Part shown: positions 1 to 64,000 of the stretch, piece by piece
Numbering within the stretch: the stretch's first letter is position 1
Layout of the letters: each line of letters starts with the position of its first letter
Assembly: GCF_027923555.1 (NCBI RefSeq)
Contig: NZ_AP025523.1
Coordinates: 248,001-312,000, forward strand
Length of the DNA: 64,000 nucleotides
From: Vulcanimicrobium alpinum
GTDB taxonomy: Bacteria; Vulcanimicrobiota; Vulcanimicrobiia; Vulcanimicrobiales; Vulcanimicrobiaceae
Direction: 5' to 3'
The notes under the pieces: model-generated
Databases searched by the model: none
What the model was told of the DNA's origin: nothing
Seen by the model: the letters and a program-made list of their open reading frames with translations, nothing else
Position numbers and translations under genes: made by a program

Positions 1-1
1 C

Positions 2-469
2 GGGCTCGAGAATCCGCGCGTCTACCAGTCGATGTACATCTTCAAGCAGCCGCACATCGGCGGCGAAGTGCGCTGGCATCAAGACGCGACGTACTTCGTC
101 ACCGAACCGCAGACGGTCACGACGTTCTGGTTCGCGCTCGAACGTGCCGACCGTTCGAACGGGTGTCTGTGGGTGCAGCGCGGCGGTCACCGAACGGCGC
201 TGCGCGAGCGGTTCGTCGTCGACGAGCGCGGGCCGCGCGCCGAGGTGCTCGATCCGACGCCGTGGCCCTCGCAGGACGAGGCCGAGCCGGTGGAAGTGGA
301 GGCCGGGACGCTGGTGGTATTTCACGGACTGCTGCCGCACTACAGCGCACCGAATCGCTCCGCGCGATCGCGTCACGCGTACACGCTGCACGCGGTGGAC
401 GGCCGCGCGCACTATGCGGCGACGAACTGGCTGCAGCGCGGTGCGTCGCTTCCGGTCAGAGGTTTTTGA
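2..469 (+). CDS. Phytanoyl-CoA dioxygenase family protein (5' end outside window)
   Basis: The reading frame is open from the first bases and ends at TGA 467-469, so only the C-terminal part is present. It shows the Fe(II)/2-oxoglutarate dioxygenase facial triad: WHQDATYF supplies the His and Asp, and the His in LPHYSAPN near the end is the likely third ligand. An Arg a little further on (SARSRHAY) is placed to bind 2-oxoglutarate. PhyH-family enzymes hydroxylate alkyl or acyl-CoA substrates; the substrate here cannot be told. The downstream acyl-CoA dehydrogenase is convergent, so the two are not one operon. Confidence 0.8.
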   Translation, partial: GLENPRVYQSMYIFKQPHIGGEVRWHQDATYFVTEPQTVTTFWFALERADRSNGCLWVQRGGHRTALRERFVVDERGPRAEVLDPTPWPSQDEAEPVEVEAGTLVVFHGLLPHYSAPNRSARSRHAYTLHAVDGRAHYAATNWLQRGASLPVRGF

Positions 470-480
470 GCACCGTCGGG

Positions 481-501
481 CTTCGATGAGCTCAGCGTGA
501 C
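481..501. repeat. Dispersed 3'-end repeat, copy 1
   Basis: CTTCGATGAGCTCAGCGTGAC matches the reverse form of the repeat found at 24269, 27829, 32485, 40045 and 44266. It lies between two convergent genes and its last base touches the stop codon of the acyl-CoA dehydrogenase. Confidence 0.7.
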
Positions 502-1649
502 TAAAGGCCGATTTGGCGGGCGATGACGAGGCGTTGCACTTCGTTGGTGCCTTCGCCGATCTCGTTGATTTTTTGGTCGCGGTACATCCGTGAGATCGGG
601 TATTCGTCCATGAAGCCGTAGCCGCCATGGATTTGCAGCGCTTCGTTGACGACGCGGCGTGACATCTCACCCGAGAAGAGTTTCGCAAGCGACGCGTTCA
701 GTTCGAACGGCCGTCCCTGATCCTTTTCCCACGCGGCTTTGAGCACCATGAGCTTTGCGTGCTCGATCTCCATCAGCATGTCGGCGAGCTTGAACTGGAT
801 CGCCTGGAACTTCGAGATGGGTTTCCCGAACTGATGGCGTTCCTTGGCGTATTTGTAGGCTTCGTCGTACGCGCCCATCGCGAGCCCGACCGAGAGCGCG
901 GCGACCGAGATGCGTCCGCCGTCGAGGATGGAAAGGAACTGGCGGAAGCCGTGGCCGCGCCGGCCGAGGAGATTCTCCTCGGGGACCTTCGCGTCGACGA
1001 ACGAAAGCTCGCGCGTGTCGCTCGCGCGCCAGCCCATCTTCTTGTACTGTTTCGAGCGGGTGAAGCCCGGCGTGTCCTGCGGAACGATGATGTTGGAGAT
1101 CTCGGGCTTGCCGTCGGCGTCGGTGCCGGTGATCGCGGTGATCGTCGTGCCGCCGGTGATCTCGGTGCCGCTGTTGGTGATGAAGGCTTTGGTGCCGTTG
1201 ATCGTCCATTGACCGTCGCCGAGCACGGCGCGCGTTTGCGTTCCGCCCGCGTCGCTCCCCGCGTTGGGCTCGGTCAGTCCGAAGCCCCAGAGTTTCTCGC
1301 CGCGTGCGAGCGGGACGAGGTACGTCTGCTTTTGGGTTTCGGTGCCGAAGTAGTAGATCGGCGACGCGCCGAGCGAGACGTGCGCGGCCAGGGTAATTCC
1401 GGTCGACGCGTCGGCGCGGCTGATCTCCATCACCGCGAGCGCGTAACTCACCGTGTCGGCGCCGGCGCCGCCGTATTCTTCGGGGAACGGCAACCCCATG
1501 AGTCCGAGCTCGGCCATCTTCGCGACTAGCTCGTACGGGAAGCGCGCCTCGGCGTCGTTGCGCTCCGCTTGCGGTGCGACCTCGTTCTGCGCGAAGTCGC
1601 GGCAGAGTTCTTGGATCGCGCGCTGGTCGTCGGTCAGCTCGAAGTTCAT
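501..1649 (-). CDS. Acyl-CoA dehydrogenase
   Basis: 382 residues, normal for the family, starting at ATG 1647-1649 (MNFELTDDQRAIQELCRDFA). An upstream in-frame extension is rich in Arg and not family-like. The FAD/substrate signatures are present (GFGLTEPNAGSDAGGTQT in the middle domain). The C-terminal signature MYRDQKINEIGEGTNEVQRL places the catalytic Glu in the GEGT motif. This flavoenzyme introduces the alpha,beta double bond in acyl-CoA thioesters and passes electrons to ETF. The short/branched-chain type is most likely from size and C-terminal signature, but chain length is not decided. It is divergent from the XRE regulator next door, which could control it. Confidence 0.93.
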   Translation of the reverse strand: MNFELTDDQRAIQELCRDFAQNEVAPQAERNDAEARFPYELVAKMAELGLMGLPFPEEYGGAGADTVSYALAVMEISRADASTGITLAAHVSLGASPIYYFGTETQKQTYLVPLARGEKLWGFGLTEPNAGSDAGGTQTRAVLGDGQWTINGTKAFITNSGTEITGGTTITAITGTDADGKPEISNIIVPQDTPGFTRSKQYKKMGWRASDTRELSFVDAKVPEENLLGRRGHGFRQFLSILDGGRISVAALSVGLAMGAYDEAYKYAKERHQFGKPISKFQAIQFKLADMLMEIEHAKLMVLKAAWEKDQGRPFELNASLAKLFSGEMSRRVVNEALQIHGGYGFMDEYPISRMYRDQKINEIGEGTNEVQRLVIARQIGL

Positions 1650-1728
1650 GGCGGCCTCGAAATAACGCGGAAGAAGGCGCCGGACCCTCCCGGGAGTGCG
1701 CTTGCGCCGTAGTGAGAAAGTTACCACC

Positions 1729-2526
1729 GTGGATGCTCGGGAGGATCATCGGCGTCGCGTCGGCGCGTTCTTGCGGGCGCAGCGCAAGCGCTTGCTCCCC
1801 CAGGAGGTCGGTCTGGGCCCCGAGCGCGGCCGGCGCGGCGAGGGCCTGCGGCGCACCGAGGTCGCCGCGCTCGCCTATGTGAGCGTAACGCTCTACACGT
1901 GGCTCGAGCAAGGCCGAGATTTCCCCGTCTCCGCCGTCGCACTCAATGCCGTCGCGAACGCCCTGCGTCTCGACGAATCGGGCCGGGCTTACCTGATGAC
2001 GCTGCGCGCACGCGATCCCCAGCCGCCCCCGAAGGTGCAGGACGTCGGCCCCGCGCTGCGCGCGCTGATCGAGCGCCACACGCTGGGGCCGGCGTACGTG
2101 ATGACGCGGCGCTGGGACATCATCATGTGGAACGCGCTGCTGACGGAGGTGTTCGGCGTGCTCGACGTCGCGCCGTGGGGAGCGTACAACGCGCTGTGGT
2201 GGGTGTTCGCGGCGGAGCGCGCGCGCACGCTCTATCCGGGCTGGCTCGAGATGGCGCGGCGCATCGTGGCGCAGTTCCGGCTCGACGCTATGCAGCACGC
2301 GGGGCACGACGACTTCGACGAACTCGTCGAGCGGCTGCGCGAGCGCAGCCCGGAGTTCGCGGCGCTCTGGCAGCGCGACGATGCCGTGCAATTGCGTTCC
2401 GAAGGACACATCGAGGTCGTCGACAACGCCGGCGAACGGCGCCGCTACGCGACGCTGACGCTCGTACCGCAGAACAGCGAATCGCTGCGCGCGGTGTTCT
2501 TCTTCCCGGTCCCCGAGGGCGCATGA
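1729..2526 (+). CDS. XRE-type regulator with MmyB-like ligand-binding domain
   Basis: About 265 residues from GTG 1729; GTG 1696 is an alternative start. The first ~90 residues form a helix-turn-helix (RRTEVAALAYVSVTLYTWLEQG) of the XRE type. The rest is the MmyB-like domain (GPAYVMTRRWDIIMWNALLTEVFG, ... ELVERLRERSPEFAALW), a PAS-like fold that in characterised members binds fatty-acid-like ligands. It is divergent from the acyl-CoA dehydrogenase with a gap of about 80 bp, so control of that gene is plausible. A paralogue lies at 43424. Confidence 0.85.
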   Translation: MDAREDHRRRVGAFLRAQRKRLLPQEVGLGPERGRRGEGLRRTEVAALAYVSVTLYTWLEQGRDFPVSAVALNAVANALRLDESGRAYLMTLRARDPQPPPKVQDVGPALRALIERHTLGPAYVMTRRWDIIMWNALLTEVFGVLDVAPWGAYNALWWVFAAERARTLYPGWLEMARRIVAQFRLDAMQHAGHDDFDELVERLRERSPEFAALWQRDDAVQLRSEGHIEVVDNAGERRRYATLTLVPQNSESLRAVFFFPVPEGA

Positions 2527-2572
2527 TCGGGCCCGACAAGGTGTCCGCGGACCGGCGTCGGATGGTCCGCTC

Positions 2573-2854
2573 ATGCGAACGCGGGACTTATTCGCCACCC
2601 TGCGCGACCGCGTGCGCCCGCTGCTGGCTCATCCCGCGGGCGTCGTCGAGTCGTGGAACGGCAACGCCGATCCGGTGTGGCGCCGCGGCGAAGCGTGGGT
2701 CCGCGTCGAGGCGGTCACCAAACTGCAGGTGCGCCTCGTCGCCGGCAGCGGCGGCACCACCACCGTGGAGCGCGTGCAGGCTGCGGACGATCTCGACGCG
2801 CTCGTTCGCGACGTCGCCGCGCTCGTCGACGCGAGCGCCGCGGTCGCGCCTTAG
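2573..2854 (+). CDS. Hypothetical protein, 93 aa
   Basis: Starts at ATG 2573 (MRTRDLFATLRDRVRPLL) and ends at TAG 2852-2854, overlapping the convergent gene by 4 bp. The product is soluble, with alternating strands (VRVEAVTKLQVRLVAG) and an acidic C-terminal helix. I do not recognise a family. It follows the XRE gene by 46 bp and may be co-transcribed with it. Confidence 0.5.
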   Translation: MRTRDLFATLRDRVRPLLAHPAGVVESWNGNADPVWRRGEAWVRVEAVTKLQVRLVAGSGGTTTVERVQAADDLDALVRDVAALVDASAAVAP

Positions 2855-3087
2855 CTCGAGCGCGCGATATAGGTGTAGCTGCCCGGCTGCCACGCCGCGA
2901 CGCTGCCGTCGTGCATCACGAACGATTCGCAGCCGTCGACCTCCGGGTTGAAGTCGTCGTTGCGCGCTTTCGTGCGCGCCCAATCGACGTTCCCGTCCTG
3001 CCGCGCAGCCGCCCGTGCCTTCGTGTAGGAGAACTGCGAGGACTTCGCGATCGCATTGAGCGCGCGAACCAACTGCTGAGCCTGCAT
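2851..3087 (-). CDS. Hypothetical protein, 78 aa
   Basis: ATG 3085-3087 (MQAQQLVRALNAIAKSSQF) to TAA 2851-2853. It is a compact, mixed-charge protein ending VAAWQPGSYTYIARSS, and no family is recognised. The ATG lies 8 nt after the natural end of the WYL-regulator frame (3096), so it reads as the last gene of the VOC-WYL operon. No clear Shine-Dalgarno sequence is visible. Confidence 0.5.
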   Translation of the reverse strand: MQAQQLVRALNAIAKSSQFSYTKARAAARQDGNVDWARTKARNDDFNPEVDGCESFVMHDGSVAAWQPGSYTYIARSS

Positions 3088-3095
3088 CGCGGCGT

Positions 3096-3779
3096 TTACG
3101 GCATCGGCCGTGCGCGCACCCGTGCCAGAAACGCGTCGAGCGTCTTCCCGTCTTCGTCGGGGAACGGCTCCCCGAGTGCCGGTTCGCGGATGCGGTCGAG
3201 CCGGAAACTGCGGAAGTCGTCGCGCAGTTCGCACCACGCGACGAGCGTCCACACTTTGCCTCAGAAATAGAGCCCCAGCGGCCGGATCGTGCGCGCGGTC
3301 GCGGTACCGTCGTCCGTCGCGTACGCGATAGCCAGCCGGCGGCGCGCGTCGATCGCTTCGCGCGCGATCTCGAAATGCGACGGCGCCGTTCCGCGCGCGA
3401 AGCGCGGTGCATAGATGCGCGCATCGTCGAGCGGCGCGAGCAGGTCGGCAGGCACCGCGCCGCGGATGCGCGCGAGCGCCGACCGCGCCGACGCGGCGAG
3501 ACCGGGCCCGCACCACGCCTCGACGAAACGCACCCCGACGACGAGCGCTTCGATCTCGTGCCGCTCGAACATCAGCGGCGGGATCTCGAACGTCGCCGGA
3601 AGGCGATAGCCACGGCCGGGTTCGCCTTCGATCGGAACGCCGCAGAGCGTGAGCTCGTCGACGTCGCGGTAGATCGTCCGTTCCGACACCTCGAGCCGCT
3701 CGGCGAGACGGCGTGCCGTGACGTTGCGGCCGCCTCGCAGCAGCTGCACGATGGTGAAGAGGCGGTCGGCACCGCGCAT
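3096..3779 (-). pseudogene. YafY/WYL-domain transcriptional regulator with one in-frame TGA
   Basis: The frame begins at ATG 3777-3779, 3 nt after the VOC gene stop. It has an N-terminal HTH_11 domain (LAERLEVSERTIYRDVDELTLCG) and then the WYL domain. After RPLGLYF there is TGA (3261-3263), and the same frame continues GKVWTLVAWCELRDDFRSFR to TAA 3096. In this family the tract reads LGLxFWGKVWTL, so the TGA replaces a conserved Trp codon (TGG to TGA). Only one substitution separates it from a full 227-aa regulator. It is either a recent nonsense allele or a sequencing error; without the tail the ligand domain would be incomplete. Confidence 0.85.
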
Positions 3780-3782
3780 CGC

Positions 3783-4178
3783 CTACGACATCGCGTGCAG
3801 CCCCACCCGATTCCCTTCCGAGTCGAGGATGTGCGCGACGAATCCCAGCCCTTCCGGCAGTGCGGTTTTCGGCAGCGCGACGCGTCCGCCGGCAGCGGGA
3901 ACGCGCTCGAGCGTGCGGTCGAGCCGCCCGTCGGCGTCGAGGTACACGATCGTCCCGTTCGAGCACGGCTTCCATTCCGGCCCCTGGACGAGGCAGCCGC
4001 CGGTGCCGGTCTCGCGGTCATAGGGGAACACCGCGATGCGCGCGGTGCCGAAGGGGCGATCGATCAGCGTCGTTTCGAGAATCGTTTCGCAGAAGCGGCG
4101 CGCGCGATCGAAGTCGGTGGTGGCGATTTCGAACCAGGTGAGCGCGCTCGTGCGCGGCGGCGCTGCGGTGTCGGTCAT
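3783..4178 (-). CDS. VOC-family (glyoxalase/bleomycin-resistance fold) protein
   Basis: 131 residues from ATG 4176-4178, chosen because GAGGAC lies just upstream at Shine-Dalgarno distance. Two beta-alpha-beta-beta-beta halves are visible: LTWFEIATTDFDRARRFCETIL, and AAGGRVALPKTALPEGLGFV followed by DSEGNRVGLHA. This is the small PhnB/GLOD-like type often encoded beside a YafY regulator. The substrate is unknown. It is the first gene of a VOC-WYL-78aa operon behind the palindrome at 4226-4253. Confidence 0.82.
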   Translation of the reverse strand: MTDTAAPPRTSALTWFEIATTDFDRARRFCETILETTLIDRPFGTARIAVFPYDRETGTGGCLVQGPEWKPCSNGTIVYLDADGRLDRTLERVPAAGGRVALPKTALPEGLGFVAHILDSEGNRVGLHAMS

Positions 4179-4225
4179 CGTTCTTGTCCTCATCGGCGTC
4201 GGTGCGATGCGCCTACCGTAGCAAA

Positions 4226-4253
4226 CGCTCCTGACAGCGTGCTGTCAGGAGCG
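4226..4253. promoter_or_regulatory. Perfect 12-bp inverted repeat, likely WYL-regulator operator
   Basis: CGCTCCTGACAG and CTGTCAGGAGCG flank a 4-nt CGTG centre. It sits about 48 bp upstream of the VOC start and is the only strong palindrome in this gap. CTGACAG-type palindromes in front of YafY-regulated genes fit an autoregulated operator; this assignment is inferred from position. Confidence 0.65.
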
Positions 4254-4305
4254 GATGCGAGATCGCGTTTGACCGGGCTGCGGTTGCGGGAACCGGGAAG
4301 GCCGG

Positions 4306-4773
4306 ATGTCTGTCACCGATGTTCGCCGCGTCGCACTGCTCGTCGCTGACGACGCCGCGTCCGCCTGCGTGTCGCGCATCGTCGACGCGCTCCGATCCGG
4401 CCGCGACCGGGTGCACGTCGTGACGCATCGCATCGGGGCGCTTGCGCTCGCGGCGCACGGCGCGGTTCTTCCGGATCGCGCGCTCCAGGCCGCCGCTTCG
4501 GCCGATGCGGTTCTCGTCGCGATCGGCGCGCAGCACCGTGAGACGACGGCGGCACTGGCGGCGATTCGCGAGCAGTTGGGCTTCACGCGGCGCCCCGCCG
4601 ACGCCGGTGGTGCGCGCATGTGGCTCAACGCGGCCGGAACGCGCGGCTGCTTCATCGTCGGCACGTTGCCGGCCGGGTTGACCGCCGTCGCGCTCGCGCT
4701 GGAATACGCGTTCGGCGATCGCGATGGTGCAAACGCGTTGCGCGACGCACGGCTCCGGGCTGCGCTCGCTTAA
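4306..4773 (+). CDS. Short protein resembling both ends of isopropylmalate/isocitrate dehydrogenase
   Basis: 155 residues from ATG 4306 behind GGGAAGG. Residues ~45-95 (LALAAHGAVLPDRALQAAAS, ADAVLVAIGA, AALAAIREQLGF) resemble the LeuB stretch G.PLPDETL..C..ADAVLLGAVG followed by ALRK.LGL. The C-terminal part (GTLPAGLTAVALALEYAFGD) resembles the LeuB end (NPIATILSAAMLLRYS). Everything between, including the metal-binding Asp residues and the Lys/Tyr catalytic pair, is missing, against a usual ~350 residues. It is probably a non-catalytic shortened relative; the relationship is judged by eye only. Confidence 0.55.
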   Translation: MSVTDVRRVALLVADDAASACVSRIVDALRSGRDRVHVVTHRIGALALAAHGAVLPDRALQAAASADAVLVAIGAQHRETTAALAAIREQLGFTRRPADAGGARMWLNAAGTRGCFIVGTLPAGLTAVALALEYAFGDRDGANALRDARLRAALA

Positions 4774-4880
4774 GCGCGCCCCGACGGAGACGATCGCGCT
4801 GCCGGGCAGCAGCTTCCGTTCTCGAGTAGCGACAACGAGCCGCACCCGTGATGGATTGACCGTATACTCTGCGCGGTATC

Positions 4881-6231
4881 ATGCGGTCGATGAATCGTCG
4901 ATCGCTGGTGGCGGCAGCCGTGATCCTGGTCGCCAGCATTGTCTTCGGAGCTTGGAAGGTTCACGAACATCGGGTGCATGTTGCTCTCATGAATCGCGAG
5001 GACATCCCCAACCCCGTCAAAGCGGAGCACATTGCGAAAATCCACGTCTCTCCGATGCAGCCGGTTCCGTTTCGGCAGGATGTTCTCGATAATCGGCGCG
5101 GCAACCACAAGGCGAAAGTCATCATCAATCCCGATGGTCTCGGTTCCGTCGTAGCGGCGATCTATGAGCCGAGCACCGTGGAGCTGTATCGCGCGGCCCA
5201 CGAGTCATTCTCCATTGCCCATCCGGGCTATATCGGCGGCGACGAAGACGCGCAAGTTGCGGATATCGACGGCGACGGTACGCCGGACATTGTCACCGGC
5301 GGCCAAAACTTCATCGTGAGCGTGCTTCTCAATCCGGGGCGCAGCGCATGTTCCAACGTCTATCGCTGTCCGTGGGCTTCACTTACGATCGATCGCGGGC
5401 GCAACTCGCATGACGTGCAGATTGGAGATGTCAACGGAAACGGCCGCCCGGACGTCGTTACCGAACAGGGCGTATACTTCAACGAAGATGGCGGCCGGCA
5501 CTGGGATTTCGCCGGACGCGAAGTCATTCCGCGCGACGGTCAAGGCACCACGGTGGGCGTCCTCGATGCCGATGGTTTTCCCGACATCATTGCTCCGTTT
5601 CATCTAGGCACGATGCTCGCGCGATTCGTGAATCCGCGCCATCATCGCGGCGATCCGCTGCACGAGCGATGGCAGGCCGACGTCATCGACGCACATCCGC
5701 TCTTCACGGGCAACATGAGCACGGCGATCGCGGATGTCGATCATGACGGCCGCAACGACATCCTGCTCGCTCCCATGTACGGCGGCGGCGGACTCGTCTG
5801 GTACCAAGCCGTCAACGCCTGGGGCACCGTGGCGCCGGCATATGATCGATCCTACCATCAACTTCGTTCACCAAGGGTCGTTGAAGGTCGCCGATTTCGA
5901 CGGCGACGGCTGCCTCGACGTTGCGTTCGCCGAGCAGGATCAATCGCCCACGCGCCGAGTCGGCGTCTTCTACAATGTGAACGGCGACGGTTCGAAATGG
6001 AAACTGCAGGTTCTCTCGACGAGCGGCGGGCACAACATCAGGGTCGGAGCGCTCGGCAGGGACAAATTACCGAGCATCGTCAGCGCGCGCTGGGGTTACG
6101 GCGCAACCGCGGACCCGCTCGTCGTCTGGCGAAATGTTCGATTCCGGACCAGAAGTCCGGAACGTGCAAAGTGCGGCGCGAAGCAGTCGAGCATTGCGCG
6201 GTCCGCACGGCAGCTGACGCCGGCGCACTGA
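4881..6231 (+). pseudogene. Secreted FG-GAP/VCBS-repeat protein with a frameshift
   Basis: Starts at ATG 4881 or 4890 with a signal-anchor (SLVAAAVILVASIVFG). At least five FG-GAP calcium-binding loops follow: VADIDGDGTPDIV, IGDVNGNGRPDVV, VLDADGFPDII, IADVDHDGRNDIL and, in another frame, VADFDGDGCLDVAF. The frame must change between about 5815 and 5835 (after VNAWG) to continue as HMIDPTINFVHQGSLKVADF to TGA 6229-6231. Such beta-propeller proteins are extracellular. It is either inactivated or carries a sequencing indel. Confidence 0.75.
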
Positions 6232-6271
6232 ACCGCACGCACGACGTACGCAGAACGAGGGCCGCGTTCGC

Positions 6272-7919
6272 CTAGCGCGCCGCGGCTAATCGCTCGCGCA
6301 GCCGTCGAGCCAGCGGCGCGCCCGGATCGATGCGATCGGAACGGCGCCCGGTGGCGCGAGCGGAGCCGACGTCGCCGCGCGCGAGCGCAACCAAGCCGGC
6401 ACCGGCGACCGCGTCGGCATCGCCCGGATCGATCTGCGCTGCACGCATGAACCGTGACGACGCCGCCCCGAGATCGCCGCGCTCGAGCGCGAGCTGCGCG
6501 GCGTCGAGCAGATACTTCGTGTTCAAGGGCGCGAGTGCGCTCGCGCGATCCAAATCGGCGGCGGCCTCCGCCGGCCGGTCGAGGCGAGCGGCGAGTCGGC
6601 CCAGACGCCACCAGGCGTCGCCCAGCGCGTTCGGACGCGTCGGCGTCTGCGCGAGGCGGTCGCGGATGCGTCGCTCGAGCGCGTCGGCGTCGTGCAGACG
6701 GCCTCGCTGCACGCGCTCGTTCACGAGGTGCTGCAGTGCCTCATCGTTGCCGGCGTCGAGATAAAACGCGATCGCCGTCGCTTCGTCGCCGCGAACAGCC
6801 GCCGATCGTGCCCGGCGGTCGTCACGCCGGGCACCGGGAGGCATGCGCGCGATCCACGCCGCCGCCGTAACGGGGTCGCCGCGCTGCAGCGCGTCGTCGG
6901 ACCGTGCACCGTGCGACGTCAGCCGCGCGCGCAGTTCGGCGGCAAACCGCCACCAGCCCCACGCGAGCGCCGCAACGCCGAGCAGACCCGCTTCGGCCGC
7001 GACCGTCAAGACGATGCCGTGCGCGTGAAGCGCGGACGGTTCGGCGCCGGGTGCGCGGACCAGCGGATACACGTGCGCGAACCCGAACGGTCCGACTCCC
7101 GAGAACGGAAACCGCACGATCGACTGCAGCGCCGCTTCCCAAATCGAGAGGCGGGTGAAGTTTTCCGACGGATCGTGGTGCGCGTTGAACACGAGCGCGA
7201 GGAGGGCGATCGCTGCGCCGGCGAGCGCGGCGGCGTACCGCAATCGTCCGCGCCGCGCCACGGCCAGCATCGCGAGCGCTTCGGTCAAGCCTGCCCAGCC
7301 GGCGCGCGAGAACGTCAGCGCGAACGCCGTCGTTCCCAGCGCTAATCCGCACCACGCGAACGGCGCCAACGCGCCGCCGCGCCGCGCGAGCGCAAACGCG
7401 ATGGGGATGAAGACGATGAGGTAGCCGGCGAGTTCGCCTGGAACGACGAACGTGCCGGTCGCGCGGGCGTGCGAGATCGTGTAGAGCGCCGCCGGAACGC
7501 GCGCCGCCAGCAGCGCGATCGCGAGGGCCGACGCGAGCGCGCCCGAAACGACGAAGGTGCGAAGAAGCGCGTCGAGCGCGCGCGGTTCGCGCGCACAGCG
7601 CACGATCGCCGCGTACCACACGACGCCGGCACCCGCGACCGCCACGAAGAGCGCACCGCCGAGGGGATCGCGACCGAGCACCGCGGCGACGGCTCCCGCC
7701 GCAGGCGGCGCGGCCAGGGACGATCAGCGGTACGGGCCCGCGGGGCAGCACGACCAGCGCCGTCGACCAGACCGCGACGCACGCGGCGGCGATCGCCAGC
7801 AGCACGACGACCGCCGCCGGCGGAAGCAGCGAAGCGCCGGGGACGGTCGCCGGCGCGAGCGCGATCGGCGCAGGGAACAGCGGGATGAGCGCGAGCGCGA
7901 ACGCGGCGGCGCGCTGCAA
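6272..7919 (-). pseudogene. O-antigen ligase/Wzy-like membrane protein with C-terminal TPRs, frameshifted
   Basis: The N-terminal membrane part starts at TTG 7917-7919 (only 6 nt after an in-frame stop) and runs to about 7720. The remaining ~470 residues are in another frame, so an indel lies near 7700-7725. The second part has many membrane segments, a Wzy_C-like stretch (NFTRLSIWEAALQSIVRFPF, SGVGPFGFAH) and a periplasmic His (ALHAHG). TPR helices follow (AAADLDRASALAPLNTKYLL, RAAQIDPGDADAVAGAGLVA). Such proteins transfer or polymerise surface glycans. Confidence 0.7.
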
Positions 7920-7991
7920 ACGGGCTTACGCGCGCGGATCCCGCTTCGAGCGGCAGGCGAAGCCGCGCCGCCCGGCGTGAATCTCCCAGGC

Positions 7992-8267
7992 ATGTGCCGC
8001 AACATCCGGACGCTGTACAACTTTGAGCCGCCGGCGACGGACGACGACATCCGCGCGGCTGCGGTGCAATTCGTGCGGAAGCTCTCCGGCTTCACGCGAC
8101 CCTCGCATCAGAACGAAGCGGCGTTCGAGCAGGCGGTCGACGATGTCGCGATCGTCGCGCGGCGCCTCATCGATTCGCTCGTGACGGCGTCGGCGCCCCG
8201 GGATCGCGAGGCCTGGACGGCCCGAGCGAAGGCGCGGGCTACTGCGCGACGCGCCGCGAGACCGTGA
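7992..8267 (+). CDS. DUF2277 family protein
   Basis: ATG 7992. The N-terminus MCRNIRTLYNFEPPATDDDI and the following QFVRKLSGF, AFEQAVDDVA and SAPRDRE are the hallmark of DUF2277, a ~90-residue family of unknown function. The 91-aa length fits. The last 29 bp overlap the convergent small gene at 8239. Confidence 0.88.
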   Translation: MCRNIRTLYNFEPPATDDDIRAAAVQFVRKLSGFTRPSHQNEAAFEQAVDDVAIVARRLIDSLVTASAPRDREAWTARAKARATARRAARP

Positions 8268-8484
8268 TCGGGTCTTTTGCGGCGCTCTCCGCCTCGCCGG
8301 AGAAGTTGACCACCACGCCGTAGCGGCGGGCCAGGGCCTCGCGCTCGGCGTCGAAGCGCCGGCGGATCCGCGCGGAGGCGTCCTGCGCTTCTTTCGTGAG
8401 CCGGTCGTGCAGGAGCGCTTTGCGCGCGGTTTTGGCCTGTTTGGCCTCACCGGAACGTGTTTTCATCCTCTCTTTGTTGCGCAT
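8239..8484 (-). CDS. Small basic protein, 81 aa
   Basis: ATG 8482-8484 (MRNKERMKTRSGEAKQAKTA); ATG 8466 is possible but an A/G-rich run abuts it too closely to be its ribosome site. The N-terminal half is Lys/Arg/Ala-rich and helical (LLHDRLTKEAQDASARIRRR), then a hydrophobic strand GVVVNFSG. The family is not recognised. It sits downstream of the ArsR gene in the same direction. Confidence 0.5.
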   Translation of the reverse strand: MRNKERMKTRSGEAKQAKTARKALLHDRLTKEAQDASARIRRRFDAEREALARRYGVVVNFSGEAESAAKDPITVSRRVAQ

Positions 8485-8500
8485 CGGCGCGCCGGCACCC

Positions 8501-9183
8501 CTAAGCGGTCCGCACGCCGAGCGCCGCGAAGAGCGCTTCTCGGCCCGCGGGGGTGACACGGACCGCGCGCGGTACGCCGCCGTCGACGATCCATCCGGCG
8601 TCGCGCGCGCGTGCGGCGAGCGCGCACGCCGCGCTCCCGCCGAGGTGCGGCCGGCGTTCGGTGACGTCGAGACACGGGCGCACGAGCGCGCGTCCGTGCG
8701 GAAGTCCGTCGAGCGCGACGCCGGCTGCGGCGAGGCCGCGACGGCCCGTGCCGGTGAGCGTGTAATGGCCGTCGTCGCCGAACGCGATCCACGAGCGGGC
8801 GACGAGCGCGTCGTGGATCGTGACCCCCAGGACGCCGGCGACGTGACCGTAGCAGATGCGCGCGGCGCGCGCTGCTGCGCGAGCAGGTTGCCGTGCGAGA
8901 GCGAGCGCACGCGCGGCGCCAGCGAGAGCGCGGCAAGCGTCTCGATCGCGTGCGCGACGTCTTCGCGTGCGATCCGGTAGTAGCGGTGACGGCCCTGCGT
9001 GCGCGTCGCGAGAAGTCCCGCTGCGACGAGGCGGCCCAAGTGTTCGCTCGCGGCCGCAGCGGCGATGCGCGCGTAGCGCCCGAGCTCTCCCGACAGGCGT
9101 TCCGTCCCGTCCATCAGGCATTCGACCATGGTCGCGCGCGCCGGGTCGCCGAGCAGCCGCGCGATCGCCGCGACGTCGTTCAT
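8501..9183 (-). pseudogene. ArsR-family regulator with a frameshift
   Basis: ATG 9181-9183 overlaps the MFS gene stop (ATGA). The first ~95 residues form a winged helix (IARLLGDPARATMVECLMDG, AAAASEHLGRLVAAGLL). The frame then changes between about 8855 and 8885, where family members carry an ARTCYDHLAG-type motif; here it appears in the next frame as ARICYGHVAGVLGV. The C-terminal effector domain runs to TAG 8501. Pairing with an MFS exporter suggests control of efflux, if functional. Confidence 0.78.
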
Positions 9184-10361
9184 GCCGCACGCTCCGTGGC
9201 GGCGCTGCGCGCGCGCGGCGCACCGGCCGCGATCAGCACCCCGAGCGCGACGACGGCGTAGAGGCCGCCGACGATCGCAAACGCGGCGAACAAGCCGAAG
9301 CCCGTCGCCAGCGCGCCCATCGCAAGGACGGGAACGCCGATCATGAGATACGTGATCGCGTAGAATCGCGCGCCGACGCGGGCCCGCTCTTCCGGGGTGC
9401 CGAGCCGGTTGATCATCGTCTGCGCGCCGAAGAACGAGGCACCCTGCGCGATCCCCGCGACGAACGTCGCGATCGTGAAGAGCGCGAGCGAACGCGCCGG
9501 CACCGCCGTGAGAATCCCGGCGAGCGCGACGATCGTGAGCGCCATCCCCCAGCGCAGCGTCACGCGTTCGTCGCGCGTGCGCAGAGCGAACATCGCCAGC
9601 GGCGAGACGGCGAACACGATCAGGGCGAGGACGCCGCCGACCGCCGGACTGCGCACGCCGAGCAGCGCGCCGAGATACGAGGGCACGAGCGAGACGAACA
9701 GGCTCGCGACCCACCAGCCGATCCCCGACCCGAGCGCCGCAATCGCAAAGGCGCGCCGCGCACCGGCGTCGAGGCGGACGGGAGCGCGCGCGACGCGCAC
9801 CTGCGCCGGTCGCGTTTCGGGGACGAACGCGATCAGCGCCGCGCACGCGCCGAGCGCGATCGCGATGTCGATCGCGTACGCGGCGGTGAACGGTGCGATC
9901 CCGGCGGCCGCGAGCGATCCCGAGAGCGCCGGCGCGAGCCCGCACGCGAGCGAGAGCGCAAACGTCGCGACGAGCGCGGCGGCGCGGCGGTCGCCGTCGG
10001 CGCGCAGTTCGACGAGCAACGGTGCGCCGGCCGCGCCGGCGAGACCGATCGCGAGCGCCGCCGCGAGCCGTCCGGCGATCAGCCAGCTCAGCCCGCCGGC
10101 CAGGGCGAAGAGTGCGGCGCCGAGCGCGGAGACGAGGACGCCGAGGGCGAGCGTCGCGCGGCGGCCGATGCGGTCGGGGACACGTTCGCACGCGATGAGC
10201 GCGCCGATCAACGCGATGGGATAGGTCGCGAAGACGGCCGTCATCGCGAACGTCGAGAACCCGAAGCGCTGCCGGTAGAGCTCATAGAGCGGCGCGGGGA
10301 TGTTGGAGCCGAGCATCGCGGCGGCCAGCGCGAGGCCGACCATCCAAGCTGCGCGTGTCAC
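9180..10361 (-). CDS. MFS transporter
   Basis: About 393 residues with twelve hydrophobic segments. The loop ACERVPDRIGRRATLALGVL is the conserved MFS loop 2-3 motif. The start is GTG 10361 or ATG 10343. It looks like an aromatic/drug exporter of the YcaD/AraJ size class; the substrate is unknown. It is translationally coupled to the downstream ArsR gene by a 4-bp overlap. Confidence 0.85.
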   Translation of the reverse strand: MTRAAWMVGLALAAAMLGSNIPAPLYELYRQRFGFSTFAMTAVFATYPIALIGALIACERVPDRIGRRATLALGVLVSALGAALFALAGGLSWLIAGRLAAALAIGLAGAAGAPLLVELRADGDRRAAALVATFALSLACGLAPALSGSLAAAGIAPFTAAYAIDIAIALGACAALIAFVPETRPAQVRVARAPVRLDAGARRAFAIAALGSGIGWWVASLFVSLVPSYLGALLGVRSPAVGGVLALIVFAVSPLAMFALRTRDERVTLRWGMALTIVALAGILTAVPARSLALFTIATFVAGIAQGASFFGAQTMINRLGTPEERARVGARFYAITYLMIGVPVLAMGALATGFGLFAAFAIVGGLYAVVALGVLIAAGAPRARSAATERAA

Positions 10362-10382
10362 CCCTGGACCCTACCACGCCGT

Positions 10383-10404
10383 CGTTTCGGTCTCCGCCGA
10401 AACG
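10383..10404. promoter_or_regulatory. 8-bp inverted repeat between divergent transporters
   Basis: CGTTTCGG and CCGAAACG are separated by TCTCCG, in the gap between the divergent MFS and ABC-importer genes. It could be an operator or a small hairpin; sequence alone does not decide. Confidence 0.35.
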
Positions 10405-10521
10405 TGCTGTCGAACCGAAGCGCGGGCTCGCTAGCCAAATGGCGCGTGACGCGGCGCAGCCGCATCAATAGGATGATGCGACGCGCCGCACGGCGCTTCG
10501 CGCTCGCCTGTTGGAGTTCGT

Positions 10522-11493
10522 TTGAAGAGAGGCACCTTTCTCGCCGCCGCCGGCGCGGCCGGCGTCTGCAGCGTCGCCGGCAGTCCGGCGCTCGCGCAGA
10601 CCAGCACGAAAATTCTGGTGGGGTACTGGCCCGTCGCGGCGGCGCTGCCGTTCTTCGTCGCAGCGCAGATGGGTTATTGGAAAGACGCCGGAGCCGACGT
10701 CGAATTGGTCAAGTTCGCCGATCAGGTGAAGGTCACCGAAGCGCTGCTCGCCGGCCGCATCAACGCGACCGCGACGGGGACCGGCTCGACGCAACTCGCG
10801 CTCGCCGAAATCGCGTCGCCGAATTTTTTCAAGATCCTCGGTGCCAATCTCAGCAGTCAGAAGTCGATCCTCGACGAGGTCATCGTCGCCAAAGACTCGC
10901 CGTACAAAACGATCGCCGACCTCAAGGGGAAGAAGATCGCCACCGGCGTCGGCCCGCAGGCGATGCTCGAAGCGAAGATCATCTTCGGCAAGAACGGCGT
11001 CGACACGCCGCCGATGGAACTCGCGCCGGCGCAGCACGTCGCCTCGATCGCGGCGGGACAGATCGATGCGGCGTACACGTACGAGCCCAACGGAACCGTC
11101 GGCCGCCTCAACGGCACGGTGCGCGTGCTCGAGGCCGGCGTGCGCTCGAAGTACCTGCTCGGGAATCCGGATGCGCCCTGGTACGGCGGCGCCGCCGTGA
11201 TCGCTGCCGAGACCCTCAAGAACGCGCCCGGCGACGTCAAGAAATACATCACCGGGATGAAGCGCGGCTTCGATGAAGTGCGCAAGAACATCAACGCGGC
11301 GCGCGCCGTGTATCCGGCGTACACGACGTTCGACGTCAAGCTCGCCGAGGCGATCCCGGCGATCTCGTACACGCTCTACGACGAGTTCAAGCCGGCGGAT
11401 ATCCGGTACTTCCAGGACAATTTCGACCTCTTCTACAGCGAGAAGATCTTTTCGCGCAAGCTGCAGGTCGCGCCGATGATCTACCGCGGATGA
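10522..11493 (+). CDS. ABC transporter substrate-binding protein (NMT1/SsuA-like)
   Basis: 323 residues from TTG 10522, supported by GGAG at 10513-10516. It has a Sec-type signal (RGTFLAAAGAAGVCSVAGSP, then ALAQT). The fold is that of nitrate/sulfonate/taurine/thiamine-precursor binding proteins: ILVGYWPVAAALPFFVAAQ, QVKVTEALLAGRINATATG, AGQIDAAYTYEPNG. It is first of three genes that overlap by 4 bp each, so it delivers its ligand to the ATPase and permease that follow. The ligand is not decided. Confidence 0.88.
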   Translation: MKRGTFLAAAGAAGVCSVAGSPALAQTSTKILVGYWPVAAALPFFVAAQMGYWKDAGADVELVKFADQVKVTEALLAGRINATATGTGSTQLALAEIASPNFFKILGANLSSQKSILDEVIVAKDSPYKTIADLKGKKIATGVGPQAMLEAKIIFGKNGVDTPPMELAPAQHVASIAAGQIDAAYTYEPNGTVGRLNGTVRVLEAGVRSKYLLGNPDAPWYGGAAVIAAETLKNAPGDVKKYITGMKRGFDEVRKNINAARAVYPAYTTFDVKLAEAIPAISYTLYDEFKPADIRYFQDNFDLFYSEKIFSRKLQVAPMIYRG

Positions 11494-12284
11494 TCGCTCC
11501 TTCGCCGGAACGCGCGCAGCACGGTGCCGACGAAGCGTTCATCCGCGTCCGCGGGCTCGACAAGTCCTTCGCGGGCCAGCCCGTCTATCGCGGGTTCGAT
11601 CTCGACATCGCGCGCGGGACGTTCACCACGATCTTCGGCCCCAACGGCTGCGGCAAGTCGACGCTGATCAACATGATGAGCGGGCTGATCCCGTTCGACG
11701 GCGGGAGCGTGCAGATCGGCGGCCGCGATTTCCGCTCGGCACGGATCGGCTACGTCTTTCAGAATTACCGCGACTCGCTCTTCCCGTGGATGCGGGCGCT
11801 CGAGAACATCGAGTACCCGTTGAAGGTCCGCGGCGTGCCGCGCAAGGAGCAGGTCGCGCGGGTCGAGGCGCTGCTCGCGCGGTTCGAGATCACGCTCGAC
11901 CTTCGCCGGCACACCTACGAGATGTCCGGCGGACAGCAGCAGCTCGTCGCGATCCTGCGCGCGCTCGCGGCGGATCCCGAAGTCCTGTTCCTGGACGAAC
12001 CGTTCTCGGCGCTCGATTACGAGATGACGCTGTACGTGCGCGACCGCCTGCAGGCGGTGTTTCTCGAGACGGGCTTGACCACGGTCCTGGTCTCGCACGA
12101 TCTGGAGGAAGCGGTCTATCTCGCCGACCGCATCGTGCTGCTCAGCAAACGCCCCACGCGCGTCGTCGAGACGATCGCCTACGAGACGCCGCGGCCGCGA
12201 ACGGCGGAGATCCTCGCCGATCCGCGGTTCGTCGCGACCAAAGGGCACGCGCTCGAGATCTTCCGCGCGGAGATGCGGCGATGA
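11490..12284 (+). CDS. ABC transporter ATP-binding protein (SsuB/TauB-like)
   Basis: 264 residues starting at ATG 11490, overlapping the previous stop (ATGA). Walker A is GPNGCGKST, the Q-loop is YVFQNYRDSLFPW, the signature is MSGGQQQ, Walker B is VLFLDEPFSALD and the switch His is in VLVSHDLEEA. FPWMRALENIEYPL is typical of the nitrate/sulfonate/taurine importer subfamily. It energises import through the neighbouring permease. Confidence 0.93.
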   Translation: MIAPSPERAQHGADEAFIRVRGLDKSFAGQPVYRGFDLDIARGTFTTIFGPNGCGKSTLINMMSGLIPFDGGSVQIGGRDFRSARIGYVFQNYRDSLFPWMRALENIEYPLKVRGVPRKEQVARVEALLARFEITLDLRRHTYEMSGGQQQLVAILRALAADPEVLFLDEPFSALDYEMTLYVRDRLQAVFLETGLTTVLVSHDLEEAVYLADRIVLLSKRPTRVVETIAYETPRPRTAEILADPRFVATKGHALEIFRAEMRR

Positions 12285-13087
12285 CGGTCGCCGGCCGAAC
12301 CCTGGCGCGCGCGCCGCGCGCGCCCGTTCCGCGCCTGCGCTGGGCGATGCTGCTGCCGCTCGCCGGGCCGGCGGCGTTTCTCGCGCTCTGGTGGGCGGTG
12401 AGCGCTGCGCACGTGGTGCGCGCCGTGCTGCTGCCGTCGCCGTTCGAGACCCTCGGCTATCTCGGCGATGCGTTCGTGCACGGGACGCTCGGCGCGGATA
12501 CGGTGGTCACGCTGACGCGGACCTTGCTCGCGTTCGCGATCGGCGCGGTGCTCGGCGTCCCGATCGGCGTCGCGTTCGGCAGCAACGAGCGGCTTTATCG
12601 CAGCGTCGAGTTTCTGATCGACTTCTTTCGCTCCACGCCGGCGAGCGCGCTGATCCCGCTGTTCATCCTGTTCTTCGGGATCACCGACGTCAACAAGATC
12701 GCGATCGCGGGCTTCTCCGTGTTTCTCATCGTGATGTTCAACAGCGCGTACGGCGTGATGAACGCGCGCAAATCGCGCCTGCTCGCCGCGCGCGTGATGG
12801 GCGCGTCGCGGTTCCAGATATTTCGCGACGTCCTCGTCTACGAAAGCCTGCCGCAGACGTTCGTCGGGCTGCGCAACGGGATCAGTACGGCGCTGGTCAT
12901 CGTCGTCGTCGCCGAGATGTTCATCGGCAGCGATCAGGGTCTGGGGCACCGCATCATCGAGGGCGAGCAGATCCTCCACGTCAACGACATGTACGCCTCG
13001 ATCCTGGTCGCCGGGATGCTGGGTTACGCGCTCAACGTGCTCTTCATGCTCGCCGACAAGCGCCTCATCCACTGGAACGGGAAGTAG
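12281..13087 (+). CDS. ABC transporter permease (SsuC/TauC-like)
   Basis: 268 residues from ATG 12281, overlapping the ATPase stop. It has about six transmembrane helices and the BPD_transp_1 EAA-type loop (AARVMGASRFQIFRDVLVYE, SLPQTFVGLRNG). It forms the membrane channel of the importer encoded by the two upstream genes. Its last 23 bp overlap the convergent peptidase gene. Confidence 0.9.
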   Translation: MTVAGRTLARAPRAPVPRLRWAMLLPLAGPAAFLALWWAVSAAHVVRAVLLPSPFETLGYLGDAFVHGTLGADTVVTLTRTLLAFAIGAVLGVPIGVAFGSNERLYRSVEFLIDFFRSTPASALIPLFILFFGITDVNKIAIAGFSVFLIVMFNSAYGVMNARKSRLLAARVMGASRFQIFRDVLVYESLPQTFVGLRNGISTALVIVVVAEMFIGSDQGLGHRIIEGEQILHVNDMYASILVAGMLGYALNVLFMLADKRLIHWNGK

Positions 13088-14609
13088 CGCGCGCGAGCGC
13101 GGCGCCGTCGGGGCTGCCGAGCCCCGTGCACGCGTCCCAGCCAGGCGCGGCACGGTACGCGCCGTTCGTGCCCTGCGTGATGTCGCGAAACGCCGCGGGC
13201 TGCGCGTAGAGCGCGGGGTTCACGAAGCCGAGCGGCGCGCCGCGCCGTTCGTTGAGCAGTGCGACGAGCGCGGCCCACAGCGGCGCGACGGCGCTCGTCC
13301 CGCCGAAGACCTCGTTCTGGCCGTCGACGACGATCGCGTAGCCGGTTTGCGGATCCGCGTCGGCCGCGACGTCCGGGACGCCGCGCCCCACGCGGCCGCC
13401 GGGATTCGCCGACGGCGGCACGCCGGCGTTCGCCTGCCATGACGGCAGCGGGAACGCGTCGCTGATCCCGCCCCCCGTCGCGCCGTTGCCCGCGCCGTCG
13501 TTCCACACCGTCTCACTTGCGATCGTCGTCCCGGCGGCGTCGAGGCGCGTTCCGCCGCAGGCGACGACGTGCGGACTCGACGCGGGGAAATCGACGTGCG
13601 CGTTGCCGTCGGTCACGCCGTCCGACGATCCGCTGTCGCCCGCGGCCGCCGTCACCGTCACGCCCACCATCGCCGCGTCGGCGAATGCCTGATCGTAATT
13701 CGTCAGCGATTGCTGCGTCCACGTCGACTCCGGCCCGCCCCAACTGATCGAGACGACCGTCGGCCGGTTCGTCGCGTCATGGATCGCGGTCGTGATCGCG
13801 TCGAGAAATCCCTGATCGGTGTTGGGCGCGAAGTAGACGACGATCGTCGCGCCGGGCGCCAGCGCGCCCGCGACCTCGATGTCGAGGAGTACTTCGCCGT
13901 CGGCGCTGGTGGGATCGCCGGCGGGCGCGTTCGCCGCGCCGTCGACGCCGACGCTGATCACCGTCGGCGTCGCGATGCCGAGACCTTTGAAGTACGCATC
14001 GAGATCCGACTGCTTGTAGCCGCCGCCGAGTTCGATCAGCGCGATCGTCTGGCCGCGGCCCGTCGCATCGGCGGGGAAACCGTAGAGCGCGCCGAGCTGC
14101 GCGGCGGTGAACGAGACGGCTCCCGCGCGCGGCTGGCGGATGCGCCGGAAGTGCGCGCGCGCCTGCGGGCGGGTGTCGAGTCCGTGCACGCCGCGCACGA
14201 TCGCGGCGAGCGACGCGGGGATACTGAGCGCACCGGTGCGGCCGAGGAACGACACCCCGTCCCGCTCGTACTGCAGCAGCGTCGTGCCGAACGCGGCGCA
14301 CACGTTCTGCACCGTTCCGCTCACGACGACGCTGCGCCGGGCCGCGTCCGTCGACTGCACGGTCATCCCGTATGCCGACGCGAATCGGTCGACTTCGGCG
14401 ATGTCTTCGGCCGCCGCACCGTAGCGCTGAGCGAACTCCTCGCGCGTCATCACGGCATCGCCCGTATCGGGAGCATCCGGGACGGGTGTGCGCGGGCGCA
14501 CGATGATGGTGAGTTCGACGGTGTGATCGGACGGTGCGGCACCGCCGCTCACGGCTGCGGGCGGCGCGTCGCGCTCGGACCCGGGGACGAGGACGCGTTC
14601 TTCGGCCAT
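13065..14609 (-). CDS. S53 (sedolisin/kumamolisin-type) serine-carboxyl peptidase
   Basis: 514 residues from ATG 14607-14609. The N-terminal pro-domain occupies about residues 30-170. The catalytic domain has Glu239 and Asp243 in DGEVLLDIEVAG, oxyanion Asp325 in AAGDSGSSDG and nucleophile Ser439 in GGTSAVAP. The C-terminal RDITQGTNGAY...GWDACTGLGSPDG matches the calcium site. The family cleaves proteins at acid pH outside the cell after self-removal of the pro-domain. No classical signal peptide is seen, which is common for kumamolisins. Confidence 0.92.
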   Translation of the reverse strand: MAEERVLVPGSERDAPPAAVSGGAAPSDHTVELTIIVRPRTPVPDAPDTGDAVMTREEFAQRYGAAAEDIAEVDRFASAYGMTVQSTDAARRSVVVSGTVQNVCAAFGTTLLQYERDGVSFLGRTGALSIPASLAAIVRGVHGLDTRPQARAHFRRIRQPRAGAVSFTAAQLGALYGFPADATGRGQTIALIELGGGYKQSDLDAYFKGLGIATPTVISVGVDGAANAPAGDPTSADGEVLLDIEVAGALAPGATIVVYFAPNTDQGFLDAITTAIHDATNRPTVVSISWGGPESTWTQQSLTNYDQAFADAAMVGVTVTAAAGDSGSSDGVTDGNAHVDFPASSPHVVACGGTRLDAAGTTIASETVWNDGAGNGATGGGISDAFPLPSWQANAGVPPSANPGGRVGRGVPDVAADADPQTGYAIVVDGQNEVFGGTSAVAPLWAALVALLNERRGAPLGFVNPALYAQPAAFRDITQGTNGAYRAAPGWDACTGLGSPDGAALARATSRSSG

Positions 14610-14694
14610 TCCACGGATGATAGCCGCATCACGTCGTTCGCGATAGACATCGGAGCGAAAGGGGCAAGCGCCCTCTGGTCTCAAAACCTCGAGC

Positions 14695-15864
14695 ATGGAG
14701 GCCGGTTCCGGTCCCTCGTGGCGCACGCTGCTGCTGCAGTTCATCGCGCCGAGCGCAATCGCGACGCTGATCTCGTCGGCGCTGGCGATCTACAACCTCC
14801 GCATCGCCGAAATCGACAAACAGCGCGATTACGAAACGACGTTCACGAAGGTGCTCACCGACACGGTGCTGCCGAAGAGCAACGTCTTCAAAGCCCAGAG
14901 CACGCTCGAAGACGAGCAGGAGATGAGCGCGTATCTGTTCGCGCTCGACGGTTTGGCGCAGACGGAGACGCAGCACCGCACCGTGCTGCTGCTTGCGGCG
15001 CGTCTGCTCAACGCGAACCCGAACCGCGAGGATACCGGCAGTCCGGCCGCGCGATTTCTCGATGTCGCGATCGGCGACATTCAGGACGAGTTGTCCCGGG
15101 GCCGCAACGCCGATCTCAACGGGCGCCTCAATGCGATGGTCACCAGCCCGACGTTCGTCGATCTTGTCGCCGCGGGCTACGCGACGCAGTACTACAACGA
15201 CGCGCAGAAGCAGACGTCGTTCGCGCGTCCGACGCGGCTGGGGGATCAGGACATCGCTCACGAGGCGAAGGCGCGGCTCCTCGACGCGGTCGGCGTGCGC
15301 ACGTCGGAGGGGTGGATCCACGTCGCGAGCTGGGTGACGACGTATCGCGTGAAGGTCGGCGATCAATGCCAGCCGTTCGGCGAAGCGCAGTCGGCGCTCG
15401 ACCGCGGTCAGCTGCCGCCGCTCGAACGGTCGCTCGCGGAATACGTCGTTCCGCTGCCGGATGCACTGTGGATCGCAAGCTTCGGTGCGTCCGCAGCGCG
15501 CAGCACGTCGCCGCCGTGCGGCGGAACGGCCGCGCCGGCGCGCGCCGCCGGCGACGGCACGTCACCCGTGCCGGCGAGCAGCCCGGCGCGCATCCCGCCG
15601 GCATTGCGTCCGCTGCGGCCACGGCTTCTGCGCGACGAGGCCCCGCGCACGCACGTCGCCGCCGACGGCACGTTCATGCGCGGCACCCTCGGACGCGTCG
15701 TCGGCGACGTCCTACCGACGGATTGCCTGCAGCTGATCGCGCTCAGGCCCGTACTGGTCTTCGTGCCGGATTGGCAGATCGACAAGAAGGGCGACGGCCG
15801 CCACGCGGGACTGCTGCACCTGTGGGCGCACGTCCGCAAAGGCGCCGCCGGCTGCCCTGAATGA
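14695..15864 (+). CDS. Membrane-anchored hypothetical protein, 389 aa
   Basis: Starts at ATG 14695. One N-terminal membrane segment (LLLQFIAPSAIATLISSALA) is followed by a helical domain (NLRIAEIDKQRDYETTFTKV...) of about 170 residues. A region with Pro/Ala-rich low-complexity linker (~270-310) and a small C-terminal domain (LALRPVLVFVPDWQ-like, LLHLWAHVRKGA) follow. It is probably anchored in the inner membrane. No family is recognised. It is divergent from the S53 peptidase. Confidence 0.65.
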   Translation: MEAGSGPSWRTLLLQFIAPSAIATLISSALAIYNLRIAEIDKQRDYETTFTKVLTDTVLPKSNVFKAQSTLEDEQEMSAYLFALDGLAQTETQHRTVLLLAARLLNANPNREDTGSPAARFLDVAIGDIQDELSRGRNADLNGRLNAMVTSPTFVDLVAAGYATQYYNDAQKQTSFARPTRLGDQDIAHEAKARLLDAVGVRTSEGWIHVASWVTTYRVKVGDQCQPFGEAQSALDRGQLPPLERSLAEYVVPLPDALWIASFGASAARSTSPPCGGTAAPARAAGDGTSPVPASSPARIPPALRPLRPRLLRDEAPRTHVAADGTFMRGTLGRVVGDVLPTDCLQLIALRPVLVFVPDWQIDKKGDGRHAGLLHLWAHVRKGAAGCPE

Positions 15865-15872
15865 TCGTAACG

Positions 15873-16454
15873 TCACCTCGACTTCGCGCGCTTGCGGAAC
15901 GCCGTGACCTTCGCACGATTGCCGCAGCGCGCCATCGAGCACCATCGGCGTTCGCGATGGCCCGCCGGGGTGAGAAAGATCGCCCCGCAGGAATCTAACC
16001 CGCAGCGCCTCAGCCGCGCGCGCTCCTGCGGGTCCGCGAGCAGCTCGATCGCGTCGGCGGCGATTCTGCCGAGCCCGCTCTCGATCGTCTCAGGATGGCT
16101 GCTCGACAGCGTCAGCGTCTGGACGTCGAGACTCGGCCGCGACGACCAGCGCCGCGCTGCATCGTTGAGCGTCGCGACATCCTCCGCGCTCGGGCGGTTC
16201 CCGTCGACGAGCGCGGAAACCGCACGCGCGATCGCTTCGCGCAGCCGCAGTGCCCGGCGGTACAGCGCGCGCGTCGGCTCTCGCTCTTCTGCTGCAAGGC
16301 CCGCGTGTCGAAGCCACGCGCTCAGGAGCGCGGGCGTCGGAACGCGCTCGGTCATCGCCGAGCCCCGGTCTGCCACGGTGCCGGCGAAGCTGAGCGAAAG
16401 GCGCCCGTGATGGAGCGGAAAATCCGGGCTTCCGGCGCTGGATTCAAGTTCCAC
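15873..16454 (-). CDS. CGNR zinc-finger (ABATE-domain) regulator
   Basis: 193 residues from GTG 16452-16454; an in-frame GTG at 16493 would add 13 residues across the palindrome at 16469. The ABATE domain (HHGRLSLSFAGTVADRG ... LRLREAIARAVSALV) is followed by the CGNR finger: CGLDSCGAIFLTPAG then RRWCSMARCGNRAKV, with Cys pairs for one zinc. Members are stress-related putative transcription factors. It is divergent from the gene at 16556, whose promoter carries palindromes it could bind. Confidence 0.88.
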   Translation of the reverse strand: MELESSAGSPDFPLHHGRLSLSFAGTVADRGSAMTERVPTPALLSAWLRHAGLAAEEREPTRALYRRALRLREAIARAVSALVDGNRPSAEDVATLNDAARRWSSRPSLDVQTLTLSSSHPETIESGLGRIAADAIELLADPQERARLRRCGLDSCGAIFLTPAGHRERRWCSMARCGNRAKVTAFRKRAKSR

Positions 16455-16468
16455 TGCCCAGGTAGTGT

Positions 16469-16484
16469 AACCTAAAATTAGGTT
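16469..16484. promoter_or_regulatory. AACCTAA-AA-TTAGGTT palindrome
   Basis: Perfect 7-bp inverted repeat with a 2-nt AA centre, 15 bp upstream of the CGNR start. It is strikingly A/T-rich against the GC-rich background. It is a likely operator, possibly for autoregulation of the CGNR gene. Confidence 0.55.
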
Positions 16485-16504
16485 TCGTACCACCCCGGAA
16501 GCCC

Positions 16505-16533
16505 TTGACTAGCGCGGTGTCGGGCGCTATGAT
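16505..16533 (+). promoter_or_regulatory. Sigma-70-type promoter
   Basis: TTGACT (16505-16510) and TATGAT (16528-16533) are separated by exactly 17 bp, close to the consensus housekeeping promoter. It drives the 133-aa gene to the right. Expected transcription starts near 16540-16544 leave almost no leader before the candidate ATGs. Confidence 0.75.
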
Positions 16534-16556
16534 TGTAACCGTTATGACGGTTACAA
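16533..16556. promoter_or_regulatory. Perfect 10-bp inverted repeat over the -10/+1 region
   Basis: TTGTAACCGT and ACGGTTACAA flank TATG. It starts at the last base of the -10 hexamer and covers the expected start of transcription, the classic position for a repressor operator. Confidence 0.7.
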
Positions 16557-16957
16557 TGACGCTTGCCTCCACCCCGGCGGTCGCGCTCACCGACGAGCAG
16601 CGCTGGTCGATCGATCTTTCCGTTGCGCAATACCTGCGCAGCGCGCGAGCAGTCGTCGAGGCGCAGGAACGTCTCGCGCAGCTTGGGGTGTCCTCCGACG
16701 AACTGCTCAGGCGGCGCCGCGCGGAATCCGCAGACCGCGGCATCGCGCGGCTCTTGCGGCTCGCGGTCACGCTGATCATCACGCGCGGGCGGCTCGATAG
16801 GGCGGATCGCCGCCGGCTGCCGCCGGGCGCGTCCGAGGCCACCATCCACGCCGTCGTCGCGGCGACGGCCGAGGCCTACGCGCGCGTGCTGGTTGCCGAA
16901 TCGGCCGCACCGGCAGGCTCGCGGCCGGCGATCGACATGAACGTCGGCGACTATTAG
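16556..16957 (+). CDS. Hypothetical helical protein, 133 aa
   Basis: In-frame ATGs at 16529, 16544 and 16556 compete; the promoter position makes 16544 or 16556 likely, perhaps as a leaderless message, since no ribosome site is visible. The protein is almost all helix (EQRWSIDLSVAQYLRSARAV, RGIARLLRLAVTLIITRGRL). No family or DNA-binding motif is recognised. It is divergent from the CGNR regulator, so the two may form a regulator/target pair. Confidence 0.6.
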   Translation: MTLASTPAVALTDEQRWSIDLSVAQYLRSARAVVEAQERLAQLGVSSDELLRRRRAESADRGIARLLRLAVTLIITRGRLDRADRRRLPPGASEATIHAVVAATAEAYARVLVAESAAPAGSRPAIDMNVGDY

Positions 16958-17068
16958 CCGAGCTTCGCGCGTTGAAACCGATCTGAACGCCGCGCGTATC
17001 GGCGAGGAGAGATCGGTGCATTCGGAGGGCCGCGATCGTCGTCAGCACCGTCCCCTATCGACGGATAC

Positions 17069-17390
17069 GTGGTTGATGGTTTCGCGACCGTCCGCGATGC
17101 CTTTGCCGAGAACTTCGCGCGTCGCGGAGAGTTGGGCGGCGCCGCGTGCACCTACCGCGACGGCGAGAAGGTCGTCGACCTGTGGGGCGGCGTGCGGAAC
17201 AAACAGACCGGCGAGCCGTGGGAGCAGAACACCATGGTGGTCGTTCACTCGGCGACGAAAGGCCTCGCGGCGATGACGCTCGCCGTCGCCCATTCGCGCG
17301 GATGGCTCGACTACGACGAGCGCGTGTGCGCGTACTGGCCCGAGTTCGAGCAGAACGGGAAAGAGCGCATCACCGTCCGCGTACTCTTGG
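17069..17390 (+). pseudogene. Class-C beta-lactamase-like serine hydrolase, N-terminal fragment
   Basis: Frame from GTG 17069 reads DGFATVRDAFAENFARRGEL, then VDLWGGVRNKQTGEPW and VVHSATKGLAAMTLA, where SATK is the SxxK nucleophile motif. It stops being family-like at ITVRVLL, where an IS256-type element is inserted after 17390. Past the element the frame resumes for only a few codons (AHQA, as in the family LLxHQAGL motif) and then joins exonuclease sequence. The C-terminal two-thirds of the gene is gone. Confidence 0.8.
17382..17390. repeat. Left 9-bp target duplication (TACTCTTGG)
   Basis: Identical to 18757-18765 on the other side of the IS element; 8-9 bp duplications are usual for IS256-family insertions. 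Confidence 0.85.
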
Positions 17391-18756
17391 GATCGTGCCC
17401 CGCGGAGTGGTGTACGTGTAACTCTCGACGCGGGTCGTTTCTCAGCCCGTAATCACGGCTGAGAGCCGCTGGTTCTGGTTGTCGCTGATCGCTCCGAGTC
17501 CTTCGAGCGAGAGGTACCGTCGCTGCAGCTGCCACTCGTCGTTCTGTTCCAAGAGCAGCGCGCCGACGAGCCGCACGATCGCGGCGTCGTTCGGGAAGAT
17601 ACCAACGACGTCGGTACGCCGCTTGATCTCCGCGTTGAGCCGCTCGAGCGGGTTCGTCGAGGCGATATGCTTTCGATGCGCACGTGGGAAGCCGGTGAAG
17701 GCGAGCACGTCGTTCTGCGCTTCGTCGAGCAGTGCGGCAAGCTTCGGCAGCTTTGTTCGGAAGTGATCGGCGACCACGCGCCACTGCTCGTGCGCGGCTT
17801 CGGTGGTCTCTTGTGCGAACGCCGTGTTGATCAGCGCGAGAACCATCTGCCGTTGGCCCTTGTTCGCGTACGCAAGAGCGTTGCGCATGAAGTGCACGCG
17901 GCACCGCTGCCACGTCGCGTTGAACACTTTCGCGATCGCCGCCTTGAGGCCGAGATGCGCGTCGGAAATGACGAGCTTCACGCCGCGCAAGCCGCGCCGG
18001 GTCAGGTCTCGCAAGAACTTCAACCAGAACGGCTCGGCTTCGCTTGGTCCAACGGCAACACCGACGATTTCCTGACGCCATCAGTGTTTACGGCGACGGC
18101 ATTTATTACGGCAACCGACACGATCCGCCCGGCCTGGCGGACCTTGACGTACGTCGCGTCGATCCACAAGTATGGCCAGTCACCTTCGAGCGGGCGCGTC
18201 AAAACACGTTCACGCGCTCGTCGATTTCACCGCACAACCGCGACACTTGGCTCTTCGAGATCCCGGTCATGCCCATCGCCTTGACAAGCTCGTCGACCGA
18301 ACGCCGTCGAGACGCCCTGGATGTACGCTTCCTGGATCACCGCGACGAGCGCTTTCTCCGCCGTCCTACGCGGTTCGAGAAACGCCGGCAAGTACGAGCC
18401 GCGCCGATGCTTCGGAATACGCAGATCGACCGAGCCGACTCGCGTCTCCCAGAGTCGATCGCGGTAGCCGTTGCGGCTGTTACTGCGCTCGGCAGTTCGC
18501 TCGCCGTACTCGGCGCCCGTGCGCTGCTCGACCTCGAACTCCATGAGCCGCTCGGCAACGTGGGCGAGCAGCTCGCGGACGACGTCGTCCTGCGCCCCCT
18601 TCTCAACGAGCTCGGGAGTGCCATAATGACCTTGGCCATCGTGGTGTCCTTTCGCGGAAAGTTGCTAGGCAAAACCAACCTTCGCCAAGAGCCACGATGG
18701 CCGCCCTCTATCCTACGAGGGGGCCGGGGTCATACACCACGCCCGGGGACACGATC
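17391..18756 (-). mobile_element. IS256-family element, decayed
   Basis: 1366 bp. The left end GATCGTGCCCCGCGGAGTGG and the reverse complement of the right end GATCGTGTCCCCGGGCGTGG form an imperfect terminal inverted repeat continuing into TGTA. Perfect 9-bp direct repeats TACTCTTGG flank it. It encodes one broken transposase on the minus strand. It is a different lineage from the IS256 copies at 58-63 kb. Confidence 0.88.
17442..18639 (-). pseudogene. IS256-family transposase with about four frameshifts
   Basis: Starts at ATG 18637-18639 (MAKVIMAL). Family-like pieces lie in successive frames: AHVAERLMEFEVEQRTGAEY, AVIQEAYIQGVST, then SVDELVKAMGMTGISKSQVS, then RPLEGDWPYLWIDATYVKVR, then FLRDLTRRGLRGVKLVISDA to the end. 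Shifts fall near 18620, 18305, 18200 and 18065. The one near 18200 is a shortened T run. Catalytic Asp (WIDAT), Asp (ISDAHLG) and Glu (NAEIKRR) positions are still readable. It cannot make active transposase as sequenced. Confidence 0.85.
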
Positions 18757-18765
18757 TACTCTTGG
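18757..18765. repeat. Right 9-bp target duplication (TACTCTTGG)
   Basis: Matches 17382-17390 exactly. Confidence 0.85.
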
Positions 18766-18774
18766 CGCATCAGG

Positions 18775-19101
18775 CGCACGATCTTCGACGAAGCCGGGAT
18801 CGTGGCGAAGTTCGGCGTGCTGCCGGAGAGCATCCCGGACTATCTGGCCCTGGTCGGCGATGCGGCGGACGGCTTTCCGGGCCTGCCCGGCTGGGGCGCG
18901 AAAGCCGCGGCCGTTTTGGCCCGATACGTGCACCTCGAAATGATCCCGGCCGATCCGCGCGCCTGGAACGTCAACGTCGCGAGTCCCGGCAGGCTCGCGC
19001 AGAGCCTGGAACGCAACCGCGATCGAGCGTTCTTGTTTCGCGACCTCGCGACGCTTTGCACCGACATCGCGCTCTTCGATGACGTCGATGCCTTGCGCTA
19101 G
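18775..19101 (+). pseudogene. 5'-3' exonuclease (FEN/Pol I-type), C-terminal fragment
   Basis: From about 18775 the frame reads TIFDEAGIVAKFGVLPESIP, then DYLALVGDAADGFPGLPGWG and AKAAAVLARY. This is the helix-3-turn-helix DNA-binding part of a 5' nuclease, whose GDxxDGxPGxxGxG motif is intact. The N-terminal metal-binding domain is absent. Upstream is the serine hydrolase remnant plus IS element. The fragment ends at TAG 19099-19101. An in-frame ATG at 18697 lies inside the IS end and is not a natural start. Confidence 0.75.
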
Positions 19102-19199
19102 AGCGGATAGAACGCCCCGATTCGCTGCGCTTCAAGAGGGAGCTCAGCGTTCGGAAAAGTCCACAGTAGAGATGCCCCTCGCGGTCAAAAACTTGCCGC

Positions 19200-20138
19200 A
19201 TGCAAGCAGTCGTTGCTCACTCGTATGGCGATCTTGACGCCCTTCGCTTCGAGTCGATTCCCGATCCGACGCCGGCCGAGAACGAGATCGTTCTCCGCGT
19301 GGAAGCGACGTCGCTCAATCCGGTGGATCTCAAGGTGCTCTCGGGTGCACTGAAGGTACTGTTCGAGACGCATTTTCCATACGTCCCCGGGGTCGATGCT
19401 GCGGGCACGGTCGTCGCCGTCGGCCCCGGCGTTACCGGGTATGCCGTCGGCGATCGTGTCGGTGGGGCGGTCCACGCCGGTCTCGCTGAATTTGCGCGGG
19501 CTGACATCACCTCACCGCTCGTCGCGCGCGTGCCCGACTCCCTCGAGACCGTGACGGCCGCCGCAGCCCCGGTCGTGGGCTTGGCCGCGCTCGACGCTCG
19601 ACACGCGTCCGGCGATGTTCTTGGGAAGAATGTCGTCGTGATCGGCGCGACGGGGAGCGTCGGTCGTCTCGTCGTTCAACTGGCGGCGTCCGGGGGTGCC
19701 CGCGTGACGGCCACGGCTCGGCCCCGCGACGTGTCGGTTCTTCGATCGCTGGGGGCGAGTGACGTCATCGACTACGATGCAGAGCCGATCGTCGAAGGCA
19801 TTCGGAAGAGACTTCCGAGCGGCGCGGACGTCGTCGTCGATCTCGTGCACGTGGGTGCGGAACTCGCTTCGATCGCCGCAGCCGTCGTGCCGGGCGGGAG
19901 ACTCGTCTCGACCCTGTTCGGCCCGACCGGCGAACAAGTCGGCGATGGCGTTTCACTCACGTACGTTCGGATGGACGAAGGCGGGCCGGCGACGACCGCG
20001 GAGGTCTATGCCGCGTTGGTCGCGGGCTCGTTGCGTCTAGACATCGGCCGAACGTTTCCGTTTGCTGAAGCGATCGAGGCCCTTCGTGCGCTGCAGCGCG
20101 GCGATATTCGAGGAAAGCTTGTCGTCACGCAAGGGTAG
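19200..20138 (+). CDS. Zinc-type alcohol dehydrogenase-like / quinone oxidoreductase
   Basis: 312 residues from ATG 19200. GroES-like N-terminal domain (LRVEATSLNPVDLKVLSGAL, PGVDAAGTVVAVGPGV) is followed by the Rossmann motif VVVIGATGSVGRLVVQLA for NADP(H). Zinc-ligand cysteines are absent, so it belongs to the zinc-independent quinone-oxidoreductase branch. It is a medium-chain reductase of unknown substrate and appears monocistronic. Confidence 0.88.
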   Translation: MQAVVAHSYGDLDALRFESIPDPTPAENEIVLRVEATSLNPVDLKVLSGALKVLFETHFPYVPGVDAAGTVVAVGPGVTGYAVGDRVGGAVHAGLAEFARADITSPLVARVPDSLETVTAAAAPVVGLAALDARHASGDVLGKNVVVIGATGSVGRLVVQLAASGGARVTATARPRDVSVLRSLGASDVIDYDAEPIVEGIRKRLPSGADVVVDLVHVGAELASIAAAVVPGGRLVSTLFGPTGEQVGDGVSLTYVRMDEGGPATTAEVYAALVAGSLRLDIGRTFPFAEAIEALRALQRGDIRGKLVVTQG

Positions 20139-20208
20139 CAGCAGTCGCTCTCATCGCGCGCGATCGGCAGACGTTCTTGTGAGAAGGTGATGGACCCGAA
20201 AGTCTACC

Positions 20209-20345
20209 TTGCATCTCGTCGGATACACGTTCGGTATGTTGGCGTTTGCGCTCATCTATTGGTCGCTTCGGCGGAAACTCATCATCGAAATGGACGGGTC
20301 TCCGCCCTCTTGCACAAGCGGCGGGCTTGAAACATCAGCGCGATG
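20209..20345 (+). other. Possible remnant of a membrane protein between oxidoreductase and comEC
   Basis: In the 231-bp gap after the oxidoreductase one frame reads LHLVGYTFGMLAFALIYWSL followed by RRKLIIEMDGSPPS and stops at TGA 20343-20345. The hydrophobic stretch followed by RR looks like a membrane helix. An ATG at 20236 and a TTG near 20209 exist but no ribosome site is clear. It may be a tiny gene or the start of a lost sensor gene. Confidence 0.25.
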
Positions 20346-20369
20346 ACCGCGGCCCCGTTTCGCTGCGCA

Positions 20370-22646
20370 TCAGAACGCTTCGCAGCGAATCATCGTGTGC
20401 GGCTCTTGCGAATTGCCGATGGTGATCGCACCGCAGGTGTCGGTTCGAAGGATGCGGCTCCCGGTCGAGCGCCAGGTGTCGATCGTCGCCGCGGCCGGGT
20501 GACCGAACGTATTATGCCGGCCGACGGAGATGACGGCGATCGCCGGACGGACGTGTGCTGCGAAGTCCGGGGTCGAAGCGTAGGCGCTCCCATGGTGCCC
20601 GACTTTCACGACCTCGGCGTGGAGATCGTCGCCGGACCCGATGAGCCGTGCTTCCGCGGCCTCGCCCGCGTCGCCCATGAGCAGTTCGCGAAATCCGGCA
20701 TACTGCAGCATGGCCACGATGCTGTTCTCGTTCACGTCGTCGCCGGTGCCGGCGAGGAACGGCTCCGCCGGCGCGAGGACGTCGAGGATCACACCGTCGC
20801 CGGACGTCCAACGCAGACCGCGCCGCGCGATGACGATCGGCACGTCATGCTTCTTCGCCGAGGCGATGCAATCGCGGTACGCATGTCCGCCGTAGGGCTG
20901 GCCGGAGTCGAAGATCATCCGCACCGGCATCGCCTCGACGATGGGCGAGCAGCCGCCGACGTGATCGCCGTGCGGATGCGTGTTCACGAGGAGATCGATG
21001 TGTGCGATCCCTTGCCGACGCAAGTACGCGAGCACGACGCGCTCGCCGACCTGTTCGGCGGGTGACGTTCCGCCTTCGGCGACGCCGCGCTCCAGGCGGC
21101 CTCCGCTGTCGATGAGGATCGTACGGCCGCGCGGCGTGCGCACGACGATGCCGTCGCCTTGGCCGACGTCGAGCATCGTGATGGTGAGGCGTCCGTCGGG
21201 CGGCCGCAGCGTTGTGAACATCACCGCAGCGGATGCCAGCGCGAGCAGCCCGATCGCGCCGTGCAGGCTGCGGCGGGCGACGAGCGCACTTGCGACGGCC
21301 GCTGCGTCGTAGAGGACGATCGCGACCGCCGGCGGCGGTGCAACGAACGCCTGCGATCCCGGGAGCAGCGCGACGATCCGAACGACCTCCAGCATCGCCG
21401 AAACGTCCCAATAGGACGCGCTTGCTGCAAGCGTTCCGGCAAACGGGATCGGCGCGAACGCGAGCGTCGCCGCGCCGCACACGATTGCGAGCGCCGTGCC
21501 CGGGACCACCAGAGCGTTGGCGAGCACCGCATAGGGCGCGATCGTCCCGAACACCGCCGCGCTCAACGGCCACACCCCGATCTGCGTCGCGATCGTGAGC
21601 GCGAGCGCTTCGCGCAGGCGTTCGGGCAAACCGCGCTTCGCGAGCATCTGCTCGATGACGCGGGCGAACAGCACGATCGCGCCGACGCACGAAAACGAGA
21701 GCGCGAACGATACCGTCGCGACCGCGGCCGGCCACAGCGCGGCGACGGCGAGCGCGGCCAGCGCGAGCGCATTCCACGACACCAGACGCGCGCCGCACGC
21801 GCGCGCCAGCAGTGCGGCCGATACCATCACCGCGGCACGTTGAGACGGCAGGTGCGCTCCGCTCAGCCACGCGTATGCGACGACGAACGGAATCGTTCCC
21901 AGCGACGCGACGATGCGCGATGCCCTCAGCAGGCGAAGGAGCGCGAGCACGAGGCCGGCGACGACGCCGAGATGCAGGCCCGCGGTCACCAGCACGTGCA
22001 CCGTGCCCGTCGCCTGAAACGCCGCGCGCAGGTCGGGCGGCAGCGTTCCGCGCTCGCCCCACAGCGCGCCCGCGACGAACGTCGCGTGGGGTTCGGGAAG
22101 CTGTGCGCGGAGGTGCGCGGCCAGCGCTTCGCGCAGCCGCGCCGCCCACGTCCGCGCGTCACGCGGGTCCGGTGCGTCGCGCGCCATCACCATGCCGTGC
22201 AGCGTGCCCGACAGCCCTTCGCCCAGCGCGATCGCGCGCCGCGACGGCTCGCCGGGATTGCGCGCTTCGTCGAACGGCTCGAGCCGTCCGCGCACGACGA
22301 GGCGCTCCCCGGCGCGCGCGTCGCCGCGCACCGTCACCTGCAATGCGACGCCGCCTGCGGTCGTGCACGGAAAGCGTGCGGCACCGTCGGCGCGTCGGAC
22401 GTCGCCGACGATCGTGCACGCGATGCGAAGCGTTCGCGATTCGCGATCGACGATCGGAGGCGCACCGCGCAACGCGCACCACGCCAGCGCCGCAAGCGCG
22501 AACGCTCCGGCGATGCGGGTGCGCCGGAGCGCGAGCGCGCACGCGATTACCACGACGGCGAACGCGGCGGCCGCCGCGCCTGCTGACGTCGCGGCGACGG
22601 CCGCGACGAACGCTGCCGCCGGCAAGAGCAAAGGAGCGCGTCCCAC
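20370..22646 (-). CDS. comEC: ComEC/Rec2 DNA-uptake channel
   Basis: 758 residues from GTG 22644-22646. Order: N-terminal membrane segments, an OB-like DUF4131 domain (~70-160), the Competence domain with many helices (FVAGALWGERGTLPPDLRAA, HVLVTAGLHLGVVAG), and a C-terminal metallo-beta-lactamase domain (MLDVGQGDGIVVRTPRGRTI, VNTHPHGDHVGG). The family carries single-stranded DNA across the inner membrane in natural transformation. comEA lies 8 kb away at 30398. Confidence 0.93.
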   Translation of the reverse strand: MGRAPLLLPAAAFVAAVAATSAGAAAAAFAVVVIACALALRRTRIAGAFALAALAWCALRGAPPIVDRESRTLRIACTIVGDVRRADGAARFPCTTAGGVALQVTVRGDARAGERLVVRGRLEPFDEARNPGEPSRRAIALGEGLSGTLHGMVMARDAPDPRDARTWAARLREALAAHLRAQLPEPHATFVAGALWGERGTLPPDLRAAFQATGTVHVLVTAGLHLGVVAGLVLALLRLLRASRIVASLGTIPFVVAYAWLSGAHLPSQRAAVMVSAALLARACGARLVSWNALALAALAVAALWPAAVATVSFALSFSCVGAIVLFARVIEQMLAKRGLPERLREALALTIATQIGVWPLSAAVFGTIAPYAVLANALVVPGTALAIVCGAATLAFAPIPFAGTLAASASYWDVSAMLEVVRIVALLPGSQAFVAPPPAVAIVLYDAAAVASALVARRSLHGAIGLLALASAAVMFTTLRPPDGRLTITMLDVGQGDGIVVRTPRGRTILIDSGGRLERGVAEGGTSPAEQVGERVVLAYLRRQGIAHIDLLVNTHPHGDHVGGCSPIVEAMPVRMIFDSGQPYGGHAYRDCIASAKKHDVPIVIARRGLRWTSGDGVILDVLAPAEPFLAGTGDDVNENSIVAMLQYAGFRELLMGDAGEAAEARLIGSGDDLHAEVVKVGHHGSAYASTPDFAAHVRPAIAVISVGRHNTFGHPAAATIDTWRSTGSRILRTDTCGAITIGNSQEPHTMIRCEAF

Positions 22647-22845
22647 GCTTCTCGTTCACGCGTGCCGGCACCATCGCAAGGACGCCCGACAAAACTCGCA
22701 GCCCTCCGCCCGCTCGGAAGGGGCCCGTTGTCCGGATGGAGGGTCGGTCCGCCCGACCCTTACGCGGTTGTCGAATGGCTCGCGCCGCGATCTCCGTTAC
22801 GCTACGGGCTCCACAGTCTCACTACTGGGCGGAGGTGTTTGTTCG

Positions 22846-24261
22846 TTGGATTTCCTGGCCGATGCTAATCCCTACATCGCGGCGCCGAGTTTTCTGAACT
22901 CGGGCGACACCGCGTGGCAGCTCACCGCTGCCACATTCGTCGGGATGCAGAGCATTCCGGGACTTGCGATTCTCTACGCGGGGCTCGTGAAGAAGAAATG
23001 GGCGCTCAACTCGGCGGTCATGTGCTTCTACGCGTTCTCGATCGTGCTGCTCTGCTGGGTGCTGTGGGGCTACAACATGTCGTTCGGCGTGCCGCTTTGG
23101 GGCGACGGACTGAAGATCATGGGCTCGGCGTTCCAGGTGCTTGGAATTCCGCATCCCGCGATCGGCGCCGAAGGCGAGATCGGACAAGCGGCAATCCCGC
23201 TCGCGGGCGCCGGCTTCCCGCCGCTGCGGTTCGCCGGTTCGGCGATGATTTATTTCCAATTCGTGTTCGCAGCGATCACGCCGATCCTCATCGCGGGCTC
23301 GGTCCTCGGACGCATGAACTTCAAAGCGTGGATGCTGTTCGTTCCGCTGTGGAGCTCGCTGGTCTACACCGTCGGTGCGTTTGCGCTGTGGGGCGGCGGC
23401 TGGCTCGCGGGGATGGGCGCCGTCGACTACTCGGGAGGGTACGTCATCCATCTCGCGGCCGGCGTCTCGGGCTTCGTCGCTGCGGCGATGGTCGGCCCGC
23501 GTCTGCTCGAAGACCGCAAGAGCTTCGATCCGAACAACTTGATTGTCGCGCTCGCGGGCGCCGGGATCTTGTGGCTCGGCTGGAACGGCTTCAACGGCGG
23601 TGACCCGTACTTCGCCAACGCCGACGCTGCGGCGGCCGTACTCAACACGAACATCGCGACTGCGGTCGCCCTGCTCTGCTGGCTCGTGCTCGACATGTTC
23701 GCGCTGGGCAAACCGTCGGCGGTCTCGATGATCAACGGGATGATCGTGGGCCTCGTCGCGATCACCCCGGCGGCCGGCTACGTCGACGGCTACGGCGCGA
23801 TCGCCACGGGCGGGGTCGCCGCGCTGGTCGCGTGGTTCAGCCTCAACAAGATCGGTCAGATGGCGTTCATGAAGCGCGTCGACGACACGTTCGGCGTGCT
23901 GCACACGCACGGCGTCGCCGGCCTCATGGGCGGTCTGTGCGTCGGGCTCTTCGCCAACCCCAACATGATCGAATACCTCAGCGGCGACAAGAAGACGTCG
24001 CCGGTCTCGGTCTCGGGTCTGTTCTTCGGGAATCCGAAGCAGCTGTGGCTGCAGTTCTTCGCCGCGGTCTGCATCATCGTGTGGAACGTGATCGGGACGT
24101 ACATCGTGCTGAAGATCGTCTCGCTCGTCGTGAAGCTGCGCGCCAGTGACGGTGAAGTCGAGGGCGGCGATCTTGCGATCCACGGCATCGATCCGGTGCC
24201 TTCCTACTTGCCGCCGACGTCAAACGGGACGCCCGTCGCGCCGGCCGCGCCGGTCGGCTGA
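22846..24261 (+). CDS. amt: Ammonium transporter
   Basis: 471 residues from TTG 22846; GGAGGT at 22831-22836 fixes the start (MDFLADANPYIAAPSFLNSG). There are about eleven membrane helices. Signatures are VYTVGAFALWGGGWLAGMGA, DYSGGYVIHLAAGVSGFVAA and the twin-His pore motif HTHGVAGLMGG. It imports ammonium. No glnK regulator gene is adjacent, which is unusual for amt. The 199-bp leader upstream holds nothing I can name. Confidence 0.94.
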   Translation: MDFLADANPYIAAPSFLNSGDTAWQLTAATFVGMQSIPGLAILYAGLVKKKWALNSAVMCFYAFSIVLLCWVLWGYNMSFGVPLWGDGLKIMGSAFQVLGIPHPAIGAEGEIGQAAIPLAGAGFPPLRFAGSAMIYFQFVFAAITPILIAGSVLGRMNFKAWMLFVPLWSSLVYTVGAFALWGGGWLAGMGAVDYSGGYVIHLAAGVSGFVAAAMVGPRLLEDRKSFDPNNLIVALAGAGILWLGWNGFNGGDPYFANADAAAAVLNTNIATAVALLCWLVLDMFALGKPSAVSMINGMIVGLVAITPAAGYVDGYGAIATGGVAALVAWFSLNKIGQMAFMKRVDDTFGVLHTHGVAGLMGGLCVGLFANPNMIEYLSGDKKTSPVSVSGLFFGNPKQLWLQFFAAVCIIVWNVIGTYIVLKIVSLVVKLRASDGEVEGGDLAIHGIDPVPSYLPPTSNGTPVAPAAPVG

Positions 24262-24268
24262 GTTCCAT

Positions 24269-24359
24269 GTCACGCTGAGCGTGTCGAAGCGCCGCCTCGA
24301 TCGAGCATATCGGTGGCGGCGCCGCGACACGCTCAGCGTGACGCGACGCTCGGCGTGAC
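24269..24359. repeat. Dispersed 3'-end repeat, copy 2, as an inverted pair
   Basis: GTCACGCTGAGCGTGTCGAA at 24269 and its inverse CGACACGCTCAGCGTGAC ending at 24342 form long arms with GC-rich inner stems (GCGCCGCC/GGCGGCGCC). A third partial unit (GCTCGGCGTGAC) follows. It lies just after the amt stop codon and could act as a transcription terminator. Confidence 0.75.
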
Positions 24360-24438
24360 TGTGATGCAGCGCCGACGCAGTGCGAGCAAGCGTTGCGGCG
24401 CGGGAGAGTCCCCGCAGGGGCCGAACCCAACCGGCCGC

Positions 24439-25389
24439 ATGCGTATCGTCGTCACCGGCGGAGCCGGATTCATCGGATCGCACATCGTCGACGCGTTCGT
24501 CGCCGAAGGGCACGACGTCGTCGTGCTCGACAGCCTCTGGTCGCACGGCGGCGGCCGTCGCGAGAACATCCCGGAAAACGTGTCGTTCGTGCACATGGAC
24601 ATCCGCGACGACGGCGTGCACCGGATCTTCGCCGAGTTCAAGCCCGAGATCGTGTGCCATCACGCCGCGCAGCACTCGGTCGCGATCGGTGCCCGCGATC
24701 CGAAACTCGACGCGAACGTCAACGTCATCGGGATGCTCAACGTCCTCGACGCGGCGGTGAAAGCCGGAACGCACAAGGTGATCTTCGCTTCGAGCGCCGC
24801 GACGTACGGCGACGTCGACGCGATGCCGGTCGACGAGACGTCGCCGCAGCGCCCGGTCTCGCCGTACGGCATCACCAAGATGGTGACCGAGCACTACCTG
24901 CGGTTCTTCGCGTCCGAACACGGCCTCGACTACACCGCGCTGCGCTACGGCAACGTCTACGGCCCGCGCCAGGATCCCAACGGCGAAGCGGGCGTCATCG
25001 CGATCTTCCTTGGGAAGTTTCTCGCCAAGGCGGGGATCCGCATCGACTGGGACGGCGAACAGACGCGCGACTACGTCTACGTCGGCGACGTCGTCCGCGC
25101 CAACGTCGCGGCGCTCGCCGCCGGATCGAAAGAGATCTTCGTGATCGGGACCGGCAAACGCACGTCGGTGAACGACATCTACCGCGCGCTCGTCGAGATC
25201 ACCGGGTTCGAGGCACCGGTCACGCACGCGCCGCGGCGCCCCGGCGACGCGCGCGAAGTCTACTTCAACTCCGCCAAGGCGAAACGCGACCTCGGCTGGG
25301 AAGCGCAGGTCTCGCTCGTCGACGGGATGCGCGCAACGTACGACTACTTCCGCGAGCGCGAGAAATTCATGGGCGGCGTCGGCGCGTAA
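24439..25389 (+). CDS. NAD-dependent epimerase/dehydratase (UDP-glucose 4-epimerase-like)
   Basis: 316 residues from ATG 24439. Extended short-chain dehydrogenase fold: VTGGAGFIGSHIVDAF binds NAD, Ser in FASSAATYGD and the YxxxK pair in SPYGITK are catalytic, and DWDGEQTRDYVYVGDVVRAN is the usual substrate-side motif. It interconverts or modifies nucleotide sugars for surface glycans; UDP-glucose 4-epimerase is the closest match by eye. It is not in an operon with other sugar genes here. Confidence 0.88.
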   Translation: MRIVVTGGAGFIGSHIVDAFVAEGHDVVVLDSLWSHGGGRRENIPENVSFVHMDIRDDGVHRIFAEFKPEIVCHHAAQHSVAIGARDPKLDANVNVIGMLNVLDAAVKAGTHKVIFASSAATYGDVDAMPVDETSPQRPVSPYGITKMVTEHYLRFFASEHGLDYTALRYGNVYGPRQDPNGEAGVIAIFLGKFLAKAGIRIDWDGEQTRDYVYVGDVVRANVAALAAGSKEIFVIGTGKRTSVNDIYRALVEITGFEAPVTHAPRRPGDAREVYFNSAKAKRDLGWEAQVSLVDGMRATYDYFREREKFMGGVGA

Positions 25390-25398
25390 CGCCCCGCG

Positions 25399-25857
25399 TC
25401 ACGGAAGCGGGTGGATGTCCGTCGCGGCTTGCGGCGGCGTTTTGAACGCGACGATCTTCAAGTTCGCGTCGGTCGTCCCGCCGTGCGGTGTGCCCGCGGG
25501 GATCACGAGCATCGTCCCCGGTTTGAGCGGGACTTGCTTGTCGCCGAGCCACTCGGTCCCGCTCCCGGCGAGGACGATTTGGATCTCGTTCGCGTCGGCG
25601 TGATAGTGCTTGAACACCGTGCCGATCTGGACCGCGCCGGTCGCGCCGTCCGCTGCCAAGAGCGCCTTACTGCGTAGATTCGGCGTCGCGGGAGCCGGCG
25701 TGGCGAGATCGGCCGGCGTGAGTGCACCGAGATCGTAGACGGCGGGCTGCAGCGGCGCTGCCGCCGCGCGCGCGGGCTGCGGCAGGTGCGCGAACGCCGC
25801 GCCCGCCGTGAAAGCGACGGCCGCCACGGCGACCGTGCGAAGTGCTGGGAGTTGCAT
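25399..25857 (-). CDS. Secreted cupin-domain protein
   Basis: 152 residues from ATG 25855-25857, with a signal peptide (LRTVAVAAVAFTAGAAFAHL). The cupin barrel shows motif 1 HYHADANEIQIVLAGSG and motif 2 PAGTPHGGTTD, with His/His/Glu metal ligands and a distal His. It is likely periplasmic; enzyme or binding function is not known. It faces the epimerase gene convergently. Confidence 0.82.
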   Translation of the reverse strand: MQLPALRTVAVAAVAFTAGAAFAHLPQPARAAAAPLQPAVYDLGALTPADLATPAPATPNLRSKALLAADGATGAVQIGTVFKHYHADANEIQIVLAGSGTEWLGDKQVPLKPGTMLVIPAGTPHGGTTDANLKIVAFKTPPQAATDIHPLP

Positions 25858-25922
25858 GGCCCTCCATTCGCGGCGACCTCCGCCCCGCCTCGGCGCGACC
25901 GGATACGTCGGATGCCGGCCGC

Positions 25923-26852
25923 TCACGCCGGCCGGTACCGAGCGCCGGCCGCGACGTAGGGCACGTAGCGGAAGTCGCGGATCGAAATCAGGCGCCCGCC
26001 TTCCGACGCGATAATGATGAAGTACGCCGGCTGCGCGTCCTGCCCGGGACGGAAGATCGCGACGGCGGGCAAGCCGTCGACGACGCCGGACTCGGCGCGC
26101 AGGTGTTCGCTCTTCACGAGCTCGCGGTAGCGCTCGTAGTAGCCGGCCCGGATCGCGCGCTGCTTGACGCGCGACACGATGTCGAGTTGCGCTTCCTCGG
26201 CGAGCAAGGCGCGCAGTCCGTCCCAGTCGCGCGCATTGAAGAGCGCGACATAGCGCCGCAGCATCACCGCCTCTTCGGCTGACGCGGGCGCCGTGGGACG
26301 ATCGAGGACCGCGCGCGGCGTGACGGCGAGCGTGTGACGCGCGCGGGATAACGCGGATTTGACGGCGCCGACCGTCGTGCCCATCGTGTCCGCCGTCTGC
26401 TCGAGCGAGGGTCCGAGCACGTCTTTGAGCAGCAACGCGCTGCGCTGCACCGGCGGCAGCTCGACGAACACCGTCAGCGCCGCCTCGACGAGCGACGGAT
26501 CGACCGCGTCGTCGTCGCCGGCGGGTGCGGCGCGGTCGGGGGCGTCCGCAACGAGCTCGACGTGCCGGCGCTCGTATCGTTTGAGAAAGTCCATCGCGGT
26601 GTTGTGCGCGATCCGGAAGAGCCATGGGCGCAGGTTGGGCGGTTCGGTCATCTGCGCGAGCGCGTAGAACGCTTTCGCGAGCGTCTCTTGCACCACGTCC
26701 TCGCCGTCGATCGCCGAGCCCGTCATGCGCGCGGCGTACCGGTGCAGTTCCGGCCGGATGTCGTCGACGAGTTCCATGAACCCGTCGCGGGCGTCCGTCA
26801 TGGCCGGCACGAGCGTGCGCGCCTTGTCCTCCATCCCCGCGGCTACCGGCAT
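25923..26852 (-). CDS. ECF sigma factor with C-terminal SnoaL-like domain
   Basis: 309 residues. Region 2 (YAARMTGSAIDGEDVVQETL, PWLFRIAHNTAMDFLKRYER) and region 4 (VFVELPPVQRSALLLKDVLG, MGTTVGAVKSALSRARHTL) are clear. A ~100-residue SnoaL/NTF2-like domain (EEAVMLRRYVALFNARDWDG ... YFIIIASEGGRL) follows, as in the SigJ/ECF41-type groups where this domain modulates activity in place of a separate anti-sigma factor. It may control the small membrane gene downstream. Confidence 0.9.
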   Translation of the reverse strand: MPVAAGMEDKARTLVPAMTDARDGFMELVDDIRPELHRYAARMTGSAIDGEDVVQETLAKAFYALAQMTEPPNLRPWLFRIAHNTAMDFLKRYERRHVELVADAPDRAAPAGDDDAVDPSLVEAALTVFVELPPVQRSALLLKDVLGPSLEQTADTMGTTVGAVKSALSRARHTLAVTPRAVLDRPTAPASAEEAVMLRRYVALFNARDWDGLRALLAEEAQLDIVSRVKQRAIRAGYYERYRELVKSEHLRAESGVVDGLPAVAIFRPGQDAQPAYFIIIASEGGRLISIRDFRYVPYVAAGARYRPA

Positions 26853-26862
26853 CGCCGTGCCG

Positions 26863-26994
26863 TTACCTACCGCGCCGAAGTGCGGCTTCCGCGGCGATCC
26901 GCAGCACGACGAGCCCGACGCTGATCGCGAGGGCCGACGGCGTCAGCAGTTCTTCGAAGGGGATCCCCGCGATGTGGCCGACGAGCGGCAGCAT
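26863..26994 (-). CDS. Small membrane protein, 43 aa
   Basis: ATG 26992-26994 lies 1 nt after the stop of the DUF899 gene and the frame ends at TAA 26863. One predicted helix (LLTPSALAISVGLVVLRIAA) ends in a basic tail (RRGR). The stop/start spacing and same strand suggest coupling with the broken DUF899 gene and the sigma-factor gene 10 bp further on. Function unknown. Confidence 0.5.
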   Translation of the reverse strand: MLPLVGHIAGIPFEELLTPSALAISVGLVVLRIAAEAALRRGR

Positions 26995-26995
26995 C

Positions 26996-27744
26996 TCAGC
27001 CGGCCTCGCGTTGCGGTTTGAGTTCGGAGAGCGCGGCGGCGACCACGTCGTTCCACTTGCCGTCGCGCGCGTGCCCATATGCGTCGTGCCAGTTCCACCA
27101 CTGATACGGGTCGCTCTTGGGATAGCCGTCCGGCAAGTCTTGCCACGCTTCCTGACGTCCCAGCGGCGTGATGTCGAGGTAGTCCCACGTACCGCCCATT
27201 GCTTCGTCGCCGCGATTGTTGACCGAGTACGTGCGGAACACGCGGTCGCCGTCGCGGAAGAAGACGTTGTGGCCGTGCCATTGGTCCACACCGAAGTCGG
27301 CATCGAAGGTGTCGGTGATCGTGTACCACGGCATGGTCCACCCCATCCGGGCCTTGAGCCGAGCGATGTCCTGCTGCGGCGCGCGATGCGAACGCGAGCG
27401 TCACGTCGCGCGCGTGAGATGCGCGACATGCGCGACCTGGTCCGCGCACATCGAACAGCCGATGCACGCGTGATCGGGCCAACCGTGGACGCCGGGTTCG
27501 AAGAACGCGCGGTACACGATGAGTTGGGAACGTCCTTCGAAGAGGTCGAGCAGCGTCGCTCGGCCGCCGGGGCCTTCGAAGACGTACGGTTTCTCCACGC
27601 GCAGCCACGGCAGACGCCGCCGCTCGGCGGCGAGTGCGTCGCCGGCGCGCATGTGGGCTTTTTCCTTCAGAGCAGCGCTTGACGCGCGGCTTCCCATTCG
27701 GCAGCCGAGACGATCGGGGGCGTGCGCATTTCGGGCGAGATCAT
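26996..27744 (-). pseudogene. DUF899 thioredoxin-like protein with three frameshifts
   Basis: ATG 27742-27744 has an excellent AGGAGA upstream. The first frame (TPPIVSAAEWEAARQALL) hits TGA near 27670; the next carries KEKAHMRAGDALAAERRRLP, WLRVEKPYVFEG and ACIGCSMCADQVAHVAHL to about 27405. A short piece RDVTLAFASRA lies in a third frame. The conserved end MGWTMPWYTITDTFDADFGV ... VFRTYSVNNRGDEAM returns in a further shift near 27385 and stops at 26996. All family segments are there in order, so decay is recent or the indels are sequencing errors. Confidence 0.8.
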
Positions 27745-27828
27745 CGGTATTCTCCTGAGTCGGGACGGGATCTACCGAGATGACGACCGAGGGGAGCGAA
27801 AAGATACGGCCGGGATGCTTCGAGGGGG

Positions 27829-27850
27829 CCTTCGACGAGCTCAGGGTGAC
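27829..27850. repeat. Dispersed 3'-end repeat, copy 3
   Basis: CCTTCGACGAGCTCAGGGTGAC overlaps the leuS stop codon: TGA of leuS (27841-27843) is read from within it. Confidence 0.7.
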
Positions 27851-30327
27851 GTGACGATGTTGAGCAGTTTGCCCGGGACGAAGATGCGCTTGCGGACCTG
27901 CTTCCCGTCGATCTGCGCCGTCACGGTCGGCTCGCGCATCGCCAAGGCGAGCGCGTCGTCTTCGGCGATCCCCGGCGCGGTATCGATGCGCGCGCGCACT
28001 TTGCCGTTCACCTGGATCACCAGCGTGATCACATCGACGGCGAGCGCGGCGGGATCGGGCTCGAGCCACCGTTCGAGGTGCACGCTCGCGTCGTAGCCCA
28101 TCCGCGACCACAACTCGTCGGCGAGGTGCGGTGCGAACGGCGCCAGCACGATCGGCAGGGCGTGCACGACGTAGCGCAGGGCCGCGTCTTCCGCACCCAG
28201 ATCGCGGATCGCCGCGGTGAGCAGGTTGATCAGCTCGTCGAGCTTCGCGGTCGTGACGTTGTAATGGAAGCGCCGCGTCAGCGTCTCGCCTTTGCCTGAT
28301 TCGAGCGCAATGTGCAGCGCGCGCACGAGTTCGCGCTGCGCGTCGCCGGCCATCGGCGGGAGCACGTCGAGCGGGACGGTGCGCGCGCCGGCGGCGATCG
28401 GTTCGGCCGCGCGCCAGACGCGCTGGACGAAGCGCACGCGCCCGACGATCCCCTCGTCGGTCCAATCCAGCGCATCTTCCGGCGGCGCGGCCTTGAGCAG
28501 GAAGAGCCGCATCGCGTCGACGCCGTAACGCTCGACGGTCTCGTCGATCCCGACGACGTTGCCGCGCGACTTCGACATCTTCTCGCCGCCGTACAGCAGC
28601 GTGCCTTGGTTGAAGAGGCGCGTGAACGGCTCGTCGTCGCCCGAGAGATACCCCGCGTCGATCATGAACTTGTAGAAGAAGCGCGCGTAAAGCAAGTGCA
28701 GCACGGCGTGCTCCGCGCCGCCGATGTACTGGTCGACCGGCATCCAGTTCGTAGCGATCTGCGGATCGAACGGCTTCGCCGCATCGTGCGGATCGAGGTA
28801 GCGCACGAAGTACCAGGACGAATCGACGAACGTATCCATCGTGTCGGGATCGCGCGTCGCGGGACCGCCGCACCTGGGGCACGTCGTCTGCATGAAGTTC
28901 GCGTCGTTGGCGAGCGGCGAACCCTGCCCGGTGAAGTGCACGTCTTTCGGCAGCAGCACCGGGAGCTGCGCGTCGGGGACGCCGACCATCCCGTCGGTAG
29001 GGCAGTACACGATCGGGATCGGCGTGCCCCAATACCGCTGGCGCGAGACGAGCCAATCGCGGATGCGGTAGTTGATCGCTAGCGAGCCCCGGCCCATCGC
29101 CTCGAGCCGCGTCGTGATCGCGCGCCGCGCCGCCGCGGACTTCATCCCGCTATACTCGCCCGACGCCATCAATTTGCCGTCGTCTTCGTACGCTTCGTGG
29201 AGCGGCGCTTGCAGCGAGCCGTCGGCGGTCGTGATCACCTGCGCGATCGGCAGCCCGTGCTTCTTCGCGAAATCGAAATCGCGCGCGTCGTGCGCGGGGA
29301 CGCCCATCACCGCGCCGGTCCCGTATTCGGCGAGCACGTAGTTGGTCACCCAGATCGGGATCTGCTCGCGCGAGAGCGGGTTGATCGCGTAGGCGCCGGT
29401 CGCGACGCCGGTCTTCTCCATCAGCTGCGTGCGTTCGAGCTCGCTCTTGCTGCGTAGACTCGCCGCGAACTCCTCGATGCGGTTGCGGCTCTTCGGAAAA
29501 CGTTCGAGGATCTGCGCGACGACGGGATGCTCCGGAGCGACCGCGACGAACGTCGCGCCGAACACCGTGTCGACGCGCGTGGTGAAGACGTCGATCCGCG
29601 CATCGAGATGCTCGACCTCGAACGAGAACGTCGTCCCCTCGCTGCGGCCGATCCAGTTGCGCTGCATCGTGCGGATCCGCTCCGGCCAGCCGCTCAGGCG
29701 ATCGAGTCCTTCGAGCAGGCGATCGACGTAATCGGTGATCTTGAAGTTCCACTGCGCGAGGTTGCGCCGTTCGACTGCGGCGCCGCAGCGCCAGCAGCGT
29801 CCGTCTTCGACCTGCTCGTTGGCGAGCACGGTCTGATCGACCGGGCACCAGTTCACCGGCGCTTCGCGCTTGTACGCCAACCCGCGCTCGAACATCCGCA
29901 AGAAGAACCACTGATTCCAGCGGTAATACTCGGGATCGCAGGTCGCGAACTCGCGCGTCCAATCGTAGCTCGTTCCCATCAGACGCAGCTGCCGGCGCAT
30001 GTTTTCGATGTTCGAGCGCGTCCAGGTCTCCGGCTCGATCCCGCGCTGAATCGCCGCGTTCTCGGCGGGCAGCCCGAACGCGTCCCAGCCCATCGGGTGA
30101 ACGACGTTGAAGCCGAGCATCCGCTGGATGCGCGCGATCGCGTCGCCGAGCGTGTAGTTCTTCGCGTGACCGACGTGGAGATCGCCCGACGGATACGGCA
30201 GCATCTCCAGCACGTAGTATTTCGGTCGCGGGTCGTCGTCGCGTGCGACGTAAATCGCATCGCGCTCCCAGCGCTGCTGCCACGCGCGCTCGACGGCGCG
30301 AAAATCGTAGCTGCGTTCGTCGGACAT
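27841..30327 (-). CDS. leuS: Leucyl-tRNA synthetase
   Basis: 828 residues from ATG 30325-30327 (MSDERSYDFRAVERAWQQRW). The class-I HIGH motif is PYPSGDLHVGHAKN and the KMSKS motif is GEKMSKSRGN. The CP1 editing domain includes the Thr-rich segment and GTGAVMGVPAHDARDFDFA, and the zinc-type Cys pairs CRWCGAA... and CPRCGGP are present. It charges tRNA-Leu. Length is normal for bacteria. It is divergent from comEA. Confidence 0.97.
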   Translation of the reverse strand: MSDERSYDFRAVERAWQQRWERDAIYVARDDDPRPKYYVLEMLPYPSGDLHVGHAKNYTLGDAIARIQRMLGFNVVHPMGWDAFGLPAENAAIQRGIEPETWTRSNIENMRRQLRLMGTSYDWTREFATCDPEYYRWNQWFFLRMFERGLAYKREAPVNWCPVDQTVLANEQVEDGRCWRCGAAVERRNLAQWNFKITDYVDRLLEGLDRLSGWPERIRTMQRNWIGRSEGTTFSFEVEHLDARIDVFTTRVDTVFGATFVAVAPEHPVVAQILERFPKSRNRIEEFAASLRSKSELERTQLMEKTGVATGAYAINPLSREQIPIWVTNYVLAEYGTGAVMGVPAHDARDFDFAKKHGLPIAQVITTADGSLQAPLHEAYEDDGKLMASGEYSGMKSAAARRAITTRLEAMGRGSLAINYRIRDWLVSRQRYWGTPIPIVYCPTDGMVGVPDAQLPVLLPKDVHFTGQGSPLANDANFMQTTCPRCGGPATRDPDTMDTFVDSSWYFVRYLDPHDAAKPFDPQIATNWMPVDQYIGGAEHAVLHLLYARFFYKFMIDAGYLSGDDEPFTRLFNQGTLLYGGEKMSKSRGNVVGIDETVERYGVDAMRLFLLKAAPPEDALDWTDEGIVGRVRFVQRVWRAAEPIAAGARTVPLDVLPPMAGDAQRELVRALHIALESGKGETLTRRFHYNVTTAKLDELINLLTAAIRDLGAEDAALRYVVHALPIVLAPFAPHLADELWSRMGYDASVHLERWLEPDPAALAVDVITLVIQVNGKVRARIDTAPGIAEDDALALAMREPTVTAQIDGKQVRKRIFVPGKLLNIVTSP

Positions 30328-30397
30328 TCGCGGTCTCTGCGTCGGCCCGACCCCGTCGCCCTCTTGCCGGCGTACACGGAACGCGTGAACGAGCGGC

Positions 30398-31096
30398 GTG
30401 AAGATGGTGCTGATCGTCGCAGTCGCCGCCGCGGGCGGCGCCGCCCTGGTGTTCTTCCGTCCGGCGCCGCCGGCGATCCCCGGTGAGCCCGCCCGCACGG
30501 GATGGTCGTTCCCCGCCTCGCCGCCGCCGCGCACGCCGTCGCGTGCGCGTGCGCCGGAGCGCGCGTTGGTGTACGTCGCGGGCGAAGTGATGCATCCCGG
30601 CGTCTACGCGGTCTCCGGCGACGCGCGCGTGCGCGATGCCGTCGCGCTCGCCGGCGGCCTGCGGCCGCAGGCAGATCCGGTCTCGGTCAACTTCGCGGCG
30701 CACCTGCAGGACGGCGACGAGGTCGTCGTGACGGCCGAGGGTGGCGCCGCACCCGCGACGGCGACGCATCACCGCCGCGCCGGGCATCGGAAGCGGCACG
30801 GAAAGCATCGACATCACCGCCTCGACGCGCGTACGCTCCCCGACGGCGCGTCCTCGAGTGTCTCCGACGGTGCGTCGCCGAACCTCTCCGACGCGCCGTC
30901 CGCTCCGGTCGATCTCAATGCGGCGTCGGCCGCTCAGCTCGCCGCGATCCCGGGGCTCGGACCGCGCCTGGCGGAGCGGATCGTCGCGTTTCGCGACGCG
31001 AACGGGCCGTTCGATTCGCTCGACGAGCTGCTGGACGTCGCGGGCGTCACCGAAGCGCGGCTCGACGCGATCGCGGCCGCGGCGCGCGTGCGCTGA
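30398..31096 (+). CDS. comEA: ComEA-like DNA-binding competence protein
   Basis: 232 residues from GTG 30398 (ATG 30404 possible). N-terminal membrane anchor (VLIVAVAAAGGAALVFF), SLBB domain (VYVAGEVMHPGVYAVSGDAR), a basic His-rich linker, and a C-terminal helix-hairpin-helix pair (VDLNAASAAQLAAIPGLGPR, LDELLDVAGVTEARLDAI). ComEA binds incoming duplex DNA at the cell surface and hands it to ComEC, which is also in this window. Confidence 0.92.
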   Translation: MKMVLIVAVAAAGGAALVFFRPAPPAIPGEPARTGWSFPASPPPRTPSRARAPERALVYVAGEVMHPGVYAVSGDARVRDAVALAGGLRPQADPVSVNFAAHLQDGDEVVVTAEGGAAPATATHHRRAGHRKRHGKHRHHRLDARTLPDGASSSVSDGASPNLSDAPSAPVDLNAASAAQLAAIPGLGPRLAERIVAFRDANGPFDSLDELLDVAGVTEARLDAIAAAARVR

Positions 31097-31161
31097 ATGC
31101 GTCGCCGGCCCGCAGCGGCCGCTCGCCGGGATTGTCTCTCACGCGTCCGGTACTAGAGGGC

Positions 31162-31569
31162 ATGTTCGAGAATCTTCTCAACCAGGCGCAGTCGTTGCTT
31201 GGCAGCGCGTCCCCGCAACAGGTCGCCGACGCGACGCGAGACCACGTCGCCGACGCCGATCCGGGGCAATTGGCCGATCATCTCACCCAAGGCGCGCAGG
31301 GAATGAACGGAAGCCAGCTCGCCGCGCTCGGGACGAGCCTGCTCGGCGCACTCAGCGCGCACGGTCACGACGAGGCGACGGCGCAGGACGCCGGCGTCGA
31401 TACGAACGCTGCGAAAAGCGGCGATCAGCAGAACGTCGTCGCGCTCATCCAGCACGCGCAGCAGAATCCCGGCGCGCTGCGCGACGCGGCGGTCTCGTTC
31501 GTCCAGCAGAACCCGCAAGTGCTCCAGCAGCTCCCGGGCCTGCTGCAGGGCGTCTTGAGCCGGTTGTAG
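31162..31569 (+). CDS. Hypothetical Gln/Ala-rich protein, 135 aa
   Basis: ATG 31162 behind AGAGGG. The protein is helical and low in aromatic residues: MFENLLNQAQSLLGSASPQQ, ALGTSLLGALSAHG, then repeated Q-N-P turns (QQNPGALRDAAVSFVQQNPQ). It looks like a soluble stress- or storage-type protein of the loosely defined YidB/DUF937-like kind, but I cannot assign it. It lies between comEA and cysE in the same direction. Confidence 0.6.
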   Translation: MFENLLNQAQSLLGSASPQQVADATRDHVADADPGQLADHLTQGAQGMNGSQLAALGTSLLGALSAHGHDEATAQDAGVDTNAAKSGDQQNVVALIQHAQQNPGALRDAAVSFVQQNPQVLQQLPGLLQGVLSRL

Positions 31570-31624
31570 TCATCCGGCTCGGCGTGCCGCACCCGACGCG
31601 GTTCGCGGCGGGTTCAAGGGCGCA

Positions 31625-32461
31625 ATGAGCCTGCAGATCTCCCAGCCGCCCGAAGCGGACGCCGCTGACCTCGTCAAGCGCCTGTGGACGATCCTGCGGG
31701 ACGACGCCCGCCGGATCCAGGGCGGCGAGCCGGTTCTCGTCGCGCTGCTGCAGCGGACGATTGCGGGCCGTTCATCGTTCGCGGATTCCCTCGCGCACGT
31801 GCTCGCCGGAAAACTCGCAGGCGCCGGTGTCGACGAAGCCGCGCTCCTCCAGGTTGCGGCCGGTGCGATGCGCGACGATCCGTCGATCGCGCTGAACGCT
31901 GCCGCGGATCTCTGCGCCAATCTCGAGCGCGATCCGGCGTACCGCGACGCGGTCACGCCGTTTCTCTACGCCAAAGGATTCCACGCGCTGGAATGGCAGC
32001 GCGTCGCGCACGCGCTGTGGAACGCAGGCAGCGCCGACTTGGCGACGTTCATCGAAGGGCGCGTCAATGACGTGTTCGCCGTCGACATCCACCCGGCGGC
32101 GCGGATCGGCCGCGGCGTGTTCATCGACCACGCGACGGGCGTCGTGATCGGCGAGACCGCGGTCGTCGGCGACGACGTCTCGATGCTGCACGGCGTGACC
32201 CTCGGCGGCACCGGGAAGCAGCGCGGTGACCGGCACCCGAAGATCGGCCGCGGCGTCCTGCTCGGCGCCGGTTCCACGGTCCTGGGCAACATCACCGTCG
32301 GCGAGGGCGCGAAGGTCGCTGCCGGCAGCGTCGTAATCCGCCCCGTCCCCCCGTGGACCACGGTCGCCGGCGTCCCTGCCGACGTCGTCGGTCACAGCTC
32401 CGCCGGCGAGCACCCGGGCCAAACCATGGACCAAGCCTTCGTCCTCGACTTTCAAATCTAA
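31625..32461 (+). CDS. cysE: Serine O-acetyltransferase
   Basis: 278 residues from ATG 31625. The N-terminal helical SATase domain (DPAYRDAVTPFLYAKGFHAL, EWQRVAHALW) is followed by the left-handed beta-helix of hexapeptide repeats (IHPAARIGRGVFIDHATGVV, IGETAVVGDDVSMLHGVTLG, GVLLGAGSTVLGNITVGEGA). Catalytic His residues lie in DIHPAA, FIDHATG and MLHGVTLGG. It makes O-acetylserine for cysteine synthesis. The C-terminal tail ends in Ile (LDFQI), as needed for the cysteine synthase complex. Confidence 0.95.
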   Translation: MSLQISQPPEADAADLVKRLWTILRDDARRIQGGEPVLVALLQRTIAGRSSFADSLAHVLAGKLAGAGVDEAALLQVAAGAMRDDPSIALNAAADLCANLERDPAYRDAVTPFLYAKGFHALEWQRVAHALWNAGSADLATFIEGRVNDVFAVDIHPAARIGRGVFIDHATGVVIGETAVVGDDVSMLHGVTLGGTGKQRGDRHPKIGRGVLLGAGSTVLGNITVGEGAKVAAGSVVIRPVPPWTTVAGVPADVVGHSSAGEHPGQTMDQAFVLDFQI

Positions 32462-32484
32462 CGCATCGTCACGCTGGCCGCGTC

Positions 32485-32507
32485 GTCACGCTGAGCCCGT
32501 CGAAGCG
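32485..32507. repeat. Dispersed 3'-end repeat, copy 4
   Basis: GTCACGCTGAGCCCGTCGAA followed by GCG, 24 bp after the cysE stop. A degenerate extra unit (GTCACGCTGGCCGCGTC) precedes it at 32468. Confidence 0.7.
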
Positions 32508-32527
32508 CAGCCTCCATCACGCACGAA

Positions 32528-32553
32528 GGGCGCCCGGATCACTCCGGACGCCC
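32528..32553. terminator. Hairpin between convergent genes
   Basis: GGGCGCCCGGA and TCCGGACGCCC flank TCAC, with one internal mismatch. It lies between the convergent cysE and TPM-domain genes and has no T-run, so it could terminate either strand by structure only. Confidence 0.5.
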
Positions 32554-32593
32554 TCGCCGTTCGCCTTCACGCTGCGTCGGACGCAGGCGTCCG

Positions 32594-33574
32594 CTACCAG
32601 CCGCCGTCTCCGCCCCCGCCGCCGGAATCGCCGCCGCCCCAACCCCCGCCGGAGTCACCGCCGCCCGAGTCGCCCCACGACGACCCGCCGATGTTCGAGG
32701 TGTCGATCTGGCCGGGCTGGTCCTGCCAGCCGCCGGCGTCGGCCTGCTGGCCCGGATCGAACCCACCGGCCGCGTAGCCGCCGCCGTCTCCGACGTCGCG
32801 CCGGCCCCCGAAGAGCTCGTTCCCGAGCCACGCGCCGCCGAGCCCGCCGAGCAGGCCGCTCCAGAAACCGCCGCCGCCCCCGCCGTAGCCGGGGCCATAG
32901 CCGGGGCCGTACCCGCCGCCGTAGCCGGGTCCGGGCCCGTAGCCCGGCCCGCCCATCATCCGCGGCCCCGAGAGCGCGCGGAAGATCCCGCGGATGACGA
33001 AGAAGATCACGGCGAGGATGATGATCCACCAGATCCATCCCATGTTGAAGCCGCCTCCGGTCTCGCTGCTGCGGCTCGGGCTCGCGACGGCGCCGGCGGG
33101 ACGCCGGCTGCCGTTGAGCGAGCTCTCGTGGCCGCGATAGGTGTTGATGATCGTGCTGACCGCGTTCTCGACGCCGCCGTCGTAGTCGCCGGTCTTGAAG
33201 GACGCGCGCATCGTGCGCGCGATCGTCTGATACGAACCTGCCGGAAAGTAGCGCGAGGCCGCCGTCGTCCCCGCGATCCGGATCTCGTGCTCGTTCTTCG
33301 CGATGAAGATCTCGACGCCGTTGACCTGCTGCTGCGCGAAGCTCCGCTCGATCGCGGCGTCGGGCGCGACGCCGCCGAGCGTCGGCGTCGTGACGACGAC
33401 GACTTCCTTGCGCGTCTGCGCGTTGAAGTCGCCGACTTGCTGGTTGATCTGCGCGATCGCCGTCGGCGAGAGCAGGTGGGCGTCGTCGATCACGTAGCTC
33501 GTCCGCGCGAACGCGGGCGAGACGCTGGTCGCCAGGGCGACCGTCAGGGCAGCAAGCGCCGCCAGCGGTTTCAT
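32594..33574 (-). CDS. TPM-domain (YgcG-like) membrane protein with Gly-rich tail
   Basis: 326 residues from ATG 33572-33574; GGAGG lies 11 nt upstream. Signal peptide (LAALTVALATSVSPAFA), TPM domain (YVIDDAHLLSPTAIAQINQQ, EVVVVTTPTLGG, IARTMRASFKTGDYDGGVEN), one membrane helix (GWIWWIIILAVIFFVIRGIF), then ~110 residues rich in Gly/Tyr/Pro/Asp. TPM proteins are extracytoplasmic and have been linked to membrane-protein or photosystem maintenance; function here is open. Confidence 0.85.
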   Translation of the reverse strand: MKPLAALAALTVALATSVSPAFARTSYVIDDAHLLSPTAIAQINQQVGDFNAQTRKEVVVVTTPTLGGVAPDAAIERSFAQQQVNGVEIFIAKNEHEIRIAGTTAASRYFPAGSYQTIARTMRASFKTGDYDGGVENAVSTIINTYRGHESSLNGSRRPAGAVASPSRSSETGGGFNMGWIWWIIILAVIFFVIRGIFRALSGPRMMGGPGYGPGPGYGGGYGPGYGPGYGGGGGGFWSGLLGGLGGAWLGNELFGGRRDVGDGGGYAAGGFDPGQQADAGGWQDQPGQIDTSNIGGSSWGDSGGGDSGGGWGGGDSGGGGGDGGW

Positions 33575-33630
33575 CGGTGCATGTCCTCCGGTGGACGAGT
33601 ACCCGGCCTCGCGCGGGAAGTTGCGATGGG

Positions 33631-33759
33631 CTAGTGGACGGAGACGACGACGAGCGCGACGCCGACCGAGGTGAGCACGAAGATCGCCAGCAGCACCCAC
33701 GTGAATGCCTTGGCGACGCCGTTCCACTTGCGATCGGTCCGGTACGGTTTGGGTCTCAT
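33631..33759 (-). CDS. Small membrane protein, 42 aa
   Basis: ATG 33757-33759 overlaps the rsfS stop (ATGA), a strong sign of translation coupling. A basic head (MRPKPYRTDRKWNGVAKA) precedes one helix (FTWVLLAIFVLTSVGVALVV). It is the last gene of the tsaE-to-rsfS operon. Function unknown. Confidence 0.65.
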   Translation of the reverse strand: MRPKPYRTDRKWNGVAKAFTWVLLAIFVLTSVGVALVVVSVH

Positions 33760-34100
33760 TGCGCTTCGGCGCGGGCTTCGGCGACGCGGCCCCACAACCG
33801 TTCCAGGTTGTAGAACTGCCGCTGGTCGGGCGTGAACACGTGCGCGACGACGCTGCCGAGGTCGATCAGAATCCATCCGCCGTCGGCGTGCCCCTCGAGG
33901 CGCGGCCGCAAGCCGGCCGCTTCCGCGGCGTCGACGATCGCGTCGGCGATCGAGCGGGTCTGGATCGCCGACCGCCCGGTCACGACGACGAAGTGGTCGG
34001 CGACGATCGTGCGCCCGTCGAGGTCGAGGACGGCGAGATCTTCGCCCTTCTTGTCCTCCGCGGCGGCGCGGACCAGGGAGACGAGGTCGAGTTCAGACAG
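33756..34100 (-). CDS. rsfS: Ribosomal silencing factor RsfS
   Basis: About 114 residues. Core motifs LVRAAAEDKKGEDLAVLDLD, ADHFVVVTGRSAIQTRSIAD and DGGWILIDLGSVVAHVF are diagnostic. RsfS binds uL14 and blocks subunit joining during starvation. No ATG, GTG or TTG fits the N-terminus; the best start is CTG 34098-34100 (then SELDLVSLV), with GGGAAGGA 8 nt upstream. The frame overlaps the yqeK stop. The gene order yqeK-rsfS is widely conserved. Confidence 0.92.
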   Translation of the reverse strand: MSELDLVSLVRAAAEDKKGEDLAVLDLDGRTIVADHFVVVTGRSAIQTRSIADAIVDAAEAAGLRPRLEGHADGGWILIDLGSVVAHVFTPDQRQFYNLERLWGRVAEARAEAQ

Positions 34101-34659
34101 AGCGCTGTTCCTTCCCGAGGCCGTAACGGCCGGCGGCGGCGAGGGTCTGCGGCGCAACGTCGAGGCTGCGGCGCGTGAGATAGGCGATCGACGAAGCGAG
34201 CACGCCGCGCATCGCCGCGTCGCGATCTCGCAGGGCCAGCGACGCGAGCGCCGCGCGGCCGGTGAAATCACGTCCCGGCTCGAGCCCGTCGGCGAGGTAG
34301 ACGACCTCGTCCAGCGGGCTCATGACCTCGGCCGCGACGGTATGTTTGCGGATCGCGGAGAGCACCGCCTCGTCGTCGATCCCGAACTGCTCGCGCGCGA
34401 GCTCCGCGCCGAGGCGCGCGTGCAGCACGATCGGGTTGGCGCGCTCGAATGCGTCGATCGGCATCCCGCGCCGCTCGCATTCGCGCAGCAGCCGGTCGGC
34501 TGAGTAGAGTCGCGCCAAGTCGTGGAGCATCCCGGCGACGCGCGCGCGTTCCGCGTCGATCCCGTGCGCGCGCGCGAACCGCGCCGCCGTCCGCGCCACG
34601 CGCAGGACGTGCGCGGTGCGATGATCGGAACCGAGCTGCGCGCGCACGGCGCGCGCCAT
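34093..34659 (-). CDS. yqeK: HD-domain hydrolase YqeK (Ap4A hydrolase type)
   Basis: 188 residues from ATG 34657-34659; TTG 34683, overlapping the previous stop, is an alternative. HD motif GMLHDLARLY plus HR at the start (GSDHRTAHVLRVARTAARFA) and HARLGAELA/IRKHTVA supply the metal ligands. Characterised YqeK proteins cleave diadenosine tetraphosphate symmetrically. It is in the same operon as rsfS. Confidence 0.88.
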   Translation of the reverse strand: MARAVRAQLGSDHRTAHVLRVARTAARFARAHGIDAERARVAGMLHDLARLYSADRLLRECERRGMPIDAFERANPIVLHARLGAELAREQFGIDDEAVLSAIRKHTVAAEVMSPLDEVVYLADGLEPGRDFTGRAALASLALRDRDAAMRGVLASSIAYLTRRSLDVAPQTLAAAGRYGLGKEQRSV

Positions 34660-34679
34660 CCGCACGAACGCGAGCCCGC

Positions 34680-35378
34680 TCAATGCCGGATCTCGCGCAG
34701 GACGCTCGCGCCGATCCCGCGTCCGCCCAGCATCGCCGGAGCGTACGCGTCGTGTGCGACGCGCTTGAGCAGATCGGCGTCGAAGGCCTCGTCGTCGCTG
34801 GGGACGACGATCGCGGTGTTGCGCACGACGCCGCTGCGGTCGAGATCGAGCCGCACCACCGTCGCGTGCGCGCCGCTGCCGTCGGCGACTGTGCTGTGCC
34901 GGAGTTTGGGCGCGACGAAAACGAGCGCCGCCTGCTGCGGCGTCCCCTCGCGCACGTATCCCAGCCGCAGCAGCGTCGCGCGGTCGCCGACGACGACGCG
35001 CGCGAGCAGCGACGACTTCGGATCGAACGCGAGCACGACGTCGGACTCGGGACCCTGGCGGAAGACGCGGTAGTTCGGGCCTTCCGTCTCGGCCGACGCG
35101 GCGAGTTCGTCGCGCGCGCCCAGCGACGTGGTGGCGCCGAAGGTGAACCGTCGCCGCGTGCCGTCGACGTCGACCGTGTACGTCGTCCCGGGCGGCATCG
35201 CGACGTCGAACGCGTGCACGGTTCCGTCGTCGTCGACGATCGCGTCGAAGCGCGCGGCACCGTCGGTGAAGGCGACGTGCTGTCCGTCGTCCTTGGTTGC
35301 GACCGCGGCGGGCGTACCGTACGTCCGCACGATCGCGGAGAGCGGGCGGTGCAGCAGATCGACCGGCGGCGGCACCAT
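34680..35378 (-). CDS. Hypothetical protein with TonB-C-like end
   Basis: 232 residues from ATG 35376-35378 (GTG 35384 overlaps the rimI stop). N-terminal beta-rich part (LSAIVRTYGTPAAVATKDDG, HVAFTDGAARFDAIVDDDGT). The C-terminal ~80 residues (TVVRLDLDRSGVVRNTAIVV, FDADLLKRVAHDAYAPAMLG) resemble a TonB C-terminal domain. No signal or anchor is visible. It sits where lytR-type genes often stand between rimI and yqeK but is not one. Confidence 0.6.
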   Translation of the reverse strand: MVPPPVDLLHRPLSAIVRTYGTPAAVATKDDGQHVAFTDGAARFDAIVDDDGTVHAFDVAMPPGTTYTVDVDGTRRRFTFGATTSLGARDELAASAETEGPNYRVFRQGPESDVVLAFDPKSSLLARVVVGDRATLLRLGYVREGTPQQAALVFVAPKLRHSTVADGSGAHATVVRLDLDRSGVVRNTAIVVPSDDEAFDADLLKRVAHDAYAPAMLGGRGIGASVLREIRH

Positions 35379-35380
35379 CG

Positions 35381-35938
35381 TCACGGGCGGCGTGCGATCT
35401 CGTCGTCGAGCGCGGCGCGCAGCGCGCGCAGGCGCGCGGCGTAGAGCTCACCTTTCAAGTTGCCGGCCCACATCACCAGCGCGTTCTCGCCGTTGTCGCT
35501 GTAGTAGCCGCGGCGCGTCGAGACGGTCGTGAAGCCGTACTTGCGGTAGAGCTTCTGCGCCGAGTCGTTCGATTCGCGCACCTCGAGCGTGATCCACGAC
35601 GCGCCGTGCACGATCGCTTCGTCGAGCAGCGCGATGAGCATCTCCTCGCCGAATTTGCGGCCGCGCTGATCCGGATGCACGGCGATCGTGGTGATGTGCG
35701 CGTCTTCGAGGATCGACCAGATGCCGCCGTAGGCGACGATCGCGCCGTCGTAGCGGCCGGTGAAATAGTGGGCGAGCTTGTTGTCGCGGATCTCGTTGGC
35801 GAACGCGTTCACCGGCCACGCCGTGCCGAACGAGAGCGCCTCGATACGCAGCACGGTGGGGAGATCGGTCGTCGACATCCGGTCGATCGCCAGGCGTTTG
35901 GGCGCGCCCGCACCGGCGGGGTTCAGTTCGGCCTTCAC
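35381..35938 (-). CDS. rimI: Ribosomal-protein alanine N-acetyltransferase RimI-like
   Basis: 185 residues from GTG 35936-35938, which overlaps the tsaB stop (GTGA) and keeps the family N-terminus LAIDRMSTTDLPTVLRIEAL. The GNAT acetyl-CoA loop is VHPDQRGRKFGEEMLIALL, and LEVRESNDSAQKLYRKYGFT is the usual end motif. RimI acetylates the N-terminus of ribosomal protein bS18 and often travels with tsaB and tsaE, as here. Confidence 0.9.
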   Translation of the reverse strand: MKAELNPAGAGAPKRLAIDRMSTTDLPTVLRIEALSFGTAWPVNAFANEIRDNKLAHYFTGRYDGAIVAYGGIWSILEDAHITTIAVHPDQRGRKFGEEMLIALLDEAIVHGASWITLEVRESNDSAQKLYRKYGFTTVSTRRGYYSDNGENALVMWAGNLKGELYAARLRALRAALDDEIARRP

Positions 35939-36588
35939 GAGCGCTGCGCGCGCGGTTCGCTGACGGCCGGACGTTCGCCGTAGTCGGGTGCGAGGGCGTG
36001 CGGCGTCGGGCTCGGTTCGCGGGTGCGGGCGAGTTCGGCGATCGCGACGGCGGGGGGTTGCGCTCGAGGCAGAAGCGCTCGCACAGTCAACCCGCGTTCG
36101 GCGATCTGCGCGAGCACGTCCTCCGTATTCCCGCTCACGGAGAGGGTGCCGGCGGTTCCCGCCAGCAGCCGGTCCAGGACGCTCGCGGTCGGCCCGCACG
36201 CGGTCCGGGCGCCCCGGTCGTCGCGCAGCCGCGCGCAGATCACGCCCGGCCGGCCGGCGACGACCGTCAGGCTCGGCAGCGGCGCGGCGGCGGGCTCGAG
36301 CGCGTCGTACGACGAGATCCCGACCAGCGGGACACCGCTGCCGTAGGCGAGCGATTTCGCGTACGCGACGGCGATCCGCACGCCGGTGAACGATCCCGGG
36401 CCGATCCCGACCGCGATGCGGTCGAGGTCGCGGAGCGCGAGGGACGCGCCGCCGAGCAGGTCCGCGATCCGCTCGAGGCCCCGCTCGAGCGCGTCGGCCC
36501 GGCCGCCGCCGCCGGAGCGCATCTCCCCGTCGAGGTCGAGCGCAGCCGAGAAGCCGTCGAGCGCCGCGTCCAGCGCGAGGATCTTCAT
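35935..36588 (-). CDS. tsaB: tRNA t6A synthesis protein TsaB
   Basis: 217 residues from ATG 36586-36588, overlapping the tsaE stop (ATGA). The ASKHA-like N-terminal half (MKILALDAALDGFSAALDLD) and the conserved AVGIGPGSFTGVRIAVAYAK motif are clear. TsaB scaffolds TsaD and TsaE to make N6-threonylcarbamoyladenosine in tRNA. The C-terminal half is weakly conserved, as usual. Confidence 0.93.
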   Translation of the reverse strand: MKILALDAALDGFSAALDLDGEMRSGGGGRADALERGLERIADLLGGASLALRDLDRIAVGIGPGSFTGVRIAVAYAKSLAYGSGVPLVGISSYDALEPAAAPLPSLTVVAGRPGVICARLRDDRGARTACGPTASVLDRLLAGTAGTLSVSGNTEDVLAQIAERGLTVRALLPRAQPPAVAIAELARTREPSPTPHALAPDYGERPAVSEPRAQRS

Positions 36589-37013
36589 CGCAGCCGCCGC
36601 ACGCGCACCCGCCGCGGCCCCGCGCCCGCGCCGTCGATCGTGACCTCGACGCGCGCCGCCGGCAGCCAGTCTTCCGCGCGTTCCGGCCATTCCACCAGCG
36701 TGATGCGGTCGGGAGCGAACGCTTCGTCCAGCGCGAGATCGGGAAGCTCGGCGGGATCGTCGATGCGATAGAGGTCGACGTGTTCGACCGGCGGCGTTCC
36801 CGGGTACGTCTGACGAAAGACGAACGTTGGACTGCTGACCGCGTCGTCCGAGCCGTGCAGCGCACGGACGAGCGCCCGCGCCAGCGTCGTCTTTCCGGCG
36901 CCCAGCGGCCCGCGCAAAACGACGACGTCCCCCGGGGCGAGCGTCGCAGCGACCCGGACGGCGAACGCGTCGAGCGCGCGCAAACCGTCGAGGACGTCCT
37001 CCTTCTCAGTCAG
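36585..37013 (-). CDS. tsaE: tRNA t6A synthesis ATPase TsaE
   Basis: About 142 residues. Walker A VLRGPLGAGKTTLARAL, the SSPTFVFRQTYPG motif and VEHVDLYRIDDPAELPDLAL are diagnostic. The N-terminus has no ATG/GTG; CTG 37011-37013 gives TEKEDVLDGLRALDAFAVRV, matching family length, while TTG 36983 would leave it short. The ATPase recycles the TsaBD complex. It is the first gene of the operon, divergent from 37037 with only 23 bp between starts. Confidence 0.9.
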   Translation of the reverse strand: MTEKEDVLDGLRALDAFAVRVAATLAPGDVVVLRGPLGAGKTTLARALVRALHGSDDAVSSPTFVFRQTYPGTPPVEHVDLYRIDDPAELPDLALDEAFAPDRITLVEWPERAEDWLPAARVEVTIDGAGAGPRRVRVRRLR

Positions 37014-37036
37014 AATGGTGATAGGTGCTGTTGCGG

Positions 37037-37261
37037 ATGAGTGACGTCCTCGTTGGGATCGTCGCCGGGGCGGTGTGTTCGGTGATCGCGGCGGCCTTCG
37101 AAACCGTCGTGCTGACCAGCCGCTTTTTCTCGCTCGATCACGTCGGCGAAGGTCTCGAAAGCAAGCTGCTGCTGATCGCGGTTGTCGGGGCAATCGCAGG
37201 CGGGGTCGTCGGCTTTCTCGTCGGGGCGCTTTTCAAGCAGCGCGACGCCGTCCGCCGGTGA
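37037..37261 (+). CDS. Small membrane protein, 74 aa
   Basis: ATG 37037. Two hydrophobic helices (VLVGIVAGAVCSVIAAAFET and LLLIAVVGAIAGGVVGFLVG) with Gly-zipper spacing, ending in a basic tail. It overlaps the next gene by GTGA and precedes gyrA, so the three are likely one transcript. Function unknown. Confidence 0.65.
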   Translation: MSDVLVGIVAGAVCSVIAAAFETVVLTSRFFSLDHVGEGLESKLLLIAVVGAIAGGVVGFLVGALFKQRDAVRR

Positions 37262-37440
37262 TCCCGACCTCCTCCGCAGCCGAACACCTGGCCGATCTCG
37301 ACGCCAGGTTCGAAGCCCATGCCGAAGCGCTTCGCGCGCATGCCGGCCGGCTGCGCGACGCACTCGCGCGCGCGGCCGGCGCACCGGCGGCCGCAACCGA
37401 TCCGCTCGAGACCGAACCACTCTCGCATTCCGACTCGTAG
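37258..37440 (+). CDS. Small coiled-coil protein, 60 aa
   Basis: GTG 37258 overlaps the previous TGA. The sequence is one amphipathic helix (EHLADLDARFEAHAEALRAH, AGRLRDALARAAG) with a flexible acidic tail. No family recognised. It ends 10 bp before gyrA. Confidence 0.5.
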   Translation: MIPTSSAAEHLADLDARFEAHAEALRAHAGRLRDALARAAGAPAAATDPLETEPLSHSDS

Positions 37441-37449
37441 AAAGTTTCC

Positions 37450-40044
37450 GTGAACGACGACTCCCGCATGTCCACCATCGCCGTCGAAGACGAGATGCAG
37501 GAGAGCTACCTCTCCTATGCGATGTCCGTCATCGCGTCGCGCGCCCTGCCCGACGTGCGCGACGGTCTCAAGCCCGTCCAGCGGCGCATCCTCTACGCGA
37601 TGCGCGAGATGGGGATGGACCCGAGCAAACAGCACCGCAAGTGCGCCGGTGTGATCGGCGAGGTGCTCAAGTCGTTCCACCCGCACGGCGACTCGTCGGT
37701 ATACGACGCGCTGGTGCGCATGGCGCAGGACTTCACCCTGCGCTACCCGCTCATCGACGGTCACGGGAACTTCGGCTCGATCGATCCCGATCCGCCGGCG
37801 GCGTATCGTTACACCGAAGCGCGGCTCGCGCGCCCGGCGATGGAGATGCTCGCCGACATCGACAAAGAGACCGTCGATTTCATCCCCAACTTCGACAACC
37901 AGACCGAAGAGCCGGTTGTGCTGCCGGCGCGCCTGCCGCAACTGCTCGTCAACGGCTCCTCGGGGATCGCGGTCGGGATGGCGACCAACATCCCGCCGCA
38001 CAACGTCGGCGAGATCTGCGACGCGATCACGTACCTGATCGACAGCACCGGGAAAAATCTCAGCGACGACGAGCTGATGGACGGTCTGCTCGACCGCGTG
38101 CACGGCCCGGATTTCCCGACCGGCGGCGTCCTGCTCGGATGCGAAGCGATCCGTAACGCGTACAAGACCGGGCGCGGTTCGGTGGCGCTGCGCGGCAAGG
38201 CCGAGATCGTCGAAGACAAGGGCCGCTACCGCATCGTCATCAGCGAAGTGCCGTTCCAGGTCTCGGTGAACCGCATTCTCGAGTCGATCACCGACGCATA
38301 TCAGGAGAAACGGATCACCGGCATTACCGCGCTGCACAACGAGTCGAACCGCAAGGGGATGCGGATCGTCGTCGAGCTGCACCGTTCCGCGACGCCGCAA
38401 GTCGTGCTGAATCAGCTCTACAAGCAGACCCCGCTGCAGTCGAGCTTCGCGTTCAACATGCTCGCGCTGGTCCCGGTGAAGCGCGGCGGGACGATGGAGC
38501 ACACCACCGGAACGCTCACCCCGCTCGAACCGCAAGTTCTCAGCCTCAAGGACATGCTGGGGCACTTCATCGATCATCGCCGCGAGGTGACGTCGCGCCG
38601 CGCGCGCTACGAACTGCGCAAGGCGCTCGAACGCGCGAAGATCCTGCGCGGCTTCCGCATCGCGCTCGACAACATCGACGAAGTCATCTCGATCATCCGC
38701 GCCAGCGCGACCGTCGACGAAGCGAAAGCGAACTTGATGGCGCGCTTCCCGGTCCCCGAAGGCGGCCTCGCCGACGACATCCCGGGCGATCTGAACGACG
38801 TCATCGCCGCCGGCCTCGACGAGATCCAGGCCGCCGCGATCGTCGACATGCGCCTGCGCACGCTCGTCGGCCTCGAACGCAAGAAGATCGAGGACGAGTA
38901 CGAGGGACTACTGGTGACGATCGACGATCTGCGCGACCTGCTCGCGAAGCCGGCCCGCATCCTGCAAGTCGTCCGCGACGAGACGGCAGACCTCAAGAAG
39001 CGGATGGACGATCCGCGCAAGACGCCGGTCGAAGCCCTCGAAGGCGAACTCGCGATCGAAGACATCATCGCCGACACCGAGGTCGTCGTGACGGTGACGG
39101 TCGGCGGCTACATCAAGCGCGTCTCCGTCGACACGTTCCGCGCGCAAAACCGCGGCGGACGCGGCGTCATCGGCATCGCGAACTTGAAGAAGGAAGACGT
39201 CGTCCGCAACTTCTTCGTCGCGACGACGCACCAGCACGTCCTATTCTTCACGAATAAGGGCCGTGCGTTCCGTCTGCGGGCGTACGAGATCCCCGACTCA
39301 ACGCGCCAGTCGCGCGGGACGGCGCTGGTCAACCTGCTGCAGCTGCCGCCGGGGGAGAACGTCACCGCCGTCTTCCCGGTGAGCCGTTTCGACACCGACG
39401 AATACCTCGTGATGGTCACCCGTCACGGCGTGATCAAGAAGACGAAGCTCGACGAGTTCGAGAACGTGCGCCGCAACGGGCTCATCGCGATCGGCCTCGA
39501 CGACGGCGACGAACTCCTCGCCGTCGACCTGAGCCGCGGCGACCGCGACATCATCCTCGCGACCCACGACGGGATGGCGGTCCATTTCAACGAGACCGAC
39601 GTGCGGCCGATGGGCCGCCCGGCGCGCGGCGTCAAGGCGATGACGCTCGCCGCCGGCGACGAGATCGTCGCGATGGACGTCGTCGAAGACGACCGCCGCG
39701 AAGTGCTCATCGTGACCTCGCAGGCGTACGGGAAGCGCACTCCCATCGATGACTACCGCCACACCTCGCGCGGCGGCAAAGGCGTGAAGGCGTTCGCTAA
39801 GGAGAAAGAGATCGGCTACGTCGTCGATCAGATCTTGGTGAAGCCGGACGACGAACTGCTGATGATCACCTCGGGGAACCAGGTGATCCGCATCCCGGTC
39901 AGTCAGATCCGGCGCGCCGGACGCTCGACCAAAGGCGTGCGCCTGCAGCGGCTCGCGGAGGGCGACGAGGTCATCGCGATCGCCAATCTCGGCCAGCAGT
40001 CGAAAGCCGTCGAAGACATCACCGGCGAAGCGCCGGCCGTGTAA
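37450..40044 (+). CDS. gyrA: DNA gyrase subunit A
   Basis: 864 residues from GTG 37450. The quinolone-pocket helix [19 protein letters not shown] and the catalytic Tyr121 in YRYTEARLA are intact. The C-terminal pinwheel contains the GyrA-box-like QNRGGRG motif, which separates it from ParC. It breaks and rejoins DNA to add negative supercoils with GyrB, which is not in this window. The stop TAA is followed at once by the dispersed repeat. Confidence 0.96.
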
Positions 40045-40067
40045 GTCACGCTGAGCTTGTCGAAACG
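40045..40067. repeat. Dispersed 3'-end repeat, copy 5
   Basis: GTCACGCTGAGCTTGTCGAA then ACG, starting directly after the gyrA stop. Read on the minus strand it encodes the last residues (STSSA-stop) of the 2Fe-2S subunit gene. Confidence 0.75.
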
Positions 40068-40528
40068 CCGCGCCCGGCCATGAGTTCCGCGGCGCGGTGG
40101 ATCGCTTTGCGCACGCGCTCGTACGTCCCGCAGCGGCAGAGGTTCGTCACCGACTCGTCGATCTGCGCGTCGCTCGGCGAGCGGTGTTAGGCGAGCAGCC
40201 GCGCCGCCGCCATGATCATTCCCGACTGACAATAGCCGCACTGCGGGACGCCGATCTCGAGCCACGCCTGCTGCACGGGATGCAGTTCGCCGTGCGCGGC
40301 GAGACCTTCGATCGTGCGAACGTCGCTCCCGGCGGCGTTCTCCATCGGGAGCAGACACGAACGCACGGCCTCGCCGTTCACGTGCACGGTGCACGCGCCG
40401 CACAGTCCGCGACCGCAGCCGAACTTCGTGCCGCGCAGGCCGGCTTCGTCGCGCAGCGCCCACAGCAGCGGCGTGTCCGGCTCGACGTCGAGCGCGGCGG
40501 CTTTCCCGTTGATCCTCAGCCGAATCAT
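40046..40528 (-). pseudogene. iorA: Isoquinoline 1-oxidoreductase-type [2Fe-2S] subunit with a TAA nonsense codon
   Basis: ATG 40526-40528. The plant-type cluster [12 protein letters not shown] and the first half of the second cluster ([20 protein letters not shown]) are intact. TAA follows at 40187-40189, after which the same frame continues [20 protein letters not shown] and [20 protein letters not shown] to TGA 40046-40048. The CxC pair of the second [2Fe-2S] site lies beyond the nonsense codon, so the truncated 113-aa protein would lack it. The last codons come from the dispersed repeat. It is the electron-transfer partner of the gene upstream. Confidence 0.85.
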
Positions 40529-40537
40529 CCGTGTCCC

Positions 40538-42724
40538 TCAGGCGAATTGCTTGGCGTAGCGGGTGCGGATGCCGTGACGCGCGAGCGGAAGGGTGCGCAC
40601 GCGCCGTCCGCTCGCGGCGAAGATCGCGTTGGCGAGGGCCGCCGCCGTCGGAACCGGCCCGACTTCGCCGAGTCCGCCCGGATCGGCGCCGCTGTCGATG
40701 AACGCGAACGTCGTCGGCGGCGCCTCGGGGAGCGCGAGCAGGTGAAACCCGTCGAAGTTCGTCGCGGTGCTGCGGCCGTGCGCGAACGTGATCTCCGAGG
40801 CGAGCGCCTGCGTGAGTCCCCAGTTGATGCCGCCCTCGATGTTCGCGCGCGTGATGTCGGGATCGAGGACGTAGCCGCCGTCGAGCACGGTGGTGACATG
40901 GTGCAGATCGAGCGTGTCGCCGTGCAGCGAGACCTCGACCGCCTGCGCGAGGTAGGTCTGGAAACAGTACGCGAGCGCGATGCCGACGCCGCGTCCGCGC
41001 GGACGCGGCGCGTCGAGCTTCGCGAGTTCGGCGAGCTTGCGCAACACCGGCACGGCGCGCGCTTCGTGCGGACTGCCCTTCAGCAATGCGAGGCGGTACG
41101 CGAGCGGATCGATGCCGGCCGCGTGCGCGAGCTCGTCGACGAAGCTCTCCGAGGCGAAGACGTTCGGGCCGTAGCCGGTCGTACGCCAGACCATCGTCGG
41201 CACGGGCACGTCGATGATGTGCACGTCGAACTGCCGCCGCGCTACGGTGTACGGATAGGCCTCGTCGGTCAGCCCCTCAATGCACGACGGGTCGGCTTGC
41301 GGAAACGCGAAGGGTTTGGGAAGTCCGATGTAGACCGGGGACGCGATCGTCGGCGCAACGAGCCGCTGCAGCATCGCGACGGGAATCCCGTTCGCGTCGA
41401 GCGACGCCGTCATCGACTGGCGGAACGCCGGACGATAGCTGTCGCGATGGAAGTCTTCCTCGCGCGTCCAGACGAGCTTCACCGGGCGGCCGACCGCGCG
41501 CGAGATCAGCGCCGCCTGCACGGCGTAGTCGGCGATGAGCCGCCGGCCGAAGCCGCCACCGAGGAGCGTCCGATTCACCGCGACGTTGTCTTTGGGGATG
41601 CCGAGCGCCTCACTCACGCGCACCACGCACATCGTCTGCCCCTGCGTCGGCGCCCAGAGGTTGCAGCGATCGCCCTCGACCGACGCGGTGCAGTTCATCG
41701 GCTCCATCGTCGCGTGCGCCTGCCACGCCGAGCCGTACGCCGCGCTGACGACGCGGGCGCCGTTCGCGCGCGCCGCATCGAGGGCGGCCGCGACGCCGTC
41801 GCCTTTCACGACCGGCGTCCACGCGTCGCCGCGCATCGTCGTGTCGTAGAGCGCGTCGAGCGCGGGCGTGGCGACGTCGGCGCCGGTGCTCCAGCGCACG
41901 GGGAGCGCGTCGACCGCCTTGTGCGCGCGCCACCAGGAAGTCGCGACCACGGCCACGCCGCGCGGGACCCGCACGACGCCCAGCACGCCGCGCATCCGCC
42001 GCACCGCGCGATCGTCGAAGGAAAGCACGTCACCGTTGATCGTCGGCGCCGTCTTCACCGCGGCGTACGCCATGTGCGGGACGACGACGTCGATGCCGAA
42101 CACCGGCTCGCCGGTGATCTTCGCGCGCAGGTCGACGCGCCGGTGCGCGGTGCGCAGCAGCGTCCATCGGGCGGGCGATTTCAACGCCGGTTTCTGATTG
42201 ACCGGAAGCGCCGCGGCCGCCGCGGCGAGCGAACCGTACGTCGCGCTGCGCCCGCTCGCCAGATGCGTCACCGTGCTCTTGGCGGTCCGGCAGGTCGCGG
42301 GATCGACGTTCCACTCCGCGGCGGCGGCGCGGACGAGCGCGTCGCGCGCCGCCGCGCCCATGGTGCGCAGCACCGGCCAGAAGTCGCGGATGCTCCGCGC
42401 GTCGCCGGTGAACTGGGTGTTCACGTACGGGTTGGCGTAGGACGGATCGACGCCGGTCTTCTCGAGCTGGACCGCGTCCCAATCGGCATCGAGTTCCTCG
42501 GCGATCACCATCGGATGCGTCGTTCCGATCCCCTGGCCCATCTCGGCTTGCGAGACCATGATCGTCACCACGTTGTCGGGACTGATGCGCACCCAGGCGT
42601 TGAGCGGAACGGCGCTGTTCGCGGCGTGGTCGACGTTGCGTGCCGCCAGCGCGGGCGCTTCGAGCTGCAGCAGCAAACCGCCGCCGCCGACCGCGGCGAC
42701 GCGCAGGAACGCATCGCGCTTCAT
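40538..42724 (-). CDS. iorB: Molybdopterin-dependent aldehyde dehydrogenase / isoquinoline 1-oxidoreductase large subunit
   Basis: 728 residues from ATG 42722-42724, overlapping the cytochrome gene stop. N-terminal signal-like segment (FLRVAAVGGGGLLLQLEAPA) suggests export. Molybdopterin-binding tracts of the IorB branch are seen (VSQAEMGQGIGTTHPMVIAE, LLGGGFGRRLIADYAVQAAL, MVWRTTGYGPNVFASESFVD, GGLGEVGPVPTAAALANA); the final Glu in LGEVG is the catalytic base. It hydroxylates aldehydes or N-heterocycles. The substrate is unknown. Confidence 0.93.
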   Translation of the reverse strand: MKRDAFLRVAAVGGGGLLLQLEAPALAARNVDHAANSAVPLNAWVRISPDNVVTIMVSQAEMGQGIGTTHPMVIAEELDADWDAVQLEKTGVDPSYANPYVNTQFTGDARSIRDFWPVLRTMGAAARDALVRAAAAEWNVDPATCRTAKSTVTHLASGRSATYGSLAAAAAALPVNQKPALKSPARWTLLRTAHRRVDLRAKITGEPVFGIDVVVPHMAYAAVKTAPTINGDVLSFDDRAVRRMRGVLGVVRVPRGVAVVATSWWRAHKAVDALPVRWSTGADVATPALDALYDTTMRGDAWTPVVKGDGVAAALDAARANGARVVSAAYGSAWQAHATMEPMNCTASVEGDRCNLWAPTQGQTMCVVRVSEALGIPKDNVAVNRTLLGGGFGRRLIADYAVQAALISRAVGRPVKLVWTREEDFHRDSYRPAFRQSMTASLDANGIPVAMLQRLVAPTIASPVYIGLPKPFAFPQADPSCIEGLTDEAYPYTVARRQFDVHIIDVPVPTMVWRTTGYGPNVFASESFVDELAHAAGIDPLAYRLALLKGSPHEARAVPVLRKLAELAKLDAPRPRGRGVGIALAYCFQTYLAQAVEVSLHGDTLDLHHVTTVLDGGYVLDPDITRANIEGGINWGLTQALASEITFAHGRSTATNFDGFHLLALPEAPPTTFAFIDSGADPGGLGEVGPVPTAAALANAIFAASGRRVRTLPLARHGIRTRYAKQFA

Positions 42725-43284
42725 GCCGGGCATTCTGCACCGGTCGCGGCCCAATGCGCGACGAGCGCACGGAAGTGCGGTTTGTCCACCGGCGGCGGAC
42801 GGCGCGTCCCGCCCGGATGCCACGCCCAACCGACGAGCGGGTCGTCGGAGAAGTGGTGCACGAGAGCCGCGATGTTCCGGTTTCCGTTCTTGCTGCGGTC
42901 GAGGACGGCCAAACAAAGCGCGTGCACGTTTTTCCCTTCCCAGCCCATCGAGAGCGGTGCGAGTCCCCAATGCGGCGCGCCCGGGACGTCGGCCGCGGTC
43001 TGATTGTGCGTCGCGTGACAGGTCGAACATCGCATCCCTGCCATACCGTGGTTCTCGGGACCGCGGCGCACGTTGAGGAAATGTTCGCGGCGCGCATCGC
43101 CTTGCCGCGGAAAATCGGTGATCGTATGGCAGTTCATGCAGCGCGGCGATTGCAGCACCGGAGCCATCCGCGCGAACGTTCGCGCGGAATCGTCCCGAGT
43201 CGAATCGTCGCCGCGTGCCGATGCCGTACCAAGTGCAAACGCGCCGGCAACGGCGTATGCGGCGAGCTGAAACGCGATCTTCAC
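42721..43284 (-). CDS. Periplasmic cytochrome c, two CxxCH haem sites
   Basis: 187 residues from GTG 43282-43284 with GGGAGGT upstream. A signal peptide (IAFQLAAYAVAGAFALGTAS) is followed by CMNCH and CSTCH. It is the first gene of the operon with iorB and iorA, overlapping iorB by 4 bp. It probably accepts electrons from the 2Fe-2S subunit and passes them to the respiratory chain, as in periplasmic aldehyde dehydrogenases with cytochrome subunits. Confidence 0.85.
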   Translation of the reverse strand: MKIAFQLAAYAVAGAFALGTASARGDDSTRDDSARTFARMAPVLQSPRCMNCHTITDFPRQGDARREHFLNVRRGPENHGMAGMRCSTCHATHNQTAADVPGAPHWGLAPLSMGWEGKNVHALCLAVLDRSKNGNRNIAALVHHFSDDPLVGWAWHPGGTRRPPPVDKPHFRALVAHWAATGAECPA

Positions 43285-43423
43285 GTCACCTCCCGGATCG
43301 ATGCTGCTCGGGAGTGTAACGGGCGCGAGGAACCGCAGGCAGTCTACAAAATGTGAGGGGCAAGGCCCCGACAGCATAGCGCTCGTGCACGCACGGTACC
43401 AGAGGTTCCGGAATGTCGTCACC

Positions 43424-44287
43424 GTGAGTGACGATTTCGCCGCTCCGCTCGACGCGCGCCGCGCCGAACTGCGGCGCTTTCTGCGCGGACGGCGGCGCAC
43501 GACCTCACCGGAGGTGCTGGGGCTTCCGCTCGCGTCGAACCGGCGGCGCAACGCCGGCGTGCGGATCGAGGAGCTGTGCGCCGCCGCCGGCGTCGGCATC
43601 ACGTGGTACAGCGCGCTCGAGAACGGCCGTCCGATCCGCATGTCGCAGAAACTGCTCGACGCGATCGCGTCGGCGCTCGCGATGTCGGCCGACGAACGGC
43701 GCTACCTCTTCGCGCTCGCCGCGCCGCGCGACCAGCCGCTCCCGCCCGCGGAGACGATCCGGGGCGTTCTGATCGCGCTCGCGGAGAACGTCGAGTTCGG
43801 GCCGGCGTACGTCGTCGACGATCGCTGGAACGTCCTCGGATGGAACGCGTTCGCCGGCACGCTCTTCGGCTTCGCGCCGCGCGGCGGCGGCAATCTCGTC
43901 GAGCGCATGTTTTTGGATCCGTCGCTGCGCGCGATCCATCTGTCATGGCCGCGCATCGCCGACGAACTTGTCGCCGTGCTGCACATGAACTACGCGTTCG
44001 CCTACGAACCGGCGCGGTTCGACGCATTCATCGAGCGGATGCGCGCGGCCAGCGCGGAGTTCGCGGAACGATGGGAGGCGGCCGGCGTTCGCGCGATGGC
44101 CCCCAAACGCATGCGGGTCGCGCATCCCGCCTACGGCACGTTGACGCTCGAAACCGTCGGCTTGCAGCAGTCGGAGCATTGGCACGATCGCGGCTCCGAC
44201 TGGCTGATCGTTCAGCGTCACGTCGATGACGGGGGCGGGGATAGTTCGGATGGGGATTCGGGCGGCGCTTCGACAAGCTCAGCGTGA
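43424..44287 (+). CDS. XRE-type regulator with MmyB-like domain
   Basis: 287 residues from GTG 43424. HTH (GVRIEELCAAAGVGITWYSA, LENGRPIRMSQKLLDAIASA) and MmyB-like domain (FGPAYVVDDRWNVLGWNAFA, AYEPARFDAFIERMRAASAE) are arranged as in the paralogue at 1729. It is divergent from the cytochrome/iorB operon and is its likely regulator. The C-terminus STSSA-stop is supplied by the dispersed repeat, an added tail with no family counterpart. Confidence 0.85.
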   Translation: MSDDFAAPLDARRAELRRFLRGRRRTTSPEVLGLPLASNRRRNAGVRIEELCAAAGVGITWYSALENGRPIRMSQKLLDAIASALAMSADERRYLFALAAPRDQPLPPAETIRGVLIALAENVEFGPAYVVDDRWNVLGWNAFAGTLFGFAPRGGGNLVERMFLDPSLRAIHLSWPRIADELVAVLHMNYAFAYEPARFDAFIERMRAASAEFAERWEAAGVRAMAPKRMRVAHPAYGTLTLETVGLQQSEHWHDRGSDWLIVQRHVDDGGGDSSDGDSGGASTSSA

Positions 44288-44288
44288 C
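44266..44288. repeat. Dispersed 3'-end repeat, copy 6
   Basis: CGCTTCGACAAGCTCAGCGT then GAC, containing the stop codon of the XRE gene (TGA 44285-44287). Two degenerate units (GCTCAGTGTGAC, GCTCAGCGTGAT) follow up to the end of the convergent gene. Confidence 0.75.
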
Positions 44289-44322
44289 GAGCGGCTCAGT
44301 GTGACGCGCGAGCTCAGCGTGA

Positions 44323-45048
44323 TTAGGGAGCGGCTTCGACGTAGTCGCCGGGCCGCGGGTCTCCGCGTCCGATTATGACGGCTTCGATGTACTTTCCGGT
44401 CGTGCTGGTGACGATCAGCTCGAAGGGCGGCCGCGAGGCGCCGGCGTTGTCGGCGACGCCGCGCAGCACCTGGCTCACGGCGAACGCCGGACCGCGTTCG
44501 ATCAGCACCGTTCCGTTATACACGTTGACGATGCGGGAGAGCGGCTTCACCAGCGGCTGGCGCGCGAGCGCGGCGGTCACCGAACGCTCCCACGTCCGTT
44601 CGGCGTTCGGTTCGAAGTCGCCGCGGGACGCCTCGGAGACCGGATCGCTCTCGAGGTTGACGGTCTTCACCGGCAGCGTCTCGCCGCTGAGGCAGTTGCG
44701 CACGGTGAAGCGCGCGATCCCGTAGGCGCGATCGGTTTCCTGCGCGACGCCCGGCAGCCGCGGCGCGCGGTCGAACGTCGCGAGCACGGCATACACCGCG
44801 TGCGCGGCACGGCAGCGCGCGTCGTCGGCGAGCGTCGTCTCCCCGTCGAAGACGGGGGAACGCACGTCGACGTAATTGGCGACGATCTTGCGCCACAGGG
44901 CCTGCGGCATCTCCGCCTTCGCGCTCTCGCCGACCGTCGCCGTGACGAGCACGGTCGCGGGGTTCGCCGCCGGGGCGGCCGCCGGACGTGCGAGAGCAGG
45001 CGTAAGCGACGCTGCGACAAACGTGGTGACGGCGAGCAGACGAGGCAT
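44323..45048 (-). CDS. Secreted hypothetical protein, 241 aa
   Basis: ATG 45046-45048 (GTG 45054 possible). Signal peptide (LLAVTTFVAASLTPALARPA) followed by a mixed domain with two Cys (DDARCRAAHAVYAVLATFDR, FTVRNCLSGETLPVKTVNLE), which may form a disulfide. The C-terminal part (ERGPAFAVSQVLRGVADNAG, PFELIVTSTTGKYIEAVIIG) is beta-rich. No family is recognised. It is divergent from trxA. Confidence 0.65.
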   Translation of the reverse strand: MPRLLAVTTFVAASLTPALARPAAAPAANPATVLVTATVGESAKAEMPQALWRKIVANYVDVRSPVFDGETTLADDARCRAAHAVYAVLATFDRAPRLPGVAQETDRAYGIARFTVRNCLSGETLPVKTVNLESDPVSEASRGDFEPNAERTWERSVTAALARQPLVKPLSRIVNVYNGTVLIERGPAFAVSQVLRGVADNAGASRPPFELIVTSTTGKYIEAVIIGRGDPRPGDYVEAAP

Positions 45049-45130
45049 GCGCACGGAGGCGACCTTCCGGGTCGAAACCCGCGCTCCTACGACCGGGTCC
45101 GTATGCGATGGAGGTATTCAACCCACTGCC

Positions 45131-45463
45131 ATGAGCGCACTCCCCGACGTTTCCGAGAGCACCTTTCCGACTACGGTGCTCGGGTCCGACAAGCCCGTCC
45201 TGGTCGATTTCTGGGCCCCCTGGTGCGGCCCGTGCAAGATGCTTGCGCCCGTCGTTGAGAAGGTCGCCGGTCAGCTCGGCGGCCAGATGAATTTCGTGAA
45301 GCTCAACACCGACGAAGCGCCGTCGCTCGCCGGTCAGTACGGCGTCTCGGGGATCCCGTGCCTGATCCTATTCAAGGGCGGCAAGGCGGTCGACCGGATC
45401 GTCGGCTTCGTTCCCGAAGCGCAGATCCGCCAGATGCTCGACAAGCATCTGGCCGCGGCCTGA
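45131..45463 (+). CDS. trxA: Thioredoxin
   Basis: 110 residues from ATG 45131. The active site is WCGPCK (VDFWAPWCGPCKMLAPVVEK) and the cis-Pro is in YGVSGIPCLILFKGG. One extra Cys lies next to the cis-Pro. It is a general disulfide reductase. It begins a tight run with selA (8 nt later) and selB. Confidence 0.95.
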   Translation: MSALPDVSESTFPTTVLGSDKPVLVDFWAPWCGPCKMLAPVVEKVAGQLGGQMNFVKLNTDEAPSLAGQYGVSGIPCLILFKGGKAVDRIVGFVPEAQIRQMLDKHLAAA

Positions 45464-45470
45464 CCCGCCT

Positions 45471-46835
45471 CTGAACGACCGCCGCGGCCTGCCGGCCGTC
45501 CACCGGGTTCTCGACGAACCGCGCGTCGCGCGGTTCGTCGTGCTCTTGGGGGCGCCGACGGCGAAGCGGCACGTCGTCGCCGCGCTCGACGCGGCGCGTG
45601 CAGCCGAGGTAACGCCGCCGGCATCCGCCGTCGTGGATGATGCGCTCGTCCGCCTCGCGGGCGAAGCGCAGCGCGGTCTCGTCGGCGTGCTGAACGGCAC
45701 CGGCGTTCTGCTGCACACCAACCTCGGGCGCGCACCGCTCGCCGCGGCGGCGCTCGACGCGATCGCGGCGGCCGCCGGCGGCGCGTCGAATCTGGAGTTC
45801 GATCTGACGACCGGGACGCGCGGCTCGCGCTACGAGCGGCTCGACGCGCTGCTGCGCGCGGTCACCGGTGCGGAAGCGAGCCTCGTGGTGAACAACTGCG
45901 CGGCGGCGGTCCTGCTCGTCCTCGACACCTTCGCGCGCGCGCCCGACGGCTCCGCGCGTGAGGTGATCGTCGCGCGTGGTCAGCTCGTCGAGATCGGCGG
46001 CGGCTTTCGCCTTCCCGACGTGCTCGCGCGCAGCGGCGCGCGGCTCGTCGAGGTCGGAGCGACCAACAAGGTTCGCATCGCCGACTACGCGCACGCGCTC
46101 TCGCCGCGCACCGCGCTGCTGATGCGCGCGCATCCCTCGAACTATCGCATCGAGGGCTTCACCGAAGACGTCACCGCACCGGAACTCGTCGCGCTGGGCG
46201 CGCGCGCCGGCGTTCCGGTGATCGAAGATCTCGGCAGCGGCGCGCTGGAAGATGTGCGTCCGTACGGACTGCCCGGCGAGCGCACCGTCGCCGAAGCGGT
46301 CTCCGACGGCGTCGATCTGGTGACGTTCTCCGCCGACAAACTGCTGGGCGGACCGCAGGCGGGGATCATCGCCGGTCGCCGCGCCGCCATCGCACGCCTG
46401 CGCGCGAACCCGCTGCTGCGCGCTCTGCGCGTCGGGTCGGTGACGATCGCCGCGCTCGGCGCGACGCTGCGCCTGCACGTCGAGGGTACCGTGCGCGAAC
46501 AAATCCCGCTCTACCGCATGCTCGCGACGCCGATCGACGCGCTGCGCGCGCGCGCCGAGGCGCTGGTCGCGCGTGTGGACGGGCTCGATGTGCACGTCGC
46601 GGGACACGAAGGCTACGCCGGCGGCGGAACGCTCCCGCTCGCTCCGCTGCCCTCGATCGCGCTCGCATGGCGGCCCGCGGACGGCGACGTCAATGCGGCT
46701 GCGGCACGCCTGCGCGCCGGCGATCCGCCGGTGGTTGCGCGGATCGACGGCGATGCGGTTGCGATCGACCTGCGCACGATTCCGCCCGCACGCGACGCCG
46801 ACCTCGCGGCGGCGCTGCTCGCCGCCGCGCGCTGA
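45471..46835 (+). CDS. selA: L-seryl-tRNA(Sec) selenium transferase
   Basis: About 454 residues. The N-terminal domain motif (RRGLPAVHRVLDEPRVARFV) lies upstream of any ATG/GTG; CTG 45471 is the best start, 8 nt after the trxA stop, with GTG 45540 as a shorter fallback. Family tracts: VLNGTGVLLHTNLGRAPLAA, SNLEFDLTTGTRGSRYERLD, VVNNCAAAVLLVL and the PLP-lysine motif VTFSADKLLGGPQAGIIAGR. It turns Ser-tRNA(Sec) into Sec-tRNA(Sec) using selenophosphate. Confidence 0.94.
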   Translation: MNDRRGLPAVHRVLDEPRVARFVVLLGAPTAKRHVVAALDAARAAEVTPPASAVVDDALVRLAGEAQRGLVGVLNGTGVLLHTNLGRAPLAAAALDAIAAAAGGASNLEFDLTTGTRGSRYERLDALLRAVTGAEASLVVNNCAAAVLLVLDTFARAPDGSAREVIVARGQLVEIGGGFRLPDVLARSGARLVEVGATNKVRIADYAHALSPRTALLMRAHPSNYRIEGFTEDVTAPELVALGARAGVPVIEDLGSGALEDVRPYGLPGERTVAEAVSDGVDLVTFSADKLLGGPQAGIIAGRRAAIARLRANPLLRALRVGSVTIAALGATLRLHVEGTVREQIPLYRMLATPIDALRARAEALVARVDGLDVHVAGHEGYAGGGTLPLAPLPSIALAWRPADGDVNAAAARLRAGDPPVVARIDGDAVAIDLRTIPPARDADLAAALLAAAR

Positions 46836-46840
46836 ACCCC

Positions 46841-48691
46841 ATGCACGTCGTCGGGACCGCAGGCCATGTCGATCACGGAAAGTCGTCGCTGGTGCAGGCG
46901 CTCACCGGGACCGATCCCGATCGCTGGATCGAAGAGAAACTGCGCGGGATGACGCTCGACCTCGGCTTCGCGCACTTGCGTTTCCCCGACGGGGTCGAAG
47001 CCGGGATCGTCGACGTCCCCGGCCACGAACGTTTCGTGCACAACATGCTCGCCGGCGCGGCGGGGATGGAGCTGCTGCTGCTCGTCGTCGCCGCGAACGA
47101 AGGCGTGATGCCGCAGACGCTCGAGCATCTCGCGATCCTCGCGCATCTCGACGTACGGCGCGCGATCGTCGTGCTCGCCAAACGCGATCTCGTCGACGAC
47201 GCCGAACTCCGCGCGGTCGAGGAGGAGATCCGGGCTGCGCTGGCCTCGACGATCGTCGCCGGCGCCCCGTTCGTCGCCGTCTCGACGCGGACCGGCGAGG
47301 GCGTCGAGACCCTGCGCGACGCGATCCACGACGCGCTCGTCGCGCTTCCCGAGCGCGCATCCGACGCACCGGTCTTCCTTCCGGTCGATCGCGTCTTCGC
47401 GATCTCTGGTCGCGGAACGGTGGTGACCGGGACGCTCGTGCAGGGGACGATCCGCGCCGGCGACACGCTGCAGATCGACGAACCGGCGCGCGAGGTCCGC
47501 GTACGGTCGCTGCAGGTGTTCGGCGAGTCGCGCCAGGCGGTCTCAGCCGGCGCGCGCGTCGCCGTGAACGTCGCCGGTGTCGATGTCGCCGAACTGCATC
47601 GCGGCGCCGTGCTCGCCGATCGCGCCGTCGGGGTCGCAAACGCGATGCGCGTGCGCTTTCGCACCGCGGGCGCGCCGCTGCGCCGGCGGACGCCCGTGCG
47701 CGCGCATCTCGGCGCCGCGGAGATCCTCGGCACGCTGGTCTTCGACACCGCGCCGGCGGCGGAGGAGACGAGCGATGCAACGCTGTTTCTGCGCCGCGCC
47801 GCCGCGACGTATCCGGGCGAGGCGTTCGTCGCACGCGCCCTTTCGCCGAAGGCGCTGCTCGGCGGCGGGACGATCGGGAGCACCGCGACCGCGCAGATCG
47901 GCGACACCGCGCAGAGCGAGCGCGAGACGATCCTGGCCGTGCTCGGCGCGTCGGGTCTCGCGCCGCTGGGTTCGGCGGAAATCGCCGCGCGCGCGAACGT
48001 GCGCGAGGAGCGCGCGGAGGAACTGCTCGCCGAGCTGGCCGCGCGCGGGACGGTGCGGCGTCTGCAGAAGCCCGTCACGTATCTCGGCGGCGCCGCCGCC
48101 GACGAACTGACCGCGCGGATCGCGGCGATCCTCGCGCGTCGCGAGGCTGAGACGCCGTGGGTGCTCGGCGTCACGTCGCTCGCGCTCGCGCGCGAGCTCG
48201 CGGTCGACGAACCGCTGCTGCTCCGCGTGCTCGCCGCCGACGCCGAGGACGGGCGCATCGTCGCGCGAGTCGGATATTACGCGACGCTCGCCCATCGCCC
48301 GCAGTTGACCAGCGAGCAGTACGCGTTCTTCGACCGCGCCGCCGCCGCCGACGCGGCGGCGACGCTCGTTCCGGTCGAGCTCGAGACGCTCGTCGCCGAA
48401 ATCAAGCGCACGAAGATCCCCGGCTTGGGACAAGCCTTCGACACGCTGCTGGCGACCGGCGCGCTGGTGAAGGTCGGCGCCGACGTCTACCGCGGCTCGC
48501 AGATCGCGGAGATTCGCCGCCGGCTCGAGGCGTCGATCCGGCGCGACGGTCCGATCACGATGGCGCGCTTTCGCGACGCGGTGGGGACGACGCGCAAGTA
48601 CGCCGTCCCGCTGATGGAATGGTTCGACGCGACCGGGGTGACGGTGCGCGACGGCGACGTCCGGTCGCTGCGCGGCGCTACGCGACGCTGA
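46841..48691 (+). CDS. selB: Selenocysteine-specific elongation factor
   Basis: 616 residues from ATG 46841, 5 nt after selA. G-domain: GTAGHVDHGKSSL, DVPGHERFVHNML and VLAKRDLVDD (a NKxD variant). Domains 2-3 (VFAISGRGTVVTGTLVQGTI) are followed by four winged-helix repeats for SECIS RNA, with the usual end RFRDAVGTTRKYAVPLMEWF. It delivers Sec-tRNA to UGA codons. No selC tRNA or selenoprotein was found in the window. Confidence 0.95.
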   Translation: MHVVGTAGHVDHGKSSLVQALTGTDPDRWIEEKLRGMTLDLGFAHLRFPDGVEAGIVDVPGHERFVHNMLAGAAGMELLLLVVAANEGVMPQTLEHLAILAHLDVRRAIVVLAKRDLVDDAELRAVEEEIRAALASTIVAGAPFVAVSTRTGEGVETLRDAIHDALVALPERASDAPVFLPVDRVFAISGRGTVVTGTLVQGTIRAGDTLQIDEPAREVRVRSLQVFGESRQAVSAGARVAVNVAGVDVAELHRGAVLADRAVGVANAMRVRFRTAGAPLRRRTPVRAHLGAAEILGTLVFDTAPAAEETSDATLFLRRAAATYPGEAFVARALSPKALLGGGTIGSTATAQIGDTAQSERETILAVLGASGLAPLGSAEIAARANVREERAEELLAELAARGTVRRLQKPVTYLGGAAADELTARIAAILARREAETPWVLGVTSLALARELAVDEPLLLRVLAADAEDGRIVARVGYYATLAHRPQLTSEQYAFFDRAAAADAAATLVPVELETLVAEIKRTKIPGLGQAFDTLLATGALVKVGADVYRGSQIAEIRRRLEASIRRDGPITMARFRDAVGTTRKYAVPLMEWFDATGVTVRDGDVRSLRGATRR

Positions 48692-49886
48692 TCGTCGAAC
48701 GGTAGTCCGGGGCGAAGATCTCCTTGGGGATCATCGCGTGCACGCCGTTGATCACGTTGACCATCTGCGTCACGCGGAAGTCGACGCCGATCGACGCGAG
48801 GCTGTAGGATTCGTCGCGGGTCAGCCCGGCGCGCTCGTGCAGGAACGCGATCGTCTGACGCAGCGCGATCCGCAGCGCTTCGTTCAAGTGCGTGTCCATC
48901 CCCAGCGCGATCCAGTGCGTCGGCGTCTCGGCGAACGGCCACGTCCAGCCGGCGTTCTTGTGGACGATCACCTGCATGCGCACCTCGCGCATCCCGGTCT
49001 CGATCGCGGTGATGTTCACTTCGCCGTCGGCCTGCACCGCGTGTGAGTCGCCGGTGAAGATCAGGGCGCCGGGATGCGTCACCGGGACGAACAGCGACGA
49101 TCCCGCGGTGAGGTCTTTGAGATCGATGTTGCCGCCGAAGCGGCCGGGTGCGACCGAACTCACCGGCACGTCGCCCGCGGGCGCGACGCCGAGCGTCCCC
49201 TGAAACGGCTTGAGCGCGAGCCGGATGCGGTCGTTGAAATAGACGTACCCGTCGTCCGCCGAGAGATCGAAATAGCGGACGTGTCCGTGCGCGAACTCGG
49301 CGTGCAGCGAGCCGGTAACGAGCGCGCCCGGGTTGTGAAAGTTGGCGCCGAAATCGATCGTCTCGAGGCGCAGCATCCGCAGCTGCAGGACGTCGCCCGG
49401 CATCGCTCCGCGTACGAAGATCGGCCCGATGATGCTGTGCACGCCGCGCCCCGGAATCGCGCGCCGCATCGCCGCGAGCGCGTCGGCGCTCACGCCGGGC
49501 TGCAGCCGGTTCGAGAAATGCGTCCAGGTGTTCTCGTAGACGACGACGTCGCCAGAGTCGATCGTCGCGACCGGCGCGGCGTTCGGATCGAAGATCCCCT
49601 GCGCGACCGTGTCGACGGTCGACGGAATGCGGTGCGTGCGTCCCAGCGCGACGGGAGCGCTGGTCGAGGTCCACGTCGTCTCCGCGTCGCCGGTCGACGG
49701 CGACGCCGCCGTCGGGTCGGCGGGCGCGGCGCGTCCGTCGCGCAGCGCTTCGTAGCGCGACTCGATCGCGCCGGCGTCGGACGCGTCGTGCGCGCGCAGA
49801 CGCGCGCGGCGGGCATCGGAGGCCCACGCATCGCGGACCTCGGCGGAGACGCGCGCGATCCCGCCTTCGTCGCTGCAGCCGAACAT
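48678..49886 (-). CDS. Acetamidase/formamidase family protein
   Basis: 402 residues from ATG 49884-49886. Residues ~90-400 carry the FmdA/AmdA fold (FDPNAAPVATIDSGDVVVYE, GRGVHSIIGPIFVRGAMPGD, HVRYFDLSADDGYVYFNDRI, PVTHPGALIFTGDSHAVQAD). The first ~90 residues are an unusual acidic/Ala-rich extension. Family members hydrolyse short amides. It is last in the leftward operon gntR-SAF-amidase, 7 bp after the SAF gene, so its substrate may belong to the 2-hydroxyacyl pathway on the other side. The 3' end overlaps selB by 14 bp. Confidence 0.88.
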   Translation of the reverse strand: MFGCSDEGGIARVSAEVRDAWASDARRARLRAHDASDAGAIESRYEALRDGRAAPADPTAASPSTGDAETTWTSTSAPVALGRTHRIPSTVDTVAQGIFDPNAAPVATIDSGDVVVYENTWTHFSNRLQPGVSADALAAMRRAIPGRGVHSIIGPIFVRGAMPGDVLQLRMLRLETIDFGANFHNPGALVTGSLHAEFAHGHVRYFDLSADDGYVYFNDRIRLALKPFQGTLGVAPAGDVPVSSVAPGRFGGNIDLKDLTAGSSLFVPVTHPGALIFTGDSHAVQADGEVNITAIETGMREVRMQVIVHKNAGWTWPFAETPTHWIALGMDTHLNEALRIALRQTIAFLHERAGLTRDESYSLASIGVDFRVTQMVNVINGVHAMIPKEIFAPDYRSTISVA

Positions 49887-49893
49887 CGCGAAG

Positions 49894-51252
49894 TTAGACG
49901 GCGGCCGCGACGAGCGCGTCCTGTTCGCGGCGCAGTTTCCAGAGGAACGACGACTCGTCGAAGGTGACGTCGGCTTCGCCGATCGGATGGTCGGCCTCGA
50001 CGTCGCGCTGCAGCCGCAACCCGTGCGCGAGCCCCATCGGAACGAGGCGTCGTTCGCGCGCGCGCGCAGCCGGGACGCTGGTGCCGTAGACGGCGTAGCC
50101 GCCTTCGCCGTCGATGATCTCGCCGGCGCGCATCGCGCGCCGCGTCGCGCAGACGACTTCCGCACGATGGCCCGCGAACGGCGCGCCGGTAGGCTCTCCG
50201 CGCAGCGCGACGGACGCCACCGAGACGCCGATCTCCAGCCCGATCAAATGGTACGGACGCCACAGCGCGGTATACCGGCCGCTCTGATCGGTCGACATCC
50301 CGTACTCGCCGAAGCAGCGCTGTGCGTACGCGCTCTCGGAGGTGAACGTCACGTAGACGCCCCAGCGCAGGTGGTTCTCGACGAACGATTCGTCTTCGCG
50401 CACGCACGAGACGACGTCGGCGATCCCGGCGCGCGGCAGAATTCCGCCTTCACTGCGCGGCCGCATCAGCGTCGCCAGATCGTTCACCGAGGCGGGCGCG
50501 AACGTCAGCCCTTCCTCGGCGACGTCCAGCCCCGTGGCATTCGCGACGGCGACCATCTCGATCGCCGACTTCGTCCCGTCGAGAAACGAGTTGAACATCT
50601 TCGGATTGAAGCCGCCGGTCGCGATCTGCTCGGGGGTGAAGCCGTAGTAGCCGAACGCGGTGTCGGGCGTCGAACGCCGGTAGACCGGGGCGAATTTCGT
50701 TCCCTTCCCGGCGGCGACGACCTCGAAGCCGCAGGTGCGCGCCCAGTCGACGAGCTCGCAGATGATCGCCGGCTGATCGCCGTACGCCATCGAGTAGACC
50801 GCGCCGTGCTTGCGCGCGTGCGCGTGCAGCAAGGGCCCGACGACGACGTCGGCTTCCACCGTCACCATCACGACGTGGACGCCGCGTTCGAGCGCGCGAT
50901 AGGCGTGGAGCGCGCCGGCTTCTTCATGCCCGGTCGCTTCGATCAGCACGTCGATCTCGCACGCCGCCGCGACTTCGCCGCTCTCGACGAGCGCGACGCG
51001 CCCGGCGCGCGCCGTGTCGTTCGCCGTGTTCGCGTCGCGCGCGAGCGCGAACGCGTCCGCGCTCCACCCGGCGCTGACGGCGGCTCTGCGCGCGCGCCCC
51101 GCGTCGAGATCGGCGAGGACGCACAGCTGCACGCCGGGCATCAAGCGCAGCTGCGCGAGGATCATCGTGCCGAACTTGCCGGCGCCGACGAGGCCGACGC
51201 GGATCGGACGGCCGGCGTCGTCACGTGCCGCGAGTGCGCGAGCGAGGTTCAT
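49894..51252 (-). CDS. NAD(P)-binding homoserine-dehydrogenase-like protein with SAF domain
   Basis: 452 residues from ATG 51250-51252, overlapping gntR's stop (ATGA). N-terminal Rossmann motif (RVGLVGAGKFGTMILAQLRL) then a dehydrogenase-like domain (EIDVLIEATGHEEAGALHAY, VHVVMVTVEADVVVGPLLHA, SMAYGDQPAIICELVDWART). The C-terminal SAF-type domain contains RAMRAGEIIDGEGGYAVYG. Proteins of this kind occur in carbon-catabolic clusters and their exact reactions are mostly unknown. It is placed to act on an aldehyde or carbonyl product of the neighbouring pathway. Confidence 0.85.
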   Translation of the reverse strand: MNLARALAARDDAGRPIRVGLVGAGKFGTMILAQLRLMPGVQLCVLADLDAGRARRAAVSAGWSADAFALARDANTANDTARAGRVALVESGEVAAACEIDVLIEATGHEEAGALHAYRALERGVHVVMVTVEADVVVGPLLHAHARKHGAVYSMAYGDQPAIICELVDWARTCGFEVVAAGKGTKFAPVYRRSTPDTAFGYYGFTPEQIATGGFNPKMFNSFLDGTKSAIEMVAVANATGLDVAEEGLTFAPASVNDLATLMRPRSEGGILPRAGIADVVSCVREDESFVENHLRWGVYVTFTSESAYAQRCFGEYGMSTDQSGRYTALWRPYHLIGLEIGVSVASVALRGEPTGAPFAGHRAEVVCATRRAMRAGEIIDGEGGYAVYGTSVPAARARERRLVPMGLAHGLRLQRDVEADHPIGEADVTFDESSFLWKLRREQDALVAAAV

Positions 51253-51917
51253 CGTGCGTTCGTCTCCCGAAGGTGGCTGAGGATGCGGTCGCGGCTTAAG
51301 ACGAGGTGACACTCGAGGCGCGCGACGGCGGCCTCGCCGTCGCCGTGCGCGACGGCGCTCGCGATCGCGGCATGATCGTCCCAAATCCCCGGCGGATACG
51401 TTTCGATCTCCAAGTATGCGTGCATCACGCGCATGATCTGCGACCACTGGCCGCCGAGCGCGGCGACGAGGTGCGGGTTGTCGGATGCGGCGGCGAGCTC
51501 GGCGTGATAGTCGCGGTCGAGGTGGAAGAGCGTCGTCAGATCGCCGGCGGCGATCGCGTGCATCGCCTCCTCGCTGCGCTGCTGCGTCGCTTCACGCAAG
51601 TCGGCGTAGCGCTCGGCCGCGCGCCGCAGGGCCAGCGATTCGAGCGCCAAGCGCAGGTCGTAGAGGTCGACGACGTCCTTGGGACCCAGGGGCCGCACGA
51701 TCGCGCCGCGGTTGGGGCTCATCAGCACCAGCCCCTCGCCCTCCAGCCGCCGCAGCGCTTCGCGCAGGGGAATACGGCTGATGCCGAACGCATCCGCGAG
51801 TTCGTCCTGGACGAGACGCTCGCCGGGCCGGTACCGGCCGGTCAGAATCGCCTCCCGGAGGGAGTCGATCACGCCCTCAGAGCGCGTTTCCGGGCTGCGC
51901 GGCTTCATGATGGCCAT
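51249..51917 (-). CDS. GntR-family regulator with FCD domain
   Basis: 222 residues from ATG 51915-51917. Winged helix (DSLREAILTGRYRPGERLVQ, DELADAFGISRIPLREALRR) and all-helical FCD ligand domain with metal-ligand-like residues (HLDRDYHAELAAASDNPHLV, DDHAAIASAVAHGD, LECHLVLSRDRI). FCD regulators sense small carboxylates or acyl-CoA pathway intermediates. The gene sits between two divergent operons, each with a TTGTATACRA operator, so it probably represses both and itself. The ATG is about 5 nt after the -10-like TATACA, suggesting a near-leaderless message. Confidence 0.93.
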   Translation of the reverse strand: MAIMKPRSPETRSEGVIDSLREAILTGRYRPGERLVQDELADAFGISRIPLREALRRLEGEGLVLMSPNRGAIVRPLGPKDVVDLYDLRLALESLALRRAAERYADLREATQQRSEEAMHAIAAGDLTTLFHLDRDYHAELAAASDNPHLVAALGGQWSQIMRVMHAYLEIETYPPGIWDDHAAIASAVAHGDGEAAVARLECHLVLSRDRILSHLRETNAR

Positions 51918-51921
51918 GCGC

Positions 51922-51931
51922 TTGTATACGA
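51922..51931. promoter_or_regulatory. GntR operator O1 (TTGTATACGA)
   Basis: One mismatch from the perfect palindrome TTGTATACAA at 51966. Read leftward it contains TATACA just before the gntR start. Confidence 0.65.
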
Positions 51932-51945
51932 GTTTTCTTCGAGGA

Positions 51946-51974
51946 TTGCCTTTTCTAGCAAAGTATTGTATACA
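51946..51974 (+). promoter_or_regulatory. Promoter of the mutase operon
   Basis: TTGCCT (51946-51951) and TATACA (51969-51974) are 17 bp apart. The -10 lies inside operator O2, so regulator binding would block polymerase. Confidence 0.6.
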
Positions 51975-51975
51975 A
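51966..51975. promoter_or_regulatory. GntR operator O2 (TTGTATACAA)
   Basis: Perfect 10-bp palindrome of the kind bound by FCD-type GntR regulators, centred 44 bp from O1 and 21 bp upstream of the mutase start. Confidence 0.75.
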
Positions 51976-51996
51976 TCTGACAAGGGAGACCGCCTG

Positions 51997-53676
51997 ATGC
52001 AGACGCCCGAGAAAATTCGTTCCGTCGCCGGAGACCGCGAGCAGTGGGAGCAGCTGACCCTGCTGTCGTTCATGGAGCGCCGCCCCGAGGCGCGCCCGGT
52101 GTTCCGGACCCTCGGCGGCCTGCCGCACGAACGCGTCTATACGCCCGAGCACATCGCGCTCGACTACGGCCGCGATCTCGGCTTCCCCGGCGCCTTCCCG
52201 TACACGCGCGGGCCCTACCCGACGATGTATCGCGCGCAGCCGTGGACGATGCGCCAGATCGCCGGCTTCGGGACCGCCGACGACACCAACGCGCGCTTCC
52301 GCTACCTGATCGCGCAAGGGCAAACCGGGATCTCGACCGACTTCGACATGCCGACCCTGATGGGCTACGACTCCGACGACGTGCGCAGCGAAGGTGAGGT
52401 CGGCCGCGAGGGCGTCGCGATCGACAGCGTCGACGACATGCACGATCTCTACGCCGATATCGATCTCGAGAAGATCAGCGTCTCGATGACGATCAATCCA
52501 TCGGCGTGGATCCTCTTCGCGATGTACCTCACCGTCGCCGACGAGCGCGGCTTCGACCGCAACAAGCTCTCCGGGACGATTCAGAACGACATCATCAAAG
52601 AGTACGTCTCGCAGAAAGAGTGGGTCTATCCGCCGCGCCCGGCGATGCGGATCGTGCGCGACTCGATCGTCTACTCGACGCAGAACCTGCCGCGCTACAA
52701 CCCCGTCAACGTCAGCGGCTACCACACGCGCGAAGCCGGCAGCACCGCGATTCAGGAAGTGGCGTTCACGCTCGCGGCGGGGATGGCGTACGTCGAGGAC
52801 GTCGTGCGTGCCGGCGTCGACGTCGACGACTTCGCACCGCGGCTATCGTTCTTCTTCGTCTCTCAGATCGATTTCTTGGAAGAGGTCGCGAAATTCCGCG
52901 CCGCGCGGCGCGTGTGGGCGCGGCTGATGAAGGAACGCTTCGGCGCGAAGAAAGCCGAGTCGATGCGCCTGCGCTTCCATTGCCAGACCGCCGGCGTCTC
53001 GTGCACCGCGCGCGAACCGCTCAACAACATCGCGCGCACCGCGATCGAAGGGTTGGCGGCGGTGCTGGGCGGCGCGCAGTCGCTGCACACCAACGGCTAT
53101 GACGAAGCGCTCTCGATTCCGAGCGAGGCGGCGATGAAGATCGCGTTGCGCACGCAGCAGATCATCGCCGAGGAGACCGGCGTCGTCGGCACGATCGATC
53201 CGCTCGCCGGCTCCTACGCCGTCGAGTCGCTGACGAACCGGATCGAACAAGGGTGCTTCGATTACTTCGCCGAGATCGATAAGCGCGGTGGCGTCGTCAA
53301 GTGCATCGAGGACAACTTCTTTCAGATTGAACTCGCTGACGCGGCGTACGATCTGCATCGCCGCAAGGACGCGGGCGAACGCCACGTCGTCGGCGTCACG
53401 AAGTACCGCGACGACTCGGCGAACCCGCACGTCGAACTGCACCACGTCGACGAAGGCGCCGCAAACCGCCAGCTCGCGCGGCTCGCGAAAACCCGTGCCA
53501 AGCGCGACGGCGCGGCCGTGCAGCGCGCGCTCGACGAGATCGTGCGCGTCGCGCAGACCGACGAGAACATCATGCCCTCGACGCTCGCCGCCGTAAAGGC
53601 GCGCGCGACCGGCGGCGAGATCATCAATGCGCTGCGTCCCGTGTTCGGGACCTACGTCGAGACGCCGGTCTTTTGA
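51997..53676 (+). CDS. hcmA: B12-dependent 2-hydroxyisobutyryl-CoA mutase-type large subunit
   Basis: 559 residues from ATG 51997 with GGGAG upstream. It is the substrate-binding TIM-barrel subunit of the methylmalonyl-CoA mutase family, without the B12 domain. Pocket residues by motif alignment: in QPWTMRQIAGF Ile88 replaces the Tyr (Tyr89) of methylmalonyl-CoA mutase; in GISTDFDMPTLMGYDSD Asp115 replaces Ala; in KEYVSQKEW Gln206 replaces the carboxylate-binding Arg207. These three match Ile90, Asp117 and Gln208 of the Aquincola HcmA. Expected reaction: 2-hydroxyisobutyryl-CoA to 3-hydroxybutyryl-CoA, or a related 2-hydroxyacyl-CoA. Confidence 0.88.
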   Translation: MQTPEKIRSVAGDREQWEQLTLLSFMERRPEARPVFRTLGGLPHERVYTPEHIALDYGRDLGFPGAFPYTRGPYPTMYRAQPWTMRQIAGFGTADDTNARFRYLIAQGQTGISTDFDMPTLMGYDSDDVRSEGEVGREGVAIDSVDDMHDLYADIDLEKISVSMTINPSAWILFAMYLTVADERGFDRNKLSGTIQNDIIKEYVSQKEWVYPPRPAMRIVRDSIVYSTQNLPRYNPVNVSGYHTREAGSTAIQEVAFTLAAGMAYVEDVVRAGVDVDDFAPRLSFFFVSQIDFLEEVAKFRAARRVWARLMKERFGAKKAESMRLRFHCQTAGVSCTAREPLNNIARTAIEGLAAVLGGAQSLHTNGYDEALSIPSEAAMKIALRTQQIIAEETGVVGTIDPLAGSYAVESLTNRIEQGCFDYFAEIDKRGGVVKCIEDNFFQIELADAAYDLHRRKDAGERHVVGVTKYRDDSANPHVELHHVDEGAANRQLARLAKTRAKRDGAAVQRALDEIVRVAQTDENIMPSTLAAVKARATGGEIINALRPVFGTYVETPVF

Positions 53677-54593
53677 TCTCGCACCGGGTGCACCGCGACC
53701 TGGCGCGGGCAATCTCCAGCGTCGAGAACGGGATCGTCGAGCTGCCCGCGGCGCTCGCGCGCCTCGCGCATCTCGGCCACGTCCCGCCGGCGCATCACGC
53801 GGAGGTCATCGGGATCACCGGGCCGCCCGGCGCCGGAAAATCGACGCTCGTCGACCGTCTGATCGAGGGGATCCGCGCCGGCGGCGAGAGCGTCGCGGTA
53901 ATCGCGGTCGATCCGTCGTCGCCGTTCACGCAGGGCGCGGTGCTCGGCGATCGCGTGCGGATGCAGCGGCATGCCGGCGACAACGGCGTGTTCATCCGGA
54001 GCATGGCCTCGCGCGAGGGCGGCGGCGGTCTCGCGCCGGCGACGCGCGACGCGGTGCGCCTCGCCGAAGCGGCGGGGTTCGACGTCGTGATCGTCGAGAC
54101 GGTCGGCGTCGGACAGATCGAACTGGAAGTCGTCGCGGTCGCCGATCAGATCGTCGTCGTCACCGTCCCCGCGCTCGGCGATTCGGTGCAGACGATCAAA
54201 GCCGGGCTCACCGAGATCGCCGACATCTTCGTCGTCAACATGGCCGACCGCCCCGGCGCGAACCGCACCGCGCTCGACCTCAAGCACATGGTGCGCGAAG
54301 GTCAGCGCGACATCCCGGTCCTGCAGACGGTGGCGCAGGACGGCACGGGCGTCGCCGACCTCCTCGCGGCGATCCTTTCGCGCCGCGGCGGCAGCGAGGT
54401 CAACGCCGTGCGCGCCGTACGCTTTGAGGTCGTGCGGCGCGCGCGCGACCGTGCGGTGATCGCGGCGCTTGCTTCACTCGACTCTCCCGACGGCAGCGCC
54501 GTGCTCGACCGCGTGCGCGCCCGCGAACTTTCCCGCAACGACGCGATCGACGCGCTGCTCGCGATCTACGGAGGACCCGTTCATGCCCATTAA
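53673..54593 (+). CDS. meaH: MeaB/ArgK-type G-protein chaperone for the mutase (MeaH-like)
   Basis: 306 residues from TTG 53673, overlapping the mutase stop (TTGA). Walker [21 protein letters not shown], switch region [40 protein letters not shown] and the [18 protein letters not shown] motif are typical of MeaB. These GTPases load adenosylcobalamin into the mutase and rescue it after inactivation. Its location between the two mutase subunit genes ties it to this enzyme. The last 11 bp overlap the B12-subunit gene. Confidence 0.92.
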
Positions 54594-55014
54594 GGTGCTC
54601 GTCGCCAAACCCGGCCTCGACGGCCACGACCGCGGCGCGAAGATCGTCGCGCGCGCCCTTCGCGACGCCGGGATGGAAGTCGTGTACACGGGCCTGCATC
54701 AGACGCCGGAGATGATCGTCAACGCGGCGATTCAGGAGGACGTCGACGTCGTCGGCGTGAGCATCCTCTCGGGCGCGCACATGACGATCTTCCCGAAGAT
54801 CATGGATCTGCTGCGCGAGCGCGAGGTCGACGATATCGTCGTCATCGGCGGCGGCGTGATCCAAGAGCCCGACATTCCGAAGCTCAAGGAGATCGGCGTG
54901 CGCGAGGTCTTCAACGCCGAAGCGTCGACGCAGGATCTGATCGACGGCATCGAGCGGATCGTCGCCGAGTACGGCCGCGACCGCACGCGCCGCGAGGCGG
55001 CCGGGGCGAGTTGA
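54583..55014 (+). CDS. hcmB: B12-binding small subunit of the acyl-CoA mutase
   Basis: 143 residues from ATG 54583 with GGAGG upstream. It is the stand-alone cobalamin domain: DxHxxG as Asp13-x-His15-x-x-Gly18 in [12 protein letters not shown] (base-off ligand His15), then [11 protein letters not shown] and [18 protein letters not shown] that wrap the nucleotide tail. Separate large and small subunits are the rule for 2-hydroxyisobutyryl- and isobutyryl-CoA mutases. Paired with 51997-53676. Confidence 0.93.
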
Positions 55015-56756
55015 CCGCCGCGGCGCCGCTGCGCACCTCGACGGCGAGCGCAGCAGAATACCTGGCGCGCGCGCTGCACGCGCGCGGCGTCCGGCGCGTC
55101 TTCGGGCTCGAAGGCGGCCACGTCCAGCCGCTGTGGGATCACGTCGCGCGCCTGGGCATCGCGATCGTGGACGTGCGCGACGAGCGCGCCGCCGTGCACA
55201 TGGCGCACGCGCACGCGGAACTCACCGGAACGGTCGGGATCGCGATGGTGACGGCCGGCCCGGGCGTGACGAATACGGTGACGGCGGTCGCGAACGCGAC
55301 CACCGCCGGCGTCCCCGTCGTGGTGATCGGCGGAGCGCCGCCGATGCCTCAGGACTACCGCGGTCCGCTGCAAGGGATCCCGCAGGTCGATATCCTCGCC
55401 CCGATCGCGCGCTACGCGCGCACCGTGCGCAACGCCGACCTCGTCGTCGGCGAGCTCGACCGTGCGATCTCCGCGGCCGAGGGCGAGTACGGCGATCGCG
55501 GCGCGAGCTACATCGAGTTTCCGACCGACGTGCTGCGCACCGAGGTGCCGCGCCAGGTCGTGCTCGACGAATTCGTCGCGCCGCGCGCGCCGCGCAGGAT
55601 CGCGCCCGATCCGAGCGCCGTCGCGGCGGCCGTCGAGCGGCTGTGGTCGGTGCGCCGGCCCGTCGTCATCACCGGGCGCGGCGCGCGCGGCGCAGCGAGC
55701 GAACTGCTCGCTCTGCTCGATGCGCTCGGCGCCGTCTACCTCGACACGCAGGAGAGCCGCGGTCTCGTCCCCGAGTCGCATCCGTCGGTCGTCGGCGCGA
55801 TGCGCGGCGCGGTGATGGGCCAGGCCGACGTCGTGATCACGGTGGGGCGCAAGCTCGACTATCAACTCGGCTACGGATCGCCGGCGGTCTTTCCGCACGC
55901 GACGTTCGTGCGGATCGGCGACGGCGTCGGCGAGATCGGCGACAACCGCCGCGGCGCGCCGGAGATCTTTGCGACGCCGGCGCTCGCGCTCGCCGCGATC
56001 GTCGAGGCGGCGCGGGGACGCGCGCCGGCTGCAGACCGTGACTGGGCCGGCGATCTGCGGCGCTCGCACGTCGAGCGCGCGCAGGCCTACGGCGCGAAGC
56101 TGGCGCAGGCGCCGTCGGGCGCCGACGGACGGATGCATCCGAACCGCATCTTCGCGGCGATCCGCGCCTGCGTTCCCGACGACGCGATCGCGATCGCCGA
56201 CGGCGGCGACATCCTCAGCTTCGCGCGGCTCGGTTTGACGCAAGCGACGTACCTCGATTCCGGGACGTTCGGATGTCTGGGCGTCGGCGTGCCGTTCGCA
56301 GTCGCCGCTGCGCTCGCGCATCCCGAGCGCACCGTGATCTCGGTGAACGGCGACGGCGCATTCGGCTTCAACGCGATGGAGATCGACACGGCGGTCCGCC
56401 ACGGCGCGCGCGCCGTCTTCACCGTCGCCAACAACGCGGCGTGGAACATCGAGCGCTACGACCAGATGGTGAACTACGAAGGCCGCATCGCCGGCACCGA
56501 ACTGCGCGACAGTGACTACGCGGGATTGGCGAAGGCGCTGGGCGCGTACGCCGAGCGCGTCGACGACCCGTCCGATCTGGAAGGTGCGCTGCGGCGCGCG
56601 ATGTCGCACGCGCCGGCGCTGCTCGACGTCAAGATCACGCGCGACGCGGTCTCGTCCGACGCCGGGAGAGGCCTGGGGTACGTCCGGCTCTATCAGCCGC
56701 TGACGGCGTGGGACGACGCCGAACGCAAACGCCGCGACGACGGAGGTCTCCGATGA
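55011..56756 (+). CDS. Thiamine-diphosphate enzyme, probable 2-hydroxyacyl-CoA lyase (oxalyl-CoA decarboxylase family)
   Basis: 581 residues from TTG 55011 (TTGA overlap). Pyrimidine domain with activating Glu58 in [19 protein letters not shown], central domain ([20 protein letters not shown]), and diphosphate domain with G-D-G at 447-449 ([20 protein letters not shown]) and the NN of [16 protein letters not shown]. Context argues for a 2-hydroxyacyl-CoA lyase, cleaving e.g. 2-hydroxyisobutyryl-CoA to acetone and formyl-CoA, as described in an actinobacterium. Oxalyl-CoA decarboxylase or an acetolactate-synthase-like enzyme are alternatives. Confidence 0.72.
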
Positions 56757-58207
56757 GCGTCTCGACTGCCGCCGGGCGGATGGAAGCGTGGTCGTTTCCG
56801 CCGCGCATCGACGCTTCGTATATCCCGCCGAACGATCAGCGCTACTGGCATCCCGTCCGCGAGACGATGCCGCCCGACGAGCGCGACGCCGCGATCGCCG
56901 TGCGCCTGCGCGAGGTGATGCGCCACGCGTACAAGAGCTCGGCGTTCTACAAAAAGAAGTGGGACGATGCGGGGATCGACCCAGAGTCGATCCGCTCGCT
57001 CGAGGATTTCGAACGCGTCCCGGTCGTGACCAAGGCGGAACTGCGTGCGTCGCAGGCGGCGCACGAACCGTACGGCGACTACCTGTGCGTCCCCGAGTCG
57101 GAGATCCATCACATCCACGGCACGTCGGGCACCACCGGAAAGCCGACCGCGTTCGCGATCGGACGCAACGACTGGCAAACGATCGGCGAGAACCACGCGC
57201 GCATCCTGTGGGGGATGGGCTTCCGTCCCGGCGACACGATCTTCTTCGGCGCGATCTTCAGCCTGTATTTGGGTTCGTGGGGCGCGATGTCCGGCGCGGA
57301 GCGGATGAAGGCGCGCAGTTTCCCGTTCGGTGCGGGCGCGCAGGGAATGACCGCGCGCGCCGCACAGTGGCTCGCAATGGTGAAGCCCGCCGGCTTCTAC
57401 GGCACGCCGTCGTACGCGCTGCGTCTCGCTGAGGTCGCACGCGAAGAAGGGTACGATCCGCGCGCGTTCGGCCTGCGCACGCTGTTCTTCTCCGGTGAAC
57501 CGGGAGCGTCGATCCCGTCGGTACGCGATCGCATCGAAAACGAGTTCGGGGCACGCGTGATCGACACGGGGACGATGGCCGAGATGACGCCGTTCATGTC
57601 GGCGGCGGGGAGCGCAGAGTCGCACGAAGGGATGCTGCTCTGGCAGGACATGGTCTACCACGAGGTGTGCGATCCCGCAACCTACGCGCGCGTCCCGTAC
57701 GGCGAGCAGGGGACGCCGGTGTACACGCATCTGGAACGGACGTCGCAGCCGATGATCCGGCTGCTCTCCAACGATCTCACGCATTGGGTGATGGAAGAGA
57801 ACCCGTGCGGGCGTACTTATCCGCGGCTGCCGAAGGGCGTCCACGGCCGCATCGACGACATGTTCCAGATCCGCGGCGAAAACGTGTATCCCTCGGAGAT
57901 CGACAACGTCTGCAACGCGATCGCCGGCTACGGCGGCGAGCACCGCATCCACATCAGCCGTGCGCAGACGATGGACGAACTGCTGGTCCGCGCCGAGTAC
58001 GACGCGACGGTCGCCGCCGGCGGCGACGCAGCGATCGCGGCGTTCCGCCGCACGCTCGGCGATCAGCTCCGCAAAGTGCTGGGCGTCGGCGCCAACGTCG
58101 AACCTGTCCCCCCGAACACCTACGAACGCACCGACTTCAAAGCCCGCCGCGTCGTCGACGACCGCGACCTCTACGGCCAAGTCTACCAAAGCACCCACCC
58201 GCACTAA
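56753..58207 (+). CDS. PaaK-type acyl-CoA ligase (adenylate-forming), probably for 2-hydroxyacids
   Basis: 484 residues from ATG 56753, overlapping the previous stop (ATGA) with GGAGGT upstream. The P-loop is HGTSGTTGKPTAF; the hinge and C-terminal domain (RIDDMFQIRGENVYPSEIDN) follow phenylacetate-CoA ligase. N-terminal VMRHAYKSSAFYKKKWDDAG is typical of the PaaK branch. It would activate the free acid with ATP and CoA for the mutase and lyase. The stop is 2 bp before the IS5-type end, so the operon ends here. Confidence 0.85.
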   Translation: MSVSTAAGRMEAWSFPPRIDASYIPPNDQRYWHPVRETMPPDERDAAIAVRLREVMRHAYKSSAFYKKKWDDAGIDPESIRSLEDFERVPVVTKAELRASQAAHEPYGDYLCVPESEIHHIHGTSGTTGKPTAFAIGRNDWQTIGENHARILWGMGFRPGDTIFFGAIFSLYLGSWGAMSGAERMKARSFPFGAGAQGMTARAAQWLAMVKPAGFYGTPSYALRLAEVAREEGYDPRAFGLRTLFFSGEPGASIPSVRDRIENEFGARVIDTGTMAEMTPFMSAAGSAESHEGMLLWQDMVYHEVCDPATYARVPYGEQGTPVYTHLERTSQPMIRLLSNDLTHWVMEENPCGRTYPRLPKGVHGRIDDMFQIRGENVYPSEIDNVCNAIAGYGGEHRIHISRAQTMDELLVRAEYDATVAAGGDAAIAAFRRTLGDQLRKVLGVGANVEPVPPNTYERTDFKARRVVDDRDLYGQVYQSTHPH

Positions 58208-58268
58208 CAGGGTGCTGAAAAAGCCGCGCTTCCCTTCCTTGTCGGGTAAGCGTTTGATACAATGAGAC

Positions 58269-58292
58269 ATGCGAACGCGAGAGAAAGTGCAG
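58269..58292 (+). pseudogene. IS5-type transposase, first 8 codons
   Basis: ATG CGA ACG CGA GAG AAA GTG CAG, ending with the target duplication AAGTGCAG. Joined to 63700 it restores an open frame. Confidence 0.75.
58285..58292. repeat. Target duplication AAGTGCAG, left (IS256 copy 1)
   Basis: Repeated exactly at 63692-63699 on the far side of the whole nest. Confidence 0.88.
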
Positions 58293-58339
58293 AGTCAAGT
58301 CCCAAATCTGCTGTAATTCCGGTTCGTCGATCGCGTTAG

Positions 58340-59539
58340 TTAGGCTGCTCGTCTGTCTCGTTTTACGGTCGTTGCTTTCCATTCGAAGTATTCGGTCATG
58401 TCGAAGTAGGCTCGGCCTAACCATTCGTCGTTTTGCTCGGAGAGTAGCGCGCCGACCATGCGAATCGCCGCGGCGTCGTTTGGGAAGATGCGAATGACTT
58501 TCTCCCGGCGACGAATCTCTTCATTGAGCCGCTCTTGCATGTTGCTCGTGCGCAGTCGCCGGCGATATTTCTCCGGCAGCGGCAAGATCGCAAGCATGTC
58601 TTCGAACGCTCCTTCCAAGCACACGCACGACTTGGGCGCCGTTTCTGCGAAGCGGGCCATGAATTCCGCATATCGACGCTCGGCCTCTTTGCGATCAGTT
58701 GCGAGGAAGATCAGCCGAGCTGCAGCGGTTACGTTTTCCCGTTCTTTCTTGGGCGTGTGATCGAGCAAGTTCTTCATCACGTGGAACTGGCAACGCTGCC
58801 ACGTCGCGCTGACGAATTGCTTGGCGATCGCCTCACGCAAGCCCGAATGATTGTCGGAGACGGCAACGTCGACGCCGTGCAAGCCGCGTGCTTTGAGGCC
58901 GCAAAAGAACTCGTTCCACGTCGCAAAGCTCTCCGAATCGCCGATCGAAAGACCAAGGATCTCGCGGTATCCGTCAGCACGAATGCCGCTCGCGATGAGC
59001 AGCGCTTTGCTGACGACGCTCTTGTCGGTGCGCACCTTCGTGAAGAGCGCGTCAACGATGATGAATGGGTACGCTGCGTCGAGCCGGCGATTCAAGAATC
59101 CCGCGACCGGTTCGTTGAGTGCCTTCGTAAGGCGACTTACCGTCGATTTCGAAAACGACGTCCCGCAGAGGCCTTCGGTTATCCGCGTGACCTTCCGCGT
59201 CGAGACGCCGTTGACGACCATCTCCATCAGGCCCACGACGAAGGCTTGTTCGCTGCGGCGATAACGCTCGAAGATGTCGGTTGAGAAGCTGCCGTCGCGC
59301 GTCTGCGGCACGCGCAGGACCAGCGAGCCGACGCGGGTCGAGAGCTGTCGATCGCGATACCCATTTCGATAGCCCTCCCGTTCTTCACAGCGCTGGTACC
59401 GCTCGGCGCCCAGATGATCGCGCATCTGTGCCTCGAGCACTTGGTTGAGAATCACTTCGATGAGTTTGCCGAGCGCTGCCGGCTGATCGAGCAAAGCTGG
59501 AATCGCGTCGCGGGATAGGGTAAGATCGTAATCGGCCAC
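58340..59539 (-). CDS. IS256-family transposase, copy 1
   Basis: 399 residues from GTG 59537-59539 (MADYDLTLSRDAIPALLDQP). Mutator-type DDE residues are seen in IIVDALFTKVR, AVSDNHSGLREAI and MQERLNEEIRRREKV. It lacks six residues (AKPAAV) near the C-terminus compared with copies 2 and 3, outside the catalytic core. The frame is intact, but its 5' terminal repeat is now far away (63678), so the copy may no longer move. Confidence 0.92.
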   Translation of the reverse strand: MADYDLTLSRDAIPALLDQPAALGKLIEVILNQVLEAQMRDHLGAERYQRCEEREGYRNGYRDRQLSTRVGSLVLRVPQTRDGSFSTDIFERYRRSEQAFVVGLMEMVVNGVSTRKVTRITEGLCGTSFSKSTVSRLTKALNEPVAGFLNRRLDAAYPFIIVDALFTKVRTDKSVVSKALLIASGIRADGYREILGLSIGDSESFATWNEFFCGLKARGLHGVDVAVSDNHSGLREAIAKQFVSATWQRCQFHVMKNLLDHTPKKERENVTAAARLIFLATDRKEAERRYAEFMARFAETAPKSCVCLEGAFEDMLAILPLPEKYRRRLRTSNMQERLNEEIRRREKVIRIFPNDAAAIRMVGALLSEQNDEWLGRAYFDMTEYFEWKATTVKRDRRAA

Positions 59540-59618
59540 CGTTCCGGTCCTTTCGATTGAGGTGTTGAACAACGTCAATCTTCGAACCGGGGCGGTGGCT
59601 ACCCGCCCGCTCAATTTA

Positions 59619-59626
59619 CATCAATT
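59619..59626. repeat. Target duplication CATCAATT, left (ISL3-type)
   Basis: Repeated at 63670-63677. ISL3-family elements make 8-bp duplications. Confidence 0.88.
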
Positions 59627-59689
59627 GGGTCTTCCGGTTTTGTAGTGGGCGGGCGAGAGGAAATCGGTCGGCCGTCGTAATGCTACGCC

Positions 59690-59993
59690 ATGCGAGACAC
59701 CGAATTCATCCGCGGGTTGCTGCGCGTCGAAGATCCTTGGGACGTGACCGAATCAAAGCTCGATCTCAAGCGAAATCGGGTCGATGTTCGGCTTGAATGG
59801 CAAGGCGCGGGTCGCTGTCCAAAATGCGATCGGGAGTGCCCCAAGCACGATCATCGCGAGCGCGTCTGGCGTGACCTCGATCTGGCCGGCGACCAACTTT
59901 TCTTGCACGCCTCCGTACCCCGGATCGATTGTCCCGAGCACGGCGTCACGACCGTTGCGATTCCCTGGTCAAGCGGTCGCACCGAGTTTACGT
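59690..59993 (+). pseudogene. ISL3-type transposase, N-terminal part
   Basis: ATG 59690. The zinc-ribbon CPKCDRECPKHDHRERVW and the second Cys motif (IDCPEHGVTTVAIPW) are typical of the ISL3 DNA-binding head. The gene is cut after GTTTACGT and continues in frame at 62741; the rejoined protein would be 408 residues and intact. Confidence 0.88.
59986..59993. repeat. Target duplication GTTTACGT, left (IS256 copy 3)
   Basis: Repeated at 62733-62740. Confidence 0.88.
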
Positions 59994-60048
59994 GGCAGAG
60001 TCCCTATAATTGATGTAAATTCAGCGGGCGGGTAGCCACCGCTCCGGT

Positions 60049-60056
60049 TCGAAGAT
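60049..60056. repeat. Target duplication TCGAAGAT, left (IS256 copy 2)
   Basis: Repeated at 61423-61430. Confidence 0.88.
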
Positions 60057-61422
60057 AGTCAAGTCCCAAATCTGCTGTAATTCCGGTTCGTCGATCGCGT
60101 TAGTTAGGCTGCTCGTCTGTCTCGTTTTACGGCGGCCGGCTTGGCCACCGTCGTTGCTTTCCATTCGAAGTATTCGGTCATGTCGAAGTAGGCTCGGCCT
60201 AACCATTCGTCGTTTTGCTCGGAGAGTAGCGCGCCGACCATGCGAATCGCCGCGGCGTCGTTTGGGAAGATGCGAATGACTTTCTCCCGGCGACGAATCT
60301 CTTCATTGAGCCGCTCTTGCATGTTGCTCGTGCGCAGTCGCCGGCGATATTTCTCCGGCAGCGGCAAGATCGCAAGCATGTCTTCGAACGCTCCTTCCAA
60401 GCACACGCACGACTTGGGCGCCGTTTCTGCGAAGCGGGCCATGAATTCCGCATATCGACGCTCGGCCTCTTTGCGATCAGTTGCGAGGAAGATCAGCCGA
60501 GCTGCAGCGGTTACGTTTTCCCGTTCTTTCTTGGGCGCGTGATCGAGCAAGTTCTTCATCACGTGGAACTGGCAACGCTGCCACGTCGCGCCGACGAATT
60601 GCTTGGCGATCGCCTCGCGTAAGCCCGAGTGATTGTCGGAGACGGCAACGTCGACGCCGTGCAAGCCGCGCGCTTTGAGGCCGCGAAAGAACTCGTTCCA
60701 CGTCGCAAAGCTCTCCGAATCGCCGATCGAAAGACCAAGGATTTCGCGGTACCCGTCAGCGCGAATGCCGCTCGCGATGAGTAGTGCTTTGCTGACGACG
60801 CTCTTGTCGGTGCGCACCTTCGTAAAGAGCGCGTCAACGATGATGAATGGGTACGCTGCGTCGAGCCGGCGATTCAAGAATCCCGCGACCGGTTCGTCGA
60901 GTGCCTTCGTAAGGCGACTTACCGTCGATTTCGAAAACGACGTCCCGCAGAGGCCTTCGGTTATCCGCGTGACCTTCCGCGTCGAGACGCCGTTGACGAC
61001 CATCTCCATCAGGCCCACGACAAAGGCTTGTTCGCTGCGGCGATAACGCTCAAAGATGTCGGTTGAGAAGCTGCCGTCGCGCGTTTGCGGCACGCGCAGG
61101 ACCAGCGATCCGACGCGGGTCGAGAGCTGTCGATCGCGATACCCATTCCGATAGCCCTCCCGTTCTTGACAGCGTTCGTACCGCTCGGCGCCCAGATGAT
61201 CGCGCATCTGTGCCTCGAGCACTTGGTTGAGAATCACTTCGACGAGTTTGCCGAGCGCCGCCGGCTGATCAAGCAAAGCTGGAATCGCGTCGCGGGATAG
61301 GGTAAGATCGTAATCGGCCACCGTTTCGGTCCTTTCGATTGAGGTGTTGAACAACGTCAATCTTCGAACCGGGGCGGTGGCTACCCGCCCGCTCAATTTA
61401 CATCAATTATAGGGACTCGGCC
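60057..61422 (-). mobile_element. IS256 copy 2, innermost and complete
   Basis: 1366 bp with both ends, AGTCAAGTCCC at 60057 and GGGACTCGGCC ending at 61422, flanked by TCGAAGAT duplications. It sits in the 5' leader of copy 3 in the opposite direction and is the youngest insertion in the nest. Confidence 0.9.
60104..61321 (-). CDS. IS256-family transposase, copy 2
   Basis: 405 residues from GTG 61319-61321, preceded by AAAGGACC. Same DDE landmarks as copy 1 and a C-terminus VAKPAAVKRDRRAA without the deletion. Both terminal repeats are close and intact, so this copy is the best candidate for an active element. A few scattered substitutions separate it from copy 3. Confidence 0.94.
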   Translation of the reverse strand: MADYDLTLSRDAIPALLDQPAALGKLVEVILNQVLEAQMRDHLGAERYERCQEREGYRNGYRDRQLSTRVGSLVLRVPQTRDGSFSTDIFERYRRSEQAFVVGLMEMVVNGVSTRKVTRITEGLCGTSFSKSTVSRLTKALDEPVAGFLNRRLDAAYPFIIVDALFTKVRTDKSVVSKALLIASGIRADGYREILGLSIGDSESFATWNEFFRGLKARGLHGVDVAVSDNHSGLREAIAKQFVGATWQRCQFHVMKNLLDHAPKKERENVTAAARLIFLATDRKEAERRYAEFMARFAETAPKSCVCLEGAFEDMLAILPLPEKYRRRLRTSNMQERLNEEIRRREKVIRIFPNDAAAIRMVGALLSEQNDEWLGRAYFDMTEYFEWKATTVAKPAAVKRDRRAA

Positions 61423-61430
61423 TCGAAGAT
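61423..61430. repeat. Target duplication TCGAAGAT, right (IS256 copy 2)
   Basis: Matches 60049-60056. Confidence 0.88.
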
Positions 61431-61467
61431 TGACGTTGACAACACTTCAATCGAAAGGACCGGAACG

Positions 61468-62685
61468 GTGGCCGATTACGATCTTACCCTATCCCGCGAC
61501 GCGATTCCAGCGTTGCTCGATCAACCTGCGGCGCTCGGGAAGCTCGTCGAAACGATTTTGAACCAAGTGCTCGAGGCGCAGATGCGCGATCATCTGGGCG
61601 CCGAGCGGTACGAACGCTGTCAAGAACGGGAGGGCTATCGGAATGGGTATCGCGATCGACAGCTCTCGACCCGCGTCGGATCGCTGGTCCTGCGCGTGCC
61701 GCAGACGCGCGACGGCAGCTTCTCAACCGACATCTTCGAGCGTTATCGCCGCAGCGAACAAGCCTTCGTCGTGGGCCTGATGGAGATGGTCGTCAACGGC
61801 GTCTCGACGCGGAAGGTCACGCGGATAACCGAAGGCCTCTGCGGGACGTCGTTTTCGAAATCGACGGTAAGTCGCCTTACGAAGGCACTCAACGAACCGG
61901 TCGCGGGATTCTTGAATCGCCGGCTCGACGCAGCGTACCCGTTCATCATCGTTGACGCGCTCTTCACGAAGGTGCGCACCGACAAGAGCGTCGTCAGCAA
62001 AGCGCTGCTCATCGCGAGCGGCATTCGTGCTGACGGATACCGCGAGATCCTTGGTCTTTCGATCGGCGATTCGGAGAGCTTTGCGACGTGGAACGAGTTC
62101 TTTTGCGGCCTCAAAGCACGCGGCTTGCACGGCGTCGACGTTGCCGTCTCCGACAATCATTCGGGCTTGCGTGAGGCGATCGCCAAGCAATTCGTCAGCG
62201 CGACGTGGCAGCGCTGCCAGTTCCACGTGATGAAGAACTTGCTCGATCACACGCCCAAGAAAGAACGGGAAAACGTAACCGCTGCAGCTCGGCTGATCTT
62301 CCTCGCAACTGATCGCAAAGAGGCCGAGCGTCGATATGCGGAATTCATGGCCCGCTTCGCAGAAACGGCGCCCAAGTCGTGCGTGTGCTTGGAAGGAGCG
62401 TTCGAAGACATGCTTGCGATCTTGCCGCTGCCGGAGAAATATCGTCGGCGACTGCGCACGAGCAACATGCAAGAGCGGCTCAATGAAGAGATTCGTCGCC
62501 GGGAGAAAGTCATTCGCATTTTCCCAAACGACGCCGCAGCGATTCGCATGGTCGGCGCGTTACTCTCCGAGCAAAACGACGAATGGTTAAGCCGAGCCTA
62601 CTTCGACATGACCGAATACTTCGAATGGAAAGCAACGACGGTGGCCAAGCCGGCCGCCGTAAAACGAGACAGACGAGCAGCCTAA
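61468..62685 (+). CDS. IS256-family transposase, copy 3
   Basis: 405 residues from GTG 61468 with AAAGGACC upstream. DDE landmarks are as in copies 1 and 2 (VDALFTKVR, DNHSGL, LNEEIRRRE). The coding frame is intact. Its 5' terminal repeat is separated by copy 2, so movement would need the distant end at 59994. Confidence 0.94.
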   Translation: MADYDLTLSRDAIPALLDQPAALGKLVETILNQVLEAQMRDHLGAERYERCQEREGYRNGYRDRQLSTRVGSLVLRVPQTRDGSFSTDIFERYRRSEQAFVVGLMEMVVNGVSTRKVTRITEGLCGTSFSKSTVSRLTKALNEPVAGFLNRRLDAAYPFIIVDALFTKVRTDKSVVSKALLIASGIRADGYREILGLSIGDSESFATWNEFFCGLKARGLHGVDVAVSDNHSGLREAIAKQFVSATWQRCQFHVMKNLLDHTPKKERENVTAAARLIFLATDRKEAERRYAEFMARFAETAPKSCVCLEGAFEDMLAILPLPEKYRRRLRTSNMQERLNEEIRRREKVIRIFPNDAAAIRMVGALLSEQNDEWLSRAYFDMTEYFEWKATTVAKPAAVKRDRRAA

Positions 62686-62732
62686 CTTACGCGATCGACG
62701 AACCGGAATTACAGCAGATTTGGGACTTGACT

Positions 62733-62740
62733 GTTTACGT
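62733..62740. repeat. Target duplication GTTTACGT, right (IS256 copy 3)
   Basis: Matches 59986-59993. Confidence 0.88.
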
Positions 62741-63663
62741 CGCGCTTCGAGCGTTTGGCGATCGCCCTCCTACTCGAGATGTCCGTCGCGGCGGTCGCGC
62801 GTCGCTTGGGCATCAGCTGGGACCAAGTCGATTCCATTATGCTCCGGGCGGTCGAGCGCGGTAAGCAGCGGCGACTGCCACGTCTTGTGCGGCATCTCGG
62901 CATCGACGAGAAGGCCGTCAAAAAGCGGCATCGGTACTTCACGATCGTGTCCGACTTGGACCGCGGCGAGGTCCTGTGGGTCGGTCGCGGTCGCAAGCGC
63001 GAATCGATTGACGCTTTCTACGACGGCCTTTCGCACGAACAACTTCATGCCATTGAGGGCATCGCGATGGATATGTGGCAGCCGTACTTCGAGTCGACCG
63101 TAGCACACGTGCCCGATGCGGCACGGAAGATCGTCTTCGATAAGTACCACATCACGGCATATCTCACCAAAGCCGTCGATCTCACTCGTCGAGCGATGAT
63201 GCGTGACAAGACGCTCGACCGAACGGCATTGAAAGGGACTAAGTATTCCTGGTTGCGCTCGTTTGCGAATCTCGACCGCGACGAACGACGTGATCTGAGC
63301 GCCTTGCGGAGCCAGTACAAACGCCTTGGCCGCGCGTGGTCGATGAAGGAGCACTTTACGGAGTTCTGGCGATATCGGCGTGAGTCCGCAGCGCGTCGTT
63401 TCTTTGCCGATTGGTACCGGTGGGCGACGCACTCTCAATTGCCCGAAATGATCAGCGTCGCGCGCACGCTCAAACGTCACTTTGCGAACATCATCACGTA
63501 CATTCGCAAGCCGATCACCAATGCGGCAGCCGAGAGCCTCAACAGTAAGATCCAAATGATCAAATTCCGCGCGCGCGGCTATCGCAATGAGGGCCGATTT
63601 GCAGCGGCGATTCTATTCCACTGTGGTGGGCTCGACCTCTTGCCCGCCCACCCGAAGTCCTGA
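62741..63663 (+). pseudogene. ISL3-type transposase, C-terminal part
   Basis: Continues the frame of 59690-59993 (SRFERLAIALLLEMSVAAVA, an HTH). The DDE catalytic domain follows (HLGIDEKAVKKRHRYFTIVS, IAMDMWQPYFESTVAHVPDA, IVFDKYHI, TNAAAESLNSKIQMIKFRAR). Stop TGA 63661-63663. Intact apart from the insertion. Confidence 0.88.
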
Positions 63664-63669
63664 AGCGCC

Positions 63670-63677
63670 CATCAATT
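63670..63677. repeat. Target duplication CATCAATT, right (ISL3-type)
   Basis: Matches 59619-59626. Confidence 0.88.
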
Positions 63678-63691
63678 ATAGGGACTCGGCC

Positions 63692-63699
63692 AAGTGCAG
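63692..63699. repeat. Target duplication AAGTGCAG, right (IS256 copy 1)
   Basis: Matches 58285-58292. Confidence 0.88.
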
Positions 63700-64000
63700 C
63701 GCGGCATGTGGAGTTATGTTGCGGATGAGGATCGGATTCCGAAAGATCATCCATTACGCGCGATGCGAGCGTTGATCGACCCCGTTCTGCGCGATCTCTC
63801 GCCGCGTTTCAGCCAGCTATATGCGAGCAACGGTCGTGCCTCGATCCCGCCGGAATATCTGCTCAGAGCGCCGCTCTTGCAACTGCTTTACAGCGTTCGC
63901 AGCGAACGCATGCTGATCGAGCAGTTGCACTACAACATGCTTTTTCGATGGTTCGTAGGGCTCAATACGGACGATCCCGTTTGGCACGCGACCACGTTCA
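63700..64000 (+). pseudogene. IS5-type transposase, main part (runs off the window)
   Basis: Reads RGMWSYVADEDRIPKDHPLR, then RASIPPEYLLRAPLLQLLYS, VRSERMLIEQLHYNMLFRWF and VGLNTDDPVWHATTF, the usual N-terminal region of IS5-type transposases. It is separated from its start codon by the IS nest. The 3' end is outside the window. Confidence 0.85.

Follow-up and report, generated by a model that had tools for sequence, protein, structure and literature searches.

A DXR-II-like oxidoreductase and an acetamidase/formamidase-family protein as accessories at a 2-hydroxyisobutyryl-CoA mutase locus of Vulcanimicrobium alpinum

Introduction

Clusters in which 2-hydroxyisobutyryl-CoA mutase genes (hcm or rcm) lie with genes for MeaB/MeaH, a 2-hydroxyisobutyrate-CoA ligase (HCL) and a divergent GntR regulator have been described from Aquincola, Methylibium petroleiphilum and Xanthobacter autotrophicus Py2; the Methylibium cluster also encodes a lyase resembling 2-hydroxyacyl-CoA lyase (HACL) (PMC7176365). 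In Actinomycetospora chiangmaiensis the mutase is absent, and HCL is accompanied by HACL, an upstream GntR gene and the mpdB/mpdC dehydrogenases (PMC7176365). Mutase-HCL clusters come mostly from bacteria of pristine environments, and what supplies 2-hydroxyisobutyrate (2-HIBA) in nature has been described as not yet identified (PMC7176365). Conversion of acetone cyanohydrin to 2-HIBA by nitrile hydratase (NHase) and amidase is established chemistry (PMC2847961), and 2-hydroxyisobutyraldehyde and 2-methylpropane-1,2-diol are a known precursor pair of the 2-HIBA pathway (PMC7176365).

The families of DXR-II-like oxidoreductases (DLOs) had no known reaction when first described, and those members that were assayed could not rescue a dxr mutant (PMC3847144). 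We found no later reaction assignment for DLOs in the literature searched. Here we describe an hcm locus that carries a DLO gene and an amidase gene. The kind of locus and the DLO family are both known; what is new is their meeting, with the amidase and the DLO as accessories at an hcm locus.

Results

The genome of V. alpinum is a single contig of 3,508,363 bases. The window, i.e., the whole stretch of 64,000 nucleotides analyzed, has a G+C content of 68%, and most of the relatives identified by sequence are labeled Candidatus Eremiobacterota. The locus comprises the following features (window coordinates):

48678-49886, minus strand: amidase of the acetamidase/formamidase family, 402 aa, ATG start, with an N-terminal extension of ~84 aa (PF03069, 97.5 bits; alignment with seven relatives)
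49894-51252, minus strand: DXR-II-like NAD(P)-dependent oxidoreductase (DLO), 452 aa (PF21135, 197.7 bits; PDB 3upl/3upy, E 3e-60; predicted fold TM 0.89/0.92 to 3upl)
51249-51917, minus strand: gntR, GntR/FCD-family transcriptional regulator (PF00392 and PF07729; start from ATG and homology)
51921-51932, unstranded: operator-like site 2, CTTGTATACGAG, directly before the gntR start codon (in 8/8 congeners with a gntR arm, missing in the two without)
51965-51976, unstranded: operator-like site 1, the perfect palindrome ATTGTATACAAT, its center 44 bp from that of site 2 (sole copy in the genome)
51997-53676, plus strand: hcmA, 2-hydroxyisobutyryl-CoA mutase large subunit (TIGR00641, 700 bits; 59% identity to Methylibium petroleiphilum)
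53673-54593, plus strand: meaB/meaH, mutase-associated GTPase (TIGR00750, 255.6 bits, above cut-off)
54583-55014, plus strand: hcmB, B12-binding mutase small subunit (TIGR00640, 151 bits, above cut-off)
55011-56756, plus strand: HACL of the actinobacterial type (NF058623, 996.8 bits, cut-off 600)
56753-58207, plus strand: HCL-like ligase, PaaK-type (TIGR02155, 250 bits, under the equivalog cut-off; 63-68% identity to HCL at proteobacterial hcm loci)

The left operon (48678-51917, minus strand) has the order gntR-DLO-amidase and diverges from hcmA-meaB-hcmB-HACL-HCL. The ATG of the DLO gene (51252) overlaps the gntR stop as ATGA, and the best amidase start, ATG 49886, is 7 nt past the DLO stop at 49894; spacing this tight is typical of one transcript, suggesting that the three genes are co-expressed. 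Two start sites were revised: the gntR start at 52073 in the raw open reading frame list was replaced by ATG 51917, and a 495-aa amidase reading frame was rejected as wrongly started, as it overlaps the DLO gene.

The mutase subunits, MeaB/MeaH, HCL and the divergent GntR are common to this locus and the described hcm/rcm-HCL clusters, but those lack both amidase and DLO and differ in gene order. Compared with the A. chiangmaiensis cluster, the mutase is present here, and the candidate upstream enzymes are the amidase and the DLO. HcmA is closer to the mutase of the Methylibium hcm locus (59% identity) than to the two other mutase-family proteins of its own genome (50% and 49%), that is, nearer to known HCM than to MCM, and the genes for the small subunit, MeaB/MeaH, HCL and GntR all lie alongside. 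Its motifs QIAGFG and FDMPTLMGYDSD are, we assume, the right ones for the substrate-determining residues of HCM. Lyases resembling HACL are also clustered with mutase and HCL in Methylibium RPME01 (L115, 12004-13764) and on a haloarchaeal plasmid of Natrinema zhouii (L134, 6704-8389). Within the genus, the HCLs of the two members with HACL (window 55011-58207; L013) are 85% alike, and six members without HACL (L012, L014, L057-L060) have an HCL just ~52% identical. HACL and HCL thus covary as if a lyase-HCL cassette had displaced the original ligase.

In most congeners the hcm locus has a thioredoxin-like gene, selA and selB (window 44876-48691) as its flank and therefore occupies one conserved chromosomal place; G003 retains only part of selB, and the G004 and G010 contigs end before the flank. 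Just downstream of HCL (window 58340-62685) lie three near-alike transposase genes of the Mutator family and a short reading frame for an ISL3-type zinc ribbon.

A preliminary description of this DNA had proposed that the leftward genes share a control region with the mutase/lyase operon. Indeed, a single gap of 79 bp (51918-51996) separates gntR from hcmA and contains both operator-like palindromes. Site 1 is perfect in 10/10 hcm-bearing congeners (V. alpinum counted), about 30-38 bp before hcmA. All eight congeners with the gntR arm have site 2 at a center-to-center distance of exactly 44 bp from site 1; G003 and G007, the two hcm-bearing congeners that lack the arm, have no site 2. Mean pairwise identity is 100% and 83% for the sites and 44% for the 32-bp spacer. 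The sequence TTGTATACAA occurs at one place only in the whole 3.5-Mb genome, and the regulator therefore looks dedicated to the hcm locus; a genome-wide search for the 12-mer with up to two mismatches gave only two further places, no excess over control. A sigma-70 promoter scan of the 79-bp gap gave no match. Judging from these sites, one local regulator very probably governs both arms.

We compared the gene content of the hcm-bearing congeners:

V. alpinum: DLO and amidase; HACL present
G008: DLO and amidase; HACL absent
G010: DLO and amidase; contig ends inside hcmA
G005: DLO, amidase absent; HACL present
G006: DLO, amidase remnant on a separate contig; HACL absent
G004: DLO truncated by the contig end; HACL absent
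G001: amidase only; HACL absent
G009: amidase only; contig ends inside hcmA
G003 and G007: neither DLO nor amidase; gntR arm absent

Hence every gntR arm has one or both genes, and DLO, amidase and HACL vary independently. The gntR-DLO pair, the gntR-amidase pair or both adjoin hcmA in 8/10 of these genomes, and intact DLO and amidase genes were found in the genus beside hcm only. The G006 remnant (L107, 6732-7288, on C263) has a large internal deletion and lies away from the hcm locus. Neither gene was seen at 12 hcm loci from the rest of the phylum (further genera, families and classes), some on incomplete contigs, or at seven from other phyla (three genomes of the Caenispirillum phylum and four plasmids). 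Co-occurrence with hcmA thus holds across congeners and fails outside them: the arms are adjacent in the genus, and the hcm loci sampled beyond it are without both genes. We conclude that the association is real but genus-restricted, as far as sampled. With conserved sites and repeated adjacency, the placing of the leftward genes as an arm of the hcm regulon is well supported at the sequence level.

The oxidoreductase had been called a homoserine-dehydrogenase-like SAF protein. The likeness is confined to its NAD-binding domain (PF03447, 28.7 bits), whereas the catalytic domain is DRL_cat (PF21135). At E<=0.001 there was no match to a SAF model of Pfam, and the SAF label fits by family alone (PMC3847144). 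Brucella DXR-II (3upl/3upy) was the only solved structure matching by sequence. The AlphaFold model (mean pLDDT 91) superimposed on 3upl as listed above, and homoserine dehydrogenase was ruled out as the identity of the whole protein (fold TM 0.43-0.44, compared with 0.89 for DXR-II). The DRL_cat domain and the fold place the protein in the DXR-II-like oxidoreductase superfamily.

Identity to Brucella DXR-II is 33%. Residues E174, K191, K193, R320 and Y322 (DXR-II numbering) are kept, K191/K193 being the substrate-binding lysine pair, but T229, H250 and V351 are replaced by Ser, Thr and Arg. In DXR-II, Thr229 is absolutely conserved and His250 is present in all but four members; position 229 is Pro, Ser or Ala in DLO2 (PMC3847144). 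Because these diagnostic residues differ, an ordinary dxr gene is present elsewhere in the genome and the DLOs assayed failed to complement dxr, we assign the protein to the DLOs and not to DXR-II; by its residues it is DLO2-like at position 229. It had been suggested that the protein may represent a new step; its family is uncharacterized but had already been described (PMC3847144).

Whereas DXR-II and DLOs have isoprenoid or sugar genes as partners, the partner of this operon is 2-HIBA catabolism. The genes next to related DLOs (47-72% identity) encode sugar/TRAP transporters, PhyH together with hydantoinase B, or an acid-sugar kinase; the DLOs at 66-72% identity lie beside the acid-sugar kinase or the PhyH dioxygenase. 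In G015 and, judging by the start of the sequence, also in G049, the neighbor is a DUF1537 (SBD_N/NBD_C) kinase. On plasmid pMTH1 of Paracoccus methylutens (L100, 3246-8367), a DLO gene is found with divergent GntR, aldehyde dehydrogenase and 3-hydroxyisobutyrate dehydrogenase genes.

The amidase belongs to the acetamidase/formamidase family (97.5 bits against a PF03069 cut-off of 27) and has the core of FmdA/AmdA proteins (PDB 2ii1, 2f4l, 3tkk, 5ubu) with motifs GGN-D, GD-HA and DGE intact. Unlike these, it scores far under the FmdA equivalog cut-off (55.7 bits vs. 500) and carries a conserved extension ahead of the core. The unusual N-terminal extension of ~90 residues noted earlier is real, at ~84 aa, but is a subfamily trait and not specific to the hcm locus: the amidases at the hcm loci of four congeners have it, with MFGCS at its start and the run W-x-ST-x-x-PV-x-LGR at its end, and so do three relatives elsewhere; being common to both groups, it marks an amidase subfamily. 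The relatives off hcm (58%, 58% and 44% identity by tblastn) lie beside an MFS transporter gene (G017), near an AMP-ligase/enoyl-CoA hydratase run (G028) and among other genes (G039). A wrong-start artifact was tested and ruled out for the 402-aa form, and so was a fused known domain, as profiles matched the PF03069 family only. In the AlphaFold model, pLDDT is about 30 over residues 1-73 (mean 54.5, too poor for a fold search); the extension is probably disordered.

The genome also encodes an NHase alpha subunit (255.4 bits; equivalog cut-off 249.85), which did not match the thiocyanate hydrolase model at its threshold. As in the acetone cyanohydrin route (PMC2847961), an NHase and an amidase are thus both available, encoded by the same genome as the 2-HIBA pathway; here, however, the NHase gene is far from the amidase gene (contig positions 3312381 and 296678, G000:C1). 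NHase was found in 5/5 congeners with an amidase at the hcm locus and in 4/6 without, and given the latter the co-occurrence is not significant.

Discussion

We tentatively favor a combined model, somewhat short of probable, in which the left arm supplies a 2-HIBA catabolic locus that is under local regulation. Site conservation suggests that the two TTGTATACAA-like sites, spaced by 44 bp, are bound by the GntR/FCD regulator, which would control both directions. The free acid would be released by the amidase from 2-hydroxyisobutyramide or a closely similar 2-hydroxy-2-methyl amide; HCL would activate free 2-HIBA to the CoA ester; and HcmAB would isomerize 2-hydroxyisobutyryl-CoA to 3-hydroxybutyryl-CoA, or HACL would cleave it to acetone and formyl-CoA. 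Acetone cyanohydrin could supply the amide through NHase. That an amidase might free a 2-hydroxyacid from its amide had been proposed; this is plausible, the NHase gene gives it some weight, and a 2-hydroxy-amide may be the substrate.

The DLO might work on the diol/aldehyde side, interconverting 2-hydroxyisobutyraldehyde and 2-methylpropane-1,2-diol, since the second half-reaction of DXR-II, R-C(OH)(CH3)-CHO to and from R-C(OH)(CH3)-CH2OH, fits this pair with R = CH3; we regard this as conceivable but rather unlikely. It is more doubtful still that the DLO is a reductoisomerase/dehydrogenase using alpha-ketol chemistry of the DXR-II type to interconvert acetoin, 2-hydroxyisobutyraldehyde and 2-methylpropane-1,2-diol, giving, together with amidase/NHase, two natural entries to 2-HIBA.

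A co-regulated arm of broader scope is a serious possibility: the amidase would be a generic short-amide enzyme releasing ammonia, the DLO would act on acid sugars or polyols, and 2-HIBA would be one inducer of several. Elsewhere, DLO genes do share clusters with genes for sugar/TRAP transporters, aldolases and kinases, or adjoin a DUF1537 kinase gene, the amidase relatives occur in unrelated catabolic neighborhoods, and both genes were gained and lost independently in the genus. However, the perfect operator occurs once in the genome, as if the regulator were dedicated, and the confinement of intact DLO and amidase genes to hcm loci in the genus points the same way.

That the amidase is a formamidase clearing formamide, or that it acts in some other way on the lyase's formyl product, as had also been proposed, appears improbable. 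The family name would suit it, and HACL yields formyl-CoA (PMC7176365), but the low FmdA score speaks against it, and amidase occurs without HACL in G001 and G008 and HACL without amidase in G005; this independent variation weakens the role. To our knowledge, there is no route from formyl-CoA to formamide. That the arms are neighbors by chance, with no common regulation, is very unlikely: the case for sharing is read from DNA, yet the fixed two-site architecture (8/8) and the adjacency repeated in eight genomes are hard to reconcile with chance. We scarcely credit a working DXR-II producing MEP for isoprenoids, since, despite the fold and family common with the Brucella enzyme, T229, H250 and V351 are replaced, Ser229 is reported for DLO2, the genome has an ordinary dxr and complementation of a dxr mutant by assayed DLOs failed (PMC3847144).

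On the supply-arm reading, the left arm may feed in 2-HIBA, hinting at a natural source of the acid. With a dedicated amidase beside the mutase and NHase in the genomes, nitriles and amides become a concrete, testable answer to the origin of 2-HIBA. The locus also gives one DLO member a testable context and a short substrate list; if the DLO and amidase/NHase readings are both true, the phylum would have two natural entries to 2-HIBA. On an Agrobacterium deltaense plasmid (L133, 3507-5771), an MFS transporter gene and one for a glycoside hydrolase of family 3 adjoin the hcm cluster, an arrangement that would fit a glucoside source, e.g., linamarin.

Follow-up and report, generated by a model that had tools for sequence, protein, structure and literature searches.

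The window, by which we mean the whole stretch of 64,000 nucleotides analysed here, contains a leftward gntR gene and a rightward operon headed by an acyl-CoA mutase gene, separated by a 79-bp gap (51918-51996) that lies between the gntR ATG (51917) and the mutase ATG (51997). The genes of the locus and the elements proposed for the gap are the following.

48678-49889, minus strand: FmdA/AmdA-type amidase, start approximate (Pfam FmdA_AmdA 97.5 bits)
49894-51252, minus strand: SAF/DRL-type NAD-dependent oxidoreductase (DRL_cat 198.2 bits), its start overlapping the gntR stop (ATGA)
51249-51917, minus strand: gntR, regulator of 222 aa with a GntR winged helix-turn-helix (70.3 bits) and an FCD domain (Pfam FCD 76.5 bits)
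51922-51931, no strand: gntR-side candidate operator TTGTATACGA, imperfect, 4 nt from the gntR ATG and overlapping a possible leftward -10
51946-51951, plus strand: candidate rightward -35, TTGCCT, 4/6 matches to TTGACA, 17 bp from TATACA and midway between the operators
51965-51976, no strand: operon-side candidate operator ATTGTATACAAT, a perfect 12-bp palindrome overlapping the candidate rightward -10
51982-51988, plus strand: Shine-Dalgarno-like AAGGGAG of the mutase gene, proposed from sequence
51997-53676, plus strand: hcmA-like large subunit of 2-hydroxyisobutyryl-CoA mutase (PDB 4r3u 732.6 bits)
53673-54593, plus strand: MeaB-type mutase-associated GTPase (TIGR00750 255.6 bits, above cut-off)
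54580-55014, plus strand: hcmB-like B12-binding small subunit (TIGR00640 152.5 bits, above cut-off)
55011-56756, plus strand: TPP-type 2-hydroxyacyl-CoA lyase (NF058623 996.8 bits, cut-off 600; PDB 7pt1 678.5 bits)
56750-58207, plus strand: hcl-like 2-hydroxyisobutyryl-CoA ligase, start codon uncertain (PDB 6hdw 717.9 bits)

The best structure matches of the mutase, lyase and ligase indicated that what the preliminary description had called a mutase/lyase pathway is the 2-hydroxyisobutyrate pathway. The mutase was closer to 2-hydroxyisobutyryl-CoA mutase (HCM) than to methylmalonyl-CoA mutase (MCM), with 732.6 bits for 4r3u against 463.2 bits for the best MCM chain, and it had the active-site stretches RQIAGFG and STDFD in common with 4r3u, the human MCM counterparts being RQYAGFS and SVAFD; we take the Ile and Asp that replace Tyr and Ala to be diagnostic of HCM. 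The ligase likewise scored 717.9 bits with 6hdw but only 215.8 with phenylacetate-CoA ligase, and the lyase passed the test for the actinobacterial type of 2-hydroxyacyl-CoA lyase (NF058623). Homology of the amidase in relatives starts near residue 93 of its 495-aa ORF. By eye, the operon is directly followed by three near-identical transposase-like ORFs (58340-59614, 60104-61396 and 61468-62685) and by a fourth that differs from them (62755-63663). selA- and selB-like ORFs, also recognised by eye, are localised near the locus at 45540-48691 of the window, and homologues of one or both occur near the locus in several relatives; a selenium-dependent formate dehydrogenase would suit the release of formyl-CoA.

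Two TTGTATACRA sites had been described at 51922 and 51966, between gntR and the mutase operon and 44 bp apart centre to centre, and both 10-mers were found there, with centres at 51926.5 and 51970.5, so that the spacing is exact. The operon-side 10-mer, TTGTATACAA, occupies 51966-51975, within the 12-bp palindrome. When the 64-kb window was scanned for TTGTATACRA with up to one mismatch, the four listed matches corresponded to the same two places on both strands (shuffle mean 0.52), and nothing was found beyond them. The genome-wide scan that the preliminary description had called for gave two exact matches to TTGTATACNA in the 3,508,363 bp of the genome, both in the gntR/mutase gap, where a first-order model of the window composition expects 0.04 TTGTATACAA and about 0.6 TTGTATACNA per genome. 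Matches with one mismatch elsewhere in the genome were few (756024, 2209985 and 3423046), and with up to two mismatches the motif was not commoner in the genome than its reversed control (92 vs 109 per strand). The lack of any other exact site in the genome fits a regulon of a single locus. The arrangement TTGT-AT-ACAA agrees with the operator palindrome TKGT-N2-3-ACMA of the FadR subfamily (consensus in PMC4494728), and the gap has the layout of a double-site divergon, with two sites between a regulator gene and a divergent operon. An extra half-site, ACAA at 51980-51983, is 11 bp away from the centre of the operon-side site and similar to additional boxes described in PMC4494728, but it was discarded as it is absent from the seven other divergons described below.

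Both domains of the regulator were above cut-off (PF00392 and PF07729), which confirmed its assignment to the FCD subfamily of the GntR superfamily. Its predicted structure (pLDDT 90.6, both domains in the model) matched best AlkR (VanR) 9isw (Z 24.9, rmsd 2.0, 204 aligned); Atu1419 6z74 gave Z 17.0 (rmsd 5.3, 210 aligned) and FadR 1hw1 gave Z 16.2 (rmsd 8.9, 202 aligned). In the model the effector domain has six helices if 148-155 and 158-171 are taken as one kinked helix, and seven otherwise. The predicted metal-site residues D134, H138, H182 and H204 were invariant in 10 aligned sequences, and the recognition helix SRIPxREA together with the Asp-x3-His, His, His pattern was present in 12 of 12 relatives. 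As modelled, the regulator resembles VanR-group repressors of the FCD subfamily.

A search of 149 genomes of the phylum with gntR gave some match (E <= 0.001) in 57, and clear orthologues, 73-79% identical, in seven further genomes of the same genus; in all eight genomes with the orthologous regulator, that of the window included, gntR is divergent from the mutase gene. With a pattern that left the gap free, the operator pair turned up in eight of the 11 genus genomes, the same eight that have the orthologue, and the reversed control gave no match. The pair always spans 53 bp overall and 44 bp centre to centre (8/8), and no indel alters the 44 bp in a spacer whose pairwise identity among the eight divergons is 24-82%, with a mean of 47%. 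The three genus genomes without the pair (G120, G121 and G122) are also without the orthologous regulator, G121 having a relative 43% identical. The operon-side 12-bp palindrome is identical in the eight divergons.

TTGTATACAA was found at 11 places in the 11 genus genomes (about 43 Mb), two of them in G124, and by their coordinates all are just upstream of the orthologous mutase gene; G120, which has no orthologous mutase, has no TTGTATACAA either. The perfect site stands upstream of 10 of the 10 orthologous mutase genes of the genus and of none of the 15 paralogous ones, one of which has only 37 bp of upstream sequence. The reversed control of TTGTATACAA occurred at 25 places in the same 11 genomes, showing that some AT-rich 10-mers are commoner than simple composition models predict, and we therefore put the weight on conservation and not on expected counts. 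As a separate observation, 25 control places set against no TTGTATACAA outside the mutase promoter might reflect avoidance of stray operators. A single promoter could carry a 10-bp AT-rich palindrome by accident, but the view that the sites are chance AT-rich sequence in an intergenic gap is refuted by this conservation, as well as by their uniqueness and linkage, and we give it practically no credence.

The promoter assignments fared less evenly. A rightward -10 had been placed inside the operon-side site, 17 bp from TTGCCT, and this TTGCCT-17-TATACA arrangement is present; however, TATACA (51969-51974) is a weak -10 without the final T of a good one, the better-fitting TACAAT (51971-51976), likewise overlapped by the operator, is 19 bp away from TTGCCT, and a strict sigma-70 scan of 51700-52200 on both strands gave no promoter. 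Hexamers resembling a -35, with 4-5 of 6 matches, occur at the position of TTGCCT in five of the eight divergons. The leftward TATACA (51928-51923) ends 5 nt ahead of the gntR ATG (A at 51917), at the distance previously given, and the best leftward -35 candidate had 3/6 matches. It is thus plausible, judging from the sequence, that both operators overlie -10 elements. The presumed -10 falls within the operon-side site, whose conservation could therefore be due in part to the promoter. By eye, a purine-rich Shine-Dalgarno-like stretch precedes the mutase start in the eight divergons and none was seen immediately ahead of the gntR ATG, which is 4-6 nt from the gntR-side site in all eight; this short distance and the missing Shine-Dalgarno suggest that the gntR message is likely leaderless.

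The gntR-side site is less well preserved than its partner. Its GTATAC core is kept in the eight divergons, whereas the inner half-site is degenerate in seven (GA, GC or AC) and perfect in one, and its outer part, which is conserved, is the would-be leftward -10; furthermore, G121 and G122 have an operon-side site alone. From this it could be argued that the operator function belongs to the operon-side palindrome alone and that the gntR-side copy is mainly a -10 or start-region element, with no real autoregulation. We think this improbable: GTATAC is whole in 8/8, including a base outside the leftward hexamer; an ordinary -10 would not have to be one and the same non-consensus TATACA in each of the eight genomes; and the distance stays at 44 bp although the spacer has diverged strongly.

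The fixed 44 bp suggests either cooperation between the sites or back-to-back promoters that share one -35 position. Two dimers, or a tetramer like that of Atu1419, could form a cooperative unit on the pair, the distance being kept for protein-protein contact: the spacing is constant in 8/8, constant-distance divergons are a recognised class in the FadR subfamily (n = 29 of 100; PMC4494728), and the Atu1419 tetramer can hold two palindromes (PMC7797058). We regard cooperation as possible but rather doubtful, given that back-to-back promoters would also produce 44 bp, that this distance makes 4.2 helical turns of 10.5 bp and not a whole number, and that in other genomes the sites are 80 bp apart (G061), stand before separate units (G031) or are single (G121, G029 and G122). 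A bolder proposal, to which we give little weight, is that the distance is a selected device: the promoters would share the -35 position so that there is room for only one polymerase at a time, a pair of repressor dimers or a tetramer would bridge both -10 regions, gntR would be leaderless with its first codon at the operator edge, and the pathway would be fed by the SAF protein and amidase produced along with the regulator, for example with 2-hydroxyisobutyrate from its amide. If true, the locus would by itself hold both the sensor and the pathway for a natural source of 2-hydroxyisobutyrate in Eremiobacterota.

Rearranged loci gave further views of the palindrome. In G061, where the order is gntR, mutase, MeaB, small subunit and ligase, two AATGTATACATT sites precede gntR, 80 bp apart, and in G029 (gntR, mutase, small subunit, ligase, lyase) a single TGTATACAA does so; G031 has one ATTGTATACAAT before gntR-mutase and another before the lyase gene, and in G121, where gntR is last, one ATTGTATACAAT is found before the mutase. 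The palindrome thus heads the rearranged units, indicating that it follows transcription units and not one piece of DNA. G107 also has motif places, on a different contig from its lyase gene.

In G122 (L224, G122:C25) the mutase operon has the perfect operon-side palindrome, and a six-frame search at maximum sensitivity found no gntR in the 16 kb around it, so that the site is perhaps the target of a regulator encoded elsewhere or conserved on other grounds. GTATAC was present within 200 bp upstream of 6 of 17 other FCD genes of the phylum, whereas the rest of those loci has about 0.01 such sites per 200 bp, and it therefore looks like a trait of the group, with specificity probably coming from the outer bases and the context. 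Among those genes (L015-L032), L016 has an upstream TTGTATACAA. The G122 site and these similar sites would suit a different reader of the palindromes, for instance another FCD protein; this we consider very unlikely, as the genomes with the pair are precisely those in which the orthologous gntR and the mutase gene are divergent and as GTATAC was absent from the stretches examined upstream of the five other FCD genes of this genome.

A look beyond the phylum covered 80 named loci with related mutases. An FCD-GntR candidate was present in 16 of them, and only two of these 16 have the motif at the gene, L103 (an Eremiobacterota locus) and L105 (apparently from the same order as the genome of the window); a GTATAC core upstream of the FCD gene in L119 and L134 is no more than suggestive. 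Neither an FCD gene nor the motif was found in L104, also of Eremiobacterota, whose mutase is 75% identical. In Acidaminobacter (L159), TTGTATACAA lies about 800 bp upstream of the mutase and there is no FCD gene.

The suggestion that amidase, SAF protein and the mutase/lyase pathway form one regulon fits this genome, where the gntR and SAF genes overlap (ATGA), but not all of its relatives. A SAF homologue lies on the gntR side in six of the eight genomes, directly after gntR in five, and an amidase homologue does so in five, although some contigs end early. The lyase gene is within the mutase operon only in G000 and G125, the contigs of G123 and G127 ending too early to tell, and the other four (G119, G124, G126 and G128) have no lyase in the operon and a different ligase, about 52-54% identical to that of the window (86% in G125), so that lyase and ligase may have been exchanged together. 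With the lyase in the operon in only 2/8, the conserved target is the mutase operon.

Taken together, these results point, with a probability that we put at roughly 80%, to gntR coding for an autorepressed VanR-group repressor of 2-hydroxyisobutyrate catabolism, with the perfect site serving the operon and a weaker copy beside the start codon of the repressor's own gene. In the proposed mechanism, a dimer of the FCD GntR protein would bind the two GTATAC-centred palindromes, blocking RNA polymerase at the perfect site, which covers the probable -10 of the mutase-lyase-ligase operon, and repressing gntR more weakly from the degenerate copy 4 nt before its ATG; through the overlapping and following genes, this autorepression would extend to the SAF and amidase genes. 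The repressor would be released by an inducer, for which 2-hydroxyisobutyrate or its CoA ester is the likeliest candidate. That a dimeric FCD regulator shuts both promoters had been put forward in the preliminary description, and the FCD family, the pair in 8/8, the 11/11 copies at the mutase and a palindrome that tracks the rearrangements speak for it, while the promoters themselves gave no strict match.

Biologically, the regulator is very probably a catabolic repressor of the ordinary, autoregulated sort. Operons of this kind usually come with a GntR gene (PMC7176365), and one further example is found in PMC13188929; a search of the open-licence literature gave no operator for such a GntR regulator, a text search gave no paper on GntR in Eremiobacterota, and the literal motif appeared mostly in eukaryotic, primer and vector contexts. 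The present analysis offers a concrete, testable operator and regulon for the catabolism of 2-hydroxyisobutyrate through 2-hydroxyacyl-CoA lyase, a pathway of interest for one-carbon chemistry, and the regulator, its perfect and imperfect sites and the candidate inducer could make a compact 2-hydroxyisobutyrate sensor.

The hcm/rcm-hcl operons described in PMC7176365 also encode a mutase together with a G-protein chaperone and a ligase, and upstream of them lies a GntR gene in either orientation; in contrast, no operator appears in the available parts of that paper, and here the mutase and this type of lyase are in one operon. The same source reports that a lyase-ligase cluster was induced on 2-HIBA in an actinobacterium; among the rows listed, a lyase-ligase cluster related to ours and beside a GntR gene changed 23- to 39-fold on 2-HIBA vs acetone. 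In the FadR subfamily, Suvorova et al. (2015, PMC4494728) distinguish double-site divergons of constant distance, regarded as cooperative (n = 29 of 100), from separate ones (n = 71). These share with our locus the TKGT/ACMA boxes, a 2-nt centre in several groups and two sites between the regulator gene and a divergent operon, although in the accessible portions of that work this regulator/operon pair was not found and the phylum is absent from the taxonomy table.

Similar in design is Atu1419 of Agrobacterium fabrum (VanR group of the FCD subfamily; PDB 6z74, 6za0, 6za3 and 6za7), an autorepressor that recognises ATGTATACAT where it overlies -10 boxes (PMC7797058). Both systems have a GTATAC-centred 10-bp palindrome overlapping a -10 box (here a candidate one), an imperfect second site (there in one target) and a conserved Arg in helix 3, and autorepression together with repression of neighbouring catabolic genes is what we propose here; the proteins are 27-30% identical over the aligned part. 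They differ in that the Atu1419 sites are 190 bp and 109 bp apart and not 44 bp, the outer base pair is A/T and not T/A, the pathway is that of hydroxycinnamates, the metal site has Asn where ours has Asp, and a tetramer was shown there, whereas our regulator is known from sequence and model. AlkR (9isw), 24% identical to our regulator, binds ATTGTCAGACAAT over -10 regions (PMC12042122), again matched here by a candidate -10; its half-sites ATTGT/ACAAT are identical to ours, but its centre has 3 nt and not 2, one main site was footprinted and the effector is a long-chain acyl-CoA. The site of the window thus combines the half-sites of AlkR with the 2-nt centre of Atu1419.
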